A DNA stretch of 62,008 nt. Source: Deltaproteobacteria bacterium. Lineage in GTDB: Archaea > Thermoplasmatota > Poseidoniia > Poseidoniales > Poseidoniaceae. Numbering within the stretch: the first letter of the stretch is position 1; each line of letters starts with the position of its first letter. The notes beneath the pieces were generated by a model. That model saw only the letters and a list, made by a program, of their open reading frames with translations. It was not told the DNA's origin and searched no databases. The stretch is taken from the NCBI GenBank assembly GCA_028344335.1, contig JAOMAZ010000004.1, positions 1 through 62,008 on the forward strand, in the 5' to 3' direction. A program made the position numbers and the translations under genes. Shown one piece after another: positions 1 to 62,008 of the stretch.

Positions 1-449
1 AATCCCTTAGCAAGGCCAACTATGATTGTACTGCCACCAGAAAGTCCGAGGTCGGCTTTGTCATCCATTATTTCAAGGGCTCCAGGAAGATATAGGGATG
101 TTAATTTAGAAAAGAAACGACCAGTTAAGAACATCAAAATCAGAACTACCAGTGTTGCCATCGTTGAAGCGATGATTGAATCGCCATCGATTGCCCATAC
201 AACGGTCAAATAAAGACCAAGTAAGAAGGTTGCATAATTCAAAAGTGGGGTTGCCAACTTCATGATAGCATCGTCCCAATCTGCATTTGTTCGGTTTACT
301 ATCCACTTAGAAGGTGCCCAGATGAGGATGCGCACCAGCATTGCACCGAGGATTGAAAATCCAATACCAACGAGGATTTTTTGCCATGCAGAAAGAGTAT
401 CAAGAGTGTTCCCTATATCAGTCACTATATCCCACATATTTGCAGCCAT
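1..449 (-). CDS. MscS-family mechanosensitive channel, N-terminal part (runs off the left edge)
   Basis: Reading leftwards from an ATG at 449 the frame stays open for 149 codons to the window edge, so the gene is truncated by the window and not broken. The translation starts MAANMWDIVTDIGNTLDTL and shows three or four hydrophobic segments. A basic-aromatic stretch and the motif NADWDDAIMKLATPLLNY match the equivalent TSAEWDDELHAPISNRLYS of the complete MscS homologue at 12777-14069. This is the usual N-terminal membrane region before the pore helix of MscS-like channels, which release solutes on hypo-osmotic shock. The pore helix and the beta domain lie outside the window, so the family call rests on the paralogue comparison. 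A second in-frame ATG at 437 is an alternative start. Confidence 0.72.
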   Translation of the reverse strand, partial: MAANMWDIVTDIGNTLDTLSAWQKILVGIGFSILGAMLVRILIWAPSKWIVNRTNADWDDAIMKLATPLLNYATFLLGLYLTVVWAIDGDSIIASTMATLVVLILMFLTGRFFSKLTSLYLPGALEIMDDKADLGLSGGSTIIVGLAKG

Positions 450-529
450 GTGCTATGTTCTCATCAATGCTTTGCCAGCATTGTCCTACGCAACTAACAA
501 AGGCTGGTTGTTTATCGCAGTGGATTGTA

Positions 530-605
530 GGGCGCTTAGCTCAGTTGGAAGAGTGCTTCGTTTGCAACGAAGATGCCGGGGGTTCAAATCCCCCAGCGTC
601 CACCA
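530..605 (+). tRNA. tRNA-Ala (anticodon UGC)
   Basis: This is a complete 76-nt cloverleaf. Acceptor GGGCGCT pairs with AGCGTCC and includes the G3:U70 wobble that is the alanine identity element. The D stem is GCTC/GAGT. The anticodon stem CTTCG/CGAAG encloses the loop TTTGCAA (anticodon UGC), and the T stem GGGGG/CCCCC has a TTCAAAT loop. CCA is encoded. No intron is visible. The 3' end and downstream flank are repeated 93 bp further on, and a decayed copy lies at 1661-1735. Confidence 0.96.
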
Positions 606-645
606 TTTGTTTCTTTTCGATTGATGTTATGGTGTCCACTTTGGT
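590..645 (+). repeat. 56-bp direct repeat, copy 1 (tRNA-Ala 3' end plus flank)
   Basis: Positions 590-645 and 683-738 are identical by eye over 56 bases. Copy 1 begins inside the T stem of the tRNA, includes the encoded CCA, and continues through the downstream flank to CCACTTTGGT. Repeats that begin in a tRNA 3' half are the usual trace of integrase-mediated insertion (attL/attR), though simple tandem duplication would look the same. A small hairpin (TGTCCAC/GTGGACA, 633-653) follows copy 1 only. Confidence 0.9.
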
Positions 646-682
646 CGTGGACAACCCTTTCGTTGGTTGCTTCAGTCCACTC

Positions 683-738
683 CCCCCAGCGTCCACCATT
701 TGTTTCTTTTCGATTGATGTTATGGTGTCCACTTTGGT
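683..738 (+). repeat. 56-bp direct repeat, copy 2 (orphan tRNA-Ala 3' end)
   Basis: This is an exact second copy of 590-645 without the 5' two thirds of the tRNA, so it cannot encode a tRNA. Only 37 bases separate the copies, too little for an intact element. If this is an att site, the element has been lost. The copy sits just upstream of the membrane-protein gene at 813. Confidence 0.9.
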
Positions 739-812
739 GGTGATGTTGCTGCGCTGAATAGCATTATTTAGGCTTAAGCAGATGAAAATCTCGATATATC
801 TATTGTAGTGAA

Positions 813-1643
813 ATGCTAAAATACAGAAGGGCTATCTCAACAGCCATGGGAGCAGCATGGGTGTTGAAGACCTTTCAGGTCGATGAGACCGGCCAAACCG
901 GAGCACATGTATTTATCGAAGCCAGACAACCAGGTCTGTTCGCTTTCCTATTGAATCTCATGGGTTTGGATCCAACGGCCTCCTTGAAGGTGACCAAGGG
1001 TTCAATCTCATTCAGGATGGCAAAGTTATCAGGGATGGCCCAGACATCTACCTCCTTGAACCAGATAGGCTCCTTCCAAGGAGGGTACAAGAAACCAATC
1101 GAGTTATTGGTCCTAGCCTTCATCTTTTTCGCCATGGGAATAACGATCGACATCGCCGCTGAAATGGATGGTCCCATATTCACTGTCTCGAGTCTGTTCC
1201 TGAGTTTGATTCTGATTATCTGCTATGCTCTTTTCAAGCACCTTTTCATCGGTTTTGAGACCTCAGGGGGGGCATATTACGGTATGACCTTCAAGCGTGG
1301 AATTCTCAATAATGTCTCAGTTGATATCGACCAAATTGAGTATACGATAGCCTTCATCAACAGCCTGATAGGTTCAGCCTCACTTGGTGGTAATTTCTCA
1401 GAATCTCAAAGTGTTTCCAAGGTCGCCAATCAAGCGATTATCAAATCCTATCCCGCTCCGGTTCCATTGGGTACTCCTCCGGCGCCCTCCATGTCAGCCC
1501 CGTTGGGAACACCTCCGGTGGCCTCGATTTCAGCACCAACAGCACTACCTCAACAATACCCGCCAGCACCAGCACCTCCTCAGCAATACCCGCCAGCACC
1601 AGTACCTCCTCAGCAATACCCGCATTATCCGCCACCAGTGTGA
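813..1643 (+). CDS. two-TM protein with proline-rich C-terminal repeats, unknown function
   Basis: The 276-residue product has a beta-rich N-terminal part (about 1-92) and two close hydrophobic helices (about 94-116 and 122-148). A further soluble segment (about 150-215) contains the pattern GGAYYGMTFKRGILNNVSVD. A tail rich in Pro, Ala, Gln and Tyr ends in 10-residue repeats of PQQYPPAPxP. The split beta-TM-TM-beta layout resembles small membrane-anchored PH-like proteins, but I do not recognise a named family. The start at 813 is the first ATG; an in-frame ATG at 846 (MGAAWVLKT) is an alternative. A possible TATA element (TTATTTA) lies at 764-770. The gene sits between a functional and a decayed tRNA-Ala, so it may be acquired DNA. 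Confidence 0.7.
   Translation: MLKYRRAISTAMGAAWVLKTFQVDETGQTGAHVFIEARQPGLFAFLLNLMGLDPTASLKVTKGSISFRMAKLSGMAQTSTSLNQIGSFQGGYKKPIELLVLAFIFFAMGITIDIAAEMDGPIFTVSSLFLSLILIICYALFKHLFIGFETSGGAYYGMTFKRGILNNVSVDIDQIEYTIAFINSLIGSASLGGNFSESQSVSKVANQAIIKSYPAPVPLGTPPAPSMSAPLGTPPVASISAPTALPQQYPPAPAPPQQYPPAPVPPQQYPHYPPPV
1551..1622 (+). repeat. 30-bp tandem repeat encoding the PQQYPPAPxP tail
   Basis: About 2.4 copies of a 30-bp unit, CAGCAATACCCGCCAGCACC followed by AG(C/T)ACCTCCT, lie in frame at the 3' end of the 813-1643 gene. They differ by only one or two bases, which points to recent slippage or expansion of the proline-rich tail. Confidence 0.85.
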
Positions 1644-1660
1644 TAATGGAGCGTAATTTT

Positions 1661-1735
1661 AGACGCTTGAATCAGTTGGAAGAGTGCTTCGTTTGCAACG
1701 AAGATGCTAGGGCTCAAATCCCTCAGCGATTGCCA
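1661..1735 (+). pseudogene. decayed tRNA-Ala(UGC) copy
   Basis: Positions 1672-1707 match 541-576 of the functional tRNA-Ala exactly over 36 bases (D loop, anticodon arm, start of the variable loop). Both ends have decayed. The acceptor 5' strand reads AGACGCT and the 3' strand AGCGATTGCCA, so the acceptor no longer pairs fully. The D stem has lost its 5' half, and the T stem has lost one base but keeps an AGGG/CCCT pairing. The G3:U70 identity pair is gone. It is therefore a pseudogene or an attachment-site relic and not a second working tRNA. Confidence 0.88.
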
Positions 1736-1741
1736 ACTAGT

Positions 1742-1789
1742 TTGTAGTGGGGCTGTTGCTTCGCTAGCGAACAAACAGACCCACTGCAA
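1742..1789. other. 48-bp near-perfect palindrome
   Basis: The two 24-base arms meet without a loop at 1765/1766. The core TTCGCTAGCGAA is a perfect palindrome, and outside it about 20 of 24 positions pair. It begins six bases after the tRNA-Ala relic. It could act as a transcription terminator for the 813-1643 gene, as a protein-binding site, or as the end of a mobile element. Confidence 0.75.
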
Positions 1790-1794
1790 CCCCT

Positions 1795-1859
1795 TCCAAC
1801 TGATTTTGAGAGTTGGATGGGTAATCGGATAACCCCATGCAACTTATCCGAATCGATTA
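1795..1859. other. two consecutive hairpins upstream of the zinc-ribbon gene
   Basis: Hairpin one has the stem TCCAACT (1795-1801) and AGTTGGA (1811-1817). Hairpin two pairs TCGGATAA (1825-1832) with TTATCCGA (1844-1851). An alternative longer form uses TAATCG (1822-1827) with CGATTA (1854-1859). The loop of hairpin two contains CCCCATGCAAC, part of the repeat found again at 2606-2627. Confidence 0.6.
1832..1853 (+). repeat. 22-bp direct repeat flanking the zinc-ribbon gene, left copy
   Basis: ACCCC(A/T)TGCAACTTATC(C/T)G(A/G)AT occurs here and at 2606-2627 with three mismatches. The two copies bracket the gene at 1911-2531 and its downstream hairpin, suggesting a small cassette or element ends. 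Confidence 0.6.
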
Positions 1860-1910
1860 GTACATTGTTCATTTGGAAATGTTGAATAGTGTTGGTGATT
1901 AGGGACCTCC

Positions 1911-2531
1911 ATGCAGTTTACGGTAGTGTTCGACATGAAATATAATCTTGGAGATGGCAGCTATAGCATAAGATACCATTCTGCTGCAATATGGATGCAA
2001 GGGGACAAAGTATTACCAGTTAAAATCAAGAATAGTCCAATATACGAATCTGGTGGGCTTAGGCCTTTACTAGAATACGCTCAATTGAATGACGACACAT
2101 TGAATTCCGAAGAAGTGGTAATAGTGCGACATTCGGGAGGCCATGGTACTAAGAAATGTCTTGAAAATTTGGTTCAAGATTTACTAGATGAATCATTTAA
2201 ACCAATATCCGTGAATCCTCTTGGCGGGGTCACAGACCACAGCATAGATTGCAAAGAAGTCGGACATGATTTCCATTGTGGAGAATGTGAGTCAGAGATG
2301 GGATCTGGCCGTCGTTGTCGATATGGACCATGCGATTTCGAGTGCCTGCAGTGTGGGGAACTTCTGACAGATTTAATGGATGAAGATGAGAAGTATTCTA
2401 AGATTTATACTTGTCCACAGGAAGGGTGTGGAGCCAAGACGGGTTGGATGCCATGGACGAAAGGTGGTGCTGACGAATGGAGCACATGTGAAAGATGCTG
2501 GAATGTCGGTTCTGATATCGTGGGAATGTGA
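1911..2531 (+). CDS. zinc-ribbon protein of unknown function
   Basis: This 206-residue soluble protein has no signal peptide or membrane helix. The first 105 residues form an unrecognised domain (QFTVVFDMKYNLGDGSYSIRY at the start). The C-terminal half carries many paired cysteines: CGEC, CRYGPC, CLQC, CPQEGC and CERC between about residues 123 and 195, enough for two or three zinc sites. The CxxC pairs resemble zinc ribbons used for protein or nucleic-acid contacts, but no specific family is recognised. It starts at the first ATG, with no convincing ribosome-binding site close by. Hairpins lie on both sides, and the gene sits in a patch with tRNA relics, so lateral origin is plausible. Confidence 0.75.
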   Translation: MQFTVVFDMKYNLGDGSYSIRYHSAAIWMQGDKVLPVKIKNSPIYESGGLRPLLEYAQLNDDTLNSEEVVIVRHSGGHGTKKCLENLVQDLLDESFKPISVNPLGGVTDHSIDCKEVGHDFHCGECESEMGSGRRCRYGPCDFECLQCGELLTDLMDEDEKYSKIYTCPQEGCGAKTGWMPWTKGGADEWSTCERCWNVGSDIVGM

Positions 2532-2609
2532 GGGTCCCAATTGAACACCCATACAACACCCGTCTGTTGAATGGGTACCCTAGTGTTCAAATTTGACTAA
2601 AGGGGACCC
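2532..2609. other. nested 78-base inverted repeat immediately after a stop codon
   Basis: The repeat starts one base after the TGA of the zinc-ribbon gene. Nested pairings are GGGTCCC (2532-2538) with GGGACCC (2603-2609), TTGAACA (2541-2547) with TGTTCAA (2584-2590), CCCAT (2548-2552) with ATGGG (2571-2575), and CAACA (2554-2558) with TGTTG (2565-2569) around the loop CCCGTC. Together they form one long, bulged stem-loop. It may terminate or stabilise the transcript, encode a small structured RNA, or mark the end of a mobile element. Confidence 0.7.
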
Positions 2610-2627
2610 CTTGCAACTTATCTGGAT
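2606..2627 (+). repeat. 22-bp direct repeat flanking the zinc-ribbon gene, right copy
   Basis: This is the partner of 1832-1853, exactly 774 bp downstream, with three mismatches. It overlaps the foot of the nested inverted repeat at 2532-2609. Confidence 0.6.
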
Positions 2628-2651
2628 TAATTTACCTCAAGAATGCACATT

Positions 2652-5480
2652 TCAAGATTCATCCCAAACTCGATATCCGTCATCAGTTGAATACCAATGC
2701 GTTCCATCATTACCAAGATACCAATGAATACCTTGTTCATCGGTTTCAAGCCATTCACCATCTGGCAGTTCTTCCCAAGAACCTACGTGCTTTGGGTTTG
2801 CATGAGCCGCTACTGTAGGAACGAAGTTATCTGTCGTGAATGTTTGTGTAGTCTGTATCGTTTGCTGGTATATTTCATTATCCTCTTCAAACAAATCGTC
2901 CGAATCCGAATCTCTCTTTCTTCTAACGATTAATAATCCAACTAAAATAACTAAGATAAACAGCCCAACTGAGCCACCAATTATGATTACCTGGCTTGAG
3001 GCTGAGCCTGCAGCAGCAGCTTCTTTTTCTTCTTCAGTTGGGCAACCAAATCCATCACCGCCATATTCATTTGGGCATTCATCATCGCGATCCATTAACT
3101 CATCGCCATCAGAATCGTAATATATGTCGCATTCGCCAAAATCATATTCCATGTATACATAATCACTACTATTGTGCAAACTATTGTTCATTGGTGTGGA
3201 GTTTGAATCTAATGGATCGGAACGACATAAGGAATCCTCGGGAAAAGAGGTCTCCAATTGATCGGAAAAACCATCATTATCATCATCTTCATCTTCATTT
3301 ACTGATATGAGGTAATCCGGGAGTTGGATATTGTCAATTGTGTTTCCTTCACCTATAATCCTGCCATAAAATTTCAACTCATGACTACCTGCTGAAACGT
3401 TGATTGAAAGGTGTTCCAATGATGAAAAGCCTTCTGGGTTACAGCCATAATCAATAGCGTTTCCATCGAGATATATTGGGATGCATTGTTTATCGATTAA
3501 GAACGATGTAATATAGACGTCTAAAGTAACTACGCTGTCATTCCAAGAGGAGAAACCTATTGAAAAGTATCCTGTATCACTAGCCCACATTTTCTGACAT
3601 ATACTGTATTCGCCGTCAATAGGATTGTCTCCACAAATTACCCAAGGTGCGTAGTCTGGCATGCAAAAGCCAGCAAGGTCTTCGGCACAATGAACCCCCA
3701 CGCCATCATAGTCTCCACTTTCAAAATCAATTAACCTGCCACTTGTTATGCCTTCAACATAGTCTGCTAAACCATCTCCATCAGTATCAGTGTCTCTTAA
3801 GTGGTCAAACTCCCAAGCATCGTTTTCATTCATAACTCCATCATTATCGTGATCAGGGTCACTATTATCTCCGATTCCATCTCCATCTGTATCAAATGCT
3901 TCCGAGGAATCATCGGGGAATAGGTCGACATCATTACTAACTCCATCTCCATCATTGTCGATTAAATCATCACAACCATCTGGAACTTGATCTGAATCTA
4001 CATCGATTGCATCATCATAGCCTTCACACAGGTCTAAGAGATCGGCAATTCCATCCCCATCGGTATCATCCATACAGCCATCAGAATTATTATCAAACCC
4101 AGTAGAATCTTCATTAGGACACTTGTCTATAAGTTGTCCAAGACCGTCTCCATCATAATCTGGATAAGTTATCTGAGTATGTCTGATTTCAGTACTATTG
4201 TTAAAGTGTGAAATGTGAAGGTTACCGTCAGACCCAATCACCATCGATGAATCTCTGTGCGATTCTCCTATTGATTCAATTGTTACTAATTCCCAGGAGT
4301 TATTTCCGGAAGAAAATGCGTACTTGAGATCATTATTATGTTCATCATAATATGAGATGTGAATGTTGTTTTTTATATCTAAAATTATCGAGGGATGTAT
4401 ACCTGTGCCACTTTGCGAGTCAACAGTAGATAAGTTCCATATTGACCCATTCATTGAATATGCATACTTGAGATTGATGCTATTGTGGGAATAAGAATCC
4501 GAATAAGAAATATGAATGCCGCTGTCAGAATCAATTGCTATTGAGGGATAGGCGCCAGCATATGTATCAGTATCAATATGGCTATTATTCTCCCAAGTCT
4601 TGAATAACTTGTCTTGCGAAGCATACCATAACCCCTCATCATAACGGGTGTATTGGTTGTGGTATGCAACATGTATTGTATCATTGGAATCAATGGCAAT
4701 AGCGGTATCGAACACCCCTGCATGATCTTCATCTTGATCATTATCTCCGTGGCAGTCCATGATAACGTCGGTATTCCAATATCCAAAATTCTCAAAATTT
4801 AGATTCGTAGCATAATTCAAACTGTAAGAATACTCATAGTAAACTTGGCTGTAACTTTGGTCGGTGTATGAAATATGTACTTTATCATCGGAATCAACCG
4901 CAATAGAATTACTATATCCTGAGTTTTCAGCACCCACTGAAGTCACAACCCATGATGATACGAAATAGGCATGTCCGCTTGAGTTCGTGGTGTATTTCAG
5001 GTTTTGATCAAATTGATCAAAATAAGAAACATGCAAATTGTTATTCGAGTCGATTGCCATATCAAAATCACCAACTGGTCTTGATTCTGTGTTAACATAA
5101 GTCGTTTTCCATGAGCCCCCTATGTATGCGTCATTCCAGATGATATTTCCTTCGTCGAGGTAGGCAAAATAATTTGTTGCGTAGAGGAGCGCGGAAGACC
5201 CGTTTTCACGGAAGATAATATGTGTATAACCATTAGAATCGTGTGCAATTGCATTTTCAGTAGGAAATTCAGGATTCCCCCAGTACTTAACACCCGGATT
5301 TACACCAGTTGCATTAATTTGTTCTATGGTTTCAGACTCAATTGTATAATTTACTGGCCCATCCGAAGAGAAAAAGGTTTCACTAGAATTAAATTCGTAC
5401 CCATCATCATTTTGCATAAATGGTGTGAGCATTGATGACAATAAAATAATGACCATTATTGCCAGTACTTTATGGTGCAT
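2652..5480 (-). CDS. large single-pass surface protein with calcium (TSP3) repeats and a WW-like cytoplasmic tail
   Basis: This 942-residue exported protein begins with a signal peptide (MHHKVLAIMVIILLSSMLTP). Residues about 60-440 hold propeller-like repeats of the form IAIDSNxxxHVAYxD...LKYA. Residues about 445-600 hold thrombospondin type 3 repeats (DTDGDGIADLLD and similar), which bind calcium in other families. A jelly-roll-like segment (600-720) and more acidic repeats follow. A single membrane span (about 828-852) ends in RRKR. The 87-residue tail ends in an aromatic stretch (SWEELPDGEWLETDEQG, then HWY and GYRVW) that recalls a WW domain, which is only an inference. The gene is divergent from the related gene at 5662. 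Its TATA element lies 27 bases upstream of the ATG, predicting a leaderless mRNA. Confidence 0.9.
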   Translation of the reverse strand: MHHKVLAIMVIILLSSMLTPFMQNDDGYEFNSSETFFSSDGPVNYTIESETIEQINATGVNPGVKYWGNPEFPTENAIAHDSNGYTHIIFRENGSSALLYATNYFAYLDEGNIIWNDAYIGGSWKTTYVNTESRPVGDFDMAIDSNNNLHVSYFDQFDQNLKYTTNSSGHAYFVSSWVVTSVGAENSGYSNSIAVDSDDKVHISYTDQSYSQVYYEYSYSLNYATNLNFENFGYWNTDVIMDCHGDNDQDEDHAGVFDTAIAIDSNDTIHVAYHNQYTRYDEGLWYASQDKLFKTWENNSHIDTDTYAGAYPSIAIDSDSGIHISYSDSYSHNSINLKYAYSMNGSIWNLSTVDSQSGTGIHPSIILDIKNNIHISYYDEHNNDLKYAFSSGNNSWELVTIESIGESHRDSSMVIGSDGNLHISHFNNSTEIRHTQITYPDYDGDGLGQLIDKCPNEDSTGFDNNSDGCMDDTDGDGIADLLDLCEGYDDAIDVDSDQVPDGCDDLIDNDGDGVSNDVDLFPDDSSEAFDTDGDGIGDNSDPDHDNDGVMNENDAWEFDHLRDTDTDGDGLADYVEGITSGRLIDFESGDYDGVGVHCAEDLAGFCMPDYAPWVICGDNPIDGEYSICQKMWASDTGYFSIGFSSWNDSVVTLDVYITSFLIDKQCIPIYLDGNAIDYGCNPEGFSSLEHLSINVSAGSHELKFYGRIIGEGNTIDNIQLPDYLISVNEDEDDDNDGFSDQLETSFPEDSLCRSDPLDSNSTPMNNSLHNSSDYVYMEYDFGECDIYYDSDGDELMDRDDECPNEYGGDGFGCPTEEEKEAAAAGSASSQVIIIGGSVGLFILVILVGLLIVRRKRDSDSDDLFEEDNEIYQQTIQTTQTFTTDNFVPTVAAHANPKHVGSWEELPDGEWLETDEQGIHWYLGNDGTHWYSTDDGYRVWDES

Positions 5481-5502
5481 AATTTCTTTTAATTTCAGTT
5501 TT

Positions 5503-5510
5503 GTATATAG
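5503..5510 (-). promoter_or_regulatory. TATA box for the 2652-5480 surface protein gene
   Basis: CTATATAC on the minus strand is centred about 27 bases upstream of the ATG at 5480. Archaeal transcription starts 25-27 bases downstream of the TATA centre, so transcription should begin at or next to the start codon. Confidence 0.6.
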
Positions 5511-5632
5511 ATATGACTCTGATTGTTTGCAACCCTACTCTCTAAAGTTGGGCTTCTTCGGTCACTAGAGTGATTGTAGTGTTAATAACCCAATACAAAG
5601 GGATTCTACTAGCATCATTGTTGGCAGTGCAG

Positions 5633-5638
5633 TTAAAA
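5633..5638 (+). promoter_or_regulatory. TATA box for the 5662-9693 surface protein gene
   Basis: TTAAAA is centred about 26 bases upstream of the ATG at 5662, giving a predicted leaderless transcript. With the box at 5503-5510 it makes a 180-bp divergent promoter region serving two related surface proteins. Confidence 0.55.
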
Positions 5639-5661
5639 CCAAGCATGCAATCGAGTTTTCT

Positions 5662-8600
5662 ATGAATCGTAGTCGAAAGGCATTGGCTTTGACAATTTTG
5701 ATGCTCATTGGAAGTTTGGCTCCAATACTGTCAGCAAGCCTTGAAAGTACCTCAGTAAAGATGTCTACATCGATTGGAAACATGCCGAAAAACATCGACG
5801 AGACGGATAACGTCGGGCAATACAGCTCATTGGCCTTGGACAGCGAATCCAATCCACACATCGCCTACTATGATGCTACGAATGGCAACTTGATGTACAC
5901 CAAATACAACGGATGGGAGTGGAACACTACCATAGTCGATTCGGATGATGATGTCGGCTCCCATGCTTCGCTGGCTCTCGATAAGGTGAACAATCCGCAT
6001 ATCTCCTATTACAATGCGACATCTGGTGACCTGAAGTATGCTCACTTCGATGGCTCAAATTGGAGCAACCTGACCATCGATGAAGATGGGGACGTCGGTT
6101 CTCACACCTCGATAGATGTCAGCAGTAATATGAACCCTCACATCTCCTATCGCGACGAAGACAATACCAACCTGAAGTATACCTACTACAATGGAAGCGC
6201 TTGGATCAACATGACTCTGGATGGAAACTGGGGCGGAATGGATAACGTTGGGACCTATACCTCGATTGCTCTCGATTCAAGCAATGGCCCGCATATTGCT
6301 TACTACAACTATACTGGTGGGGACCTGATGTACACGTACAATGATGGTAGTTCATGGTACAAGCAGGCTGCATATTCGACCAACAATGTCGGTCAACATG
6401 CCTCATTGGTTCTCGATTCAACAGACAATCCTCACTTTAGCCACTACAACATGCAGTTCCAGAATCTCCTGTACACTCACTACAACGGTACAGTATGGGC
6501 GACAGAAGCCGTTGATTCAACAGGTTTGGTTGGAGAATTCTGTTCCATCGATGTGGACTCGAATGACAATCCGCATATCGTCTATGTGGACAGAGACAAT
6601 GGAGGGCAGTTGAAGTATGCCGCATACGATGGAAACTGGACCTTGTCAGTCGTCGATGAGGAGGCCGAATACACATCCATTGTCATGGATTCGACCGACA
6701 GGCCTCATTTCTCATATTACGACCTTTCAGATGAGGACCTCAGATACCTTTCACAATCCGGAGCCAATGCCGTGGTAGTTTCCACTGACATGAGTTTTGA
6801 CAATGCATGGGGTGGACTTGGATTCAAACTGGACAGCCAAGGAATTCCTCACATCGCCTATCAGAATCACTCTGGAACCAATCACGTTTCATACGCCAAA
6901 CTCAATTCTACTGCTTCCGCTGCAGCAGGTACTGAGGTCTGGGACATAGAAACCATTGATACAGCCAATCAGGGATACTACGGTTCTTGGATTTCTCTCG
7001 ACCTAGATAGTCAAGACCGCCCGCATGTCTCCTACTTTGGCGGGGACAACTCTGATACTCTGCGTTACGCCTATCACAATGGAACAGGATGGGTGACAGA
7101 GACCGTAGACTCAAAATCAAACAGTGGAATAGAAAGGATCGGTTGGTACTCTGCAATTGTCATCGATTCAACCGACAAGCCACAGATTGCATATTCTTCA
7201 CAAGGAACAAGTAACATGAAATTTGCCATTCATGATGGTAGTGGTTGGCATCTTGACGATGTGATAAACAGTGGAAGCGGGGCGAAAAGAAATATCCAAT
7301 TTTCCCTCAGTGTTGCTGACGTACCCCATATCTGCTACAACTCTGGAGAAAATAGACTTGGTTATGCTACCTACAGTGGCTCTGGCTGGGTGGTAGACGA
7401 TGATATCACTTCAAGCGACCTGACCTATGCCAACAACCAGCGCGGAACATATTGCGATATTGAAGTTGACCAGTTTGGACGTCCACATATCTCCTTCGAT
7501 TACAACAGTAATGACAACCTCGGATACATGGTCCTGAATGGAAGTTCATGGGAGGGATGGCAAGTCTCCACCATGGGAGAAATCTTGTTCACCTCTCTTG
7601 AACTTGACAGTGCAGAGAGGCCATACATCTCATTCCAATCGAAAACAGGAGATGATGACCTCTACTTCACTTGGCTGGACAACTCAACCAACACTTGGAG
7701 AATCAGAGATTCTGGACTGCACCATACCAACACAATCTATGATTCCTCACAATGGGGCAGATACAATGTCCTCGTTCTAGATCAAAATGACAGTGTCCAC
7801 ATCGCATTCTATGACAATACCAAGACTGAGATTCTCTACTATACGGACAATTACAACCCCGCCATAGATACCGATGGTGATGGAATCCCAGATTCAGAAG
7901 ACAACTTCCCTTCAAATCCATCTGAAACTGCTGACTATGATGGAGATGGAAAAGGTGACAATGCCGACAATGATGATGATGATGACGGAGTGATCGACCT
8001 TGATGATTCATGTCAATTCGGAATCATTGGTGCTGGTGCGGACTTCGACGGTGATGGTTGCAAGGATTCAGAAGATGATGACGATGACAATGATGGCTAT
8101 CCTGATGTCTCGGATGCATGTTCCAAAGGAATGACCGGAATTGGATTCGACCTCGATGGTGATGGTTGTCAAGATGCTGAAGATTCAGATATCGATGGAG
8201 ATGGAACTCCCAATGTCGATGATGCATTCGAGCGCGACCCTACTGAAGACACTGACAGCGACGGCGATGGAGTGGGCGATAATGCCGATGCATTCGATAA
8301 TGATGCCAACGAAACCGTTGATTCAGACGGCGATGGAGTAGGTGATAATGCCGATGCATTCGATAATGATGCAAACGAAACCGTTGATTCAGACGGCGAT
8401 GGAGTCGGAGACAATGCCGATGCATTCGATGATGATGCAAACGAAACTACGGATTCAGATGGTGACGGAGTCGGAGATAATAGCGATATATTCCCCGACG
8501 ATGCCAATGAGAGCACTGATCTGGATGGAGACGGTATTGGAGACAATGCTGATCTCGACGTTGATGGTGACAATGTGTCAGATGTGGATGATGCATTTCC

Positions 8601-9693
8601 CAACGATCCGAATGAATGGAACGACAGTGATGGTGATGATGTTGGTGATAATGCAGACGCATTCGATAATGATGCCAACGAAACCGTTGATTCAGACGGT
8701 GATGGAGTAGGCGACAATGCAGACGTATTCGATGATGATGCAAACGAAAGCGCTGATTCAGACGGCGATGGAGTGGGCGACAATGCAGACGCATTCGATG
8801 ATGATGCAAATGAAACTACTGATTCTGATGGAGATGGAGTAGGAGACAATGCTGACCTGTTTGATGATGATGCAAATGAAAGCGCTGATTCTGACGGAGA
8901 TGGAGTTGGCGACAACTCAGATGCGTTTCCAAACGATGCCAATGAAACAGTAGATTCGGATGGAGATCAAGTAGGCGACAACTCAGATGCGTTTCCAAAC
9001 GATGCCAATGAAACAGTAGATTCGGATGGAGATGAAGTAGGCGACAATGCAGATGTATTCGATGATGATGCAAATGAAAGCGCTGATTCTGACGGAGATG
9101 GTGTCGGCGACAACTCAGATGCGTTTCCAAACGATGCCAATGAAACAGTCGATTCGGATGGAGATCAAGTAGGCGACAATGCCGACGCATTCGTTAATGA
9201 CCCCAATGAAGATACCGATTCTGATGGAGACGGGGTGGGCGATAATGCCGATGCCTACCCAGAAGATGCTGAACGTTCTACTGATGATGGAGGAGATTCT
9301 AATAATTCATCTGACGGTACTGGCTGGTCAGTAGTGCTCAAAGAGAGTGGACTGGATCCAAATCTAGTTGTGGGTGTGATAGGAATCATCATAGTAATGG
9401 TAGGAATGTTCTTCATGGCCTCATCAAGAAATATCAAGAAACTCAAGGCAGAACTTGAGGAAGCACATGTCGCCACTGACATGTGGGGTCGTCTAGACTA
9501 TGACAAGGATGGAGATATCTCCGACCTTGAATTCGAGGCTTACAAAGTGATTCGCGATGGTGGAAAAAAGGTAATCGAATTAGATAGTGAATCTGGTGAT
9601 ACAGAGGATGCAGAAGATGCAGAAAGTTCCGAAACTGAAGAAAGTATTGAGGAGATGGCGAACCAAGATGAAGATGGGTCATCAGAGAAATAA
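5662..9693 (+). CDS. large calcium-repeat surface protein with a cytoplasmic EF-hand
   Basis: This 1343-residue exported protein starts with a signal peptide (MNRSRKALALTILMLIGSLAP). Residues about 45-720 are propeller-like repeats of about 45 residues (SSLALDSESNPHIAYYDATNG, LMYT). Residues about 735-1210 are thrombospondin type 3 repeats, including some 14 near-identical 22-residue units (DSDGDGVGDNADAFDNDANE). One membrane span (about 1235-1256) is followed by a cytoplasmic tail with a canonical 12-residue EF-hand loop, DYDKDGDISDLE (9496-9531), and an acidic end. The ectodomain should bind many calcium ions and stiffen; the internal EF-hand suggests calcium sensing on the inner face, which is an inference. 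It shares N-terminal repeats with its divergent neighbour at 2652-5480, so they are probably paralogues. Confidence 0.92.
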   Translation: MNRSRKALALTILMLIGSLAPILSASLESTSVKMSTSIGNMPKNIDETDNVGQYSSLALDSESNPHIAYYDATNGNLMYTKYNGWEWNTTIVDSDDDVGSHASLALDKVNNPHISYYNATSGDLKYAHFDGSNWSNLTIDEDGDVGSHTSIDVSSNMNPHISYRDEDNTNLKYTYYNGSAWINMTLDGNWGGMDNVGTYTSIALDSSNGPHIAYYNYTGGDLMYTYNDGSSWYKQAAYSTNNVGQHASLVLDSTDNPHFSHYNMQFQNLLYTHYNGTVWATEAVDSTGLVGEFCSIDVDSNDNPHIVYVDRDNGGQLKYAAYDGNWTLSVVDEEAEYTSIVMDSTDRPHFSYYDLSDEDLRYLSQSGANAVVVSTDMSFDNAWGGLGFKLDSQGIPHIAYQNHSGTNHVSYAKLNSTASAAAGTEVWDIETIDTANQGYYGSWISLDLDSQDRPHVSYFGGDNSDTLRYAYHNGTGWVTETVDSKSNSGIERIGWYSAIVIDSTDKPQIAYSSQGTSNMKFAIHDGSGWHLDDVINSGSGAKRNIQFSLSVADVPHICYNSGENRLGYATYSGSGWVVDDDITSSDLTYANNQRGTYCDIEVDQFGRPHISFDYNSNDNLGYMVLNGSSWEGWQVSTMGEILFTSLELDSAERPYISFQSKTGDDDLYFTWLDNSTNTWRIRDSGLHHTNTIYDSSQWGRYNVLVLDQNDSVHIAFYDNTKTEILYYTDNYNPAIDTDGDGIPDSEDNFPSNPSETADYDGDGKGDNADNDDDDDGVIDLDDSCQFGIIGAGADFDGDGCKDSEDDDDDNDGYPDVSDACSKGMTGIGFDLDGDGCQDAEDSDIDGDGTPNVDDAFERDPTEDTDSDGDGVGDNADAFDNDANETVDSDGDGVGDNADAFDNDANETVDSDGDGVGDNADAFDDDANETTDSDGDGVGDNSDIFPDDANESTDLDGDGIGDNADLDVDGDNVSDVDDAFPNDPNEWNDSDGDDVGDNADAFDNDANETVDSDGDGVGDNADVFDDDANESADSDGDGVGDNADAFDDDANETTDSDGDGVGDNADLFDDDANESADSDGDGVGDNSDAFPNDANETVDSDGDQVGDNSDAFPNDANETVDSDGDEVGDNADVFDDDANESADSDGDGVGDNSDAFPNDANETVDSDGDQVGDNADAFVNDPNEDTDSDGDGVGDNADAYPEDAERSTDDGGDSNNSSDGTGWSVVLKESGLDPNLVVGVIGIIIVMVGMFFMASSRNIKKLKAELEEAHVATDMWGRLDYDKDGDISDLEFEAYKVIRDGGKKVIELDSESGDTEDAEDAESSETEESIEEMANQDEDGSSEK
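8254..9270 (+). repeat. 66-bp tandem repeat array encoding TSP3 calcium units
   Basis: About 14 in-frame units of 66 bp encode DSDGDGxGDNxDxFxxDANE. Neighbouring units at 8940-9150 are almost identical at DNA level, which points to recent duplication or gene conversion and a length that probably varies between strains. One unit (8520-8620) is degenerate. Confidence 0.9.
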
Positions 9694-9758
9694 CGTTATG
9701 ACTTCTGATTTTTCCGATATCATCCGTAGCGTTGCGTCAATTATAGGTGATTAGGGTG

Positions 9759-11282
9759 TTAACTTGAACATGACAGCATGGAACAACCTACTTGATGACG
9801 GGCCCACTCGGGGCGTTTCTGAAACCATTCTTCCTCATGTTCGGGCTGTTCATCGTAAGGGTTTTGAAGAAGGATGTAAAGTCGTTCAGCGACTGAAAAG
9901 TCGCCCGCTTCTGCAGCATTAATCGCTAGTTGTGCCATCCAATTTCTCAGCACATACTTCGGATTTGATTTGCGCATTATGGAACGATTCGGCGAACCTT
10001 CAGTACGTGACCACCAACGTTGTAGCCAAGCATTCCATTCATCGGTTGGAACGGTTGAAGAATCATAAAAAGCATCTCTAAGCGAATCTATATGAGGCGA
10101 TTCAATGGAACACAATAACCGAAAGAAAATGGTCATGTCTGTCTCAACTTCTTGCAGTAACGAGTTCAAGTCTTGGATTAGAGGCTCATCCAATGCGGTG
10201 AATACGTCCAATCCTAACTTGGTGGCCCACATGTTATTGTGATGTTCGTCTAATGCACTGATGTACGCATCAAGCACTTGATGCAAACTCTCGGGTTCAT
10301 CCATCAATGGAACCATCGCTTCAAGAAACCTAGCTACATTCCACCCTCCAATTTGCGGTTGTTGGCCGTATCTATAACGGCGAGTCGAAGCATCAGTTGT
10401 GTTTGGAGTCCACCCCGGATTGTAATCTTCCAACCACCCGTACGGTCCGTAGTCAATGGTTAAACCGTGTATGGACATGTTGTCAGTGTTCATCACTCCG
10501 TGAACAAAACCAACTCTCATCCAATGCGTAATCATCGATGCGGTTTGTTCTGCGATGTGGGTAAGCCATGCCACACGAGCTACGTCATCATGGACTGAGT
10601 GGTTGGGGAAATGGTGCTCAATGGTGTGGTCAACCAAGGTTCGTAACGTAGACACATCACCTGATGCGGAATGTATCTGAAAACTTCCAAAGCGTAGAAA
10701 ACTTGGAGCGACACGGCAAACAACCGCTCCTTGTTCTGGTGCTGGATTCCCATCATATAGCACATCACGAAGTACCGGTTCTCCGGTTGTCACCAACGAC
10801 AATGCACGGGTAGTAGGTACTCCCAAATGGTGCATTGCTTCACTGCAAAGGAATTCTCGAATCGAAGAACGAAGCACTGCTTTTCCATCTGCAAAGCGTG
10901 AGTAAGGTGTATGTCCTGCACCTTTGAGTTGCAATTCTAATACTTCACCTTCCAATTGAACCTCTCCCAAAGTGATAGCCCGCCCATCACCAAGTTGATG
11001 CGCCCAATTTCCGAACTGATGGCCCCCATAACGCTGAGCGTATGGGTCCATACCTTCGACAATGGAACCTCCTCCCAATATGCTGCCGTCAGGTCGGTCG
11101 AGCCCCAGTTGCGCTGCCATCTCGTTCGACCACATCACCAGTTGAGGTGTAGGTGCTGGAGTCGGATTAACGCGCGACCAGCATGCTTTCGGAACTTGGC
11201 GCGGGCGCCCCCCAACTTCCTCATCGCCCGGCGTCTCGTCAAGGAAACGACTGAGCCACTGAAGAGATGCAAAGGTGCCCAT
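9759..11282 (-). CDS. selO: SelO/YdiU family protein adenylyltransferase (pseudokinase fold)
   Basis: This is a full-length SelO-like protein of 507 residues from the ATG at 11282. SelO transfers AMP from ATP to protein Ser/Thr/Tyr and is linked to redox homeostasis in bacteria and mitochondria. Family motifs are present in order: YGGHQFGNWAHQLGDGRA, QLKGAGHTPYSRFADGKA with the nucleotide-binding lysine, LRSSIREFLCSEAMHHLGVP, HGVMNTDNMSIHGLTIDYGP with the catalytic Asp residues, and a C-terminal LSCSS whose cysteine occupies the selenocysteine position of eukaryotic SelO. A TTG at 11348 would overlap the upstream phosphatase gene by four bases and add 22 residues; I prefer the ATG because the added residues do not resemble the family. 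SelO is unusual in archaea, so bacterial transfer is likely. Confidence 0.93.
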   Translation of the reverse strand: MGTFASLQWLSRFLDETPGDEEVGGRPRQVPKACWSRVNPTPAPTPQLVMWSNEMAAQLGLDRPDGSILGGGSIVEGMDPYAQRYGGHQFGNWAHQLGDGRAITLGEVQLEGEVLELQLKGAGHTPYSRFADGKAVLRSSIREFLCSEAMHHLGVPTTRALSLVTTGEPVLRDVLYDGNPAPEQGAVVCRVAPSFLRFGSFQIHSASGDVSTLRTLVDHTIEHHFPNHSVHDDVARVAWLTHIAEQTASMITHWMRVGFVHGVMNTDNMSIHGLTIDYGPYGWLEDYNPGWTPNTTDASTRRYRYGQQPQIGGWNVARFLEAMVPLMDEPESLHQVLDAYISALDEHHNNMWATKLGLDVFTALDEPLIQDLNSLLQEVETDMTIFFRLLCSIESPHIDSLRDAFYDSSTVPTDEWNAWLQRWWSRTEGSPNRSIMRKSNPKYVLRNWMAQLAINAAEAGDFSVAERLYILLQNPYDEQPEHEEEWFQKRPEWARHQVGCSMLSCSS

Positions 11283-11344
11283 GCCGTGAGCACCAGCATC
11301 CCTAACTTGAAGATGTGGTAGATTTGAAAGATTGAAATTACAAC

Positions 11345-12712
11345 TCAAGCGCTGAAATAATTAGAACGGGATTCTCTGAACATCACGGCCATCACCATGG
11401 CTATCAAAGTCAACAGAACTGATGGTGCAGGCATACTATCACCTTCCTTTTGTGGAATAGGATCGCCTTGTCTCAAAGTGAATGTGTCCCCTATCTCTCC
11501 ACTTTGTCTGACATAATCTACCTGCAATGATTCACCTGCAATATCAACACTCACCCTAACTATTCCATATGACTGTTCGCGATATGCTGACCACACCGGC
11601 TGCTCATCAGAATAATCGTACTCCCCTCTACCGGCAGTACCGACAATAAGGTGGATTGGAGCGTGCGCACCCGAGAAAACCTTGCCATCATCAGCGTCGC
11701 CACGCTGCTGGACCTCTGCATCGATGACCGGCCAGGTTCGTTCGTAGAAATGGTCATGCCCCCAAAAAACCAAATCAACTCCAGACTCGACGAAAAGTGC
11801 TTCCAAATCGGCACGCAATTCTGCATCTTCATCGTGCGTGGCATCATCGTGTGAAGTGTACATCGGCTTGTGCCCATAGACTATAATCCAAGGTACCTGC
11901 TCTCGATTCTGGATTGCATCGCCAAGGTCAGACTCCAGCCACTGATACTGTTCACTGCCGGCACTGTAATCATGCTCTGTCGAGAAACCAGTGAAATGAA
12001 CAGGACCGTAATCAAAGGAATGCCAGTAATCGGAATCTGAGGTCGAAGGAAACTCAAAACGTATATCGTAGGCCTCGAATCCATATCCCGGCTCGTTCTC
12101 ATGGTTACCGGGGACCATCATCCACGGCATGTTACTCATCGACCTCTGATTAGAATCCAGATAATCATCCCAAACAGACTGTTCACCATTAGCATAGGAG
12201 ATATCGCCAGAAAGTATGAGGAAGTCCGCATCGCTATCAACCACCATGTTGGTGGTCTCCATACCCTCTGAACTAAGACCGTGATCCCCGAAAGCAAGGA
12301 AGGTAAAATCTGACAAAACATCTCTGGTCTGGAAAGTGTAGACCTCTGACCAGGCACTTCCATCACCAACCCTGTAACTATAGTTGCTTGCGACTTCAAG
12401 ACCTATCATGACACCACTGTGGAATACCATGTCGTGGTCATAACAGAACTCTTCCCCCATGGCGCTGTTGTCAAGAGAGCCATCTAATCCCCATTCAACC
12501 TCGGAATCTGTCTGAGATTCTGTAGCCCATATTACCTGCATCTGACTTTCATCCTGGCTCAGTGAAATATGAATCTGCTCAGGAGAGTTACTTCCAGTCA
12601 GAGTACTAATCGGACAACTGAGAAGACTTCCAATCTGTGCATCCGCTACGAGAGTGAATGCCGGTATGCAAAGCAGGGCTGTGATTACCAGCAGAGCCAA
12701 GCGCCTGAGCAT
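11345..12712 (-). CDS. secreted purple-acid-phosphatase-like metallophosphoesterase
   Basis: The exported enzyme of about 455 residues begins with a signal peptide (MLRRLALLVITALLCIPAF), then a fibronectin-III-like domain typical of purple acid phosphatases (about 35-130), then a calcineurin-like metallophosphoesterase domain. Metal-binding motifs appear in order: GDHG, GDISYANG, GNHE, YGHKP and GHDHFYERT. It probably hydrolyses phosphate esters outside the cell, as in phosphorus scavenging. The C-terminus is MPAPSVLLTLIAMVMAVMF followed by basic residues, a Pro motif plus hydrophobic helix plus basic end that resembles archaeal sorting or anchoring signals. The ATG at 12712 is preferred over a GTG at 12733 because it begins the signal peptide cleanly and lies about 30 bases after a TATA box. 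The gene is followed closely by selO. Confidence 0.9.
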   Translation of the reverse strand: MLRRLALLVITALLCIPAFTLVADAQIGSLLSCPISTLTGSNSPEQIHISLSQDESQMQVIWATESQTDSEVEWGLDGSLDNSAMGEEFCYDHDMVFHSGVMIGLEVASNYSYRVGDGSAWSEVYTFQTRDVLSDFTFLAFGDHGLSSEGMETTNMVVDSDADFLILSGDISYANGEQSVWDDYLDSNQRSMSNMPWMMVPGNHENEPGYGFEAYDIRFEFPSTSDSDYWHSFDYGPVHFTGFSTEHDYSAGSEQYQWLESDLGDAIQNREQVPWIIVYGHKPMYTSHDDATHDEDAELRADLEALFVESGVDLVFWGHDHFYERTWPVIDAEVQQRGDADDGKVFSGAHAPIHLIVGTAGRGEYDYSDEQPVWSAYREQSYGIVRVSVDIAGESLQVDYVRQSGEIGDTFTLRQGDPIPQKEGDSMPAPSVLLTLIAMVMAVMFRESRSNYFSA

Positions 12713-12737
12713 AGACCCTCGAGGGCTTGTCACGCTA

Positions 12738-12746
12738 ATTATTTAC
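12738..12746 (-). promoter_or_regulatory. TATA box for the metallophosphoesterase gene
   Basis: GTAAATAAT on the minus strand is centred about 30 bases upstream of the ATG at 12712. It supports that start and an independent transcript starting between the MscS and phosphatase genes. Confidence 0.5.
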
Positions 12747-12776
12747 GGTAGATATTATTGAGATATACGAAATAAC

Positions 12777-14069
12777 TCAATCTTCGCCTGCCTCGAACAT
12801 CGAGATAATCCTCTCAAGTTCTCTAGAAGTCTCCTCAAGCAAGTTTCGCTCTGTTTTATCCAACTCGATATCCTTGAGACGATCCTTGATTTCTTCAAGT
12901 TCCTTTCGTGCAGATTCACGCTCTTCTCTGAGTTTCTTGTCTTCCTTAATCATCTGCATTCTCGCTAGACGCACACTAGCATCCTTCTTGCGAACATTGG
13001 TCGTGGACTTGTGTTCCTGCCCGATATTAAATCGAGTTGGGAATGGAATCCCAATTCCTTCTTCCCTGAAACGTTCATCGATGGATTTCAGCACCCAATC
13101 CTTGGCAACCCACTCATCACTGTAATCCTTGACCCATCCATACATCCTGAAAACCTTGGCGAAATCACCCAATTCGTTCAACAAGACTCTTGGATTTGGT
13201 TCGTCAATGACATATGGGCACTCGCGCATTAACTGCAGCAAGGTGTACTTAACGTGATCAATATCTTCTCCATATTCAACTCCAATATCTAGGACCAAAG
13301 AAATTCTGCGAGCAACTCCATCTCCGCCACCTCGGGCATGATTGACGACGATGGAATTAACCAGCGTGTTGTTTGGAATAACCACTAAAGTCTCCTCATA
13401 AGTCAGAATCTTAGTCGAAAGAATCCCAACTGAGGCAACAGACCCAGTCAAATTTTCAACCTCAATTCTATCTCCAACCTCAAATGGCTGGTCAAGAGAG
13501 AGCATGAATGAATTGACAATATTTCCAAGAGTCTGCTGCATAGCAAGACCGATGATTATAGAAAATACAGCCAATGAAGCAAATAGACCAAAGAGTTCGA
13601 TCCCCATCTCTGACAGTGCCAGATAGATTCCACCGAACCATACAATCCCCCTAAACATGAAAATTATCAGATAGTTACTACCTGAAACTGTTACACTTGA
13701 CTTGTTCCTGAATCGTTCTGAAATTGCAGGAACAATATGTCGAATAGAAACACTGGTAAGTGAAGTGGTCAAGATAATATAAAATACTGAAAAGAAGGGA
13801 GATAAACTAGCCACCCATTCTCCATCCTCAGGATATATCCAATTCAAGGAAAAGTGAATACCTCCAACAAAAATGAATGAGTACAAACGATTGGAGATTG
13901 GAGCGTGTAATTCATCATCCCATTCAGCGCTTGTCATCTTCACTACCTTGAGCCAAGGTTTGACAATTGTAAATCTGGATAGTAGGATGGCCATGAGGAT
14001 ACCTATCCCTGAAACAAGTAACTTGACAGAAGAATCCAAAGAATTTATCTGATCAATTATTCCTAACAT
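12777..14069 (-). CDS. MscS-family mechanosensitive ion channel
   Basis: The 430-residue protein has an N-terminal membrane region with about five helices and a classic MscS pore-lining and beta-domain signature: IIIGLAMQQTLGNIVNSFML, then LDQPFEVGDRIEVENLTGSV and VVIPNNTLVNSIVVNHA. A C-terminal alpha/beta domain follows, then a long charged coiled coil (about 345-425). It should open under membrane tension and release solutes. A ribosome-binding site AGGTGAT sits five bases before the ATG. Only 19 bases separate it from the stop of the giant RCC1 surface protein upstream, so the two are probably cotranscribed. The coiled-coil tail is longer than in bacterial MscS and may mediate cytoplasmic contacts. 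It is paralogous to the partial gene at 1-449. Confidence 0.94.
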   Translation of the reverse strand: MLGIIDQINSLDSSVKLLVSGIGILMAILLSRFTIVKPWLKVVKMTSAEWDDELHAPISNRLYSFIFVGGIHFSLNWIYPEDGEWVASLSPFFSVFYIILTTSLTSVSIRHIVPAISERFRNKSSVTVSGSNYLIIFMFRGIVWFGGIYLALSEMGIELFGLFASLAVFSIIIGLAMQQTLGNIVNSFMLSLDQPFEVGDRIEVENLTGSVASVGILSTKILTYEETLVVIPNNTLVNSIVVNHARGGGDGVARRISLVLDIGVEYGEDIDHVKYTLLQLMRECPYVIDEPNPRVLLNELGDFAKVFRMYGWVKDYSDEWVAKDWVLKSIDERFREEGIGIPFPTRFNIGQEHKSTTNVRKKDASVRLARMQMIKEDKKLREERESARKELEEIKDRLKDIELDKTERNLLEETSRELERIISMFEAGED

Positions 14070-14088
14070 CTCACATCACCTATGTGTA

Positions 14089-17000
14089 TCAATCTTCTTT
14101 CAGGAAATCCTTAGCCTGTTCGACCCACTTATCTCTCTTAACTCTTCCAGAGAAGAACTCGATTGCAACATTCACTTGGTCTTCTATCTCAGGAGTCATG
14201 CCTGAAATCTGCTTGAAGGTGAAAATACCTAATGCATTCAATTTCTCTTCAAGGAATGGTCCTATTCCCTTTGTTCGTTGCAAATCATCCTTTTCTGCAG
14301 CAGTTGCTGTTCCGATAGTGTTGAAATCGATGAATTCAGACTTGGCTGCGACACGTGCTAATTCTGCCTCCTTCTTAGAAAGTCCTTCCATCTTGTCTTC
14401 TAGAGCGGCCATCTTCTCTGCAATCATCAACTCCATGTTTGCAAGTTTAGTGGCTGCCTCACTCTCTGCATTTTGACGAACTTCGTCTTCAACTGCCTTG
14501 ATACGCCTTTCTTCTTCCACTTTGGCTTCGACCTTCTTGGCTTTAGCTTCTGCTTCTGCCTTAGACTTCTCAATTGAAGTATCCTTTTTCCTTGAGATTT
14601 TACGTTTCTTTTTTCCGCCAGAAGAATCCTTGATAGAAACTGTCCATTGGAAGTATACCGTCGAACTGCCTACTCGCATTAGAGTGCTGTACTCATCGCC
14701 ATCATTGGAATCGGAGAGATCCTTAAATTCCAGTTTAAATGATATTGAGCCAGTGTCCATTTCATCATCATCATTGATCCAATCGTCGTCTTCTTCGACC
14801 AAAATATCTGTCATATCGAAACGCCCCTCATTCTCTTCAGTATACAGATCCATGAATCTGACAATAGTGTCAGGCGGTAGGTGGCTAATGGTAATGGATT
14901 CTCTACTAGATGCTGATTTACCAGGAGATAGACCTTCAATATCCTGAAGAAGGTAAGGGTCTATCTTGGTTCCAGAACCAGAAATAAAATCAGGAGATGA
15001 AAACGTGTGTTCAGGTTGCGGGCCTTTTTGCATCCCCATCATAACTAGCACTGAGTCACCACGCTCCCTCGCGAATAGAATCAATGGAACAAGAAGTAAC
15101 AACAGTAACAGGAAAATTACACATAGCCACCAATACTTTGTCACCAAAGATGTACTTTCAACTACTTCTTCACTCTTCTTGGTCGCATTACAAGATTCCA
15201 TGTTATCTGGAGTACTGGTTGCATTCAGAGGGTCAGTTCCACAAGCGATTTCATCGACATCCAACCATAGGTCACCATCATCGTCATCATCAGCATTATC
15301 GCCAATACCATCGGCATCAAAATCATAGGTCTCGTTGGCATCTTCCTCGAAAGCATCCATATCATTTGATACTCCGTCATTGTCGATATCATCATCGAAC
15401 AAGTCACATATCATATCAGAATCGAAATCATCAGGAACACTGGAGTTGGACTTGGAATCTGTCTCACAGAGCCCTTCCCACATATCCGTCCAAGAATCGT
15501 TGTCATCATCAGTGTCAGCATTATCTCCAATACCATCACCATCAGTATCGAGCCATTCAATTTCATCTTCTGGGAAATCATCTTGATGGTTGGCATATCC
15601 ATCACCATCCTTGTCATCATCCAGAGAGTCACAAATGAAATCATTGTCAATGTCTGTTGGAATACTGGAGTTATCAGTTGAATTGGTGCCACAAGAGGAT
15701 TCTATTCCATCAAGCCACCCATCACCATCGGTATCGGTCTCCAATCCATCGCAAACTCCGTTACCGTCGGCGTCGACTGGAACTTCATTTGCATCCTTCC
15801 AATCCGAACCACATTGTTGCTCCTCAGTATCGATGAAACCATCTCCATCATCATCGTCATCAACGTAGTCACATATCTGGTCATCATCAGTATCTACTGG
15901 CGTATCAGTTCCATTCAATGGATCCTTGCCACATAACAACTCAATTTGATCAGACCACCCATCAGCATCGTCATCACTATCATCTCGGTCAGGTAGACCA
16001 TCGAGGTCGGTATCCAACAGAACTGCAAGGTTCAGGGTGAATGTGGAACTGTATTTGTCATTACTCGCGGTGATAGTGTATGATTGAATAGAACTCAATT
16101 CTGTTGGGGTTCCGAATATTGAACCATTATCTCCACCATCCCTCGCAGGGCTGGTGCCACTGAATGTCAATCCAAGAGGCAGATATGGGTCGATAGACCA
16201 AGAAGTTACATCTCCTCCAACTGCGGTTGCATCAAACATCATCATCTCTAGATTGAGTGATATTTCAAGCGTTGAACTCTCATAAAATAACAGAACCGGT
16301 GCATCGTTGATATCATCATTTACATCACAAATTCCATCACCATCGCTATCGAATGGATGGTCATTTGCATCGGTGGAATTGGTTCCTCCACATGCAAGCT
16401 CATCTTCATCGCTCCAACCATCACCATCATCGTCATCATCTGACTCATCTGGTGAACCATCGCCATCAAGATCCAGCAATACTGTGATACTGATTGTAGT
16501 TGACGCACTAATTTCGGGTTCGATTCCTTGAGCAGATACTGAGTAGACTGTTTCCGAACTCAATTCGCTTGGAGTTCCCCAAATACTGCCATTTCCTTCT
16601 CCAAACTCCATTCCTACAGGAAGGTCTGGAGTGATTTCCCAAGTGATGGCTGCTGCTCCTCTCTGTGAGGGATAGATTGTATTGATAGGTGAATTGACTG
16701 CTATTCTATGTTCAGCATATGGATAGAAGATATACATCCCAGTTCCATTGACCTGAATAACAACGGTTGTGTCCACACTGCCGCCAGAATTATTTGCGAA
16801 TATCTTGTAAGTCGTGTTATCCTGATTGGCTACTGGGATTCCTGAAATGACTCCATATGCATCCAACAGCATTCCCACAGGCAAGACAGGGTCAATCTCC
16901 CAAGTCTCAACCATACCACCGGAATTGGATGGCTCAAGCGGAGTCATCGGCTCTTCTTTCTTCAGAGATATGTGGGCCTGAGTATAGGATATCACAGCAA

Positions 17001-20000
17001 CTGGTTCATTGATTGTCAGAGTCAATGTATGTTCATCGCAGACTCCCCAATTATTGCATGCCTTGATGGTGAAATCAGTAGAGGACAGATTCACATTTGG
17101 TGTGCCTGAAATATCCCCCGTTGCAGAATCAATCGACAATCCCGAGGGGAGAGCAGGGGCTGTTGTGAAATACGACAAGTATTGGTCATCAAGACCCGCT
17201 GTTGGAGAAATCGCTACCATTAGTGTTCCACGTTCAAGAACAGGAGACAGGTCTCCCGCGTCGTACGTCACATCAGGTGCTGGGTCAGCAACTGGGAATG
17301 TTACTTGGAAGGAGTGGGAGTTTCTCAATTCCGAGTTTCCATGATTCAATGTCACATTAATGGTGTATGTGACATTGGAAGAATTGGCTGAAGGTGTACC
17401 ATAGATTCTACCAGTGCTTGACTGGAACGTCAATCCAGTGGGCAGAGTTGGTGAAATCGTCCAACTTGTTGCATAATCCAAAACTGGATTGTTCATAGGA
17501 TAGAGGTCATTGTATTGACCTGCAATAGGAAAATCAATTTCTACTTCGTGGGCCTCCAAAATCTCTGGACTGAAGGTCCTGAAGATATATGCGTAGCTGC
17601 TGGGCATTACTTGGGTATTGGAAGTCATGTATTCCGTGGTTGTAGTATATCCGCCCCAATATTGACCGTTTGATTCCAAGACATAGAATGGAGCGCCATA
17701 GGAGTCCAACCCGAAATCATACAGGTAACAGGCGGAAGAGCCACCAGATGTCGCAGTTTGATATACGATATTCCCATCAATGTCAAATGCTATTGCCCTG
17801 AAATATTGGGCATTCGTAGAATCTTCTGTATCCATCATTAGATGTACCACATCATCACTATCTGATACTGAAAACATTCTGCTATCGCTACCATAATCTC
17901 GAATACCGAAATCATCCTCGAAATAAGTCCACAACTTGTTTCCAGAATTATCAAGGGCAACAGCAGCAAACCAAGCATCTCCAACCGGTTCAATCGATTC
18001 GTCTCCCATCAGATTCAAAGTACCGATGGAATTGTCTGGATATCCATCGCTGAATGCAACAAGCATACTACCATCACTGAAACTACTGATTGTTGGGGTA
18101 GCATACAAGTGAGATTCTGAAGCAGTAACATTCTGCACCCAAACCCACGAACCTCCTGCATCAAGATGTGCCACAACCGATTGATAGCCATTGTTGGCAT
18201 CATTCCGGGACAACTCCTGATTACCAAAGAGCATAGCATACCGACCTCTAAAAGTCAATGTTGCAGAACCATCAGGATGTGAAGTAACCTCAACATCATA
18301 ATCGTATATATTCTCGTTGGATGTATCATTTGAACGGGAACTTGCAACCCATGCACCAGTTCCATCAGGGTTCAACCGAGCGACATAAGGAAGAGAATAA
18401 CTAGAGGTTTCGAGGTCAGTGAAATCAACCCCTGCAAAATCAATAGTTTTTGTTGCAGTGGTATTCTTGACTGTTCCGCCAATTGTGACATTGCCATTGG
18501 AAGAATCAATTTCAATATTCGACGACAGAACATGTCCTCCGCTATTTGCGGCAGTTGCATTGGAATTGCTGACCCACTGAGGGGAACCTAATGAATCGTA
18601 CTTTATCACTACAGAATCGTAATAATTGTTCGAGGTGAAATCGAAAGAATCACTATTCCTGAAATCAAAAGTACATGATGGAGAATAACCCCATGCAAGG
18701 TAGTGTGCCAACAAGAATACTGAACCTGTATCAGAGACTTGGAGATCTTGAGCGTAGATGTCACACGTATCGAACACCTCAACCCATTCCCAATCTCCAG
18801 AAGTTCCGTTCCTCTTTGCAAGATATGCATCATTATTCCTTTGCATTGAAGGTGTGGACAATGGAGAGAATGTTTCAGCACCAGTTGCGACACCAAATAC
18901 ATACATCGAACCGTCTGGAGCAAATGCAATCTTGTTGCTTCTAATTGCATTAGTACCGTAGGAATAGGAGGAAGTTGTCCAAGGTCCATATTCATATCCA
19001 GTCAGCAAAGGTATCCCTTCTTGGACTCTTAGTGTGAATACCTTCTGCCAATTATCACCAGATGAAGTAGTAGAGATTGTGTATGTCGTTCCAGCGACAT
19101 CAGCTTGATCGAATGTTCCACTAATCACTCCTGTGGAAGAATCCATCTGTACTCCAGCGGGTAGTGCAGGATTGATAGAGACCGAATCTGGCCAGAGACC
19201 TGAGTATATCGGCACTACTGAATTGGAACTACCGTTCTCCCAAACCAAATTTGAATAATTCAATGATGCCGTATCAAGAGCATCGCAGGTTCCATCACCA
19301 TCTGCATCTGGAGGAGTAACACTCGCATCCTTTGAAGGGTCATCGAAATAGCCCTTGTAATGGATATATGCACCTACAGCACTAACACTGTTTGATGAAA
19401 AAATGAACACATCACCCTGTTCATCAAATGTCATGGAGAGCCCATACGCATAACTTGCGGACCAACTGGTCTCCTCTCTGACCAACTCAGTCCTCATTGA
19501 TGAGCCATCCATGTATGTATGATACAAGGAAGCATTTGTGAAATCGTTCCAGATGATATGTGGATTATCATCACCATCAAACTTCATCTCCATCCCTTTG
19601 TTATTGGTATCTGGAATTGAACTGCTCCATACCGGATTCCATGAGCTAGTCCGTGAAAACATTCGAATGAATCCGGCATCGAGGAATGTGAAATAAGGCA
19701 CATTTGTGGAATTGACCCTAAGTTGAGCCTCTTTGTAATACACATCATTGCTGCCAGACCAGATAGTCTCTCCGGAACTCCATGAGCCGGAATCATATTT
19801 CCAATAGGTGTAACTGCCAGTTTCCAGAGCCACCAGATGGATGGCACCAGTATCATCGATTGCAATCTGCGTGTATTGAACTGAAACTCCAGTAGGATAA
19901 TTCAGTGTTCCAGCCTGATCTGTAATCGTATCATAATAATCTAATTCATAAGAATCTGTGGCATAGTATGTCCCGTTGGGAGAAAATGCAACATCTGTTG

Positions 20001-23000
20001 GTTGCTGGTACCAACTGCCAGTTTCCAACTGTTGTTGAGACCATTGTGTATTCAATTGTGCATCCATCTCATACGTATCTCTGCTCAATGTCAGATAATC
20101 TAATCCCCCATGATTGGTTACTTGTGGATACCTGTAATTTGCACCAGGTCCAACGTTTTGACTGCTTCCATAGGTCCCCCCATATCTCATAGTTTCACCG
20201 ACAGAATCAGGAACTGCGTTCTGATAGGTCCATACTCTGGCATATCCATTTGATGCACCATCAGAGGCGATGACTCTTAGCCCATATTCATCATCGAACC
20301 AGATGGCGCTACCATAATCAGGTCTCATGTAATAGTTTCCTGATGTGCTAGACATGGCATTGAATGAAGAGTATCCATACATGGGTTCACACTGCCCCTC
20401 GACGATATCCGAAAACGTGTCATTATCATCATCAGTATCCAAGTAATCACAAGTCAAATCCGAATCAAAATCGCTGGGTGTATCTGTATCGAGCAATGGA
20501 TTGGTGGCGCATGCAACCTCATCAGTATCATTCCAGTTGTCGTCATCATCGTCAAGGTCTTCGATGAGAGTTGTCGAACAAGAGTTCACGATATCGTTTG
20601 GCATCCCATCGCCATCAGTATCAGTATCTGCACATTCATCCAATGGGAAATCATCATCAGCATCGATTGAACCATCATCATCATCATCAGTATCCCAGAG
20701 ATCTATCGTTCCATCAGAATCTGTATCTTCTGCCCTAAGCCAAAGTTCTGTAGCCGGTAAGTCATCTCCCATCTCTCCAGTCTGGTCTCCTCTTTGAGTA
20801 GTGTCTTCATGTCCAAGGTTTCCAAGTCCATTGTAGCCCCAACACCTAACCTGCCCATCTTCACGAATCGCGCAAGATGAATAGGCCCCCAATGCCACGG
20901 ATTCAACATAGTCTCCAATATCAGCCACCATCAGATTGTCTCCCATCTCATTGACTCCATCACCGATTTGCGCAGTACTTCCAATACCCAATTGCCCATG
21001 AGATCCACTGCCCCAGCAACGCAACAGTTCATCATCACCAATAGCACATGTGTGGATGTAAGTACCCTGATTTTGATACCAATACGAAGAAGTATGACCT
21101 GTCGAAGATGTTTGAACATCCAAAGCGGCCCTATCCGTCCCAATGTCGACATTGCTTGTTCCAGGATTTGAAACACTGGAACTACTACCATATCCCAATC
21201 GGCCATATGAACCATAGCCCCAACAAGCAATGTTTCCACTATCTAGTAGAGCACAACTGTAAGCCTGACCCGCCGAAATCTTGACCGGAGTTCTACCATC
21301 TGCCAAGTTCAAGAAGGACATCTTGTTATCAGAAACTGCTGTGTTGTCACCCATATCGGTGGTATTTCCCAGTCCAAGTTGATATTGAGAATTATCTCCC
21401 CAACACTTGGCTGCCCCATTCTCAAGAATTGCACAACTATGTCCAACACTGGCAGAGACATCTACTGCCTTGTAATCACCCAACAAGACTGTAGTGGGGG
21501 CTAGATTAGTACCCGTAGAACCGTCACCTTGAATTCCTTGATCTCCATAACCCCAACACTTGACCTCTCCAGTGTCAAGCAAAGCGCAGGTGTGGTATTG
21601 CCCTGCTGCAACCTTCACTGCATTACCGCCAAGGTTAACTGCTGGCATCAGATCTCCTAATTCAGCAGTAGAATCACCGATTTGAGTGGTGTTTCCGAGT
21701 CCCAATTGATATTCGGAATTTCTTCCCCAACACTTCACTGAAGCATCATTCAATACTGCACATGCGTGGAAATTTCCTGCACTGATTTGAACTGCAGATT
21801 TATTGGCGCCAAAATTAACGTACGCGAGGTTCTCTCCCATTTCATTCGCCTGATCACCAATCCGATTGTTGGGAGAAGAGGTACTTCCGATACCTAACTG
21901 ACCATTTGAATTATCACCCCAACATTTGACAAGACCTTGGTTTGAACGTGCACAGTAGAAGCTTGTTCCGGCTCCAATCTCAACAGGCCTGCTCAACAAT
22001 CGTGAAACTGATGAAGATGAATCGGGAGTTAAGATATCAGTTCCACTTGATTCAACCGCTGAATCAGCAGCAGGTGCGCTAAGGTCGGTTGTGGAACCAT
22101 ATCCCATACGGCCATCTCCACCTTCTCCCCAACACATGATCTTACGAGAATCATCAGAGGTCTTGAACAGGGCACAGGAAGTTGTACTGGACTCGGAAAC
22201 CGCCACCTCCAGTGGAGTATATCCTGCAGGAACCGAAACTACAACAGGTGTAGACGCCATGGAAGATGCTGTTCCTCCATCTCCTAATTCTCCAGATACC
22301 TCGGTACCCCAGCATTCAATTGCCGAGGCCACGACTATGCAGGCGTGTTCATTGCCTACTGAAACCGAGTAGTGCTTGTCTCCTGAAGAACCAGCATCCA
22401 CTCTTGTCCCCTTGATGGAAGAAGTGGAATTACCCAGAATCTTGTCATCATATCCTTGACCCCAACATGCAGTTTCCAGACTTGATGATAGAATCGCACA
22501 AGTTGCATCAGCACCAGCACTTATTCCAGAAAAGGTCCTTCCGTCCCAATCACTCGAGTAATGGCTACCTGTTGCAGAAAGGTCAACTTTCACAGGAGCG
22601 CTGCTATTTGTGGAAGTGGTGGAGGCATTTCCTAGAACCATCTCGGATGAGCCGCCATTGTACCCCCAGCAATATACATCTCCGATGGTATTCAGTGCAC
22701 AGGAATGTCTGTCTCCAGTTGCTACATCTTCAATCACTCCTACTGAGGCAGGAAGGATAACTTCTGAAGGGCTTGCCGAAGTTCCACCTGAAATCAATTC
22801 TGTACTCGAATTAATGCGAATGTCGTCAAGATAAACCTTGTTTTGTCCGCCGGCTGAAGAAGACCTGACCGAGCTCCACTTGAAAGTATGTGAGCCTGCA
22901 TCCAAATCGAAAGATACTGATTGGAATGTAGAAGCCGCTATACCGGACCATGAATTCTGCAATACATCATCGATATAGAATCTGAGATAATGGTTGGTTG

Positions 23001-26000
23001 CCGTGCTGGTCTTGTAATCAAAAGTGATGTTTCCAGCAGCAGTAGGCATGGATAACTCAAAATCGCTCTGTTGATTTGTGAGGAGTGAAACTGAGATGGA
23101 ATTGGAACCTGTTGAAGAAGAGCCGCTATCTATCGACCAAGGAAGAGTGGCATCGTTCACCCATTCAAGCGTGTTGAAGTCTCCACTCTCGAATCCATCT
23201 TCCTGATAATATCCTGGATTGGAAGTATAATAATTTCCAGTTTGTGAATCACCACCTTCTCCCCAGCAATATACTGAACCTGATGAGGTCGCCACACAGG
23301 TATGATCTGAGCCAGCAGATACGGATAATGCAACAACTCCAGAAGGCAAGGATGCAACACTTGGTGCTCCAGAGGCTGAGGTTGTGCCGATACCCAACTG
23401 GCCCTTGTCATTGGCTCCCCAGCATACAACACTTCCATCTGTTCCCACTGCACAAGCATGTGAAGAACCTGCATCGATATCTGATGCTTCAAAGCCATTT
23501 GGAAGGTCGACCGTCACCGCTTCATTGGATGAGACTCCCGCTGCAGAATTACCCAATTGCTCTGCATCGTTCTTACCCCAGCATGAGACACTGCGGTCAT
23601 CGAGAATTGCACAACCAAAATCATCACCAGTGGTTATGACATTTGATTCACCCACTGAGGGAAGGTCGTTCTTGGTATCGAACCTGTCGCAGATTCCATC
23701 CTCATCAAAATCAGCAGGTGTACTTGTTGAGTCCAATGCATCGGTCTGGCATCTGACCTCATCAAGGCCTGTCCAACCATCACCATCCGCATCTTGCTGT
23801 AGACCTGAGCCTGCATAATCAATGTCGTTCAAGACCCATAGGTCTTCACTTGGAGAATGGAGAGATGCCCATACACGACCAGTTTGGCCAATCAACAATG
23901 AAACCCACTGTGGTGCTCCAGGCGCATTCGCCACGGTCTGCGTCTCCCAAGTACCTGCATTTCTGTTTGAAACAGCTAAGTCAACAGATGTCCCTTGAGC
24001 CAATATCCAAGGTTCACCTTTTGGACTGATGGCAATATCAAGTTCACCACCAATCAACCCAGTCGTTGCCTCAGTTGACCAACTGGATAATGTATCGCAA
24101 CTATTCTCGCACCATGCATATAGTGGGATGCTGGTGACATTGGTGTAAGCGATGTGTAATGATGAATCATAACCGATAGCGATAGCCACAGATGCATTAC
24201 TACTTGAGGCTGAAGCTGAACCATCGATAGTTGTAGAGGCATAAGTCCCACCAGAGCTCCTTGATACATGCAACAAGTCATCAGCGGAACCTGCTTCTTT
24301 GATCATTGCGAAATGCAACGTATCACTTGAATCAATAACTGAATCTAAATTTTCAACTGCAGCTCCAACACTATGTGTGTCCGCAGCCGACCATGAAGAG
24401 GAAGTGGAACAGGAACTTGAACATGAAATGGTCTTCAAATCATTCGAGTCAATATATGCTATTAGGACATCACCAGATGAGTCAATCTCAATTTCCACCT
24501 GTGTAGCAGTCGCAGTCAGAGCAACCGATTCCCAGAAACCATTCGCCTTGGTGGTGTAGGTCAACTGATCTGCCCCACTGGACAATGAATGCACTATATG
24601 TGGGGTGTAGGAATCATCGATAATAAAATCGATATCATCAATTGCAGTAATCCCACCAGATAAGGGAGATTCAGTACCCCACAACCCATTGGAGAATGCA
24701 GAGAATCGTATCATGTTGTTGTCATCATCAACATAGGCAATTGCCGGACAACCATTAGGTAAGAGTGCGAAACCATTCTTGTCACCGACATCACTTGATG
24801 AACTGTCTAAGCGTGTATCCATAGAAGAATGGTGTGCCTGCTCAAAAGAATCCGCGCAGGAATCGGATGCAGGTGTCTCATCTAGTTCCAGATCCACCTC
24901 AGTGTAATGTGGAAGGTCTGATGCTCCATCGCCTCTGTTCTCAGTATCGCCGTATCCAAGTTGGCCAAGAGAATTCTCCCCCCAGCATCGAACATCATCA
25001 TCATTCATGATGACACAAGTTGAACCTGAGCCAACCTCGATTCTATCTACATCGTAAGAAGTAACGCTACTGGATGAGGAACCTAGATTGACGTACGGCA
25101 GATTATCCCCCATTCCATTTGAAGAACCTGATGAAGTGCCTCTGCTGACTTGATTACCATACCCCAATCTGCCATTCGTTCCAGAGCCCCAGCATTTCAC
25201 GTAATCATTGTCAAGAATTGCACATACGTGCTCCATTCCAGCATCAATCTCGACCGCTGACCTTGAAGTTCCTAGGTCTGTCTCGACCAGATTGTTTCCC
25301 ATCTCACTTGAGCCATCTCCAATGGTATTTGTGTTCTCAATTCCGAGTTGACCGTAATCGTTGATTCCCCAACAGTAAGTCTCCGTGGGTGTTGTGTCAA
25401 GTATGGCACAAGTGAATCCATCACCAGCAGTGATGTTCAATGCAGTATTTCCTCCTGGCAGAGAAACGAATGCCAGGTTGTCGCCCATCTCACTGCCACC
25501 ATCTCCAATATCATCCATGCTACCGATTCCGAGTTGGCCATTCGCATTACCTCCCCAACAGGATATGCTTCCATCATCCCAAATAGCGCAAGTGTGGTCA
25601 TATCCCAACGCAAGTTGGGACACCGTTCGTGAAGTTGGCAGGGAGACTGCAGCAAAATTATCTCCCACTTCATTACTCGCATCTCCTCGGTCATCAGTAT
25701 CTCCTAAGCCGAGTTGCCCCATGTTATTTCTGCCCCAACAAATCAAACTGTTATCGCTGAGCACTGCGCAAGTATGTCTGGAACCAGTCTCAATCATGGT
25801 TGCAGTGGTTGCGCTCGGCAATTCAATGAATGCAAGCACGTCGCCAGTCTCCAGATATCCATCGCCATAGCCATCAGAACTAGTAGACAGTCCCAATCCA
25901 AGTAGCGGTGCATTCCCCCAGCATTTGATGGAACCATTACTGAAAAGAGCACAGGAATGGGAATCACCAAGAGCGAGCGTGGTTGTAGTCAATCCAGTAC

Positions 26001-26310
26001 CAAGACTAACGAAAGGTAGACCTTCGCCTTGCTCAGAAATATCATCACCGACATTCTGTGTATTTCCAAGTCCTAATTGCCCAGAACTACCATTACCCCA
26101 GCATTTCATGTTTCCAGAGACTCCAACAGCACATGCGTGGGCGCCACCTACATTCAACAACTCGGCATTTCCAGTATCCACATCCATGGGTGTAACTACA
26201 TCATCAAGTTCCTCAACAACCAACGGATTATCAATATATGAAACTTGAGACATCAGGACCATCAATAGGCACAAGAAAATACTTTTTGACTGACTGCGCA
26301 TCCTACCCAT
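14089..26310 (-). CDS. giant (4073-residue) RCC1-propeller surface protein with cytoplasmic coiled coil and helix-hairpin-helix domain
   Basis: The order of parts is: signal peptide (MRSQSKSIFLCLLMVLMSQ); seven RCC1 repeats (about 45-470); propeller-like repeats (475-830); calcium repeats; 14 more RCC1 repeats (890-1860) with a carbohydrate-binding-like insert at about 1035-1175; more calcium and propeller repeats to about 2915; a series of putative-Ig modules (LPxGLxxxxxTGxIxGTP, about 2917-3425); thrombospondin type 3 repeats (3427-3695); one membrane span (about 3724-3746); and a cytoplasmic part of about 325 residues. The last has a beta domain, an alanine/glutamate-rich coiled coil (3910-3990) and a final helix-hairpin-helix (DDLQRTKGIGPFLEEKLNAL). 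The RCC1 blades carry CWG plus a partner cysteine, suggesting disulphides outside the cell. It is likely an adhesin or sensor. A leaderless promoter lies upstream and an MscS gene follows. Confidence 0.93.
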   Translation of the reverse strand: MGRMRSQSKSIFLCLLMVLMSQVSYIDNPLVVEELDDVVTPMDVDTGNAELLNVGGAHACAVGVSGNMKCWGNGSSGQLGLGNTQNVGDDISEQGEGLPFVSLGTGLTTTTLALGDSHSCALFSNGSIKCWGNAPLLGLGLSTSSDGYGDGYLETGDVLAFIELPSATTATMIETGSRHTCAVLSDNSLICWGRNNMGQLGLGDTDDRGDASNEVGDNFAAVSLPTSRTVSQLALGYDHTCAIWDDGSISCWGGNANGQLGIGSMDDIGDGGSEMGDNLAFVSLPGGNTALNITAGDGFTCAILDTTPTETYCWGINDYGQLGIENTNTIGDGSSEMGNNLVETDLGTSRSAVEIDAGMEHVCAILDNDYVKCWGSGTNGRLGYGNQVSRGTSSGSSNGMGDNLPYVNLGSSSSSVTSYDVDRIEVGSGSTCVIMNDDDVRCWGENSLGQLGYGDTENRGDGASDLPHYTEVDLELDETPASDSCADSFEQAHHSSMDTRLDSSSSDVGDKNGFALLPNGCPAIAYVDDDNNMIRFSAFSNGLWGTESPLSGGITAIDDIDFIIDDSYTPHIVHSLSSGADQLTYTTKANGFWESVALTATATQVEIEIDSSGDVLIAYIDSNDLKTISCSSSCSTSSSWSAADTHSVGAAVENLDSVIDSSDTLHFAMIKEAGSADDLLHVSRSSGGTYASTTIDGSASASSSNASVAIAIGYDSSLHIAYTNVTSIPLYAWCENSCDTLSSWSTEATTGLIGGELDIAISPKGEPWILAQGTSVDLAVSNRNAGTWETQTVANAPGAPQWVSLLIGQTGRVWASLHSPSEDLWVLNDIDYAGSGLQQDADGDGWTGLDEVRCQTDALDSTSTPADFDEDGICDRFDTKNDLPSVGESNVITTGDDFGCAILDDRSVSCWGKNDAEQLGNSAAGVSSNEAVTVDLPNGFEASDIDAGSSHACAVGTDGSVVCWGANDKGQLGIGTTSASGAPSVASLPSGVVALSVSAGSDHTCVATSSGSVYCWGEGGDSQTGNYYTSNPGYYQEDGFESGDFNTLEWVNDATLPWSIDSGSSSTGSNSISVSLLTNQQSDFELSMPTAAGNITFDYKTSTATNHYLRFYIDDVLQNSWSGIAASTFQSVSFDLDAGSHTFKWSSVRSSSAGGQNKVYLDDIRINSSTELISGGTSASPSEVILPASVGVIEDVATGDRHSCALNTIGDVYCWGYNGGSSEMVLGNASTTSTNSSAPVKVDLSATGSHYSSDWDGRTFSGISAGADATCAILSSSLETACWGQGYDDKILGNSTSSIKGTRVDAGSSGDKHYSVSVGNEHACIVVASAIECWGTEVSGELGDGGTASSMASTPVVVSVPAGYTPLEVAVSESSTTSCALFKTSDDSRKIMCWGEGGDGRMGYGSTTDLSAPAADSAVESSGTDILTPDSSSSVSRLLSRPVEIGAGTSFYCARSNQGLVKCWGDNSNGQLGIGSTSSPNNRIGDQANEMGENLAYVNFGANKSAVQISAGNFHACAVLNDASVKCWGRNSEYQLGLGNTTQIGDSTAELGDLMPAVNLGGNAVKVAAGQYHTCALLDTGEVKCWGYGDQGIQGDGSTGTNLAPTTVLLGDYKAVDVSASVGHSCAILENGAAKCWGDNSQYQLGLGNTTDMGDNTAVSDNKMSFLNLADGRTPVKISAGQAYSCALLDSGNIACWGYGSYGRLGYGSSSSVSNPGTSNVDIGTDRAALDVQTSSTGHTSSYWYQNQGTYIHTCAIGDDELLRCWGSGSHGQLGIGSTAQIGDGVNEMGDNLMVADIGDYVESVALGAYSSCAIREDGQVRCWGYNGLGNLGHEDTTQRGDQTGEMGDDLPATELWLRAEDTDSDGTIDLWDTDDDDDGSIDADDDFPLDECADTDTDGDGMPNDIVNSCSTTLIEDLDDDDDNWNDTDEVACATNPLLDTDTPSDFDSDLTCDYLDTDDDNDTFSDIVEGQCEPMYGYSSFNAMSSTSGNYYMRPDYGSAIWFDDEYGLRVIASDGASNGYARVWTYQNAVPDSVGETMRYGGTYGSSQNVGPGANYRYPQVTNHGGLDYLTLSRDTYEMDAQLNTQWSQQQLETGSWYQQPTDVAFSPNGTYYATDSYELDYYDTITDQAGTLNYPTGVSVQYTQIAIDDTGAIHLVALETGSYTYWKYDSGSWSSGETIWSGSNDVYYKEAQLRVNSTNVPYFTFLDAGFIRMFSRTSSWNPVWSSSIPDTNNKGMEMKFDGDDNPHIIWNDFTNASLYHTYMDGSSMRTELVREETSWSASYAYGLSMTFDEQGDVFIFSSNSVSAVGAYIHYKGYFDDPSKDASVTPPDADGDGTCDALDTASLNYSNLVWENGSSNSVVPIYSGLWPDSVSINPALPAGVQMDSSTGVISGTFDQADVAGTTYTISTTSSGDNWQKVFTLRVQEGIPLLTGYEYGPWTTSSYSYGTNAIRSNKIAFAPDGSMYVFGVATGAETFSPLSTPSMQRNNDAYLAKRNGTSGDWEWVEVFDTCDIYAQDLQVSDTGSVFLLAHYLAWGYSPSCTFDFRNSDSFDFTSNNYYDSVVIKYDSLGSPQWVSNSNATAANSGGHVLSSNIEIDSSNGNVTIGGTVKNTTATKTIDFAGVDFTDLETSSYSLPYVARLNPDGTGAWVASSRSNDTSNENIYDYDVEVTSHPDGSATLTFRGRYAMLFGNQELSRNDANNGYQSVVAHLDAGGSWVWVQNVTASESHLYATPTISSFSDGSMLVAFSDGYPDNSIGTLNLMGDESIEPVGDAWFAAVALDNSGNKLWTYFEDDFGIRDYGSDSRMFSVSDSDDVVHLMMDTEDSTNAQYFRAIAFDIDGNIVYQTATSGGSSACYLYDFGLDSYGAPFYVLESNGQYWGGYTTTTEYMTSNTQVMPSSYAYIFRTFSPEILEAHEVEIDFPIAGQYNDLYPMNNPVLDYATSWTISPTLPTGLTFQSSTGRIYGTPSANSSNVTYTINVTLNHGNSELRNSHSFQVTFPVADPAPDVTYDAGDLSPVLERGTLMVAISPTAGLDDQYLSYFTTAPALPSGLSIDSATGDISGTPNVNLSSTDFTIKACNNWGVCDEHTLTLTINEPVAVISYTQAHISLKKEEPMTPLEPSNSGGMVETWEIDPVLPVGMLLDAYGVISGIPVANQDNTTYKIFANNSGGSVDTTVVIQVNGTGMYIFYPYAEHRIAVNSPINTIYPSQRGAAAITWEITPDLPVGMEFGEGNGSIWGTPSELSSETVYSVSAQGIEPEISASTTISITVLLDLDGDGSPDESDDDDDGDGWSDEDELACGGTNSTDANDHPFDSDGDGICDVNDDINDAPVLLFYESSTLEISLNLEMMMFDATAVGGDVTSWSIDPYLPLGLTFSGTSPARDGGDNGSIFGTPTELSSIQSYTITASNDKYSSTFTLNLAVLLDTDLDGLPDRDDSDDDADGWSDQIELLCGKDPLNGTDTPVDTDDDQICDYVDDDDDGDGFIDTEEQQCGSDWKDANEVPVDADGNGVCDGLETDTDGDGWLDGIESSCGTNSTDNSSIPTDIDNDFICDSLDDDKDGDGYANHQDDFPEDEIEWLDTDGDGIGDNADTDDDNDSWTDMWEGLCETDSKSNSSVPDDFDSDMICDLFDDDIDNDGVSNDMDAFEEDANETYDFDADGIGDNADDDDDGDLWLDVDEIACGTDPLNATSTPDNMESCNATKKSEEVVESTSLVTKYWWLCVIFLLLLLLLVPLILFARERGDSVLVMMGMQKGPQPEHTFSSPDFISGSGTKIDPYLLQDIEGLSPGKSASSRESITISHLPPDTIVRFMDLYTEENEGRFDMTDILVEEDDDWINDDDEMDTGSISFKLEFKDLSDSNDGDEYSTLMRVGSSTVYFQWTVSIKDSSGGKKKRKISRKKDTSIEKSKAEAEAKAKKVEAKVEEERRIKAVEDEVRQNAESEAATKLANMELMIAEKMAALEDKMEGLSKKEAELARVAAKSEFIDFNTIGTATAAEKDDLQRTKGIGPFLEEKLNALGIFTFKQISGMTPEIEDQVNVAIEFFSGRVKRDKWVEQAKDFLKED

Positions 26311-26334
26311 ATCTCAAGTGGCTGTAAGATGCCA

Positions 26335-26340
26335 TTAAAA
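26335..26340 (-). promoter_or_regulatory. TATA box for the giant RCC1 surface protein gene
   Basis: TTTTAA on the minus strand is centred about 27 bases upstream of the ATG at 26310, placing the transcription start at the start codon (leaderless). Confidence 0.55.
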
Positions 26341-26535
26341 GAACACCGCAAGCAGACTAACTACTAACTTTGATTGATTTAGTACATTCTGTATGACAAT
26401 ACCTACCATAAAAGTAAACACTGTACAGTATATCTCCAACTTGCTCCAAGCTGATTCCTTTGACATACCAAGAATTGCGTATTGGAAGAAAGAATTCCAC
26501 TTAGTTGAAAACCCGTCGCCATTCAGCCGCATTTA

Positions 26536-27714
26536 ATGGTGAGTTTTCCATTGTGGTCCCATGCCTTTCGCTATTTGCTAAAGGATGCTGAGGTTGAAGA
26601 GTGGTCTGGACTCATCGATAACTTTGAGCAGCACTACGGACCTGCAGCAATTGTGGCTGCTGAATTAAATAAGATTAAGATTGTTTTTTCTGTTAATGAT
26701 GATAAGGAAACTCGCGTAATAACACGGAATGAGGTCGAATTGCAAGCCGATGGAAACTTTCAATATGGCTTTAATCTCTTTATCGATTGCCAGGATTCTG
26801 AATCAAAGCTAGCAAACTTAGCAGGGATGGTTGCAGGAGGTTATTGCAACGGCAATCAAATCCCCATTAAAGGCCTAACAGTCAACTGGTTTCATCCCGT
26901 GTTTCCAAAGCCGCCAGCAGGAGTTAGATGCTGTGCCGTATTACTTTGTGGAGGGAAAGGTAGCCGCCTAGCAGAGCAAGGTGTTTCAACGCACAAGCCT
27001 TTGATGCCAATAAATGGCAAACCATCGCTATTTCATGTGGTTGAACAATTACAAAATATGGAATTGGATTTTACTTCAATCATAATTGTTGTACCACCAG
27101 AACGCCTCAAAGAATACAACCTCGCTTTGGAAGGACGAGGGTGTGTAGTTGTTGCACAGCCTGTTGCTCTTGGCACTGGCGATGCTGTTTGGCATGCTCT
27201 ACAACACTTACCTGAAGAAGTAGAACATGTATACGTCTCATTCGGAACACAGCCATTAGTTACTGACAATAGCATCTTAGCATCGCTTGCATTTCACATT
27301 AAAGAAAAATTGGAGTTCACTTTACCAACTACAATCACACCAAATCCCTATGCTCCTTTACTTCGGAGGCCTGATGGGAAAGTCAGCAATTCAGTTGAAA
27401 CTCACCTTGAGGATGTAGAAAAGCCCGAATTCGGTGAAGCAAATGTAGGAGGTTATTGGGCTAGTATGAAGGCTCTAAATGAAATTCTAATTCCCTTACA
27501 GAAAACGAAATGGAATGCTGATTCGGAGACATATATGACATCATCTGGTGAATTTGGCTACCCAAATGAGATGGTTAGGGCCTGTTTAGAAGGAGGTTTT
27601 GGCATAGATGGAGTCCCATGTTCTGAACCACAAGAGATGATCGGTTTGAAGAGAATTGAAGATGTTTCCAAAATAGAACTTGAGTTCGCCCGCCGACAAC
27701 ATAATTTTGATTAA
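26536..27714 (+). CDS. sugar-nucleotidyltransferase-like protein (GlmU N-terminal / NTP_transferase fold)
   Basis: The 392-residue soluble protein has an unassigned N-terminal domain (about 1-130) followed by a nucleotidyltransferase domain. The pyrophosphorylase signature is clear: AVLLCGGKGSRLAEQGVSTHKPLMP with the nucleotide-binding loop and lysine, then AQPVALGTGDAVWHAL, matching the GlmU-type QxxxLGTGxA motif. Such enzymes activate sugars or related groups by forming NDP derivatives. The expected metal-binding Asp region appears as YVSFGTQPLV, so the usual acidic residue (GDxPL) is replaced and activity is uncertain. The gene reads towards the membrane phosphotransferase-like gene 60 bases downstream, suggesting a shared role in surface glycan or lipid head-group synthesis. 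The short intergenic region to the giant gene holds divergent promoters. Confidence 0.78.
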   Translation: MVSFPLWSHAFRYLLKDAEVEEWSGLIDNFEQHYGPAAIVAAELNKIKIVFSVNDDKETRVITRNEVELQADGNFQYGFNLFIDCQDSESKLANLAGMVAGGYCNGNQIPIKGLTVNWFHPVFPKPPAGVRCCAVLLCGGKGSRLAEQGVSTHKPLMPINGKPSLFHVVEQLQNMELDFTSIIIVVPPERLKEYNLALEGRGCVVVAQPVALGTGDAVWHALQHLPEEVEHVYVSFGTQPLVTDNSILASLAFHIKEKLEFTLPTTITPNPYAPLLRRPDGKVSNSVETHLEDVEKPEFGEANVGGYWASMKALNEILIPLQKTKWNADSETYMTSSGEFGYPNEMVRACLEGGFGIDGVPCSEPQEMIGLKRIEDVSKIELEFARRQHNFD

Positions 27715-27774
27715 ACACTTTTTGCAAATTTTATACGAAATAATGTTAATGAGGAGATACCTGAAGGTGATTAT

Positions 27775-30282
27775 ATGAAAGAGGATATGCTTTCGGGAAA
27801 CTCCAGACGTTTCTGGATTCCAGTCATCGTCATCCTCGCCCTTTGCATCCCCAATTTACTTTCCACCGGCACTTATATTCTGATGGATTCACCAACTCCC
27901 TTGGAGGGACTTGAACCTGCTCCACATGCTGGAGAACCATTGGCTGAAAAGTTTCTTTTCGTGGTGCTTGATGGAGTTCGCAGAGATGTTTTACTGAGCC
28001 CAGAGTACATGCCCAACCTAAACATGAAAAAAGATGGAGGGGCGACCTTATTACTAGAAACTGGGCCTCTGACAATGACTGGTGCTTGTGTACGAGAAAT
28101 CGCCACTGGAGTACAATCTCGACCGAGTGAAGGCTTAGCAAACTTCCATCCCGAGCACCCAGGGACAGAGGATGGTTGGACTATTGCTAGCACATGGGAT
28201 GAAGATGGTGATGGAGATCCAGACCGCCGGTTGGGAATTGTAGGGGACTATGTCTGGGGCGACTTGTATGAGGATAATCTTGCAATAAATTTTACTCAAC
28301 ATTTTCATGGCCATTCTGATTATTACCAAGGAGATGATGAAGCATTTGCTACTTTGACTGATTGGTTGACTGGAAATAGCCCATTGGATCGGGATTTAGA
28401 CTCCATTGTCATGCACCTCTCAGGTACCGACCATGTTAGTCATCGTTATGGCGCAATCGGATCTCCAGAATATCTCGAAAAAATGAATTCAATAGATTCT
28501 GACTTAGGTGATATCTTCGACTTGCTGGGCCCTGAATGGACTGTTGCGGTAACTTCTGACCATGGAGTAACCAACGACGGGAGACATGGGTCACCAGACT
28601 CTGAAATTCGGGAAATTGCTGCGGTTATTTATGGACCAAATATCAAAGTTGGTGCTATGGTTGAAGGGATGAACCAAAGAGACTTGGCAACTTTGCCTAG
28701 TTTGCTTTTCGCTCAGCCTTTATCACATTCAATAAATGGACGAATGCCAGTAGAGATTTTGGATATTAGTCAGACTCAAAAAGATGAGTTGGAGTTATGG
28801 AATTGGCATGCAGCATATGAGCGGAATAAATGGCTTCAAGAAAATGACTGGCCTGCAGTCGATGGCCTTGACAGAGATGTCATTAGTTGGGAATTAATTC
28901 CTGGAGAGGAGATGGGAATAAAATCTGAGAATATGGTTGTCGCACTAATTTCTTTTTTGGCACTAGGAGTATTTGCTTATTGGTGGCTTAGAAAAGAAAA
29001 CACTGACTCCGATTCTATTAAACAAACTTCATTAATTACTGGGGCTATTGGAGCAGGTGCATTATTGATGTATTCATATTATTTTGAAGGCTATCCGTCC
29101 GGTTTGATAACGGTCGTTGGAATCTACTTTTTTATGGCATTCATTGGAACTAGCATTTGGATGTATAGATGTTCAAAAGATGGTAATAATTGGCATCAAA
29201 TGCTTTGGTTGTTTTCTTGTATTTTCTTCATTGCCTATCTTGGCACAAGATTCTCAATGCTCGGTTTCATAGTTTTTGTTTTATGCCTATATAAATTAAT
29301 TAAAAGTAAGAAGTTTGAAAAGATGGAAATAGTTACTTTAGTATCTTTAGCTATAGCATTGATTTTCCCTGTTTTCATGACCCATTACCGCCTGATGGGT
29401 TTCAATCTCCCCCGCAACATGCTATCTAACATGTACCCACATACTTTGGCATTAGCAATTACTGGCAGTATAATGATCGGTTTGGTTTCCTTCTTAGCAA
29501 TATCAATTAGAAACAATGAATTTCAAAAGAAAAATGCTTTCTATGCTTATGCCTATGCGTTCCTTCCTTTACTGATGTACTTCGAATCAAATTATGTTGA
29601 TTGGTTTGTTATGGTATCTCTAGTAGGCGTAGCGGGTATTGGGATTCGCAACTTTTTGCAAGATGGAGAAGATAAATTACGCCTATTGGAATTCTCTGCT
29701 TTAGGATGGTTAACTATCAGTTGGGGAGCCTGGCCCGCTTCCTTCGCTATTCTGATTTTGTGTTGTTCAGAGAGATTGCTTTCTCAGCATGCAGCCAATT
29801 TATTGAAACCGGTTGAATACCGCTTAGCCGAATATTCGAGGATATTGATACTGGCTTTGCTACCAATCGCAGTATGGTTCACGATTTGGTCTGCCATGGG
29901 ACAAATTTCAGGCATTACTCATCCAAGAGAATTAGATCTTGGGAATATTTTCTTGCGCGGTGGCTATATTGGTGATAGATTCTCTCCAAGCAATGAATGG
30001 GTCGCTTTCATGGGATCTGGCCCAGTATTCCTGATTCCTCTTCTCGTTTGGAGAGTTTTTCAACGCCATAATTGGCCTCTTCATCTTACACTCGGAGTTT
30101 GGGCCCTGAGGATAACAGCATTATGGATGACATTATCTTTTGCTGCTAATCAACCACGCACAATTTTCAAAGGCACTTGGGACACGATGTTCTCATTTTT
30201 ATTGCTCTTGACGATGATTCCTTTCATTTACTTCCTTTATCGAGATTCGCAAAATCTCAAGTCTTCTAATGATTCAGCATAG
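27775..30282 (+). CDS. membrane alkaline-phosphatase-superfamily phosphotransferase resembling GPI ethanolamine-phosphate transferases
   Basis: The 835-residue protein has one N-terminal membrane anchor (about 13-33), an outward-facing catalytic domain (about 60-305) and ten or more membrane helices (about 380-825). This is the layout of eukaryotic GPI ethanolamine-phosphate transferases (PIG-N, PIG-O, PIG-G). Alkaline-phosphatase-superfamily metal motifs are visible: FVVLDGVRRDVL, then GPLTMTGACVREIATG with the likely Thr nucleophile, HLSGTDHVSHRYG and TSDHGVTNDGRHGS. These match the eukaryotic DHxGHxxGP and GDHGMTxxGxHG patterns. It could transfer a phospho-head group to a surface glycolipid or glycan. 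A ribosome-binding site GAAGGTGAT lies just before the ATG, and a TATA-like TTTTATAC lies at about 27729. Confidence 0.85.
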   Translation: MKEDMLSGNSRRFWIPVIVILALCIPNLLSTGTYILMDSPTPLEGLEPAPHAGEPLAEKFLFVVLDGVRRDVLLSPEYMPNLNMKKDGGATLLLETGPLTMTGACVREIATGVQSRPSEGLANFHPEHPGTEDGWTIASTWDEDGDGDPDRRLGIVGDYVWGDLYEDNLAINFTQHFHGHSDYYQGDDEAFATLTDWLTGNSPLDRDLDSIVMHLSGTDHVSHRYGAIGSPEYLEKMNSIDSDLGDIFDLLGPEWTVAVTSDHGVTNDGRHGSPDSEIREIAAVIYGPNIKVGAMVEGMNQRDLATLPSLLFAQPLSHSINGRMPVEILDISQTQKDELELWNWHAAYERNKWLQENDWPAVDGLDRDVISWELIPGEEMGIKSENMVVALISFLALGVFAYWWLRKENTDSDSIKQTSLITGAIGAGALLMYSYYFEGYPSGLITVVGIYFFMAFIGTSIWMYRCSKDGNNWHQMLWLFSCIFFIAYLGTRFSMLGFIVFVLCLYKLIKSKKFEKMEIVTLVSLAIALIFPVFMTHYRLMGFNLPRNMLSNMYPHTLALAITGSIMIGLVSFLAISIRNNEFQKKNAFYAYAYAFLPLLMYFESNYVDWFVMVSLVGVAGIGIRNFLQDGEDKLRLLEFSALGWLTISWGAWPASFAILILCCSERLLSQHAANLLKPVEYRLAEYSRILILALLPIAVWFTIWSAMGQISGITHPRELDLGNIFLRGGYIGDRFSPSNEWVAFMGSGPVFLIPLLVWRVFQRHNWPLHLTLGVWALRITALWMTLSFAANQPRTIFKGTWDTMFSFLLLLTMIPFIYFLYRDSQNLKSSNDSA

Positions 30283-30313
30283 GATTCAATAAACAGAATC
30301 ATTTGAAAGTAGC

Positions 30314-30637
30314 ATGGAGGAACGATTGAGTAAAAAATTGCTCCACGAAAATGTGGAGTTCATTCTGTTCACCACTCGAACATGCCCATTCTGTTCAAAG
30401 GCAAAAGCACTTTTACATCGAAATTCCTTTTCGTGGAAGGAATTTAATGTAGCAAAAACGCGTTCATTATATTCCATGGTAGTTGCACTGACAGGCCATA
30501 AAACGGTTCCATCGATATATGATACACGGACTGAGGAGGCTGTGTTTATAGGTGGAAATGATGAACTTGTGGAATTATTGAAATCTGAATCAAGCCCTCC
30601 ATCTAAAGGGTTCCTTTCCGCATTCAAGAGAGAGTGA
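30314..30637 (+). CDS. glutaredoxin-like thiol oxidoreductase
   Basis: This 107-residue thioredoxin-fold protein has the glutaredoxin active site CPFC (residues 24-27), a TVPSIYD segment containing the cis-proline, and the FIGGNDELVELL motif that binds glutathione or another thiol. It is slightly long because of a short C-terminal extension (SSPPSKGFLSAFKRE). It should reduce disulphides in the cytoplasm using a low-molecular-weight thiol or protein partner. It starts at the ATG at 30314 and converges on tfb, with only one base between the stop codons. Confidence 0.9.
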   Translation: MEERLSKKLLHENVEFILFTTRTCPFCSKAKALLHRNSFSWKEFNVAKTRSLYSMVVALTGHKTVPSIYDTRTEEAVFIGGNDELVELLKSESSPPSKGFLSAFKRE

Positions 30638-30638
30638 T

Positions 30639-31661
30639 TTAGTTTTCACTTGCTTCGCCAACTGCTTTTAGCATTGCTTCGAGAATTCGCATCAAACCAC
30701 GTAGTGTTACTTCACTGACACCCACAACCTCACAAACATCTGCTTGTGTCCTTGGATGGCCCCGTAGGCCTGCTGCTTTGTAGAGTAAGGCACCTGCGAC
30801 TCCAGATGGTCTCTTACCTTGCCACTCTTCCATTTCTCCAATAGTTTTCCAAATATAGCGTGCTTCACCGAGTACTTGTGGGCTTAGTTCGAGGTCGCTA
30901 GCAAACTTGTCCAAGAATTGTTCAGGGCCACTTATTTTGTGTAGACCTAAGTTTCGTGAAACTAAGCGAATTGTTCTGCGTAATTCTTTGAGTGATAGTT
31001 CATCTGACATATCAAAATTCTCAGCAACATCCTCAATTCTTCGGGGTAGATTATTTTCTCGAGCTGTCAAGTAAACGCAGGCTGCTGTTACTCCTCTGAT
31101 AGATCGGCCCATGACCAAATTTTTGGCTATTGCTTTCCGGTAGTATTCAGCTGCTACCTGTTCAAGAGCAGATGGTAATTCGCCTCTATCACGGATGAAT
31201 TTCATTGCTTCGACTAAGTTTCGCTCTCGACTGTTGCGGTTTTTTGAGCGCTCATCTAATCTGACTCTTCTCCTCCAATCTCGTTGGGCACGGCTATTCA
31301 TACCATGTCTTCCGGCTCTCCCGCCCCATAGATCATTGCGGTCAATTACAGTGTTGAGTCCTTTGTCAGCTAAGGCCATGTTTGTTGGTGCTCCAACTCG
31401 ACTTCGGTCATTCCCGTCACCATGGTTAGTCCACTCTGCTCCGGGGTCAGGGATTGCATCTTCTACGACTAATCCACAGGACCCACAGTGGATTTCGCCA
31501 CGTGATGAATCTTCTATCCATTCAACCGCTGCACAGGACTCACAAGGCTCAGTTTGTCCAATTGTCCTCCTTGCTTGGGAAGGTCTTTGAGATGTGAAAA
31601 CACTTTCTCTCTTTTCATTACTTCTTTCCTCCAGTCTCTCGTTCTTATCAGCATTCATCAT
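30639..31661 (-). CDS. tfb: transcription initiation factor B (TFIIB homologue)
   Basis: This archaeal general transcription factor bridges TBP-bound promoters and RNA polymerase. An N-terminal zinc ribbon (CESCAAV...HCGSCGLVVED) is followed by the B-reader/linker region with EWTNHGDGNDRSRVGAPTN. Two cyclin-like repeats follow, the first containing RSIRGVTAACVYLTARENNL and the second RPSGVAGALLYKAAGLRG with a C-terminal helix-turn-helix (TQADVCEVVGVSEVTLRGL). About 40 basic and polar residues precede the ribbon, a modest extension. The ATG at 31661 is preferred over a GTG at 31670. A symmetric TTTAAA at 31697-31702 lies at the right distance for both this gene and purA. Confidence 0.96.
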   Translation of the reverse strand: MMNADKNERLEERSNEKRESVFTSQRPSQARRTIGQTEPCESCAAVEWIEDSSRGEIHCGSCGLVVEDAIPDPGAEWTNHGDGNDRSRVGAPTNMALADKGLNTVIDRNDLWGGRAGRHGMNSRAQRDWRRRVRLDERSKNRNSRERNLVEAMKFIRDRGELPSALEQVAAEYYRKAIAKNLVMGRSIRGVTAACVYLTARENNLPRRIEDVAENFDMSDELSLKELRRTIRLVSRNLGLHKISGPEQFLDKFASDLELSPQVLGEARYIWKTIGEMEEWQGKRPSGVAGALLYKAAGLRGHPRTQADVCEVVGVSEVTLRGLMRILEAMLKAVGEASEN

Positions 31662-31696
31662 ATCAACCACTAGTTATACAGTAGATGTTCACACTA

Positions 31697-31702
31697 TTTA
31701 AA
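31697..31702. promoter_or_regulatory. shared bidirectional TATA box (TTTAAA) between tfb and purA
   Basis: TTTAAA is its own reverse complement. On the minus strand it predicts a start at about 31673, just before tfb. On the plus strand it predicts a start at about 31726, ahead of the purA frame. No other good TATA element is visible in this gap. Confidence 0.5.
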
Positions 31703-31806
31703 GGATGTGTTTTATTGCTTCATACTTTTCCTTCATGGAATCCGATAAATGCAAAAGCCAATGTTCATCATCCTCAAGCGATGGCGAGTATATTGGAATT
31801 GATACC

Positions 31807-33111
31807 ATGCCTGCGACCGTAGTTCTCGGGGCCCAATGGGGCGACGAGGGAAAAGGCAAGTTAGTTGATAGATTAGCAGGCCAGGCAGACTGGGTTGTTC
31901 GCTTCCAGGGTGGCAATAATGCTGGCCATACAGTCGTCTTAGGTGAAAGAACCATCAAGTTACATTTACTGCCGAGTGGGATAACTAGGGAAAGTTGTGA
32001 ATTGGTTCTTGGAGATGGCATGGTTATCGACCCATGGGTGCTGATGGAGGAATTGCAGCGATGGCAATCCGAAACTGGCGAGATGCCACTTGGAACTCGA
32101 CTCCATATAAGCGATAGAGCACATGTGATCTTGCCTTTTCACAGAATGGTAGATGGTTTAGACAAGAAAATTGGTACAACAGGAAGGGGGATTGGTCCAA
32201 CTTATGCTGATAAAATCAACCGTATTGGCCTGCGCTTTGGCGATATTGCTGAATTGCTTGCAGATGAATCTGCCTTGAACGAGATGGCTTCACGCCAAGC
32301 AGATAGACTGCAATACCTAGGCCTTCCATCAGATAGGCATGCTATTTCTTTACGGGATGATATCCAATGGATTCATGATAATTATTCTCAGGCCATCCAA
32401 AATACAGGAGTGATGGTTGATACTGCCCTTTCTACCGGCCAACAAGTGTTGTTAGAAGGCGCTCAAGGTTGTCTACTTGATATCGACCAAGGTACATTCC
32501 CATTCGTTACTTCATCAATTACAAGCCGTGGAAACTCAACTCATGGAGCCGGTGTACATCCTGGCCATGTAGAAGAAACAATTGGGGTCGTGAAGGCTTA
32601 CACAACTAGAGTTGGACATGGGCCTATGCCAACCGAATTATTCGATGAAGTAGGAACACACCTTGGAGAAGTAGGTCATGAGTTTGGTACAACAACCGGC
32701 AGGCCTCGCCGTTGTGGCTGGCTGGACCTCGTTGTCCTGCGCCACTCCCAACGAGTCAACGGATTCTCTAGCCTTGCACTAACTAAATTGGACGTACTTG
32801 GTGGACTTGAGACAATTTCAATTTGCATTGGATATGAATTAGACGGCGTTGAAATTAGGGACATGCCGGCAAGCGCCAAAGCCTTGGCCCGTTGTAAGCC
32901 CATCTTAATCGATCTCCCAGGGTTTGAGGGGCTAAGTTTAGAAAAATGGCTTGAAATTGCCAAACAAGCAGCAATAGACAGGCAAGGTTTTGCAGCACTA
33001 CCTGAAGCGGCACAACATTATATCGCCCATATTGAACAATTGCTTGGAGTACCGGTCTCGTCAGTGGGAATTGGACCAGATAGGGATGCGACTATAGATG
33101 CAACCGATTGA
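31807..33111 (+). CDS. purA: adenylosuccinate synthetase
   Basis: It converts IMP, aspartate and GTP into adenylosuccinate, the first committed step from IMP to AMP. The start ATG at 31807 gives a 434-residue protein of normal length beginning MPATVVLGAQWGDEGKGKLV, which contains the catalytic Asp and GTP-binding GDEGKGK. GGNNAGHTVV with the catalytic His, TTGRGIGPTY for IMP binding, EGAQGCLLDIDQGTFPFVTS and TTTGRPRRCGW follow. The frame stays open upstream to 31705, and an ATG at 31735 lies about 9 bases after the predicted start from the TTTAAA box, so a 24-residue N-terminal extension rich in serine is possible. Family alignment favours 31807. Confidence 0.96.
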   Translation: MPATVVLGAQWGDEGKGKLVDRLAGQADWVVRFQGGNNAGHTVVLGERTIKLHLLPSGITRESCELVLGDGMVIDPWVLMEELQRWQSETGEMPLGTRLHISDRAHVILPFHRMVDGLDKKIGTTGRGIGPTYADKINRIGLRFGDIAELLADESALNEMASRQADRLQYLGLPSDRHAISLRDDIQWIHDNYSQAIQNTGVMVDTALSTGQQVLLEGAQGCLLDIDQGTFPFVTSSITSRGNSTHGAGVHPGHVEETIGVVKAYTTRVGHGPMPTELFDEVGTHLGEVGHEFGTTTGRPRRCGWLDLVVLRHSQRVNGFSSLALTKLDVLGGLETISICIGYELDGVEIRDMPASAKALARCKPILIDLPGFEGLSLEKWLEIAKQAAIDRQGFAALPEAAQHYIAHIEQLLGVPVSSVGIGPDRDATIDATD

Positions 33112-33141
33112 TTGATGATGAAAAGCAAGGTGGGGATAAAC

Positions 33142-33420
33142 ATGGGATTCAAGTCAAAGGCACGTAAGCACAAAGAAAAGCGCGGAGAATCTACTGATAA
33201 AAAGAGTCGAAACTCAAAGAAAGAGGGTGAGTTATCCTGTGGGATAAAATCCTGTGATGGCTGGGCAGACAAATCGATGGGGGGGCGTTCAATCTCTAAA
33301 ATAGATGCACAAGATATCTTTGGAGGTGGGAGTTTTAACGAAATAAAAAACCGAGTGAAAATATGCAAAACCTGCTACCGTCTGTATAAGAAAGAGACCA
33401 AAGACGATAAAGAGTACTGA
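33142..33420 (+). CDS. small basic zinc-binding protein, unknown function
   Basis: The product of about 92 residues has a very basic N-terminus (MGFKSKARKHKEKRG) and two cysteine pairs: CGIKSC at about residue 30 and CKTCYRLYKK near the end. Together they could bind one zinc. The central part, SISKIDAQDIFGGGSFNEIK, looks conserved-like but I do not recognise the family. Size, charge and cysteine spacing resemble ribosome- or RNA-associated zinc proteins; this is inference. The ATG at 33142 is preferred because AAGGTGGGG sits about six bases upstream. ATGs at 33115 and 33118 overlapping the purA end are alternatives. Probably cotranscribed with purA. Confidence 0.65.
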   Translation: MGFKSKARKHKEKRGESTDKKSRNSKKEGELSCGIKSCDGWADKSMGGRSISKIDAQDIFGGGSFNEIKNRVKICKTCYRLYKKETKDDKEY

Positions 33421-33483
33421 TTCACTTTCAGTTAACCCTCTGTAGGAAAACATACAGTACCCTTGGCGAAAAAGACCTGTTTC

Positions 33484-33951
33484 ATGTTAAGTTGTGCAAC
33501 CCCACATGGAATAATAGAGTTTGAACACGGAATAATAAACTGGAGGCCTGAAAGAGGACCTTCTCATAGAGTGGAACTTGGTGAAACTATAGTAACAGCT
33601 TGCCTAATACCCAGCCCTCAAGACTCCATCCAAGGCGTTGTAATATTCTCGAAACAAGGCTTGATCATCCATCTCTCTATCCCCTCATTAGTGCCAATCA
33701 GTTCTACTAGAATTGGTGGTTGGTTCCCTGAATCAGCCCAAATTGTCTATTTTCATGGCATCCCATATGTTATCTCAAGTCATGGAAAATCCATAGAAAC
33801 TAGATGCTTAGATGACCTGAAGGGCATAATCTCCACATTAGAATTTCAAAATAAAGTAGATTTACTTTATTTAGATGGAAATACATTAATCGTAATCCAA
33901 GGAATGAATACTGCGGAAATTCAAATCCAAGACATCATTCCTCTTCCCTAA
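33484..33951 (+). CDS. hypothetical protein, beta-rich
   Basis: I do not recognise this gene. The product is about 155 residues from the ATG at 33484, or 162 from a TTG at 33463. It has no signal peptide, no membrane helix and no clear motif. It is rich in alternating hydrophobic residues with many Ile, Val, Ser and Gly (GVVIFSKQGLIIHLSIPSLV), suggesting a beta-sandwich or propeller-like fold. Its 3' end overlaps the 3' end of the convergent MBL-fold gene by 17 bases. Codon use looks like that of its neighbours. Confidence 0.55.
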   Translation: MLSCATPHGIIEFEHGIINWRPERGPSHRVELGETIVTACLIPSPQDSIQGVVIFSKQGLIIHLSIPSLVPISSTRIGGWFPESAQIVYFHGIPYVISSHGKSIETRCLDDLKGIISTLEFQNKVDLLYLDGNTLIVIQGMNTAEIQIQDIIPLP

Positions 33952-34702
33952 TCTGCTTCCATGATGTTCGGGGGGTTAGGTAGTTTGCAGTTTGGGCTGG
34001 TCTTTGCCAATGGGCTGGAACATCCCCCCCTGCTTCGATACATTGTTCAAAAAATGCAAGATGTTGTTGCAAAACTTTGCGGATTTCGGATTTCCCACTA
34101 ATTGCTTCACCAAACCCAGGAATCAGCATTTCAAGTTCAAGTTCAAGAAGCAACTCAACACTATCAGCCAAATCAGGAAGACAACCTCCCATCATGTCCC
34201 AGCGGGATGGTTTGTCCAACATCGGAATAACTGAGCCAACTGCTGCAATTTTCTTCTCTGGTAACCAATATCCCATACCATCTTGGGAATGTCCAGGCAA
34301 AGCAATGGCTTCAACTTGGCAATCTCCCAAGTCCCATATTTGTGAATCAATCACTGCTTCAGTTGATGTTTTTGGCATTTCAGAATCAAACCGGCGAGCG
34401 CCAGTAGATGCAAAGTCTCCCATCGACAAGGCCGATGCTGCAGAGGGTTCTATATGAATCGGGATGCCAGAGAATTGTTCTGAAATAAATGCTGCCCCAC
34501 CACAATGATTGAATCTACGGCTGGTCAATAGAATTGCACTTGGGGCACTTTCTTCCCCTAATTGACCGATAACACGTTCATGAATGAGTAATTGGTACCA
34601 AGATGTTCCGACATCGACCATCAATGTTGAATCCTTACCAATAATCAAAGTACAGTTGGCATCATGGTGAATGCCAGGTAAGCGGATGACTCGCATCAAC
34701 AT
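33935..34702 (-). CDS. metallo-beta-lactamase-fold protein with degenerate metal site
   Basis: The 255-residue protein has an MBL-fold layout: LIIGKDSTLMVDVGTSW early, SAILLTSRRFNHCGGA where the HxHxDH motif should be, ALPGHSQDGMGYWLPEKKI with the third-site His, and MLIPGFGEAISG near the end. The HxHxDH motif reads SRRFNH, so two of three His and the Asp are replaced and only the last His remains. A normal dinuclear zinc site is therefore unlikely; the protein may be inactive, use one metal, or bind a ligand. The likely start is the ATG at 34702, about 27 bases after an AATAAAC TATA-like element; M3 at 34696 is possible. Confidence 0.8.
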   Translation of the reverse strand: MLMRVIRLPGIHHDANCTLIIGKDSTLMVDVGTSWYQLLIHERVIGQLGEESAPSAILLTSRRFNHCGGAAFISEQFSGIPIHIEPSAASALSMGDFASTGARRFDSEMPKTSTEAVIDSQIWDLGDCQVEAIALPGHSQDGMGYWLPEKKIAAVGSVIPMLDKPSRWDMMGGCLPDLADSVELLLELELEMLIPGFGEAISGKSEIRKVLQQHLAFFEQCIEAGGDVPAHWQRPAQTANYLTPRTSWKQIREEE

Positions 34703-34759
34703 GAGGCTAGACGAAGGAGTTATTCTGTTTATTGAATGAAAGTGAGGGAGCCGGTGTGA

Positions 34760-34765
34760 TTAAAG
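34760..34765 (+). promoter_or_regulatory. TATA box for the L40e gene
   Basis: TTAAAG is centred about 26 bases upstream of the ATG at 34789, predicting a leaderless transcript and supporting that start over the upstream TTG. Confidence 0.45.
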
Positions 34766-34788
34766 AGGGAGAGCAGGTCGGCGGGCTC

Positions 34789-34938
34789 ATGGCACGCTTT
34801 CCAGAAGCAGAGGTTCGCCTCCTTCACAAAAAGATATGCATGCGCTGTAATGCTCGCAACGCTGTGAGGGCTGTTGCTTGCCGACGTTGCAGCTACAAGG
34901 GCCTTCGCCCTAAGAATATTGAGCGAAAAGGAATCTGA
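34789..34938 (+). CDS. rpl40e: 50S ribosomal protein L40e
   Basis: This 49-residue zinc-binding ribosomal protein of archaea and eukaryotes starts [20 protein letters not shown]. Its four-cysteine zinc site is CMRC and CRRC, and it ends [15 protein letters not shown], as in other archaeal L40e. The frame is open upstream to a TTG at 34732, but family length and the TATA box at 34760 both favour the ATG at 34789. Confidence 0.95.
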
Positions 34939-34988
34939 TTCCCTTTCCTCTTGTTTCATTATTCACTTACTACAGTGTGTTCATGGGT

Positions 34989-35978
34989 TCATCCCAACAG
35001 AGCGAAAGCCAAAGCGACTGGATCACCGAATAAAAACAATGGAATTATCGCAGGAAAAAGCATTGTAATTAATGGAATCTTTGGACTGACCCAAGCGGAT
35101 ACGGCACCCTGCTCAATCAATGCATCTACTTGTTCTGCCAACTCCTCCGCACTTGGTGTTCGGCGGGGCGCTCTTGTTTGGCTCTTGATTCCAGCACTGC
35201 CATCGGGTTTTTCTATAACTTGGTCCATCAACCATACATGTTTTTCTTGAACCATATCTAATGGCATTCGTATCGAATGCCAAGCCATTCGTAAATCTTT
35301 GAGGCTTTTCAAATTACTTTTCTTAAGATTAAGTGCTAATAAAATTAAAGGAAGTAATAGGAATGCAATCCCTCCCCAAATAAACAATGAAAAGACAGGA
35401 GGTGTGCTAATTACTACCTCGCTAGGTTGGAAAATCGGTGCCAAGGTAGACCAACTTGGGATTAATAATGCCACCCACATCAAGGCCTTTGCATCTGCTC
35501 CTCCATGCAATAAGCGAAGACGCCATGCGAATTCAAACACAATAACCATAGCAAATGCAAGCATGACTTCAAACCAAAGAATTCTCTGTTCAGAAGCCGA
35601 ACCGTCTAGCAAAGTGAGGGCATCTCCAGGTGCATACTTGATAGCCCCTAATATCACTCCAGCAGCACCAATAAGATAACAGAAAGCAACTGCAACATCC
35701 ATCTTTTCTCCTTTTAGAATTGAGGGTATAGTAGGTCTACCAATCACAGAAACTGAAGCAAAGGAAAGAGCCGCAAGAGCACTGGCCCAGATTGTCCAAT
35801 CTGCCCCTTTAATCATTAATTCTAATCCCCAAATAAATATCAACGGCTTAGACCAAGCAATCCAATGCTCATTCGGGATGCGCCTATCTCGATTATCGAG
35901 CCAAGCTCCAATAGCGAAGCAAACGGCTAGTGAAAACCACCTTGCATAGCCTAGAATTTCCAATGTATCCTCTACCAT
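34989..35978 (-). CDS. A24-family prepilin peptidase (PibD/FlaK-like)
   Basis: This 329-residue polytopic membrane protein contains the two aspartate motifs of A24 peptidases: AIGAWLDNRDRRIPN at about residue 25, where the first Asp sits before RRIPN, and LHGGADAKALM at about residue 160, in place of the usual GGxD/GxGD. These aspartates cleave the class III signal peptides of archaeal pilins and archaellins. About eight hydrophobic segments are visible, and a cytoplasmic loop of roughly 85 residues (230-315) lies before the last helix. No pilin gene is visible next to it, so its substrates are encoded elsewhere. Confidence 0.88.
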   Translation of the reverse strand: MVEDTLEILGYARWFSLAVCFAIGAWLDNRDRRIPNEHWIAWSKPLIFIWGLELMIKGADWTIWASALAALSFASVSVIGRPTIPSILKGEKMDVAVAFCYLIGAAGVILGAIKYAPGDALTLLDGSASEQRILWFEVMLAFAMVIVFEFAWRLRLLHGGADAKALMWVALLIPSWSTLAPIFQPSEVVISTPPVFSLFIWGGIAFLLLPLILLALNLKKSNLKSLKDLRMAWHSIRMPLDMVQEKHVWLMDQVIEKPDGSAGIKSQTRAPRRTPSAEELAEQVDALIEQGAVSAWVSPKIPLITMLFPAIIPLFLFGDPVALAFALLG

Positions 35979-36055
35979 TAGCAGTCCGTGGTAGCAATTG
36001 CCTTAAATCACAAATGGTCGCAGCCGGCCTTGTAGGAGATAATAGGTGATGAATC

Positions 36056-36328
36056 ATGTCTGCCGATATCGAAGTAAAACTCCAGCAAGTCGCGACGGTG
36101 ATTAACCAATTAGATGACCCTAAAGTGCCTCGTAATATTCGAAAAGGTGCAAAGGACTCCGTCGAACAATGGTTGTTAAACAAGGCTAAGCAACTCGATG
36201 TACGAATTGCAATTACTCAAAATAAACTTGAGGAATTATACGAAGACCCTAACATTCCCCCGGAATTTGGAACCTTAATCCTTCAGATTAACACTGCACT
36301 TGAGCAAATGTTGGCTGACGCACTTTGA
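36056..36328 (+). CDS. UPF0147 family protein
   Basis: This 90-residue helical protein matches the archaeal UPF0147 family: VATVINQLDDPKVPRNIRKG near the start, then a helix-rich C-terminus (LYEDPNIPPEFGTLILQINT). Function is unknown. A strong ribosome-binding site AGGTGAT (36044-36050) lies five bases before the ATG, and TTAAAT at 36003-36008 is a likely TATA box. Confidence 0.92.
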   Translation: MSADIEVKLQQVATVINQLDDPKVPRNIRKGAKDSVEQWLLNKAKQLDVRIAITQNKLEELYEDPNIPPEFGTLILQINTALEQMLADAL

Positions 36329-36356
36329 ATTGAATAGTCAATTTGCCTAAACGGGC

Positions 36357-37784
36357 TTATTCTTCTTCGTCATCAGGTTCCAATCGAGCCAATAATAGTT
36401 GAACCGCTTCCATTGCGTGCTCATCGATGACACCGGCTTCGAGTGAAGTTTTAATCATCTTCAAATGTCTACTGCCAAGTACTAATTCTGCTGCTTTCAT
36501 AACAAGTACCTTTTCATCTTCGGTCACAGAATTAGATTCAATTGCTCGGTTTATCGCAACTAAGCCAGCCATCTTGTCCATAGTTTCCTCAGTGAATCCC
36601 ATTTTGTGTTGGATTCGATTTAGAGCATCTAATTCCTTTGAGGTTAGTACTCCATCGGCTAATGCCTCCTTATATGCTTCCATCAAATCAGGGGCCCGTT
36701 CAGACATCAGAATTGCAATTGGTCTAGTAGGCTCAATGTTTTCAAGAATAATCTTGAATATAACGACGAATGGAACCGATAGTACCATTCCAACAATACC
36801 CCAAAGCCAGAAACCAAATGCTGCAACTATTAACAATAGAACTGGGCTAATATCAAGTTTACTGCCACACCATTTTGTCTCGATTACATTTCCCCAAACT
36901 TGTTGATTTACGATGAGCAAAATACCCATGAATAAAACTGCGCCTGGATCAAGCATAATAAATCCGAGAATGATAGGGGGGATGCTGGCTATTAGTGAAC
37001 CAATATATGGCACATAGTTGAGAATGAAAGTTAACAAAGCCCAAAGGAACCACAAATCAATACCGAAAGATGAAAGAATGATTCCAGCGATGATTGCTGT
37101 TCCAACTCCTACCCCTGTTTTTACGATAATATATACATTGATACTTTCTTCAATGGCTGCTCTAACATTTTTGATTTTTTCGTTTGCCTCTCCAGGGTAG
37201 GCTGCTGAAATTCGACCTGGAAGAAGGCCTGCTTCAAAAATAATGAACATTAAAAAGAATAAAACTGTAATCGCTGTTGTTCCTAAAGCACCAGCAAAAG
37301 AAAGAACCTTTCCGAATAAATCAGAGACATCTCCACCCTCTTCTATCACACCAAATGTCACAAGATGATCGTTTACGGTCTTATTAGAATCTTCACCATC
37401 CTCTTCTAACGCCGGTCCAAATATTGCTGAATCTTTCATCTCTTGATATCTTAACTCAAGGTTTTCATTATAATCCGCCATTTTATCTTCGTCTTTTGAT
37501 AAATCATTAATTTGGGAATATGAATAATAAGCGCTGCTAACCAATAGTAAAAGGAAAAGCATCAACACCGTAAAATATGAAAGATACAAATTGAAACCTG
37601 TTTTATTCAGTGCATCAGCACCAGGTTTGAGAATAAAATAAACGCCAAGAGCGATAATAAATGGTTTCAATACATCTTCCAAGACAATGGCTGCAAAAAT
37701 TATCAGGGTCAAGAGAACGATGAAGTTGGTTATGACACCAAGCCTTCTTGCGAACTGGGTGCCGTCAACAACCGCCTCATCCAT
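36357..37784 (-). CDS. AI-2E family membrane permease (UPF0118) with C-terminal helical domain
   Basis: The 475-residue protein has about eight membrane helices in the AI-2E/PerM pattern. Conserved segments include IEESINVYIIVKTGVGVGTA, ALLTFILNYVPYIGSLIASI (the family's NYIPYIG motif) and IVGMVLSVPFVVIFKIILE. Family members include AI-2 exporters, sodium/proton antiporters and PerM-like permeases, so substrate cannot be named. After the last helix a soluble helical domain of about 120 residues (MEAYKEALADGVLTSKELDA, then two further helical pairs) resembles a TerB or EF-hand-like arrangement. This is longer than in most bacterial members. Confidence 0.9.
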   Translation of the reverse strand: MDEAVVDGTQFARRLGVITNFIVLLTLIIFAAIVLEDVLKPFIIALGVYFILKPGADALNKTGFNLYLSYFTVLMLFLLLLVSSAYYSYSQINDLSKDEDKMADYNENLELRYQEMKDSAIFGPALEEDGEDSNKTVNDHLVTFGVIEEGGDVSDLFGKVLSFAGALGTTAITVLFFLMFIIFEAGLLPGRISAAYPGEANEKIKNVRAAIEESINVYIIVKTGVGVGTAIIAGIILSSFGIDLWFLWALLTFILNYVPYIGSLIASIPPIILGFIMLDPGAVLFMGILLIVNQQVWGNVIETKWCGSKLDISPVLLLIVAAFGFWLWGIVGMVLSVPFVVIFKIILENIEPTRPIAILMSERAPDLMEAYKEALADGVLTSKELDALNRIQHKMGFTEETMDKMAGLVAINRAIESNSVTEDEKVLVMKAAELVLGSRHLKMIKTSLEAGVIDEHAMEAVQLLLARLEPDDEEE

Positions 37785-37851
37785 AGTATCCCATCACATG
37801 ACCCATACATAACCAATGCCCAAGTATCAACTTAATTCTTGACATAAAGAA

Positions 37852-38625
37852 TCATTCAGGGAAATTGCAGACTGGCATTACTGTGTTGGCGGCAGTTGCT
37901 TGAGAATCCCTTGTCATTGCAATTAATCCAATCTCTATATTTTTATCAAAAAGGTCAATTCCCCAACTTAAGGCATGATTAATGCTGGTTCCAGAATGGT
38001 GATGGACTGCAACCTTTGAACATAGTAATTGCTTGAGAATCTCCTCACCGATTCCAGTTGCGGCAATTGCAATGTTCTGATCGCACCAAAGCCCCGAACC
38101 CCACATTGGGGTATCTCCGACTCTCCCGAGAGGGCGTCCACTACATCCGCCGGTTGAAGATGCAACGGCTAAATTACCATCCTTATCTCTGGCAACAGCG
38201 CCTACAGTATCAGTTGCACTGGGGCTCTTACTTCCAACTACTGATGCCTTTCTATGCCCTTTAAGGTCTGCAAAATGTCTCGCTCCACGGCCTGCAAGGA
38301 TGTGGAAATCCTCGCTCAGTAAATCCGCTGCAACCCTGATTGGGTTTGGGGTATCTTCGATTGCCATAATCAATCCAAGTTTTCCATCACTCGTTGCAAC
38401 TGCAGCATCTAATTGCAGACTGCCATCAGCACGGTATCTACCACCGGTTCCGGCATTCAATACTGGGTCATCTTCCATAATTACTACCGCCTCCACAACG
38501 GCTTCGAGTGCTGAGCCTCCTGCATTGAGAATTTGCCACCCCCGTTGAGTAGCCGCATCTACTCCTGGTTGATCACTTGCAGTGTGTCCAGCACCACCGT
38601 GGCAAATTATTGAGGCTTTATCCAT
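37852..38625 (-). CDS. isoaspartyl peptidase / plant-type L-asparaginase (Ntn hydrolase)
   Basis: This 257-residue member of the asparaginase 2 family cleaves itself before a threonine that becomes the nucleophile. The family opens with IICHGGAGH, and GGSALEAVVEAVVIMEDDP and LNAGTGGRYRADGSLQLDAA follow. SATDTVGAVARDKDGNLAVA carries the autocleavage site at about Thr139, and SSTGGCSGRPLGRVGDTP is the oxyanion and substrate region. It should hydrolyse isoaspartyl dipeptides from damaged proteins and possibly asparagine. It is slightly short at the C-terminus. The start overlaps the end of the MFS gene by eight bases, so the two are translationally linked. Confidence 0.92.
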   Translation of the reverse strand: MDKASIICHGGAGHTASDQPGVDAATQRGWQILNAGGSALEAVVEAVVIMEDDPVLNAGTGGRYRADGSLQLDAAVATSDGKLGLIMAIEDTPNPIRVAADLLSEDFHILAGRGARHFADLKGHRKASVVGSKSPSATDTVGAVARDKDGNLAVASSTGGCSGRPLGRVGDTPMWGSGLWCDQNIAIAATGIGEEILKQLLCSKVAVHHHSGTSINHALSWGIDLFDKNIEIGLIAMTRDSQATAANTVMPVCNFPE

Positions 38626-39961
38626 CTATTCCTACACCTTCCAAAGCGGGGTCATCTGCATTCCATGCTCCCCCGAAAATATGAATAAATAAGCCTATGA
38701 TTGAGAAGATTCCGCATAACCAAAACACAGTATGATAAGTGAAGAATCCTTGCTCTTTATTTGTCAAATCCCATATAAGTCCTCCAATTAAGACTCCAAC
38801 CAAAGTGGAAAGTGAACGAAGACTTTCGGCAACACCCATCACCAATCCCTTTTCTGAAACCCCCGAATGGTTGCTAAGCATGGCCATGTTACTTGGGGTG
38901 AATAGCCCATTACCAAGAGCAATAATGAAACTAACTAATAGTATTCCAAACCAAGCAAAGGAGATGTCTACGTACGGAGTTAGAGTCAGACCGATTGCTG
39001 CTGAGACCAAACCAAATGCCATCAAGCGGCTTGAACCGAAGCGTGTTGTGAGCGGACCAATTAATACCCCCTGCACAAGAAGACCTGAAAGACCAATGAA
39101 ACCGAATACCAAACCGTTATCCGATTCAGAAAAGCCTAAGCCTCCCTGTTGAGGACTCATCATAGTGAATAAGATGAAAGATACATGCATGATGGTAAAA
39201 CCAACCCAAAATGCCATTGCACTCCACATCAGTGGGCTCAAAATTGGCCGTGAAAGCAATGCAAAAATATCTTTAAATTTGCGTTTTAATTCTCGCATAG
39301 GGTTTGTATTTTTGGTTTTACTTCGAGATTCCACTGGTAGGCTCTCTGGTAGCCACCAAATCGATAACAAAAAGGCGATACCCGAAAGAAGAGATGAAGC
39401 GATACAAGGAAGAAGATAAGGATTTGAATCGAATATTGTATCTTGAAAAATTGAAGTCCAATTCCAGTCAGCTGGGCGAGATAGCCAGCCTCCAAGTGCT
39501 GGCCCAATGGTGAATCCCACTCCGAAAGCGACCCCTAACAAGCCCTGCCTCTTTGCCACTTCATGAGGTTTAGAAACATCAGATATGTAAGCTCTAGCAA
39601 CAGGGATGTTGGCATTGAAAATTCCGCTAAGCACTCTGGCAATAAATGCCATCCAAAGGGTGGTTGACAAACCGAATAGGATGAATGTTCCCGTATTTCC
39701 AAGTAGGCCAATCATCAGAATTGGTCGCCTACCATATTTGTCAGACAAAGAACCCCAAAAGGAAGAAAATAAGAAAACGGCTGCTGCATAACCAGACATT
39801 AAGGTTGCAACCCAAAAACCAATTTCAGCATCTGGACCTGAGAGATGGGCAACCATGAAAGTAAGGAATGGAATAATAATTCCAAAACCAATCATGTCTA
39901 CTAATACGACAATGGTTATGATAAGAAGAGAACCTTGCCCTGCTACTTTGGCCTCAGTCAT
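38618..39961 (-). CDS. MFS transporter, drug/proton antiporter (TetA-like) group
   Basis: This 447-residue protein has about 12 hydrophobic helices. The cytoplasmic loop between helices 2 and 3 carries the MFS signature GSLSDKYGRRPILMIG, and helix 5 has the antiporter-like GPALGGWLSRP. These features place it with TetA-like efflux pumps, but the substrate is unknown. A basic central loop (SKTKNTNPMRELKRKFKDIF) separates the two halves. The gene is cotranscribed with the downstream isoaspartyl peptidase. Confidence 0.92.
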   Translation of the reverse strand: MTEAKVAGQGSLLIITIVVLVDMIGFGIIIPFLTFMVAHLSGPDAEIGFWVATLMSGYAAAVFLFSSFWGSLSDKYGRRPILMIGLLGNTGTFILFGLSTTLWMAFIARVLSGIFNANIPVARAYISDVSKPHEVAKRQGLLGVAFGVGFTIGPALGGWLSRPADWNWTSIFQDTIFDSNPYLLPCIASSLLSGIAFLLSIWWLPESLPVESRSKTKNTNPMRELKRKFKDIFALLSRPILSPLMWSAMAFWVGFTIMHVSFILFTMMSPQQGGLGFSESDNGLVFGFIGLSGLLVQGVLIGPLTTRFGSSRLMAFGLVSAAIGLTLTPYVDISFAWFGILLVSFIIALGNGLFTPSNMAMLSNHSGVSEKGLVMGVAESLRSLSTLVGVLIGGLIWDLTNKEQGFFTYHTVFWLCGIFSIIGLFIHIFGGAWNADDPALEGVGIDG

Positions 39962-40031
39962 CCTTGGCTGCTAGGCCTTTTGCCTTTCAATATCTCCATC
40001 ATTATGATGCAGGGGGAAGTAGTTTGAGAAA

Positions 40032-42056
40032 TCAAGCCGGAGTTCCACTTAGATCAATTTCTGGAGTTAAGATATCGATAACATTTGTGAGTCTCTCTAC
40101 AAGGCCTGGTTTCTTGTCTGTCATGACAAGAGCCCATTGCATTACTTCATCCAAAGTGTCCACAGGGATGACTTCTATTTCATCTATGTATTCATCATCT
40201 AGGAGTACATCTTGGGCGTTTGCTTTGGGAATCAAAACTGTCTTCACACCACTCTTTGCAGCAGCCTCAATCTTGGCTGTTACTCCACCAACAGGGAGAA
40301 CTTCTCCTCGCACAGATAACGAGCCTGTCATGGCCAAGTCTTGGCGGATTGGAATTTCTTCTAAGGCTGAGATGATTGCGGTAGCGATGGTGATACTTGC
40401 TGAATCTCCATCAACGCCATGAGTGTCAACGAATTGGATGTGGATGTCAAAGTCCGATACATCCTTGCCGGTCAATTTCTTGACAACTGCTGAAACATTT
40501 GTAACGCTTTCTTTAGCGATATCAGATAGCCCGCCGGTTGCGAATACTTTGCCCCCAGAGGCTTGAGAAGGTGTAACAAGTGCCTCGACTGGTAGCATAA
40601 TTCCACTATAATCGGAAAGTCCTGAATCGGCACCTAAAACTGCAAGGCCGTTTACTCTACCTACTCTTTGACCCTTGTTGACCAAGAGGCTGTATTGTTG
40701 ACGGCGCTCAATCATTCGGTCTGCAACTTGTTGTTCAAGTGGTTTGGCAATTCTACGTGCTGCCATAACGTGGCGAGAAGATGTTAATTCACTTCCTTCT
40801 TCCACTGCTAAGTCTCCTGAAATTCTGACCAAACCGCCAAGTTCACGGAGTCGTAGAGATAACTTGCCTCTCCTTCCACTTCTTCGCTGAGCTTCTCGCA
40901 AAATCATTCCAACTGCGCTCTTGTTGAAGTGAGGTATCTCTCTATTACTGCCTATATCTCTGCGTACTTCTTGAGCAATGAAGCGAATTAAACGGCGGCG
41001 ATTCATTGCGGTATCTGACATATCACTATTGACGAATACTTCGTATCCATAGCCACGGATTCTACTACGTAAAGCAGGGTGCATACCTTGGATAGCATCG
41101 AGGTTGCCGGCAGCAACAAGAATAAAATCGCATGGAACTGGTTCACTCTTAGTCAAAGCCCCACTGCTTCTTTCACTACGGCCACTGATTGGGAAAGCGC
41201 GCTCTTGCATTGCTGTTAGCAAAGCCTGCTGCTCTTCAAGGCGTAGTAAGTTGATTTCGTCGATGAATAGAACTCCACCATTTGCTTTGTGGATTGCTCC
41301 TGCTTCAACTCTTTCGTGGGCTGGAGTTTCCATTCCTCCAGACTGGAATGGGTCGTGGCGGACATCGCCAAGTAAGCTACCAGCAAGAGTTGCAGTTGCA
41401 TCTATGAATGGAGGTTCATCATCTCGCTGATGCTTTACCAATAATTTCGGTAGATTTGCTTCATCACCTGAGCGCATTCTATTGGAGATGAACATATATG
41501 CAAATGCCAGTAAAAGGAGACCAAAGAATAGAGTCATAAAATCCCCGCTCTTGAAGGCAAATACCAAGAATAGGAATGCAACTATTGCAACACCAAACAG
41601 CAATTGTTTCTGCTGCTTCTCTCTTTGTGAGCGGATTAATTCTCGCTGAGCCTTGATTAGACGGTCTCCACGGCCGGCGGGAACAGTACGAACTCTTGGT
41701 TCATTGTCATCATCATCATTAGGGTAGCAGAGTGTATCAACGAGGTCATCTTGGGGAAGTAATTCCGTCATTGAACGTGCTAACATCGATTTTCCTGTCC
41801 CTGGATCTCCAATCATCATCATGTGTCTGCGTTGTTCAGCCGCCTTGCGAATAACCACCGAAGCATCCTCTTGTCCGATAACTTGGTCCACTAGTCCATC
41901 TGGGATTGGTACATCTTCAGTTGATTGGAAATCCACTGAATCTAACCATTCGACTATCGATTCCTCAATAATTGGGTCAGGAGAATCTAACTCCTCCACA
42001 ATTTCAGTTACACTTTTCTCCGAGGTATCTTCCTCTAAGGGTGTAGCATCTCCCAT
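40032..42056 (-). CDS. lonB: archaeal membrane-bound ATP-dependent protease LonB
   Basis: This 674-residue AAA+ protease has Walker A GDPGTGKSMLARSM (about residue 95) and two adjacent membrane helices (about 152-195) inserted into the ATPase domain, the hallmark of archaeal LonB. Walker B is NGGVLFIDEINLL and the sensor region PVPCDFILVAAGNLD. The C-terminal S16 protease domain has catalytic Ser in THGVDGDSASIT (about residue 549) and Lys in GGVTAKIEAAAKSG. It degrades misfolded and short-lived proteins at the membrane. A ribosome-binding site (GGAGG, seven bases before the ATG) is present. LonB lacks the N-terminal LON domain of bacterial Lon; a free-standing one is encoded at 60753. Confidence 0.96.
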   Translation of the reverse strand: MGDATPLEEDTSEKSVTEIVEELDSPDPIIEESIVEWLDSVDFQSTEDVPIPDGLVDQVIGQEDASVVIRKAAEQRRHMMMIGDPGTGKSMLARSMTELLPQDDLVDTLCYPNDDDDNEPRVRTVPAGRGDRLIKAQRELIRSQREKQQKQLLFGVAIVAFLFLVFAFKSGDFMTLFFGLLLLAFAYMFISNRMRSGDEANLPKLLVKHQRDDEPPFIDATATLAGSLLGDVRHDPFQSGGMETPAHERVEAGAIHKANGGVLFIDEINLLRLEEQQALLTAMQERAFPISGRSERSSGALTKSEPVPCDFILVAAGNLDAIQGMHPALRSRIRGYGYEVFVNSDMSDTAMNRRRLIRFIAQEVRRDIGSNREIPHFNKSAVGMILREAQRRSGRRGKLSLRLRELGGLVRISGDLAVEEGSELTSSRHVMAARRIAKPLEQQVADRMIERRQQYSLLVNKGQRVGRVNGLAVLGADSGLSDYSGIMLPVEALVTPSQASGGKVFATGGLSDIAKESVTNVSAVVKKLTGKDVSDFDIHIQFVDTHGVDGDSASITIATAIISALEEIPIRQDLAMTGSLSVRGEVLPVGGVTAKIEAAAKSGVKTVLIPKANAQDVLLDDEYIDEIEVIPVDTLDEVMQWALVMTDKKPGLVERLTNVIDILTPEIDLSGTPA

Positions 42057-42120
42057 GTTTGTGCCTCCATCTGCAACTGCTTTATGGGTTCGCCAAAAAA
42101 CAGAACATTATTTCTCCCTT

Positions 42121-45100
42121 TCAAAGACCGTTTTCTTGCAAGTATTGTGCACCATAGTGCTGCCACTGTTCCATACTCCATCCGACTGGAAGTCCCGCTG
42201 CTGGTATAGGGGGGCCTGCTTGTGGAGGCGGGGCTGCGAACAATTCCTGCGCTCCACCGAAGGAAGAGTTTGCTACGGTATCTGTTGCTGGTAGAACCAT
42301 TGTATGATCAATTAAGGATGTGAATGAATCGCCATCACCCTTGCGACCTCCTAATAACAAAATCGAAAGAAGAACGAGTATAATTGCTCCCATTGCAATT
42401 CCAATATAAGTGAAGTTAAGATTGCTAGATTTAGCTGATTCAACTTGAGACTGCACATCATCAGAAATGCACTTAGCACCATCAACCGCACAGGCACTTT
42501 TGTGGTCATCCTTAGTTGAATTGAGTTCAGATTGCTTCTCAACGTATTCATCAGTACCCTCTTCAAGACTGGCTATTGCTTCCTCAAGAGACGCAATTCG
42601 GTTCTCCAAAGTCATGATGTGTGCGTCAAGTTCACGGGAGTCCATGGTACTAGGGTCAACAGGGAATTCTGTGATGTTCCAGTAAATTGTTCCGTGGTAT
42701 TTACGATCATTGCCGTCTGTGTCGACTGCATTAACATCTACTAATTTGAGTTGATCATTATACAGAAGACCATCACTACTTCGGTCGAATGGTAGGAAGA
42801 AGGACCAACTTGTTTGTACTCCTGTATGTTCGATTGTTTGGAACTCATAACAGATTCCATCTAGAATAGAACAAATTTGCCAGCCACTCTTAAGGTGATT
42901 CAAACCAAGATTTGCATTAACAACTGTCAAGGTTACTCTTGCATCCTTGCCAACTAGTCCGTTTTCTATCTCAACAAAGATATCAGCGCTTGGGTCGCTA
43001 TCAGAGACATATAAGGGCAGTGCATCGTAGACAACTACAGTGAAGGTGTAGGTTGATGAATCATCATGCCTATCGATAACTGTAATCATAACTGTCTTGT
43101 CGCCAGTTGTATCCCAACCCATTGTTAGTGCATTGGATAACATGCTGTGGCGAGCAGAGTGGGCTGGGCTTGCAGCAACTGAAACTAAAATGTCATTATT
43201 ATCGTCATCAACATCATCCATGTAATCAGCAAGCATAATTATCTTCTCTTCACCCTTCTTCAGCATCATACCGTCGAATTCTGAAAGGTCAATAGTTGGT
43301 GCATCATTGATATTATTGACCGATACGATGACAACAGTATCGGAAAATTGTGTTCCATCACTTGCACGAAGAGTTAACCTTGCTTGGCCAAAGACATCTT
43401 GGTCAATTGTTTCAATGTTAAGTGTCTGGCCAGTCACTGATGCAGTTATTAGGTCGCGGTTGTCGTTTTCCAAGACTGCTACGATAAGACTGCTAGAATC
43501 GACTGATGCACCCGTGTCATCGGTATCGGAAAGGTAATTCGAAAGCATGATGCTGTCCGAGGACCCTTCATCCATGTGAATGCTTGTAACGGCACCCCAA
43601 CGAGGCTGGCCATTCTCAATTACATTGAACAATAAAGTTCCACTTGTGGTATCCTCTCCATCATCGACTATGACGTAGATACCGCTTGGCATTGGAGTTC
43701 CATGTACATCTCTCTGTATATTATTGAAAAGAACTGTCATCTTTCCAGTTGTTGAATCCCAAGAGATGAAGTTTGGACTGGTACTTGTGATTTCCAATTC
43801 TGAAAGTGGCATTTCCATGTCGCTAATATGCCCCACCATGCTAACTGCTGTTTCTACTTCCACCTTGACAGAGGGGTATGGTTCAGGGACAATTACGGGT
43901 AGTGCATTGTTCAGACTGAATGCATCTTCTTTGATTACCCAATCGCTTTCTTGACCACCCGCGTCAACGAATTGAACACGTATGTCGTACAGGCCGCTCA
44001 TCATTGTTGAATCTGGCTCAAACTGGAACTCGTACCTCTCGTTGGAAGTTCCTTCTCCCATCAGGGTCTGACCTCCCATTACCAAGGAGGAACTCCATGA
44101 ATCAGCATTTGCTATGGAAATTTCCAGTTTTGGAACCATCGTATCCATTTCATCGACTCCATCTGAAGGATCTCCCCTTACTTCCACGACCACAGTTTCC
44201 CCACGGTCAACTTCAGGGTCTCCGATAATGGTTGGGTTAGAACAAATCGGCGGCATATCATGAAGCATTTCCTTATTCACTACATTGTTTCCATAATTGC
44301 CGTCACCTGTGGTGTCAGTTATCTTGGCTCTCAGGGCAACATCCCATGCATTTTCAGACAATGAACTGGTATCAAACTGTGCTGTCATTACCTGAGTAGA
44401 ACCACTGCCACTAGTGGTTAGAGTATTGATTATTCCAGTATCAATCTCTGTTTCCGTTGCGCCATTGATTTGGAAGAACCGTATCATCCCACCATCGTTG
44501 TAAGTATCGATTCCATTATTGCTGATCGTTGCAGTGAGATCCAAAACATCTCCAGTGACCCATGACTCTGCTCCATTAGAATTCGACACCGTGAAGTCTT
44601 GTATTCCGAGGTCAATTGGTGGTGCCATGGTTCCATCAGCCGCTACGAAAACATCCTCTCCAAAACTGGAAGTGCTCCAGCCAGAGAAAAGTGCAGAGAC
44701 CACATTCATGTTAGATGCGCCTCCACCTACCAAACTGTTTGGAACTGTCCAAGATGTGCTTGACCACTGATTGCCGGTGAGGGAGATTGTCTCGAATCCT
44801 GTGCCCCCTCCAACGTTGCCACTATTACTAGCATAACCGCCATTGTTGAGAAGCCATGCCTCCCAGCAATTGCCACCCTTAGTGCCATCACTATAGGCAT
44901 GAGAATTGCAGACCTCCTCGGTCACTGCAGCATACAACTTGAACGAAGAAGGTGGAGTTCCAGAGCCAGTGTACTTCACATTAACACTGATGGCAGAGGT
45001 GCCATCACCATTATCGCTCTGACCGATGGTCATTGCATAATCCGATGCTGTGGAATGCATATTTCCACCACTTGAGACGTATGAATCCCAGCAAGTGTTT

Positions 45101-45507
45101 GAACCACAACCCGTATTCAGAGTTGCATCACCGAATGAGGTCTTGGGAGCGCCACCAGATTCTTGTAGATGACTGACCCCCATGATCGGAGCGATGTTTC
45201 CGGATTCTGCATCGGCTGTATTGCCATAATTTGCACTGTGGTACGAGATATACACATAGGTGTCAGGCAAACTGTTCTTGACTTGCTTGTGACCTGGGCT
45301 ACCGTATTGGTAACAAAATCCGCAGTTATCCGAAGTGATGTACTGTGCAAACACTGTATGACCAGGGTTGGTTGGTGCAGCCATAGGCTCTTCAGGCACC
45401 TCAAGTTCAATTTCTAAATCTGGTTGTGTATCGTACCAACCAACACCCAATGCTGAAAGTAGCATTAGGAAAGTCATGGTCAAACCGGTCACAGGTATGC
45501 GTCTCAT
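42121..45507 (-). CDS. large single-pass surface protein with N-terminal CGFC thioredoxin-like domain
   Basis: This 1128-residue exported protein has a signal peptide (MRRIPVTGLTMTFLMLLSAL) and an N-terminal Omp28/thioredoxin-like domain (about 45-270). That domain carries NCGFC at about residues 59-63 and further cysteines (GCGSNTCW, VCNSH, GGNCW). CARDB-like and cadherin-like beta modules follow (about 300-850, for example NDAPTIDLSEFDGMMLKK), then a coiled coil (about 955-1010, ENRIASLEEAIASLEE), one membrane span (about 1030-1052) and a 75-residue tail. The tail is proline-rich and ends GLPVGWSMEQWQHYGAQYLQ. The redox motif suggests thiol-disulphide chemistry outside the cell. A TATA element lies 27 bases upstream. 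Confidence 0.9.
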   Translation of the reverse strand: MRRIPVTGLTMTFLMLLSALGVGWYDTQPDLEIELEVPEEPMAAPTNPGHTVFAQYITSDNCGFCYQYGSPGHKQVKNSLPDTYVYISYHSANYGNTADAESGNIAPIMGVSHLQESGGAPKTSFGDATLNTGCGSNTCWDSYVSSGGNMHSTASDYAMTIGQSDNGDGTSAISVNVKYTGSGTPPSSFKLYAAVTEEVCNSHAYSDGTKGGNCWEAWLLNNGGYASNSGNVGGGTGFETISLTGNQWSSTSWTVPNSLVGGGASNMNVVSALFSGWSTSSFGEDVFVAADGTMAPPIDLGIQDFTVSNSNGAESWVTGDVLDLTATISNNGIDTYNDGGMIRFFQINGATETEIDTGIINTLTTSGSGSTQVMTAQFDTSSLSENAWDVALRAKITDTTGDGNYGNNVVNKEMLHDMPPICSNPTIIGDPEVDRGETVVVEVRGDPSDGVDEMDTMVPKLEISIANADSWSSSLVMGGQTLMGEGTSNERYEFQFEPDSTMMSGLYDIRVQFVDAGGQESDWVIKEDAFSLNNALPVIVPEPYPSVKVEVETAVSMVGHISDMEMPLSELEITSTSPNFISWDSTTGKMTVLFNNIQRDVHGTPMPSGIYVIVDDGEDTTSGTLLFNVIENGQPRWGAVTSIHMDEGSSDSIMLSNYLSDTDDTGASVDSSSLIVAVLENDNRDLITASVTGQTLNIETIDQDVFGQARLTLRASDGTQFSDTVVIVSVNNINDAPTIDLSEFDGMMLKKGEEKIIMLADYMDDVDDDNNDILVSVAASPAHSARHSMLSNALTMGWDTTGDKTVMITVIDRHDDSSTYTFTVVVYDALPLYVSDSDPSADIFVEIENGLVGKDARVTLTVVNANLGLNHLKSGWQICSILDGICYEFQTIEHTGVQTSWSFFLPFDRSSDGLLYNDQLKLVDVNAVDTDGNDRKYHGTIYWNITEFPVDPSTMDSRELDAHIMTLENRIASLEEAIASLEEGTDEYVEKQSELNSTKDDHKSACAVDGAKCISDDVQSQVESAKSSNLNFTYIGIAMGAIILVLLSILLLGGRKGDGDSFTSLIDHTMVLPATDTVANSSFGGAQELFAAPPPQAGPPIPAAGLPVGWSMEQWQHYGAQYLQENGL

Positions 45508-45530
45508 GGCTCTGCCTCAACAAGTCTGTT

Positions 45531-45538
45531 GATAAACA
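45531..45538 (-). promoter_or_regulatory. TATA box for the 42121-45507 surface protein gene
   Basis: GTTTATC on the minus strand is centred about 27 bases upstream of the ATG at 45507, predicting a leaderless transcript. Confidence 0.45.
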
Positions 45539-45552
45539 TGCCCTTTAGTTGC

Positions 45553-45569
45553 CTGATACGTAGTATCAG
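45553..45569. promoter_or_regulatory. 17-bp perfect inverted repeat between divergent genes (operator-like)
   Basis: CTGATAC GTA GTATCAG has perfect 7-base arms. It lies between a surface protein gene and trmI, 15 bases upstream of the surface gene's TATA box. That placement would suit a dimeric regulator, but no regulator is visible nearby. Confidence 0.4.
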
Positions 45570-45625
45570 TGAATTGATGAGGTAAATGGGATGGTTTGAT
45601 GTCATAATGCTTTCTCGGCTAAACA

Positions 45626-46411
45626 ATGGCATCACATCCTGAAGGCAGCCTAATTGGACTGAGGAGTTCAGATGGCAACATAACCTTGATTCGTATTGAA
45701 TCTGGTAGTAGAAAGGTCAAAGGAATTGGTATTCTTGATCCACTTGAAAAATTTTCAGATGCCAGTTTTGGTAGTGAAATTCAATTGGGAAGGAATACTT
45801 ACACTATCGTCAGACCACGCCTACCTGATGTGATTTCTGGAATGCAAAGAGGAGCTCAAACTATATCTGCAAAAGACGCTGGATTTTTCATAGCAAAGCT
45901 TGGAATCGGAGAAGGAGATAATGTGCTTGAAGCAGGGCTTGGTTCTGGTGGTCTATCGATTCATTTGATGCGTTCACTTGGTAGCAAAGGTAATCTTATT
46001 TCAGTCGAAAATAGAGAGGAGCATGCTAGTATAGGAATGACTAATATTTCATCTGCAGTAGAAGCATTTTCTTCCACTGCAAGTCATCAATGCATCATCG
46101 GTGATATCAGTGAAGTAGCCCAGAAAAATGAATGGAACCTCGATGCAATTGTTCTCGATTTACCCGACCATCCGAGCGCCATCAAAGCGCTACATTCGTC
46201 GCTAAATCATGGTGGTCGGATAGGTTGTTATTGTCCTGTCAGCAGCCAACTTGAAGCAGCATGGCAAGCCTGTGAGGAAGCAGGCTTGTCAATCGAGTGG
46301 GCTGGCGAATTGATGCAACGTCAATGGGGCCGTGCAAGTAAGGGTGGAATGAGACCAATAAACGGTCCATTCGGACATACTGCCTTCCTTTTAATCGCTT
46401 ACAAACCTTAA
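45626..46411 (+). CDS. trmI: tRNA (adenine-N1)-methyltransferase TrmI (m1A57/58)
   Basis: This 261-residue class I SAM-dependent methyltransferase modifies the T loop of tRNA. An N-terminal beta domain (about 1-75) is followed by RPRLPDVISGMQRGAQTISAK, the characteristic TrmI/GCD14 linker. SAM-binding motif I is DNVLEAGLGSGGLSIHLMRS, the acidic loop ENREEHASIGM, and the catalytic-region motif LDAIVLDLPDHPSA. The C-terminal RQWGRASKGGMRPINGPFGHTAFL is also conserved in the family. Length is normal. It converges closely with the next surface protein gene. Confidence 0.95.
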   Translation: MASHPEGSLIGLRSSDGNITLIRIESGSRKVKGIGILDPLEKFSDASFGSEIQLGRNTYTIVRPRLPDVISGMQRGAQTISAKDAGFFIAKLGIGEGDNVLEAGLGSGGLSIHLMRSLGSKGNLISVENREEHASIGMTNISSAVEAFSSTASHQCIIGDISEVAQKNEWNLDAIVLDLPDHPSAIKALHSSLNHGGRIGCYCPVSSQLEAAWQACEEAGLSIEWAGELMQRQWGRASKGGMRPINGPFGHTAFLLIAYKP

Positions 46412-46423
46412 GCAATCCGAATG

Positions 46424-49400
46424 CTAGTTAACGACGCGAATTGATGATTCACAGGTTGGGCATGTAAATCTGAACGGCGCTTCACTTCCCCGCGGTAAAC
46501 CCAATTTTGAATGACATGAAGGGCATTCAACTCTCCTATCAGAAGTTATTCGGACTTCACCAACTCCAAGCCCGTCTGCACCAATAGGTGCGGTAGATAC
46601 TTGCAAAGCAATCTCTGGTTCTTCTAGCATAGGAGGTGGTAAGTTGACCAAAGGAGGAAGTTCAACAACCACCTCATCTTCACGTCCCTTTCGGGATTTT
46701 GCACGTAATATAATGAAAGTCAAGAGCACAAAGGAAAGTATCCATCCTCCAGCCAAATAAGTCAATCCCTTTTGGTTATCAATCTCCATAGAGAAAGGCA
46801 AAGCAAGGCCTGATGGTGGTTGATGAGGACCAGCAATACTGACATCTACTGCCCCGCTCCGGTCAACCACTTCCAATCCATCAAAAGAGGAAGAAACCAA
46901 TAAGGTCAAATGGGCAATAGATTGATCATTTGTCATTGAGTCTAATTGGAGGCTGAATGAAACGCTGCTACCTGGTCCAAGGCGTGCAGTCTTACCCGGA
47001 ATGTTCGAACTAAGGTCGGTCCAAGAAGCATAAACTAAGCCAGAATCATCACCTTCGAGAGCCATGGTAATATCGATAATGTGGTTGACCTTATTCTTGA
47101 CTGTGATTGTGATTGTAGTACTACTATCATAATTCATTGCGGGTTGGGAACTTGAAACGGTTATTTCCACAACATCAACACCTGCGATGAAAGAGGATGA
47201 AATTTCTAAGATGTGTGAAGCAGAAATCGATGCACTTGGATCTGATAGAGAATGAATAGAAACCACCAAGTCTTTTGTTCCAGCCAATAAAGACTCAGAA
47301 GCATTGCAGGTGAATGGGATTGCGGCACTTGAAGCACCGGCTTCTAATTCATGCTCAGCAGCAATATCACAACTTAACCCAGACATTGAAAGTAGGAAGG
47401 AATCGGCGGCATTACCTGTATTACTTAGCACCAATGAGCCACTCAAAGTCCCACTAGGGGATACTTCTGAAGGTGTGTTAAGGAAAACTACTGAAGCGTC
47501 TACTGTTTGCTCAAAGACTGTTAAATTCCAACTAACAGTGGAATCGTCTGTGGTACTACTAGCACTAATGATTAGGTTAACGCTCTGAGCAGGGCCATCT
47601 GAAAGTCTTCTCAAGGTTATGTTAACATTACTAGATTGACCAGGTTCAAGGCTAACGGAATTTGCGTTCATAGAAACTTCGAGTGAAGTGCCAGCGAATG
47701 AATCATCTACTTCAATCAAGAATGTATCATTTGAATTACCTAAATTTGTTATGTGAATTACTGTTGATACAGATTCCCTACTGCCAACTACAACCCATTC
47801 TGATGCGGCAGATATTTTGACATCGGATTCAGCCAAAACTTGAGCCACCAAATTCAAGGATTCGCTCTCACCATTATCACTTGTCATGATAATTGAAAAG
47901 GTTTGGTCTCCCAAAGCGGCTGTAGGACTCGCATTCAGAAGAAGAGAAATCGTAAATTGGGAAGATGGCTCCAATATCATGCTTTGAGATTCGTTTTCCA
48001 AGACAAGAGAAAGTTCAGATGACAGACCACTACTTCCTAAACTAAGACTTTGGTTAACTGTAGAATCACTATCTACGGTGATGCTGAACTGCGTGCTAGA
48101 GTTTGGTAAGACCTGCACTCTATTGTCGGCAGGGCCAGCGACTGAATAGCCATATCTTGCCGAAATATTGAGTACCCCTGCTGCTGCACTACTAGCCTGT
48201 GAATGACGACTCTTTGCAGTAATAGTAAAGGTTGAAATATCAACTATTGAGATCCCCTCGGCAACACTAACATCGACATTGAATTGCTCAGAATCTCCAC
48301 GTTGAACAACAACCCAAGTACTTGGGGGATAAATCGAGACTCCTGCTGCTGATTGGCTTTCAAAGTAGATTTCATCTTCTTCGCTACCATCGTTAGCAAT
48401 CACCCATGTAACCTGCTTTGTCTCTCCAGGTGTGATGTTCAAAATTGAAGAAGGTGAGTCCAATCTCAAAGCATATGATACCCCGATTGTTAGATTAATT
48501 GTACTTGTATGGATTGAAGAATTATCGGCTATATTTGCTGCTTGCAAGGTTACAGAACAGGTATCGTTTAGATGGGCTGCTGATGGAATTGTCGCTTGAA
48601 CGGCGAGAGTTTCAGGCTCGCTAGGTGCTAGAAGTCCGCCATCGGGCTGTATAACTTGGAATTCGCACTCTCCTGTTTTGGATTGAACTGAATGAATATG
48701 CTCAGCATAATATGTGCCAAGGTTTGTGAATTTGACACTCAAGTTTTCGCTTGTTCCGGGCAACCACTGCACACTTGAATCGGTTAAATCGGTATAAGTT
48801 CCATTTGTCTCTTCAGTGACGTTGACAACTAGAGTCGTCGTCCATGTTAGATTCCCTTGGGTACTTGCTGCTGAAAGACTGAAGCCTTGGTAAATGGGTT
48901 GAATACCTCCTGGGACGGTTATTCTTAGAGTCTTAATTCGGGATTCTTGTGGATTCATGTCTAATAACTGGTCGTCCAACCAGCGTGCTTGCCAGCCGTT
49001 TGGTACGGCTCTGCCGCCGTTTGACATAGGCATGCCACTGCCATTACCTGAGCCATTTCCGCTGCCGTTGCCAGAACCGTTTCCACTTCCATTACCTGAG
49101 CTATTTCCGCTGCCGTTACCAGAACCATTGCCACTTCCATTACTTGGAGGTGCGGCTATGCAGTCATCTCCGCTATGTAAGCAAATGCCGATTGACATAG
49201 AGGCTATTAACGAGGAATTCCAACTTAAATTAGCATCAAGAGTTATGTTTCCTAAATCACTGGCATTCCAAGTCTCATTGACCGTGACTGAATTATTCGA
49301 TTGATTGACAACAGAACTTGCAGACCAAACTTGTGATCCATTTTCAGGATAAGATGCGACCATGGAAAAATCATAACCAAGGTCAGCGGTTAAATTATCC

Positions 49401-50161
49401 AAGTCAACACTGATACTAAGATTGTCATCTGAAATATTGTGGTATGAATTATTTGCTGGTGTGGTAATCAAGACTGACTCATTGCCACTTGGTTGTGGTA
49501 ATTGAGCAACTGCCCAATCAACCCACCACTGAGATAGATCAGGCTCTTCCTCAACAGCGAGTAGAATTGAATCAATGACATTGCCCTGATTTGTGACCGA
49601 TATGTTGAGGTCAAGAGTACTTCCTGGCGCCATGGAAACCATTCCCATATCACCCATTGCCGCAGCATCAATGCTGGCTCCGTGCAGCGGGAGTACACTC
49701 AATTGAACAGTAATCATCGATGAAGAACTTCCATCTGATTCATTGACATAAATCGCTACATTCCCACTATCAGAAATCTGCGCATCGATACCTAGTCGCA
49801 CCACGATTGTAGTATCTGCAGAGAAGGTTGGAAGTACATCTTCCACCACATCTTCGGCTGCTAAAACGGTCCATGAAGATGCCAAGCCGGAGGAATAAAT
49901 TGAGACATTAAAGTCCTCGATACTGGAACCATTATTGTCTATTGTCAAAGTAATATTACTCGAATGACCTGGTGATAATTGAACATGCAAAGAATCTACT
50001 GAGAGTAGAATATTGTCGGCGGCCGAAGCAGGAATTGCCATAATTGGAGATATAGATGCAAGGATTAGTAAGGCCACCCATAGGGTGGCCCTTCTAGCAT
50101 CAGATTGTGCTTGAGACACGCTTCTCCGACAAAGAGGGTGCGTATAAGCAGAATGGCTCAT
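46424..50161 (-). CDS. large single-pass surface protein with a cytoplasmic zinc ribbon
   Basis: This 1245-residue exported protein has a signal peptide with a long basic N-region and likely cleavage after IPASA (about residue 47). A chain of Ig-like beta modules of the NEW3/NPCBM-associated kind follows (ITNLGNSNDTFLIEV, LSNTGNAADSFLLSM). A flexible Gly-Ser-Asn linker (about 338-375) separates the first modules from the rest. One membrane span (about 1132-1153) is followed by a tail with proline runs and a zinc ribbon (CPSCHSKLGLPRG ... CPTCESSIRVVN). The ectodomain is rich in N-glycosylation sequons. The start overlaps the GtrA gene stop by four bases (ATGA), so it is the last gene of the operon beginning at aspS. 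Confidence 0.9.
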   Translation of the reverse strand: MSHSAYTHPLCRRSVSQAQSDARRATLWVALLILASISPIMAIPASAADNILLSVDSLHVQLSPGHSSNITLTIDNNGSSIEDFNVSIYSSGLASSWTVLAAEDVVEDVLPTFSADTTIVVRLGIDAQISDSGNVAIYVNESDGSSSSMITVQLSVLPLHGASIDAAAMGDMGMVSMAPGSTLDLNISVTNQGNVIDSILLAVEEEPDLSQWWVDWAVAQLPQPSGNESVLITTPANNSYHNISDDNLSISVDLDNLTADLGYDFSMVASYPENGSQVWSASSVVNQSNNSVTVNETWNASDLGNITLDANLSWNSSLIASMSIGICLHSGDDCIAAPPSNGSGNGSGNGSGNSSGNGSGNGSGNGSGNGSGNGSGMPMSNGGRAVPNGWQARWLDDQLLDMNPQESRIKTLRITVPGGIQPIYQGFSLSAASTQGNLTWTTTLVVNVTEETNGTYTDLTDSSVQWLPGTSENLSVKFTNLGTYYAEHIHSVQSKTGECEFQVIQPDGGLLAPSEPETLAVQATIPSAAHLNDTCSVTLQAANIADNSSIHTSTINLTIGVSYALRLDSPSSILNITPGETKQVTWVIANDGSEEDEIYFESQSAAGVSIYPPSTWVVVQRGDSEQFNVDVSVAEGISIVDISTFTITAKSRHSQASSAAAGVLNISARYGYSVAGPADNRVQVLPNSSTQFSITVDSDSTVNQSLSLGSSGLSSELSLVLENESQSMILEPSSQFTISLLLNASPTAALGDQTFSIIMTSDNGESESLNLVAQVLAESDVKISAASEWVVVGSRESVSTVIHITNLGNSNDTFLIEVDDSFAGTSLEVSMNANSVSLEPGQSSNVNITLRRLSDGPAQSVNLIISASSTTDDSTVSWNLTVFEQTVDASVVFLNTPSEVSPSGTLSGSLVLSNTGNAADSFLLSMSGLSCDIAAEHELEAGASSAAIPFTCNASESLLAGTKDLVVSIHSLSDPSASISASHILEISSSFIAGVDVVEITVSSSQPAMNYDSSTTITITVKNKVNHIIDITMALEGDDSGLVYASWTDLSSNIPGKTARLGPGSSVSFSLQLDSMTNDQSIAHLTLLVSSSFDGLEVVDRSGAVDVSIAGPHQPPSGLALPFSMEIDNQKGLTYLAGGWILSFVLLTFIILRAKSRKGREDEVVVELPPLVNLPPPMLEEPEIALQVSTAPIGADGLGVGEVRITSDRRVECPSCHSKLGLPRGSEAPFRFTCPTCESSIRVVN
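49037..49147 (-). repeat. Gly-Ser-Gly-Asn repeat tract within the surface protein gene
   Basis: On the minus strand this tract encodes about nine tandem GSGN units (one GSSGN variant). It is a low-complexity flexible linker and a run of candidate N-glycosylation sites (NGS). DNA copies are 12-36 bp periodic with synonymous variation. Confidence 0.85.
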
Positions 50162-50592
50162 TCAGTTTCTTTTGTCCCGAGTCTGATTGGAAAAGCAAGG
50201 TGCCTCAAGGCTATGTAAATTATGATTCCAAATGAAGCGGCATTAGTGACCCACGCAAGGCGATGGTGCCAACCAAGTATTTCAATCAAGATAACTTCAG
50301 AAATTGTCGACAAAATGAGGGTGCACCCATAGACCCCAACTGCCATCGGCAAACTATGTTCGATTGGCACACTTGAATGGAAGGTAACCAAACGATGGGT
50401 AGTGTGAGCGATGATTGAACCCATCGAATATGCCAAAACCCAACTCATCGCTGCACGATGTTCAAGACCGCTTGAAAGAAAATACAAGCCCTCGTAAAAA
50501 CCGTAAAAAATAGCGGTGTTGAGAGCTCCAATCATAACGAAACGTTTGAATTCATCCTTTTCCATCAGAAATTGCGAATCACTCAAGAACAT
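50158..50592 (-). CDS. GtrA-family membrane protein
   Basis: This 144-residue protein has four hydrophobic helices in the GtrA pattern, with FKRFVMIGALNTAIFYGFYE in helix 1 and a conserved region after helix 2 (SIIAHTTHRLVTFHS). GtrA-like proteins are thought to move lipid-linked sugars across the membrane for surface polysaccharide or glycoprotein glycosylation. The ATG at 50592 overlaps the TGA of the upstream TPR gene by one base (TGATG). The gene end overlaps the surface protein gene start, which suits a role in glycosylating that protein, though this is inference. Confidence 0.85.
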   Translation of the reverse strand: MFLSDSQFLMEKDEFKRFVMIGALNTAIFYGFYEGLYFLSSGLEHRAAMSWVLAYSMGSIIAHTTHRLVTFHSSVPIEHSLPMAVGVYGCTLILSTISEVILIEILGWHHRLAWVTNAASFGIIIYIALRHLAFPIRLGTKETE

Positions 50593-50942
50593 CACCCAGT
50601 TATGTCTTCAAGTCTTTCCTTGATATCCTTGGGCATAGGTTCGCCCATCATCAAATACATGGCAACAACTTGGGATAAATGAAGCACCTCTTCATCTTCA
50701 TCTTTCTCTAAATGGGCAGCATCAGCCAGACCCCAGTGTGCAACGATTAGGCCAATATCATCCTTCATTCCTCGAGCTAGTTCGAGGCTTTGTTCTAATA
50801 GCAACTTGGCCTCCTCAGGTTCATTGTTTTTCAATAAAAGGTGCGCAAGGTCGGCTAAAGCAGTCATCTCACTACTTTCATTATGAGTAGTTTGAGCCAT
50901 CACCAGAACTCGGCGTTGGGACTCAATGCTTAATTCATCCAT
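50592..50942 (-). CDS. small TPR-repeat protein
   Basis: The 116-residue all-helical protein has two or three tetratricopeptide-like units: ALADLAHLLLKNNEPEEAKL followed by SLELARGMKDDIGLIVAHWG. It probably mediates protein contacts; no enzyme motif is present. The ATG at 50942 is preferred because GAGG sits eight bases upstream and this start lies just after the SDR stop. An ATG at 50978 would overlap the SDR gene by 26 bases. It is part of the aspS-to-surface-protein operon. Confidence 0.75.
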   Translation of the reverse strand: MDELSIESQRRVLVMAQTTHNESSEMTALADLAHLLLKNNEPEEAKLLLEQSLELARGMKDDIGLIVAHWGLADAAHLEKDEDEEVLHLSQVVAMYLMMGEPMPKDIKERLEDITG

Positions 50943-50952
50943 ATTTTTAGCC

Positions 50953-51759
50953 TCAAATTGAGCGCATTCTTCCGCCATCAACTGCTAAGCTAACACCGCG
51001 GATACCGCCGCTATGTGGCAGGCATAGGAAAACCACGGCATTCGCAGTTTCTTCAGGTTTGATCAAACGACCAATCGGTACTTGAGATAGCCAAGTTGAG
51101 CGTATCTCTTCCTTGCTACGGCCCGTTTTGCTTTCAATCGAAGCGGCGAGAGATGCTAATCTGTCTGTATTTGTGAACCCAGGTAAGATATTGTTGATTG
51201 TTATGCATTCAGGTAATTCACGAGAAAGTGACTTGGACCATGAAGCCATGGCACCACGAAGAGTATTGGAAAGTCCAATATTAGGGATTGGTTCTCGAAC
51301 TGAAGTTGAAATAATGTTGACTATTCTACCCCTACCAGATTCAACCATACCTGGTACAAGTAACTTGGTTATCGTATGAGCCGCATGTAGGTGGCGCTTG
51401 AATGGTGCCTCAAATTCCTCAATTTCACTGTCCAGCAATGGGCCTCCTGGGGGGCCCGCTGAATTATTGACTAGAACTTGAATCGGTCCATCTTCAAGGA
51501 GAGTAGAAATTGCGGCTTTCACGGCCGCAGTATTTTCTAAATCAAGACTAAGAATAGAATGCCCAGGGCCCGGCAATGAAGCGCATAAGCCAGCAAGTTC
51601 TTCTTCATCTCGACTACACAAAATTACTGTGCAACCTACTTCTGCCAAAGCCTTGGCCGTTGCTCTTCCAATTCCCTTTGAAGCTCCACAAACTAAGGCT
51701 TTCATTCCTTCCATCGCGGTGCGCGTAAATGGCGATTTACTATCTAACATTCTCTTCAT
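50953..51759 (-). CDS. short-chain dehydrogenase/reductase (SDR) with atypical active site
   Basis: This roughly 250-residue Rossmann-fold NAD(P)-dependent oxidoreductase core has the cofactor motif CGASKGIGRATAKALAEVG, NNSAG, and the catalytic serine region IVNIISTSVREPIPN. The expected YxxxK is replaced by LSNTLRGAMASWSKSLSRE, with no tyrosine. A C-terminal PIGRLIKPEETANAVVFLCL and GVSLAVDGGRMRSI are typical. The SxxxREPxxxxxLSNxxR pattern marks a distinct SDR subgroup often annotated as FabG-like with unknown substrate. The start is uncertain: ATGs at 51759, 51750, 51714 and 51705 are in frame; GGAGG just before 51759 supports one of the first two. Confidence 0.85.
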   Translation of the reverse strand: MKRMLDSKSPFTRTAMEGMKALVCGASKGIGRATAKALAEVGCTVILCSRDEEELAGLCASLPGPGHSILSLDLENTAAVKAAISTLLEDGPIQVLVNNSAGPPGGPLLDSEIEEFEAPFKRHLHAAHTITKLLVPGMVESGRGRIVNIISTSVREPIPNIGLSNTLRGAMASWSKSLSRELPECITINNILPGFTNTDRLASLAASIESKTGRSKEEIRSTWLSQVPIGRLIKPEETANAVVFLCLPHSGGIRGVSLAVDGGRMRSI

Positions 51760-51798
51760 TCCTCCAATTGCAATTTTAATTCTTCCAATATAATTTAT

Positions 51799-52521
51799 TC
51801 AGTCACAATAATGTGCATATGTTTGTTCAGCCAGCTTCTGATAAACTACTTCTAAAACCTCATCAGGAGCATTTCGGAAAGTCGGATGTTCAGTCTCTCC
51901 TTGTGGTCTACGCATCGCATTCCATTCTCCTGCTTCATATGCCATTAGGGCTTCCTTCATCAATACACCTGCTAAAACCAAAGTCTCGTAGCACAGGTCT
52001 TCGTAAGTCATTCCTCGCTTAACTGGTACTTCACGACGCATCAATAACTCTCCCGTATCAATCCCATTATCGCAGAAATGGGTCGATGAACCGATTGGGA
52101 TATCGTGGTAAACAGACCAAGCAGGGCTAGCACTACCTCGACATTCAGGCAATAAGCCAGGGTGGGAGTTGATGACACCATCTTTAGGATGATCAAGAAT
52201 TTCTCCACGAATTATTCGAGTTCCTCCAAATACGATGAGGTCTAACTCTAGTTCGCGCAGATGAGGCATAACCTGTTCAGAATTATGAATAGAAACTTCC
52301 ACATGCGGAATATCTAATCCAGACATTTGTTCAACAATAGTATCAGCAATAGGATTTCCTTCAATACGGGCGAGGAACTTTTCTCGTTCTTCATCGGCGA
52401 TGGGGGAATCTTCTGATATGATTATTGATGGGATGAAATCTTGCGATATTAACTGTTTCAACATCTCCCTCCCATAAGGGTGCTCTTTGAGCAGTAAATA
52501 GGCAAATGCTAGTTTGGCCAT
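51799..52521 (-). CDS. formyltransferase-family protein
   Basis: The 240-residue protein has the formyl-transferase core: an N-terminal Rossmann-like domain, LDLIVFGGTRIIRGEIL, then INSHPGLLPECRGSASPAW with the NxHPGLLP catalytic motif and a downstream Asp in HFCDNGIDTGELLMR. Enzymes of this fold use 10-formyltetrahydrofolate to modify amines (Fmt, PurN, ArnA and sugar N-formyltransferases). It is shorter than Fmt and lacks the Fmt C-terminal domain, so initiator-tRNA formylation, absent in archaea, is unlikely. A sugar or amino-sugar substrate would fit the nearby GtrA and surface glycoprotein genes, but this is inference. Confidence 0.85.
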   Translation of the reverse strand: MAKLAFAYLLLKEHPYGREMLKQLISQDFIPSIIISEDSPIADEEREKFLARIEGNPIADTIVEQMSGLDIPHVEVSIHNSEQVMPHLRELELDLIVFGGTRIIRGEILDHPKDGVINSHPGLLPECRGSASPAWSVYHDIPIGSSTHFCDNGIDTGELLMRREVPVKRGMTYEDLCYETLVLAGVLMKEALMAYEAGEWNAMRRPQGETEHPTFRNAPDEVLEVVYQKLAEQTYAHYCD

Positions 52522-52566
52522 GCCTCTGCGAGGAGGACATAGACCCCGTGATTTTCGGTCTTGTCA

Positions 52567-53973
52567 TCAGGGAGTACATCGCTTTCTATCACGCGGGAAT
52601 AATACTGTTTCACGGACATTGCGACTACCTGTCAAAGCCATTGTTAGGCGAGCAACCCCCAGCCCCCAACCTGCATGAGGTGGTGCTCCGAAACGGAATC
52701 CATCGATGTAAAAATCGAAATCAGCGGGGTCTAAGTCGACATCTATTAAGTTCTGAGTCAATACATCTGCTCGGTGTTCTCTCTGACCGCCACTGGTCAT
52801 TTCGTCTCGGCCATAATTTAGGTCGAAACCGCGAGAAAGTTGTCCTCCACTTGAGGAAGTCTCATCTTTCTCATGATAGATGTAGAATGGCTTCATCGCC
52901 ATTGGCCAGCGAGGTATGAAATGGAAACCAGAATGATGTTCTGCAATGATATCAGCGTGGTGGGCTTCGATATCATCTCCCCAAGTTATGTCTTGACCAG
53001 CAGCAGCTATCATTTCGATGGCATCGCTATATTCAACTCGTGGGAAAGGAATGCTTGGCACCTCTACTACGATATCCTCCATCTCTTGAGTGCGGCGGTA
53101 AACATTGATGGCTTCTATTTCCTTGCCATCATTGGCAGCAACTGATGACCAAATATGGTGAATCATTCGCTCCTGAACTGCCATCACGTCCTCATCATTT
53201 GCCCAAGCCATCTCGATATCGAAGGAAACGAATTCGTTTAGGTGGCGGTAAGTGTCGTGATTTTCTGCTCTGAAGGCTGGACCGATTTCGAAAACTCTTT
53301 CCAAGCCGCCAAGAATTGCCAGTTGCTTGTATAATTGAGGGCTTTGGGATAGGTATGCATCTCTCTCGAAGTATTTCATTGGGAAGAGGTTTGTACCACC
53401 TTCAGCAGCAGCAGCGATGATCTTTGGGGAATTTATTTCTTTGAATCCTTCGCTAATCAAATGCTCTCTTCCGTATTGTAGAATCTTGGCTCTCAAATTA
53501 AAGATTGCATTGACATGAGTACGGCGTAAGTCGAGGAAGCGGTTATCCAAGCGGGTGTCTAATTCAACGTGGACTGTATCGGTAACTCCGAGCGGAAGTG
53601 GAGTTGCGGCCTGTGAGAGAATGTTGACCCCATTTGCTACAACTTCATATTCAGTTGGTGGAATAGGCTCTCCTTCTGCTACCTTTGGAGCACGCTTTTG
53701 AGCTACGGTTCCAGTGAACTGAATAGTCGATTCACGGCTGGTATTTTGCACGCTACTCAACACATCATCATCGACCAAGCCCTGTTTGAGAAATACTTGG
53801 CAAAGGCCTGTTCCGTCTCGTAAGTCAAGAAAACAGATTTTCCCCTTGCCACGGATGGCTTGGGCATAACCACAGATAGTTACTTCCTTGTCGAGCAAGT
53901 CAGCTCCCTGAGTTTGGATTTGGCCAAGGCTGTGAGTGCGGTAGGCGGTTGGGTATAGGGTGCTGTCTGCCAT
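52567..53973 (-). CDS. aspS: aspartate--tRNA(Asp/Asn) ligase, archaeal type
   Basis: The 468-residue class IIb synthetase has an N-terminal OB-fold anticodon-binding domain ([20 protein letters not shown]) and a catalytic domain. Motif 2 is [20 protein letters not shown] and motif 3 [20 protein letters not shown], ending in [11 protein letters not shown]. Motif 3 and the ending separate it from AsnRS. In the OB-fold the residue that distinguishes discriminating (Trp) from non-discriminating (His) AspRS appears as Gln, so whether it also charges tRNA-Asn cannot be read here. It heads an operon of formyltransferase, SDR, TPR, GtrA and surface protein, all on the minus strand. Confidence 0.95.
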
Positions 53974-54084
53974 ATTATTGCGGCCATCATGCTAATCTCT
54001 TGAACCCTTTCACCAAGCATGGCCGAAAACCTTGCCGATTCTTTGATGCGATGGTTTTTCATTCAAGTGCTCGACCCGCAGTAT

Positions 54085-55401
54085 ATGATTAGGCGACCTC
54101 AAACCATGCTTTTGGTCTGCTTGATGCTCTCATCTGGTCTACTCGGCTGCTTTGGAAACGAAGATTCTGAGATTTCAACTGAATTATTCGTTGCCTCTTT
54201 TGAGTTGTCCGCCCCAGCAGGTGAATTATTCTACTATACCGTTGAATCCAACATCGATTATCACATTGAAATCGATGGCGCCGGCTTCTTGGTTGATGAA
54301 AACGGAGTGGTTAGGGATGGAGGGAACTGGACTTATCCAGCTGGCTTCGCATCGCCGGGATTGTTTATGCATCCTGTAGTTGGTGAATTTGCTACTTTGA
54401 ACATAACAGCCGGCGAGATGACTGAAAGCATCAATGTCAGCGTCGTAGATGCTGCTGGAATAGTCAACGGTCAATCCGCCTTCGATACCATCGATTGGCT
54501 AACTACTGACCATAACAATCGCTGGTGTGGAAAAGGCTCAATCCATGATGGAGGTGAGAATTATGCAGCATCTGCTGAAGCAATGAAACAGCATCTCCTC
54601 AACATCGGCTTCGACCATGTTGAAGTTACAGAATATGAGGAGGACTACCTAAAGGACATTGTCGCCTACAATTATGGCGAGGTATATCCTGATGAGTGGA
54701 TTGTTGTGGGTGGGCATTTCGATGTCGCCTATGCCATGACACCACCGGGTGGTGGAACATCCGAAGGCGCCAATGATGATACCAGTGGTAGCACCGTTAG
54801 TCTTGAGATGGCAGAAGCACTTGGTACCATGAATTTTGACCATACTGTTGTTGCAGCATTATGGGCTTGTGAAGAAGAGGGGCTGCTTGGAAGTTTGGCA
54901 TTTGTTGACCATATTCCTGAAAATGTAACTGTTAAGGCCTACATGAATTTCGATATGGTTTCCCTGAATTATCCAATTGTGCCACCCCCTGGCTATGGGC
55001 CATATGATTTGGGAATCGCAGTTGCTGGTGCATCGGATGAGAACCATACTGTGATGCTGGATTGGATTGAAAGTGTAGTGGTTGATGAGTTGCAATATTC
55101 TCCTACTTCTCAAAATGAAATTCATTGGTCAGCCGCTGAATCTTGTGCTAGCGATCATTGTTCATTCTTTAGAGAGGGATATGCAACTTTCAATTTCTTC
55201 AGTGCTGGAGGTGATATATCCTTCTGGCAAGAATGGCATTCAGGCACTGATAACCTTGATTTTATGATTGCTAAGGCGGGGGGAGAAGATGGCTTGGCGA
55301 GTGGCTTCAATACTCTTGTCTGGATTTCCTTGCAGTTATTCATTCACATCGACAATACTGGGGATGAGTTTCAGGGTCGTTGGGTCGAATCAACAGAATA
55401 A
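54085..55401 (+). CDS. lipoprotein M28-family zinc aminopeptidase
   Basis: The exported protein of about 438 residues begins MIRRPQTMLLVCLMLSSGLL and has a lipobox (LLGC) before FGNEDSE, so it is likely a membrane-anchored lipoprotein. An N-terminal beta domain (about 20-130) precedes the M28 peptidase domain with all zinc ligands visible: VVGGHFDVA, GANDDTSGS, ACEEEG with the catalytic Glu, NFDMVS and WHSGTDNLD. It should remove N-terminal residues from peptides outside the cell, supplying amino acids. The start at 54085 is preferred over 54019 because it begins the signal sequence cleanly; the earlier one would place 22 unrelated residues before it. It is divergent from aspS. Confidence 0.92.
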   Translation: MIRRPQTMLLVCLMLSSGLLGCFGNEDSEISTELFVASFELSAPAGELFYYTVESNIDYHIEIDGAGFLVDENGVVRDGGNWTYPAGFASPGLFMHPVVGEFATLNITAGEMTESINVSVVDAAGIVNGQSAFDTIDWLTTDHNNRWCGKGSIHDGGENYAASAEAMKQHLLNIGFDHVEVTEYEEDYLKDIVAYNYGEVYPDEWIVVGGHFDVAYAMTPPGGGTSEGANDDTSGSTVSLEMAEALGTMNFDHTVVAALWACEEEGLLGSLAFVDHIPENVTVKAYMNFDMVSLNYPIVPPPGYGPYDLGIAVAGASDENHTVMLDWIESVVVDELQYSPTSQNEIHWSAAESCASDHCSFFREGYATFNFFSAGGDISFWQEWHSGTDNLDFMIAKAGGEDGLASGFNTLVWISLQLFIHIDNTGDEFQGRWVESTE

Positions 55402-55466
55402 GGTTGTTGTTTAACCGAAAAGAACGGGTATCAACAGCCTCTTCGCTAAACTGAGGGGGAGCCATC

Positions 55467-56684
55467 ATGGAGTACGATATTTTCTTCTCGATTTCTCAAA
55501 CTCCCGATGCTGAAGGCCATATCCCTTCTGAACAACGGATGTTGAAAAATTACTTTGAACAGGTAAAACTAGCCGACGATTTAGGCTTCGGTGTTGCATG
55601 GCTCGCGCAAGCACACCTATCCACTGAAACTCAAAAGTTGAACAAGAAACCTGTCGTACCACATTGGCAAGGAGAAGTTGGCCTCTGCACTGATTTCCCC
55701 CAATTGGCATTGGAAACTTTTCATCGTACCAAGCGTATTGATATTGGCTCAGCAGTATTGTCATTATTAGCCAGTGGTGGGCCAATTGCTCAAGCTGAAA
55801 GAATTGCCAACACTGTACAATTGATGGGGATGTCCTCTTCGCAAAGAAAGTTGCACGTTGGTTTCAGTGCTGGCCGCTTTGAGTTCATGGCTCGCCCATA
55901 TGGGGTAATTCCCCGAAATGAAGTTGAAGAAAAGTCGTGGCCTGCTTTGCGTGGTCAAATCTTCATGGAGGCATCTGAAATCTTCCTGCGTTTATTGCGG
56001 GGCGACCGGATTAGTTCTGAGGATATTCGCGCAACAACTCTAACAAGGGCAAATTTCCGTTCTGATGAAGATTGGCTGGCTGTTCAAGATGCTGCTGGTG
56101 GTGGGGATTCGGTTGATATTGAGCGCCGATACAAGTTTGAAGATATCAGTATCGTACCACGGAATTGGCCGCGTTCTCAACTGAAGTTAATCGCTGGAAC
56201 TCATGATCCTAATGCTCAGGAGTTCGTTAATTCGATTCTTCCTGTCAAGGTTTTCAACTTGTCAATAACTCAGCCTGAGGTAATCGAAGCAACCCATGCT
56301 AGAATGGCTGCTTGCTACCATCAAGATGGCGGTAACTGGAGCAGGAGAGATATGCCAAGAACTTCCTTTGTCTTCCTAAATGCTGAAGAAGGTTTGACTG
56401 CAGATGAACAAAGTACCGCTGCTAAACTTGAGGCAAAGGCTTCACTTGGCGCATATTGGGCTGCCCTAGAAGGTACACTCGATCCAGCAAAGGTTGCCAA
56501 GGCTGCTGACAATGCTTTAATCGGCAATCCAGCAGAAATCGCCGCCCAAATGCTCGAGCGTTTCCATCCAGAAGACAGGATAATGACTTGGTTTGATTTC
56601 TTTAATCATGATTCGGAGCGTGTCTGTCGCAACATGCGTGCTTTTATCGAACAAGTGGTGCCGTTGGTGGAGGCGGCGCTTTGA
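55467..56684 (+). CDS. LLM-class flavin-dependent monooxygenase (luciferase-like)
   Basis: The 405-residue protein has the TIM-barrel luciferase-like pattern: VKLADDLGFGVAWLAQAHLS near the start, a short-chain variant of GSAVLSLLASGGPIAQAERI, then LHVGFSAGRFEFMARPYGV, the FMN-binding region. Such enzymes use reduced FMN and oxygen on varied substrates (aldehydes, amines, sulphonates), so the substrate is not determined. A purine-rich GAGGGGGAG lies just before the ATG. Its stop overlaps the start of the asparaginase II gene, and an aldehyde dehydrogenase follows, so the three probably act in one catabolic route. Confidence 0.9.
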   Translation: MEYDIFFSISQTPDAEGHIPSEQRMLKNYFEQVKLADDLGFGVAWLAQAHLSTETQKLNKKPVVPHWQGEVGLCTDFPQLALETFHRTKRIDIGSAVLSLLASGGPIAQAERIANTVQLMGMSSSQRKLHVGFSAGRFEFMARPYGVIPRNEVEEKSWPALRGQIFMEASEIFLRLLRGDRISSEDIRATTLTRANFRSDEDWLAVQDAAGGGDSVDIERRYKFEDISIVPRNWPRSQLKLIAGTHDPNAQEFVNSILPVKVFNLSITQPEVIEATHARMAACYHQDGGNWSRRDMPRTSFVFLNAEEGLTADEQSTAAKLEAKASLGAYWAALEGTLDPAKVAKAADNALIGNPAEIAAQMLERFHPEDRIMTWFDFFNHDSERVCRNMRAFIEQVVPLVEAAL

Positions 56685-57817
56685 CCTTACAACATGATGA
56701 CCATTCAGCTGTATCTCCTGGTCGTCCTGGATCAGGGGTATTTCCAGACTCTCCACTTGGTGAGAATGTTGAGGGCATCCCTACTGGTCGTGATGTAGAA
56801 TGGGAGCCATTGGTTGATTATCGTCGAAACGGGGTTTCTGAAACTACCATTCATGGTGCCGTTGCTTGGGCTCATGGTGATGAGGTCATCCATTCCTTTG
56901 GTGGCAATGTCCTATGTTATGGTCGCTCGATGATGAAGCCATTCATGTTGAAGGCTTTTTGCGAGGTCTTGGATGATGAAACTGATTGGTCGCAAAAGGC
57001 CATTGCCGTGGCTAGCCATAATGGCGATACCGAGCATGTTGCTGCTGCGCAGAGTTTGTTGTCTGAATCCGAATGGGGCTTGATGTTAACACCTCTTGAT
57101 GTACCGCTAATTCAATTTGGTCGCCAAGTTCGGCGTCCTCGACGTTGGTATCATACCTGTAGTGGTGAGCATGCTGCTATACTGAAAGGCTGCCGTTTGA
57201 AAGGTTGGAAGCGGGCTGGATATACCTTGCCAAGCCACGAAGTATTCCTCTCGTTCATGAAAACTATTCGCAGTTTTCTTGGTCAAGACTGGCAACCAAA
57301 GCGCATCGCCAAAGATGGTTGTGGCCTGCCAACAATTTCCAATACCGTCAATGAATTAGCTCGCTTATGTGCTGGACTAGTGCGACAAAAGGATGATGAT
57401 TGGATTTGGTCTGCTATGGTAGAACATCCTGATTTGATAGGTGGTTTCAATCGCCTCGACTCAACCATTATCAAAGCCGGCGAAGGAAAAGTTATCGCCA
57501 AAGAAGGGGCAGACGGCCTGCTGGGTTTGTCAATAGAACACCCAGACTACCCAAAGGGATTGGGAATCGTGGTAAAAATTGCTCACGGCTGGAACTCCCA
57601 AGCAACTTGGTATGTAGCAAGGACGATATTAGGGGTCTTGGGTATTGAATTACGCAATCCGTATCCGCTACACCGGCAAAAAGCATTCATTGTACCAGGG
57701 GTTGTTCCACCGCATTTACTTGAGATTTTGAAGACTATTCCAACTTGGGATGAATGGGACCCTGATCAAGACCGCTGGCATTATGAGATTCCGACTCGGG
57801 GTGAAGGCATTGATTGA
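56681..57817 (+). CDS. L-asparaginase II family amidohydrolase (PF06089 type)
   Basis: The 378-residue protein carries the family's conserved blocks: HGAVAWAHG, YGRSMMKPFMLKAFCEVL (RSxxKPxQ-like), VASHNGDTEHVAAA, HTCSGEHAAILKGCRLKGW and AKDGCGLPTISNTVNELARL. This family, first described from Rhizobium etli AnsA-like enzymes, is unrelated to the isoaspartyl peptidase at 37852 and hydrolyses asparagine or a related amide. The start codon is a TTG at 56681 that overlaps the TGA of the LLM gene by four bases (TTGA), typical of coupled translation. There is no in-frame ATG near the N-terminus. Confidence 0.88.
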   Translation: MTLQHDDHSAVSPGRPGSGVFPDSPLGENVEGIPTGRDVEWEPLVDYRRNGVSETTIHGAVAWAHGDEVIHSFGGNVLCYGRSMMKPFMLKAFCEVLDDETDWSQKAIAVASHNGDTEHVAAAQSLLSESEWGLMLTPLDVPLIQFGRQVRRPRRWYHTCSGEHAAILKGCRLKGWKRAGYTLPSHEVFLSFMKTIRSFLGQDWQPKRIAKDGCGLPTISNTVNELARLCAGLVRQKDDDWIWSAMVEHPDLIGGFNRLDSTIIKAGEGKVIAKEGADGLLGLSIEHPDYPKGLGIVVKIAHGWNSQATWYVARTILGVLGIELRNPYPLHRQKAFIVPGVVPPHLLEILKTIPTWDEWDPDQDRWHYEIPTRGEGID

Positions 57818-59231
57818 AGTGTTGAATCTAATTAACGGAGAATTTGTTGCTACTGAAGAATGTGTGGAGAATCTGAATCCTGCTACTTCAAAGCAAACTT
57901 CAGTCATTCCACGTTCGACTACAAGTGATGTTGATGCCGCAGTTATCGCGGCAAAACGAGCCTTTCCTGCTTGGGCAGTTCTATCATATGAAGAACGAGC
58001 AGATTGGTTGGATAAAATCGCCGATGCTCTTGAGGCTAAGTCGGAGGAAATTGCGACTCTTGAATCAATGGATACTGGTAAGCCTATTTCTCTGGCAAGG
58101 GCTGTTGATGCTGCTCGTAGTATCACAAATTTTCGGTTTTTTGCTAAACAGGTGCGCGAGTTAGAGGTAGAACGCTTTGAGATGGAGGATGCAAGCAATC
58201 ATGTTATCATGCAACCAGTGGGAGTTGCAGGTTTGATTACGCCCTGGAATCTACCGCTGTACTTGCTATCTTGGAAAATTGCTCCGGCTATTGCAATGGG
58301 AAATACGGTAGTTGCTAAACCCAGTGAATTAACTCCCTTAACCGCTGACTTATTGGCGCGGGTATTAGTGGATGTTGGCTTACCCGCGGGTGTTGTCAAC
58401 ATTGTTCATGGCTATGGGCATGAAGCAGGCCAAGCCCTAACAGAGCATCCTGATACTCGCATTATCTCCTTTACAGGAGGAACTGCAACAGGGAAAATTG
58501 TAGCCTCTACTGCAGCCCCGATGTTCAAGAAATTAAGCCTTGAATTGGGTGGTAAAAATTCGACTATCGTCTTTGCTGATGCGGATATGGAAAAGACTGT
58601 TTCAGGAGTTTCTAGAGCTGGTCTACTAAACCAAGGACAAGTCTGCCTTTGCGGTTCTCGAATATTGGTTGAATCTTCAATTTATGATCAGTTTTTGGCA
58701 GACTTATGCGAACATATCGAAGCTATGAAACTTGGTGACCCAAGTGATGAAGATACTGAACTTGGCTCTTTGGTCTCAAAGGAACATCGCTCCAAGGTAG
58801 AATCCTTCATCCAAATCGCCAAGGACGAAGGTGGGGTCATCTGCACCGGTGGTAAGCGACCTGATTTTGAAGAAGGTGCATTCTTAGAACCTACAGTAAT
58901 TTCTGGCTTAAGCATCGACTCAACTTGCTCAACTGAGGAAATATTCGGTCCTATCGTAGTGGTACATCCTTTTGATACTGAAGAAGAAGCGGTTGCTATC
59001 GCTAATGGAGTCGAATATGGCCTTGCCGCATCGGTATGGACATCAGACCTTGAGAAAGGACGGCGGGTTAGTGAAGCCCTCGACACCGGTATGGTCTGGG
59101 TCAATACTTGGCTTCACCGAGATTTGAGAACTCCATTCGGCGGAACTAAGGCATCAGGAGTCGGCCGTGAAGGTGGTAGATGGTCGCTGTCATTTTATTC
59201 AGAGGCCCAAAACATCTGCATCAAGCGATGA
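57810..59231 (+). CDS. aldehyde dehydrogenase, ALDH8 / 2-aminomuconate (hydroxymuconate) semialdehyde dehydrogenase-like
   Basis: This roughly 473-residue NAD(P)-dependent dehydrogenase has the substrate loop VGVAGLITPWNLPLYLLSWK and the active-site Glu in KLSLELGGKNSTIVF. The catalytic Cys lies in LLNQGQVCLCGSRILVE, and the C-terminus reads HRDLRTPFGGTKASGVGREG, FYSEAQNICIK. That tail is a hallmark of the ALDH8 and 2-hydroxymuconate semialdehyde dehydrogenase group. It oxidises an aldehyde or semialdehyde to the acid. The start is uncertain because the frame opens inside the asparaginase gene. A TTG at 57810 has GGGGTGA about five bases upstream; an ATG at 57783 is the main alternative. It overlaps the asparaginase II stop by eight bases. 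Confidence 0.9.
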   Translation: MIEVLNLINGEFVATEECVENLNPATSKQTSVIPRSTTSDVDAAVIAAKRAFPAWAVLSYEERADWLDKIADALEAKSEEIATLESMDTGKPISLARAVDAARSITNFRFFAKQVRELEVERFEMEDASNHVIMQPVGVAGLITPWNLPLYLLSWKIAPAIAMGNTVVAKPSELTPLTADLLARVLVDVGLPAGVVNIVHGYGHEAGQALTEHPDTRIISFTGGTATGKIVASTAAPMFKKLSLELGGKNSTIVFADADMEKTVSGVSRAGLLNQGQVCLCGSRILVESSIYDQFLADLCEHIEAMKLGDPSDEDTELGSLVSKEHRSKVESFIQIAKDEGGVICTGGKRPDFEEGAFLEPTVISGLSIDSTCSTEEIFGPIVVVHPFDTEEEAVAIANGVEYGLAASVWTSDLEKGRRVSEALDTGMVWVNTWLHRDLRTPFGGTKASGVGREGGRWSLSFYSEAQNICIKR

Positions 59232-59277
59232 ATTCGCTGGCAAGGCTCTTCAAGGAGTAGCCTCGCGCTTTGCTCTG

Positions 59278-60726
59278 ATGGCCCTCAATCCATATTGGGT
59301 AATGATGGGACTTATTTTGGTCCTCACCCCCCTAACTTGCTGGCTATTCACCCTCAACCAAAAGCAACGCCGAACTCCTCTCAGAGATATTGCTAGAATC
59401 ATTCACGAAAAGAGATACTACCTACACATCATGGGGTATTTAGTCATCATCAAGTGGAAGAGCTGGACTGATAATTTGAATGAACCAATGAAACGCCTGA
59501 CTGGTCATTGGACTGACTGGGTGTATGCTATCGAAGGAAATGCAACGCTCTGGGTACAAGAGTTTTTCAGAAATTCATATCTGACAGATTTCCTAAACTT
59601 CCACTACCTTTTCATCTACTTATTCTTGATTTACATAACCACCGTCTACTATGCCTATGTTGGCGAGCGTGATATGACCGATAAAGTTGCACTGAACTAT
59701 CTCCTCATCTATGCTATTGCTGTTCCATATTACCTATTCTTTAATGTTGAAGTGACTAGTTCTTGGATTCCAGGAATGGATGCCATTCTCTATCAAGATG
59801 GTTGGTATGCAGAATTCTATGCCACTCATGACCCCCTCGATAATGCGGTTCCATCTCTACACATTGCAATCCCCTTTGGAATAATTCTCCTGAATATCCT
59901 CCATGTCAGAGAAAAAGGCATGAAGATGAAAGAATGGGCCCATTATCGCTATCACGTTTTCATTGTAGCAAATACTATTTTGTTTTCTTTTGCAATCCTA
60001 TATCTTGGAATACACTGGATTATTGATATCCCATTAGGTATGGCTATTGGCGCCATTGGTGCCTTCTTTATCCATCACTTACAGCCGCGTTTGAGAAATG
60101 ACCACGGCAAGATGTTTGAAGGTGTGACAAAAGAGAAAGTTGTCCGGCATGTCATGGTTGAGGGATTCATCGGCCTAATGCTTCTTCTCAGTATCTTTGC
60201 TGCTGTTTCCTATCAAGAAGCAAATATGGATGAACGTGTTTCATTCAGGCTTGGTGAAGGAGACACAACTTACGAAATTATTCAACGTCTACATTATGGT
60301 GAGACGGTAGAAGTTGAAGTTACTAATTTGGCAGAGAATGCCGACCTCTATGTTGTTGCAATTCAATTACAAGCCGCTCTTCCCGCAATGGCTGAAGGCT
60401 CTGTAAATTGGACTAATTTAAGCGATGAAGGTGGCCAAGAAATTAGGGTATTACCTAGCCAAACTCTCAAAATCACTCTAGGCCAATCGGATGTTTGGCA
60501 TCTGATCTTGTTGCATAACCCCACTGATTCGGGTGCCGAAGTCATGGAAGTTCGGGTCCTCAATGACTATGGGAATGACTCGATGATCAATGCCTATATA
60601 CTCTCAATTCCTTCTCTTTGGATGACAGGTTTTGTCATCCATCGCCTAGTGCGCCTGAAAATAGCGAATAAGTCTCTAATCGATTCATTACCGTCTCATA
60701 AATGGCAATTTGATGAACAGGAATAA
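59278..60726 (+). CDS. PAP2-superfamily membrane protein (lipid phosphatase / IPC-synthase-like)
   Basis: The roughly 482-residue protein has seven or more membrane helices. It carries PAP2 motifs: NAVPSLHIAIPFGI with the first catalytic His, and LGIHWIIDIPLGMAIGAIG with the second His and the Asp. Enzymes of this type remove or transfer phosphate or phospho-head groups on membrane lipids, as in inositol-phosphorylceramide synthase. A beta-rich soluble segment (about 315-450) follows, then a final hydrophobic segment. The ATG at 59278 is preferred; the frame opens at 59167 inside the aldehyde dehydrogenase gene. It may be cotranscribed with the upstream trio, though the functional link is unclear. 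Confidence 0.87.
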   Translation: MALNPYWVMMGLILVLTPLTCWLFTLNQKQRRTPLRDIARIIHEKRYYLHIMGYLVIIKWKSWTDNLNEPMKRLTGHWTDWVYAIEGNATLWVQEFFRNSYLTDFLNFHYLFIYLFLIYITTVYYAYVGERDMTDKVALNYLLIYAIAVPYYLFFNVEVTSSWIPGMDAILYQDGWYAEFYATHDPLDNAVPSLHIAIPFGIILLNILHVREKGMKMKEWAHYRYHVFIVANTILFSFAILYLGIHWIIDIPLGMAIGAIGAFFIHHLQPRLRNDHGKMFEGVTKEKVVRHVMVEGFIGLMLLLSIFAAVSYQEANMDERVSFRLGEGDTTYEIIQRLHYGETVEVEVTNLAENADLYVVAIQLQAALPAMAEGSVNWTNLSDEGGQEIRVLPSQTLKITLGQSDVWHLILLHNPTDSGAEVMEVRVLNDYGNDSMINAYILSIPSLWMTGFVIHRLVRLKIANKSLIDSLPSHKWQFDEQE

Positions 60727-60752
60727 AGGCATCCTGTAAAATTGACCACCTG

Positions 60753-61454
60753 ATGGATTCAGCCGGGGACAGTTTGGTGCTGCCGATTTTTCCCCTCGAA
60801 TGCACATTATTGCCAGGTGAGCCACAGGTCTTACGGATCTTTGAGCCACGCTACAAACAGATGCTAGATGATTGCCTACTCGACGACCTACCCTTCGGCA
60901 TTTGTTTAATCGACCCATTTCATCCGGTCAATGGCTGGACTGGCCCTCATCTGATTGGTACAACAGCAAGGATTTGCGGCCATGAAGAAGCCGGTAGCAA
61001 TCACATTATCGAGATTCAAGGACAACGAAGATTTCGAATCATAGAGATTATCGAGCCGGCTGCACCCCCGATGGATGCGATACAACACCGAGTTTTTCCC
61101 GACCTTGAATCTTTGATGGAAATGGTAGGCGGCGACGATGATGCACGTCTTTATATCCGTGCCAAGGTAGAATGGATGATAGAGCCTGAAGGAACATTAG
61201 ATGACGGTTTCAAAGCTGAATTAGAAGATATGTGGATGGCCTTTCTCTCAAATCTTGCTAAGCAAAATAGTATGCCTGAAGAAATAGTTGAAGAATGGAA
61301 AGATGCGCAATTGGCAACTGTCTGTGATTGGGATGCCTCTTCCATTTGGCGAATCGCTTCGGTATTAGTTGCTGACCCAAATGAAAAGCAATCATTACTT
61401 GAATCAGCAAGCTTAATTGAATTAGTTTCTGAATTAATGCACATTATCGATTAA
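60753..61454 (+). CDS. stand-alone LON N-terminal (substrate-binding) domain protein
   Basis: The 233-residue cytoplasmic protein matches the LON N-terminal domain: LPIFPLECTLLPGEPQVLRI at the start, EPRYKQMLDDCL, FGICLIDPFHP, and IIEIQGQRRFRIIEI. A helical C-terminal part with ELEDMWMAFLSNLAKQN follows. There is no ATPase or protease domain. Such domains bind unfolded or damaged protein in bacterial Lon, and occur alone in many bacteria with unclear roles. A TATA-like GAATAAAGG lies about 29 bases before the ATG, consistent with its own promoter. Archaeal LonB, encoded at 40032, lacks this domain. Confidence 0.9.
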   Translation: MDSAGDSLVLPIFPLECTLLPGEPQVLRIFEPRYKQMLDDCLLDDLPFGICLIDPFHPVNGWTGPHLIGTTARICGHEEAGSNHIIEIQGQRRFRIIEIIEPAAPPMDAIQHRVFPDLESLMEMVGGDDDARLYIRAKVEWMIEPEGTLDDGFKAELEDMWMAFLSNLAKQNSMPEEIVEEWKDAQLATVCDWDASSIWRIASVLVADPNEKQSLLESASLIELVSELMHIID

Positions 61455-62002
61455 GAGCGTATATCAAGGGCGAAAGCACCTGAAAATGCTCCCACAACTA
61501 GCCCAAGACCCCACCAAAAGCCAAGTCTGAATGCCGGTAACTCATGCTTACCCCAACTACCTGAAGCCATGAACCAAAACAGCACCAAAATAAAAGCTCC
61601 ACATCCAGCCATACTTGACATTAAAAATGCTAAGATAATCGTTGAAAGGCCGCCAGCCATGAAATCAAGGATCTCGCTATTGCGGCCTTGTTTGGCCATC
61701 CAAGCCGCCATCATAACAAGTCCGGGTATAGTAACGACGAGGAGTGCAACATGCATATTCCAAAGTGAATTGAGGTAGTCTCTCTCATTCCAAGGGCTTG
61801 CTAACTTACCAGAGTCAACAAGCGACTGGGAAACTAGGCCACATATTGCGCCAGTTATTGCAGGGATGATGACATGTACAAATGCTGCCTTTGAATGAAC
61901 GACATTTTGCTCATGGCCATCCATGTTCGGGGCGATGTGGGAGTCCTCAAGAAGATGTCGTATTGACAAGGTCAAAGACCTGATGTTGCCTCGGCTATTC
62001 AT
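61451..62002 (-). CDS. four-TM membrane protein, unknown function (may extend past the right edge)
   Basis: The 183-residue product has a hydrophilic start (about 1-38) and four hydrophobic helices (about 40-62, 84-103, 112-142, 155-176). I do not recognise a family. The ATG at 62002 is used, but the frame is open to the window edge, so the true start may lie outside. An internal ATG at 61923 (MDGHEQNVV) is also possible. Its stop overlaps the convergent LON-domain gene by four bases. Confidence 0.65.
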   Translation of the reverse strand: MNSRGNIRSLTLSIRHLLEDSHIAPNMDGHEQNVVHSKAAFVHVIIPAITGAICGLVSQSLVDSGKLASPWNERDYLNSLWNMHVALLVVTIPGLVMMAAWMAKQGRNSEILDFMAGGLSTIILAFLMSSMAGCGAFILVLFWFMASGSWGKHELPAFRLGFWWGLGLVVGAFSGAFALDIRS

Positions 62003-62008
62003 GGGCGG

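Follow-up and report, generated by a model that had tools for sequence, protein, structure and literature searches.

A giant surface protein of marine group II archaea, 4073 residues long, ends in a helix-hairpin-helix (HHH) module that recurs at the C-termini of surface, ribosomal, respiratory and membrane-anchored proteins of archaea and bacteria, and is exchanged between these carriers. It is likely a C-terminal docking tag, and the reading we prefer, to which we give a probability of roughly 45%, is that this tag works in the cytoplasm and tethers the surface protein, together with its membrane patch, to nucleoid DNA through the GIGP hairpin.

The giant surface protein and its terminal module

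The window, by which we mean the whole stretch of 62,008 nucleotides analysed, carries on its minus strand an ORF with an ATG start (P0001, 14089–26310) that encodes the 4073-residue protein. As read from its sequence, this is a single-pass surface protein with a signal peptide, extracellular repeats and one transmembrane helix near the C-terminus. A hydropathy scan places the putative signal peptide in an N-terminal hydrophobic segment at residues 11–25 (26236–26280, minus strand, as are all features of the protein below) and the transmembrane helix at residues 3726–3747 (15070–15135), whose mean hydropathy is 3.35 vs. 1.63 for the next best segment and which is followed immediately, on the inner side, by the arginines of an RER triplet. 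Pfam detects five RCC1-propeller stretches, the best at residues 1502–1838 (20797–21807; WD40_RLD, 2.5e-150), 17 RCC1_2 stretches, and six Ig-like He_PIG stretches (Pfam: PF05345), the best at residues 2941–3004 (17299–17490; 1.1e-31). The C-terminal HHH module is predicted to be cytoplasmic.

For the tail, AlphaFold (26 sequences; mean pLDDT 77.7, pTM 0.42) predicts a β-sandwich, a 60-residue helix and the module. The juxtamembrane sandwich of ~130 residues (3763–3895; 14626–15024), which carries a GSGTKIDPYLL motif, is conserved in other tails; blastp finds it in 43 of 112 further carrier ORFs, a set without the window's own copy (L001) but with duplicates between two genome collections included. 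In a Foldseek search with the whole tail, the sandwich matches generic Ig-like sandwiches (best E-value 5.9e-4), which defines a fold class only. A long helix or coiled coil follows at residues 3910–3993 (14332–14583), variable in length among relatives and closing with the conserved lead-in helix ELARVAAKSEF (14332–14379), the first helix of the module model. The initial annotation had put this coiled coil directly inside the membrane: it does precede the module on the inner side, but the sandwich, a domain that annotation did not describe, intervenes. When tails are aligned, the longest runs of invariant columns fall within the module, which is also present in the nearest relative (L031; 84% identity over the module, with a spacer helix longer than in the window), as the orthologue check proposed earlier called for. 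Some modules (L092, L096, L101, L107 and L155) carry a β-rich insert of ~45–65 residues, with VKKGATSIEVADAS-like letters, at the junction of the lead-in helix and the HHH part.

The module itself spans residues 4007–4073 (14092–14292), where the motifs DDLQRTKGIGPFLEEKLNAL and KRDKWVEQAKDFL had been correctly read and placed. Its hairpin, KGIGP (14257–14271), keeps GxG in all 54 surface_beta module copies, and the R, R, D, W and Q of its GRVKRDKWVEQA motif (14113–14148) are invariant in 59 aligned modules; this alignment, picked from matches to the query and hence biased to similar sequences, has 22 invariant columns, including G-x-G-P, N-A-L-G-I, R, R-D-x-W and Q. The last 80 residues match the NCBIfam models of NuoE (NF009040, 7.7e-19), S2 (NF008966, 1.2e-13), L21 (NF008915, 1.3e-13; NF008916, 2.9e-13) and PhaH (NF045508, 3.8e-12), as well as the PDB chains 9wqv_a (9.2e-12) and 8yy9_O (1.7e-11), all confined to the add-on ends of the matched proteins. 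These matches to HHH-bearing families, far beyond chance, bear out the initial annotation on two points, the HHH end of the protein and the relationship of this end to the add-on known from L21 and from NADH dehydrogenase subunits. HHH-extended NuoE, L21 and S2 share the same C-terminal module on carriers that are not surface proteins. The whole-protein cut-offs are not reached, either for PhaH (46.9–55.4 of 250 bits, equivalog, over the module and part of the helix only) or for NuoE (68.7–73.6 of 514 bits, over the C-terminal add-on region only). Pfam sees the module weakly, with Cdd1 (0.0032) and HHH_5 (0.041) both below cut-off; for HHH_5 (Pfam: PF14520), which has the same hairpin and to which the window's module adds a conserved RxxRDxWxxQA helix, that module scores 14.8 bits against a curated cut-off of 27, which relatives pass (L089 with 38.9 bits; Bacteroidota, e.g., with 38.2 bits).

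The AlphaFold model of the module (pLDDT 91.9) predicts the two helices and GxG hairpin of the helix-hairpin-helix fold. Foldseek with the module alone returned low-probability hits and no PDB match at E ≤ 0.001. VIA-align, which covered Foldseek's candidates only and in which a Z under 8 may mean merely a common arrangement, matched it to HhH chains of Pol theta helicase (Z 6.2), NusA (6.0 and 5.8), the RadA N-domain (5.3), Pol iota (4.9) and MsDpo4 with DNA (4.7). With a wider profile (A4, 18 rows), the best matches are protein-O and a 41-kDa complex-I-type chain at ~1e-26, followed more weakly by RadA (1.4e-4) and Pol beta (fingers, 7e-4), PolIV, eL32 and NusA (7e-4 to 6e-3). Because of these fold and profile neighbours, we regard the module as an HhH domain marked by a specific W-xx-QA helix, of a fold that serves DNA binders and protein binders alike. 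An N-terminal stretch of eL32 (PDB: 1s72_Y, 9l94_Q) weakly matches the module profile (E 0.003–0.006) and is perhaps another ribosomal HHH extension.

Carriers in archaea and bacteria

The module had been called unexpected on such a protein; it is no isolated oddity, as the protein's last 80 residues find matches in 101 of the 193 genomes of its order, the marine group II archaea (E ≤ 0.001), and the same module does stand at the ends of other single-pass surface proteins, where it had been suggested to look. Among order genomes at least 90% complete, 21 of 34 match; 92 of the 193 have no module match, e.g., G004 (94% complete). In a phylum-wide sample, 42 of 292 genomes match, 40 of them within the window's class and two outside it, weakly (1.5e-7 and 9.1e-9). 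Nearly all named matching contigs are marine group II (Poseidoniales, Thalassarchaeaceae) or group III MAGs, the exceptions being a Bacteroidetes MAG (L091) and a 'Rhodobiaceae' MAG (L050, L097), which looks mislabelled given its archaeal-type genes. By this distribution, the window most probably comes from a marine group II archaeon. In the window's own genome (57% complete), a profile search at E ≤ 10 finds no second module copy; a NuoE-model match elsewhere in that genome (C55, 3.6e-5) falls mostly in the linker part of the model. Viral origin or spread was considered and rejected: there is no match in 50,697 phage records and no PHROG match to the module, and none of 64 pattern matches in viral contigs is a relative.

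The 101 distinct archaeal carriers, the window's included, comprise 43 surface proteins, 17 NuoI, 6 eL21, 4 NuoJ-like, 3 HEAT-repeat and 8 soluble coiled-coil proteins, 1 multi-TM protein with EF-hands and a SAP domain, and 19 unclassified, mostly cut by contig ends; classes were assigned by short motifs and hand labels, and representatives checked by Pfam or NCBIfam (L21e, 4.3e-31; SAP, 2.2e-9; NuoI, 3.6e-18, and NuoJ-like, PF00499, 1.1e-5, the last two below their cut-offs). Among the surface carriers, 36 have the β-sandwich and 7 have RCC1 propellers with no sandwich detected, and an upstream transmembrane helix is found in 35/36 and 7/7, respectively. The module occurs once in 74 archaeal carriers, twice in 21 and three times in 6, and lies within 10 residues of the C-terminus in 93 of the 101; the exceptions mostly have an acidic tail of ~30 residues after it, and the SAP carrier has 48 residues there. 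In the latter (L103:7826–10378), the multi-TM part and EF-hands are followed by the HHH module and then the C-terminal SAP domain. The soluble long coiled-coil proteins (L147–L152, L156 and L157) end in GxD copies, with GxG in none of nine.

eL21 itself is found in 179 of the 193 order genomes, with an unfused frame of 125 residues in the window's own genome. Among the matches listed, frames of fused length (225–244 residues) occur in at least 4 genomes of one genus, 4 other genomes of which have frames of 123–133 residues, and none of the listed fusions lies outside that genus. The NuoI model (at 1e-10) finds 62 of 186 genomes, mostly with frames of ~320–360 residues, too short for the fusion, and misses the fused form. 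Both the eL21 fusion, present in 4 of the 8 genomes of its genus among the matches listed, and the 92 order genomes without a match would suit a neutral, promiscuous C-terminal fusion without selected function. The strong conservation across 59 modules and many carriers and the narrow choice of carriers speak against such a fusion, which we consider highly improbable.

In alphaproteobacterial plasmid records, the module is found on NuoE, on the product of a gene between nuoF and nuoG, on uS2 and on a two-module transmembrane protein. For Bacteroidota, we sampled the class and phylum of G404, the source genome of L091, and at phylum level the A4 profile finds matches at 1e-6 in 50 of 296 genomes. 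From 41 of these 50, we classified 80 distinct carriers, leaving out 10 rows with E-values above 1e-9, among them the sole rows of the other 9 genomes, and some G404 matches seen earlier; identities come from Pfam matches of representatives. They comprise 43 proteins with N-terminal membrane anchors (40 at a hydropathy threshold of 1.7, 42 after it was relaxed to 1.5, and one further, cut anchor that was inferred), 24 ribosomal proteins (12 bL21, 4 uS2, 3 bL27, 2 bL17, 2 bS1 and 1 uL16), 10 NrfD/ActC-like proteins of alternative-complex-III type, 2 glycogen-binding proteins (AMPK1_CBM) and 1 other without a Pfam match. Ribosomal proteins, which make up ~1.5% of bacterial genes, are here 24 of the 80. 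In 77 of the 80, the module lies within 20 residues of the C-terminus. A ribosomal carrier is present in every one of the 10 genomes that have an ActC-like one, and of the 21 genomes that have a ribosomal carrier, 13 have a membrane-anchored one too. A smaller scan (A2; class of G404, 8 of 149 genomes) also yielded ActD, S16 and L20 carriers. The two fusions of AMPK1_CBM with the module (L190 and L192; 1.3e-10 and 6.2e-6) are a possible glycogen counterpart of PhaH.

A comparison of the archaeal modules with the second bacterial subtype by hhalign (98.3%, E 2e-14) supports their homology. In a quick tree of 144 modules, the marine-archaeal and Bacteroidota TM-coil modules lie on one side (SH-aLRT 88), and the other bacterial modules and those of other Thermoplasmatota on the opposite side; eL21 modules cluster (91), and NuoJ-like ones stand among surface-protein copies (93 and 89). 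Because it has 70 columns and leaves 77 of 141 inner branches open, we rely on it only for the placement of NuoI, NuoJ-like and eL21 modules, which appear to fall among surface-protein modules. This fits, weakly, a movement of modules from gene to gene within archaea, as well as separate fusion events for eL21 and the bacterial bL21. Despite the shared number, eL21 and bL21 are unrelated proteins.

Candidate functions of the module

Since it is found on ribosomal proteins and on cytoplasmic-side complex I subunits, the module must have its site of action in the cytoplasm, in agreement with the topology predicted for the surface protein. We infer tethering as its function, with a mechanism in which the signal peptide would put the RCC1/Ig/TSP3-like part outside, one helix would traverse the membrane, the β-sandwich and helical spacer would keep the HHH module off the membrane, and the module would grip a partner in the cytoplasm that is shared among carriers. 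The most likely partner is nucleoid DNA, to which the GIGP hairpin would bind irrespective of sequence. A link to the chromosome would thereby hold the surface protein and its membrane patch in place, just as PHB granules are said to be anchored by PhaH. Carriers that are large or membrane-bound assemblies, in archaea and Bacteroidota alike, favour such a tether.

PhaH, a Caulobacter phasin, is a soluble granule protein without transmembrane helix or propellers, unlike the window's protein, with which it shares a homologous C-terminal HHH module. According to a review, it tethers a large body, as proposed here: its C-terminal end is reported to bind DNA nonspecifically via the HHH domain, and PHB granules are spread along the nucleoid (PMC13052382). 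Among the carriers, it is the one with a reported function. Because its HHH end is reported to bind DNA, nucleoid DNA is, by analogy, the leading candidate for the partner, and the homology of PhaH (3.8e-12) and the fold and profile neighbours RadA, Pol iota, MsDpo4 with DNA and Pol beta fingers point the same way. The SAP domain at the end of the L103 carrier, a DNA-binding motif, does so too. COG3743 (H3TH) is probably the HHH module of this analysis. A study of the PHA synthase PhaC2 of Halomonas describes a COG3743 'H3TH' hit in the position that a histone-H1-like DNA-binding domain takes in a relative (PMC8686332).

Other observations weigh against DNA. The module's net charge is negative in most classes (mean -1.5 in surface_beta and -5.3 in NuoI), unlike that of usual nonspecific DNA binders, which counts mildly, not decisively, against nucleic-acid binding; an equally good fit to the fold comes from the protein-binding AR domains of NusA (Z 6.0 and 5.8), and Foldseek alone gave no significant PDB match. 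The second hairpin glycine is lost in all nine soluble coiled-coil copies, nine of which keep the W and eight the Q, so that the domain can presumably act without a DNA-binding hairpin. Because the archaeal modules are net acidic and this one paralog group lacks the glycine, a protein partner is nearly as likely: HHH modules may bind each other or one shared protein, gathering ribosomes, respiratory complexes and surface proteins at the membrane with no DNA involved. NusA and its AR2 domain among the best fold matches, the co-occurrence of carriers, as in the ten ActC-like Bacteroidota genomes, and the tandem copies in 27 of the 101 archaeal carriers, which fit avidity, also suit protein docking. 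The precedent of PhaH, the retention of GxG in every class except the coiled-coil one, the patchy distribution (e.g., G004) and the single copy in the window's own genome, where the module would have no other copy to dock to, argue against it, and we hold protein docking to be a possible reading, short of an even chance.

The tail might also bind RNA or ribosomes, recruiting mRNA or ribosomes so that translation of the giant protein takes place where it is inserted. Ribosomal-protein carriers exist and a stretch of haloarchaeal eL32 resembles the module weakly (E 0.003), but storage-granule and photosynthetic carriers have no need of such binding, and no RNA-binding precedent was found; we consider this improbable.

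The photosynthetic carrier, protein-O of the Dinoroseobacter shibae RC-LH1 complex (8yy9_O), is, like the window's protein, a membrane protein with the module C-terminal on a flexible link, but has two N-terminal transmembrane helices within that complex and no ectodomain (PMC12079452). There, the module is invisible in the map, the 'physiological functions' of protein-O and of the NuoE add-on are called 'obscure', and the add-on is already known in Alphaproteobacteria (PMC12079452). Our literature search, with most subscription papers outside its scope, found nothing on the module in archaeal surface proteins or ribosomal proteins, and no account that treats it as one tag common to ribosomes, respiratory complexes and granules. 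Together, the carriers read as a short list of the cell's largest assemblies in three deep lineages, and here also the giant surface proteins of ocean archaea that are abundant and uncultured. What was an annotation curiosity (an HHH-tailed 'L21' or 'NADH dehydrogenase subunit E') thereby turns into a hypothesis, open to testing, on the positioning of ribosomes, respiratory complexes and surface proteins in prokaryotes. A wider and, to us, doubtful proposal is that the HHH module is a cross-domain 'assembly tag', repeatedly fused by archaea and bacteria to ribosomal, respiratory, photosynthetic, storage-granule, membrane-anchor and giant surface proteins, which it would keep in place at the nucleoid or at a single common scaffold. 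If so, marine-archaeal surface proteins would be physically wired to the chromosome.

Neighbouring genes

Two further surface proteins are encoded nearby. One, of 942 residues (2652–5480, minus strand), has a post-TM tail that ends, by eye, in a tryptophan-rich WW-like repeat, with no Pfam match; the other, of 1343 residues (5662–9693, plus strand), has a C-terminal transmembrane helix and a cytoplasmic tail with, by eye, an EF-hand-like loop (DYDKDGDISDLEF) and no Pfam match at 1e-3. An MscS-type channel gene (12777–14069, minus strand; Pfam MS_channel_2nd, 2.1e-18) starts 19 bases downstream of the giant ORF and, with a purple-acid-phosphatase gene, follows it on the same strand (11345–14069), an order kept in L031.

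Follow-up and report, generated by a model that had tools for sequence, protein, structure and literature searches.

A predicted membrane-anchored giant of Poseidoniales carries 21 paired-cysteine RCC1 blades, probably arranged as three seven-bladed propellers

Introduction

In the plant receptors CR4/ACR4, every repeat of an extracellular seven-bladed RCC1-like propeller carries the motif C(X~10)CWG, and each blade has one probable disulphide; the repeat and its probable disulphides have been described for the CRINKLY4 ectodomain (PMC4617170). CR4 joins a single propeller of this kind to a TNFR-like domain and a kinase. RCC1 and the RCC1-like domains of UVR8 and HERC share the seven-bladed fold, but these proteins are intracellular and the aligned UVR8 blades lack the cysteine pair. 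Bacterial proteins of the RCC1_2 type (L013 and L017-L025, from Bdellovibrionales, Deltaproteobacteria, Gemmatimonadetes, Gordonia, Myxococcales and others) have paired-cysteine CWG blades, most of which are grouped by about seven. The PLL lectins of Photorhabdus are also seven-bladed.

Here we describe a giant protein of Poseidoniales that shares the CR4 type of repeat but appears to hold three such propellers, together with other propellers and Ig domains, and has no kinase. The bacterial proteins are far shorter and usually have one or two propellers, and the giant, in contrast to RCC1 and its relatives, gives no hint of a function with Ran or chromatin. The RCC1 fold and the CRINKLY4 motif are known; what is new is their serial use in an archaeon, the strictly conserved number of 21 blades, the nested inserts and an MscS neighbour. 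Our literature search, which left most subscription journals outside, found nothing on RCC1 from Marine Group II archaea.

Results

Layout of the giant ORF

The window, a stretch of 62,008 nucleotides, comes from a MAG of 1.32 Mb that is 57% complete. Among the nearest named relatives of the giant, which share 76-90% identity with it over the second block of RCC1 blades, one comes from a Candidatus Poseidoniaceae MAG (L009) and others from further euryarchaeal MAGs. These relatives suggest that the MAG of the window belongs to a Marine Group II archaeon. Features are listed from the N-terminus of the giant to the gene downstream of it, with the evidence in brackets.

14089..26310 (-): giant ORF of 4,073 aa with an ATG start (intact homologues in independent MAGs)
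26233..26310 (-): likely signal peptide, a hydrophobic N-terminus, residues 1-26 (hydropathy)
24943..26172 (-): RCC1 propeller 1, seven blades, residues 47-456; cysteine pairs 60/70, 120/130, 181/191, 241/251, 301/313, 363/373 and 432/442 (CWG count, cysteine pairs, predicted model, blade profile)
23827..24777 (-): PLL-lectin-like seven-bladed propeller of non-RCC1 type, residues 512-828 (model strands, Foldseek, internal repeat)
23656..23805 (-): thrombospondin-3-like Asp-rich segment with cysteine pair 854/874 (sequence)
22087..23646 (-): RCC1 propeller 2, seven blades, residues 889-1408; cysteine pairs 900/910, 953/963, 1005/1015, 1204/1214, 1271/1282, 1324/1333 and 1379/1393 (CWG count, cysteine pairs, model; ring fit weak)
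22771..23214 (-): insert resembling a jelly roll, residues about 1033-1180, which separates blades 3 and 4 of propeller 2 (model, ~8 strands)
20797..21999 (-): RCC1 propeller 3, seven blades, residues 1438-1838; cysteine pairs 1453/1463, 1517/1527, 1575/1585, 1626/1636, 1686/1696, 1755/1765 and 1813/1823 (CWG count, cysteine pairs, model; ring fit weak)
20371..20763 (-): segment rich in Asp, its cysteines 1934/1954/1974 spaced as C-x19-C (sequence)
19321..20358 (-): residues 1985-2330, a second repeat domain of PLL-like type and probable seven-bladed propeller (hhalign; blade count by reading)
17611..19023 (-): further repeat domain, probably a propeller, residues 2430-2900, period ~62, ~7 repeats (hhalign self-comparison)
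16501..17613 (-): He_PIG Ig-like domains in a row over residues 2900-3270, with one more at ~2350-2430 (Pfam)
15181..16503 (-): calcium-type repeats rich in Asp, residues 3270-3710, with C-x19/20-C pairs (sequence)
15067..15135 (-): one transmembrane helix, residues about 3726-3748 (hydropathy peak 3.35)
14092..15063 (-): predicted cytosolic tail with an acidic domain, a coiled coil and a C-terminal helix-hairpin-helix-like domain (NCBIfam, below cut-off)
12777..14069 (-): MscS mechanosensitive channel gene, ~20 bp downstream of the giant (Pfam, 66.6 and 50.5 bits)

Judged by hydropathy, the giant would have an extracytoplasmic ectodomain, a single membrane pass and a cytosolic tail. Pfam matches above the family cut-offs were obtained for WD40_RLD (PF25390, 501 bits), RCC1_2 (PF13540, 374 bits) and RCC1 (PF00415, 219 bits), and He_PIG scored 110 bits over six stretches. 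No Pfam match to TSP_3 was present in the giant, although Asp-rich C-x19/20-C repeats occur. The tail matches NCBIfam tail models below cut-off, for example that of the NADH-quinone oxidoreductase subunit E tail (72.5 bits); the helix-hairpin-helix-like end of this surface protein's tail is of a type usual in ribosomal-protein and NuoE tails.

A second RCC1 protein is encoded in the same genome (L066, G000:C43) and has seven CWG blades beside integrin-like DGDGDLD repeats.

Number and pairing of the RCC1 blades

Direct count on the translated ORF gave seven CWG motifs in the first block (residues 70, 130, 191, 251, 313, 373 and 442) and fourteen in the second (910, 963, 1015, 1214, 1282, 1333, 1393, 1463, 1527, 1585, 1636, 1696, 1765 and 1823). 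The total of 21, split 7 + 14, is the one that an earlier note on this DNA had proposed. The second block is discontinuous, with a step of 199 residues between blades 10 and 11 at the site of the jelly-roll insert.

Each of the 21 blades has a partner cysteine upstream of CWG. The separation is exactly 10 in 17 blades and 9, 11, 12 or 14 in the others, so that the range of 10-14 given in the earlier note becomes 9-14. The RCC1 stretches (1,416 residues) contain 42 cysteines, all of them paired and none spare. With cysteines placed at random, the tail probability of 17 of 21 pairs at exactly -10 is ~1e-27, which rules out a chance origin of the pairing.

Conservation of blades and cysteine pairs

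The query matched somewhere in 130 of 145 related genomes, about 25 of the matches being good orthologue candidates. All 21 blades align in the long relatives that cover the region, which come from genera g1, g5 and g10 of one family and g12, g14 and g21 of another. Both cysteines are kept at 443 of 449 scorable blade positions (one further position was masked). The six mismatches all concern blade 19 of genus g10, where a lengthened hairpin displaces the upstream cysteine; loss of the cysteine from this blade was rejected, the residue being displaced but still present. The Trp of CWG is replaced by M, F, A, R or T at 19 of 450 positions while both cysteines stay, so the cysteine pair is the more constrained feature. 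That hairpin length can vary with both cysteines retained matches the expectation for a cross-strand disulphide.

In some relatives the CWG count appeared to drop from 21 to 19-20. This mainly reflected a degenerate Trp position of the motif, read as CMG, CAG, CRG or CFG, in blades that are still there. Two distinct Poseidoniales giants (L014 and L015, ORFs of ~3,550 aa) showed 38-39 CWG motifs, which might have broken the rule of sevens; a blade profile recovered 42 RCC1 blades in six sevens, and the exception was rejected. Comparison of blade counts among orthologues, a check suggested in the earlier note, therefore found 21 kept across two archaeal families and 42, or 6 x 7, in other giants. 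In most bacterial relatives the blades form a single block or a pair of blocks, each of six or seven, apart from a few scattered exceptions. No relatives were found in viral contigs.

Predicted structure and ring closure

We predicted the two blocks with AlphaFold2. Model 1 (residues 42-880, 9 sequences) reached a mean pLDDT of 68, with RCC1 strands mostly at 70-90. Model 2 (residues 876-1862, 7 sequences) reached a mean of 50.6, with strands reaching 70-80; some relatives were omitted from its alignment or entered as longer stretches, their fragments straddling both propellers.

Propeller 1 consists of seven three-stranded blades in model 1 and fits UVR8 in Foldseek with a target-normalised TM of 0.84-0.86. 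Since seven strand triplets go together with this fit, propeller 1 is a closed seven-bladed ring in the prediction, as the earlier note had expected. The crystallised CRINKLY ectodomains 7a0j and 7a0k match the giant by sequence, and 7a0j matches it also by fold. No Pfam match to a TNFR-like or kinase domain was found in the whole giant or in its tail, and the giant, having neither part, falls outside the CR4 family.

Model 2, at low confidence, shows fourteen three-stranded blades and an eight-stranded insert after the third. Many Foldseek alignments of this model, whose pLDDT is 50.6, straddle propellers 2 and 3 with an rmsd above 20. Some fits to single RCC1 rings gave a TM of 0.65-0.72, among them one of 408 columns at 0.72 and one of 528 columns at 0.70. 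From their lengths, we infer that fits of ~400 columns suit propeller 3 and those of ~520 columns propeller 2 with its insert. Because the confidence of model 2 is low, it bears out ring closure in propellers 2 and 3 only in part, and the two are putative rings. Low confidence and straddling alignments speak for a second block built otherwise than as 7 + 7, for instance as a single large ring, as open arcs or as 6 + 8. We consider this very improbable: the spacing of 70 residues at the border of blades 14 and 15 fits a boundary after blade 14, and blocks of seven recur elsewhere, in the six sevens of L014 and L015 and in the single seven-bladed bacterial proteins L018 and L020.

The preferred reading remains that of three seven-bladed RCC1 propellers. 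Of the earlier proposal of three complete propellers, the ring predicted for propeller 1, the conservation of the blades and the 6 x 7 giants speak in its favour; for the second block, fourteen three-stranded blades are predicted but ring fits are weak, reaching at most a TM of 0.72.

Disulphides and redox machinery

Directly opposed residues of antiparallel hairpins have their beta-carbons about 4.5-5.5 angstroms apart, a distance compatible with a disulphide. By DSSP strand register, the two cysteines lie directly opposite each other on one hairpin in 21 of 21 blades, 14 of which come from the low-confidence model. One disulphide per blade is accordingly a likely outcome of the predicted geometry, although bond formation itself is a deduction from the models. 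With both cysteines on one hairpin, the predicted bonds would lock single blades and cannot tie blades or propellers together.

VKOR (PF07884) was found in 52 of 59 relatives. In the genome of the window it lies at G000:C23:26060-26455, directly after a membrane-anchored thioredoxin-fold ORF with a CPIC site; this VKOR and thioredoxin-fold gene pair (L056:737-2103; G000:C23:25236-26602) is likely disulphide-forming. Neither VKOR nor DsbB was found in the tested genomes of the giant-carrying genera g12 and g14, and DsbB, considered as a substitute oxidase in VKOR-negative genomes, was searched for there and rejected. Giant-carrying genomes in which neither oxidase was detected would suit cysteines that bind metal or remain reduced. 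This alternative is nevertheless highly improbable in view of the directly opposed hairpin cysteines, the extracytoplasmic topology indicated by hydropathy, the presence of VKOR in most relatives and the precedent of the CR4 ectodomain (PMC4617170).

Blade disulphides thus remain the favoured reading. The idea that about 21 of them staple the ectodomain gains from the strand register, the joint retention of the pairs and the VKOR and thioredoxin-fold gene pair, but has to be narrowed to bonds that stay within hairpins.

Other propellers and nested inserts

The 'spacer' between the two RCC1 blocks (residues 512-828), whose fold the earlier note missed, has 27 strands in model 1 and an internal repeat of ~48 residues. 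Foldseek gave a TM of up to 0.75 to PLL lectins; these matches rank after RCC1 entries, and their assignment to residues 512-828 is based on strand number and length. Identity to PLL lectins is ~15%, the likeness being one of fold only. No Pfam match was found to residues 470-880. On the model, the segment is a seven-bladed PLL-lectin-like propeller.

Residues 1985-2330 align with this first PLL-like domain at an hhalign probability of 97.8% (E 1e-12). Because residues 1985-2330 and 2430-2900 each read as ~7 repeats, the ectodomain may hold six propellers. The count of exactly three is consequently true of the RCC1 type only, and three more propellers of other types are probably present.

Propeller 2 has two insertion sites. 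An insert of ~150 residues follows blade 3 in all relatives that cover this site; the jelly-roll insert of the window resembles CBM_35_2 weakly, with an E of 0.013 that is below cut-off. After blade 5, the number of extra residues is 0 in the window, ~145 in L061, ~700 in L011 and ~1,040 in L057 and L058. The large inserts are built of HISY-type repeats of ~50 residues, some 14 in L011 as against 20-21 or so in L057 and L058. By their repeat number, they probably amount to two or three complete propellers sitting inside one loop of propeller 2. The HISY inserts lie at L057:4276-7650, L058:4445-7636 and L011:2587-4800.

The MscS neighbour

An MscS gene lies directly downstream of the giant on the same strand, with gaps within ~100 bp, in all 7 genomes whose contig extends over the 3' flank (G000, G014, G025, G028, G055, G089 and G108, which belong to two families and are related, not independent). 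The window also encodes a purple acid phosphatase and a SelO protein adenylyltransferase, which come after MscS on the same strand (9759-12733, -).

Such constant adjacency, in genomes with only 2-3 MscS genes each, could mean that the giant is an outer partner of the channel, either as a stiff tether and load sensor or as a protein co-expressed with it for the safety of a single membrane under osmotic or mechanical stress. An additional MscS gene upstream of the giant in genera g10 and g12 points the same way, as does a large coiled-coil cytosolic tail that could reach partners. Adjacency in related genomes may, however, be one inherited event or reflect co-transcription alone, and in genus g11 a similar MscS gene has different neighbours, none of them a giant of this kind. 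We regard a partnership with MscS as unlikely. More speculative still is a version in which the multi-propeller ectodomain would be the extracellular arm of MscS, an attachment and load-feeling tether joined to a responding channel, with propeller 2 as a frame on which inserts dock at the loop after blade 5; to this we assign only a slim chance.

Discussion

We favour, with moderate confidence, the reading of the giant as a membrane-anchored surface protein of Poseidoniales (Marine Group II) with three disulphide-locked RCC1 propellers and a role in display or binding. An outward chain of propellers and Ig-like domains would be presented by this protein, in which the 21 RCC1 blades would fold into three separate seven-bladed propellers. 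A disulphide between the two strands of the HxCA...CWG hairpin would close each blade and may harden it against unfolding and proteases in oxygenated seawater. The stalk of Ig-like domains and Asp-rich calcium-type repeats would raise the propellers off the membrane, which a single helix would cross before the cytosolic tail. Propeller loops, the jelly roll and the PLL-lectin-like propellers would thereby be displayed, most likely binding glycans or proteins on particles or on other cells.

A role in binding or adhesion is suggested by the architecture and by published work on Poseidoniales, in which genes for adhesion and thrombospondin are reported to be of importance and to occur widely (PMC6461757).

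RCC1 blades in these giants come in whole-propeller quanta, 21 or 42. Disulphide propellers of the CRINKLY type, familiar chiefly from receptors of plants, would here be used serially in archaea. The conserved MscS neighbour offers a testable link between the surface giant and membrane tension. Poseidoniales are abundant uncultured archaea of the ocean whose contact with particles or cells is poorly known, and the giant gives them a defined, conserved surface protein whose modules can be counted.
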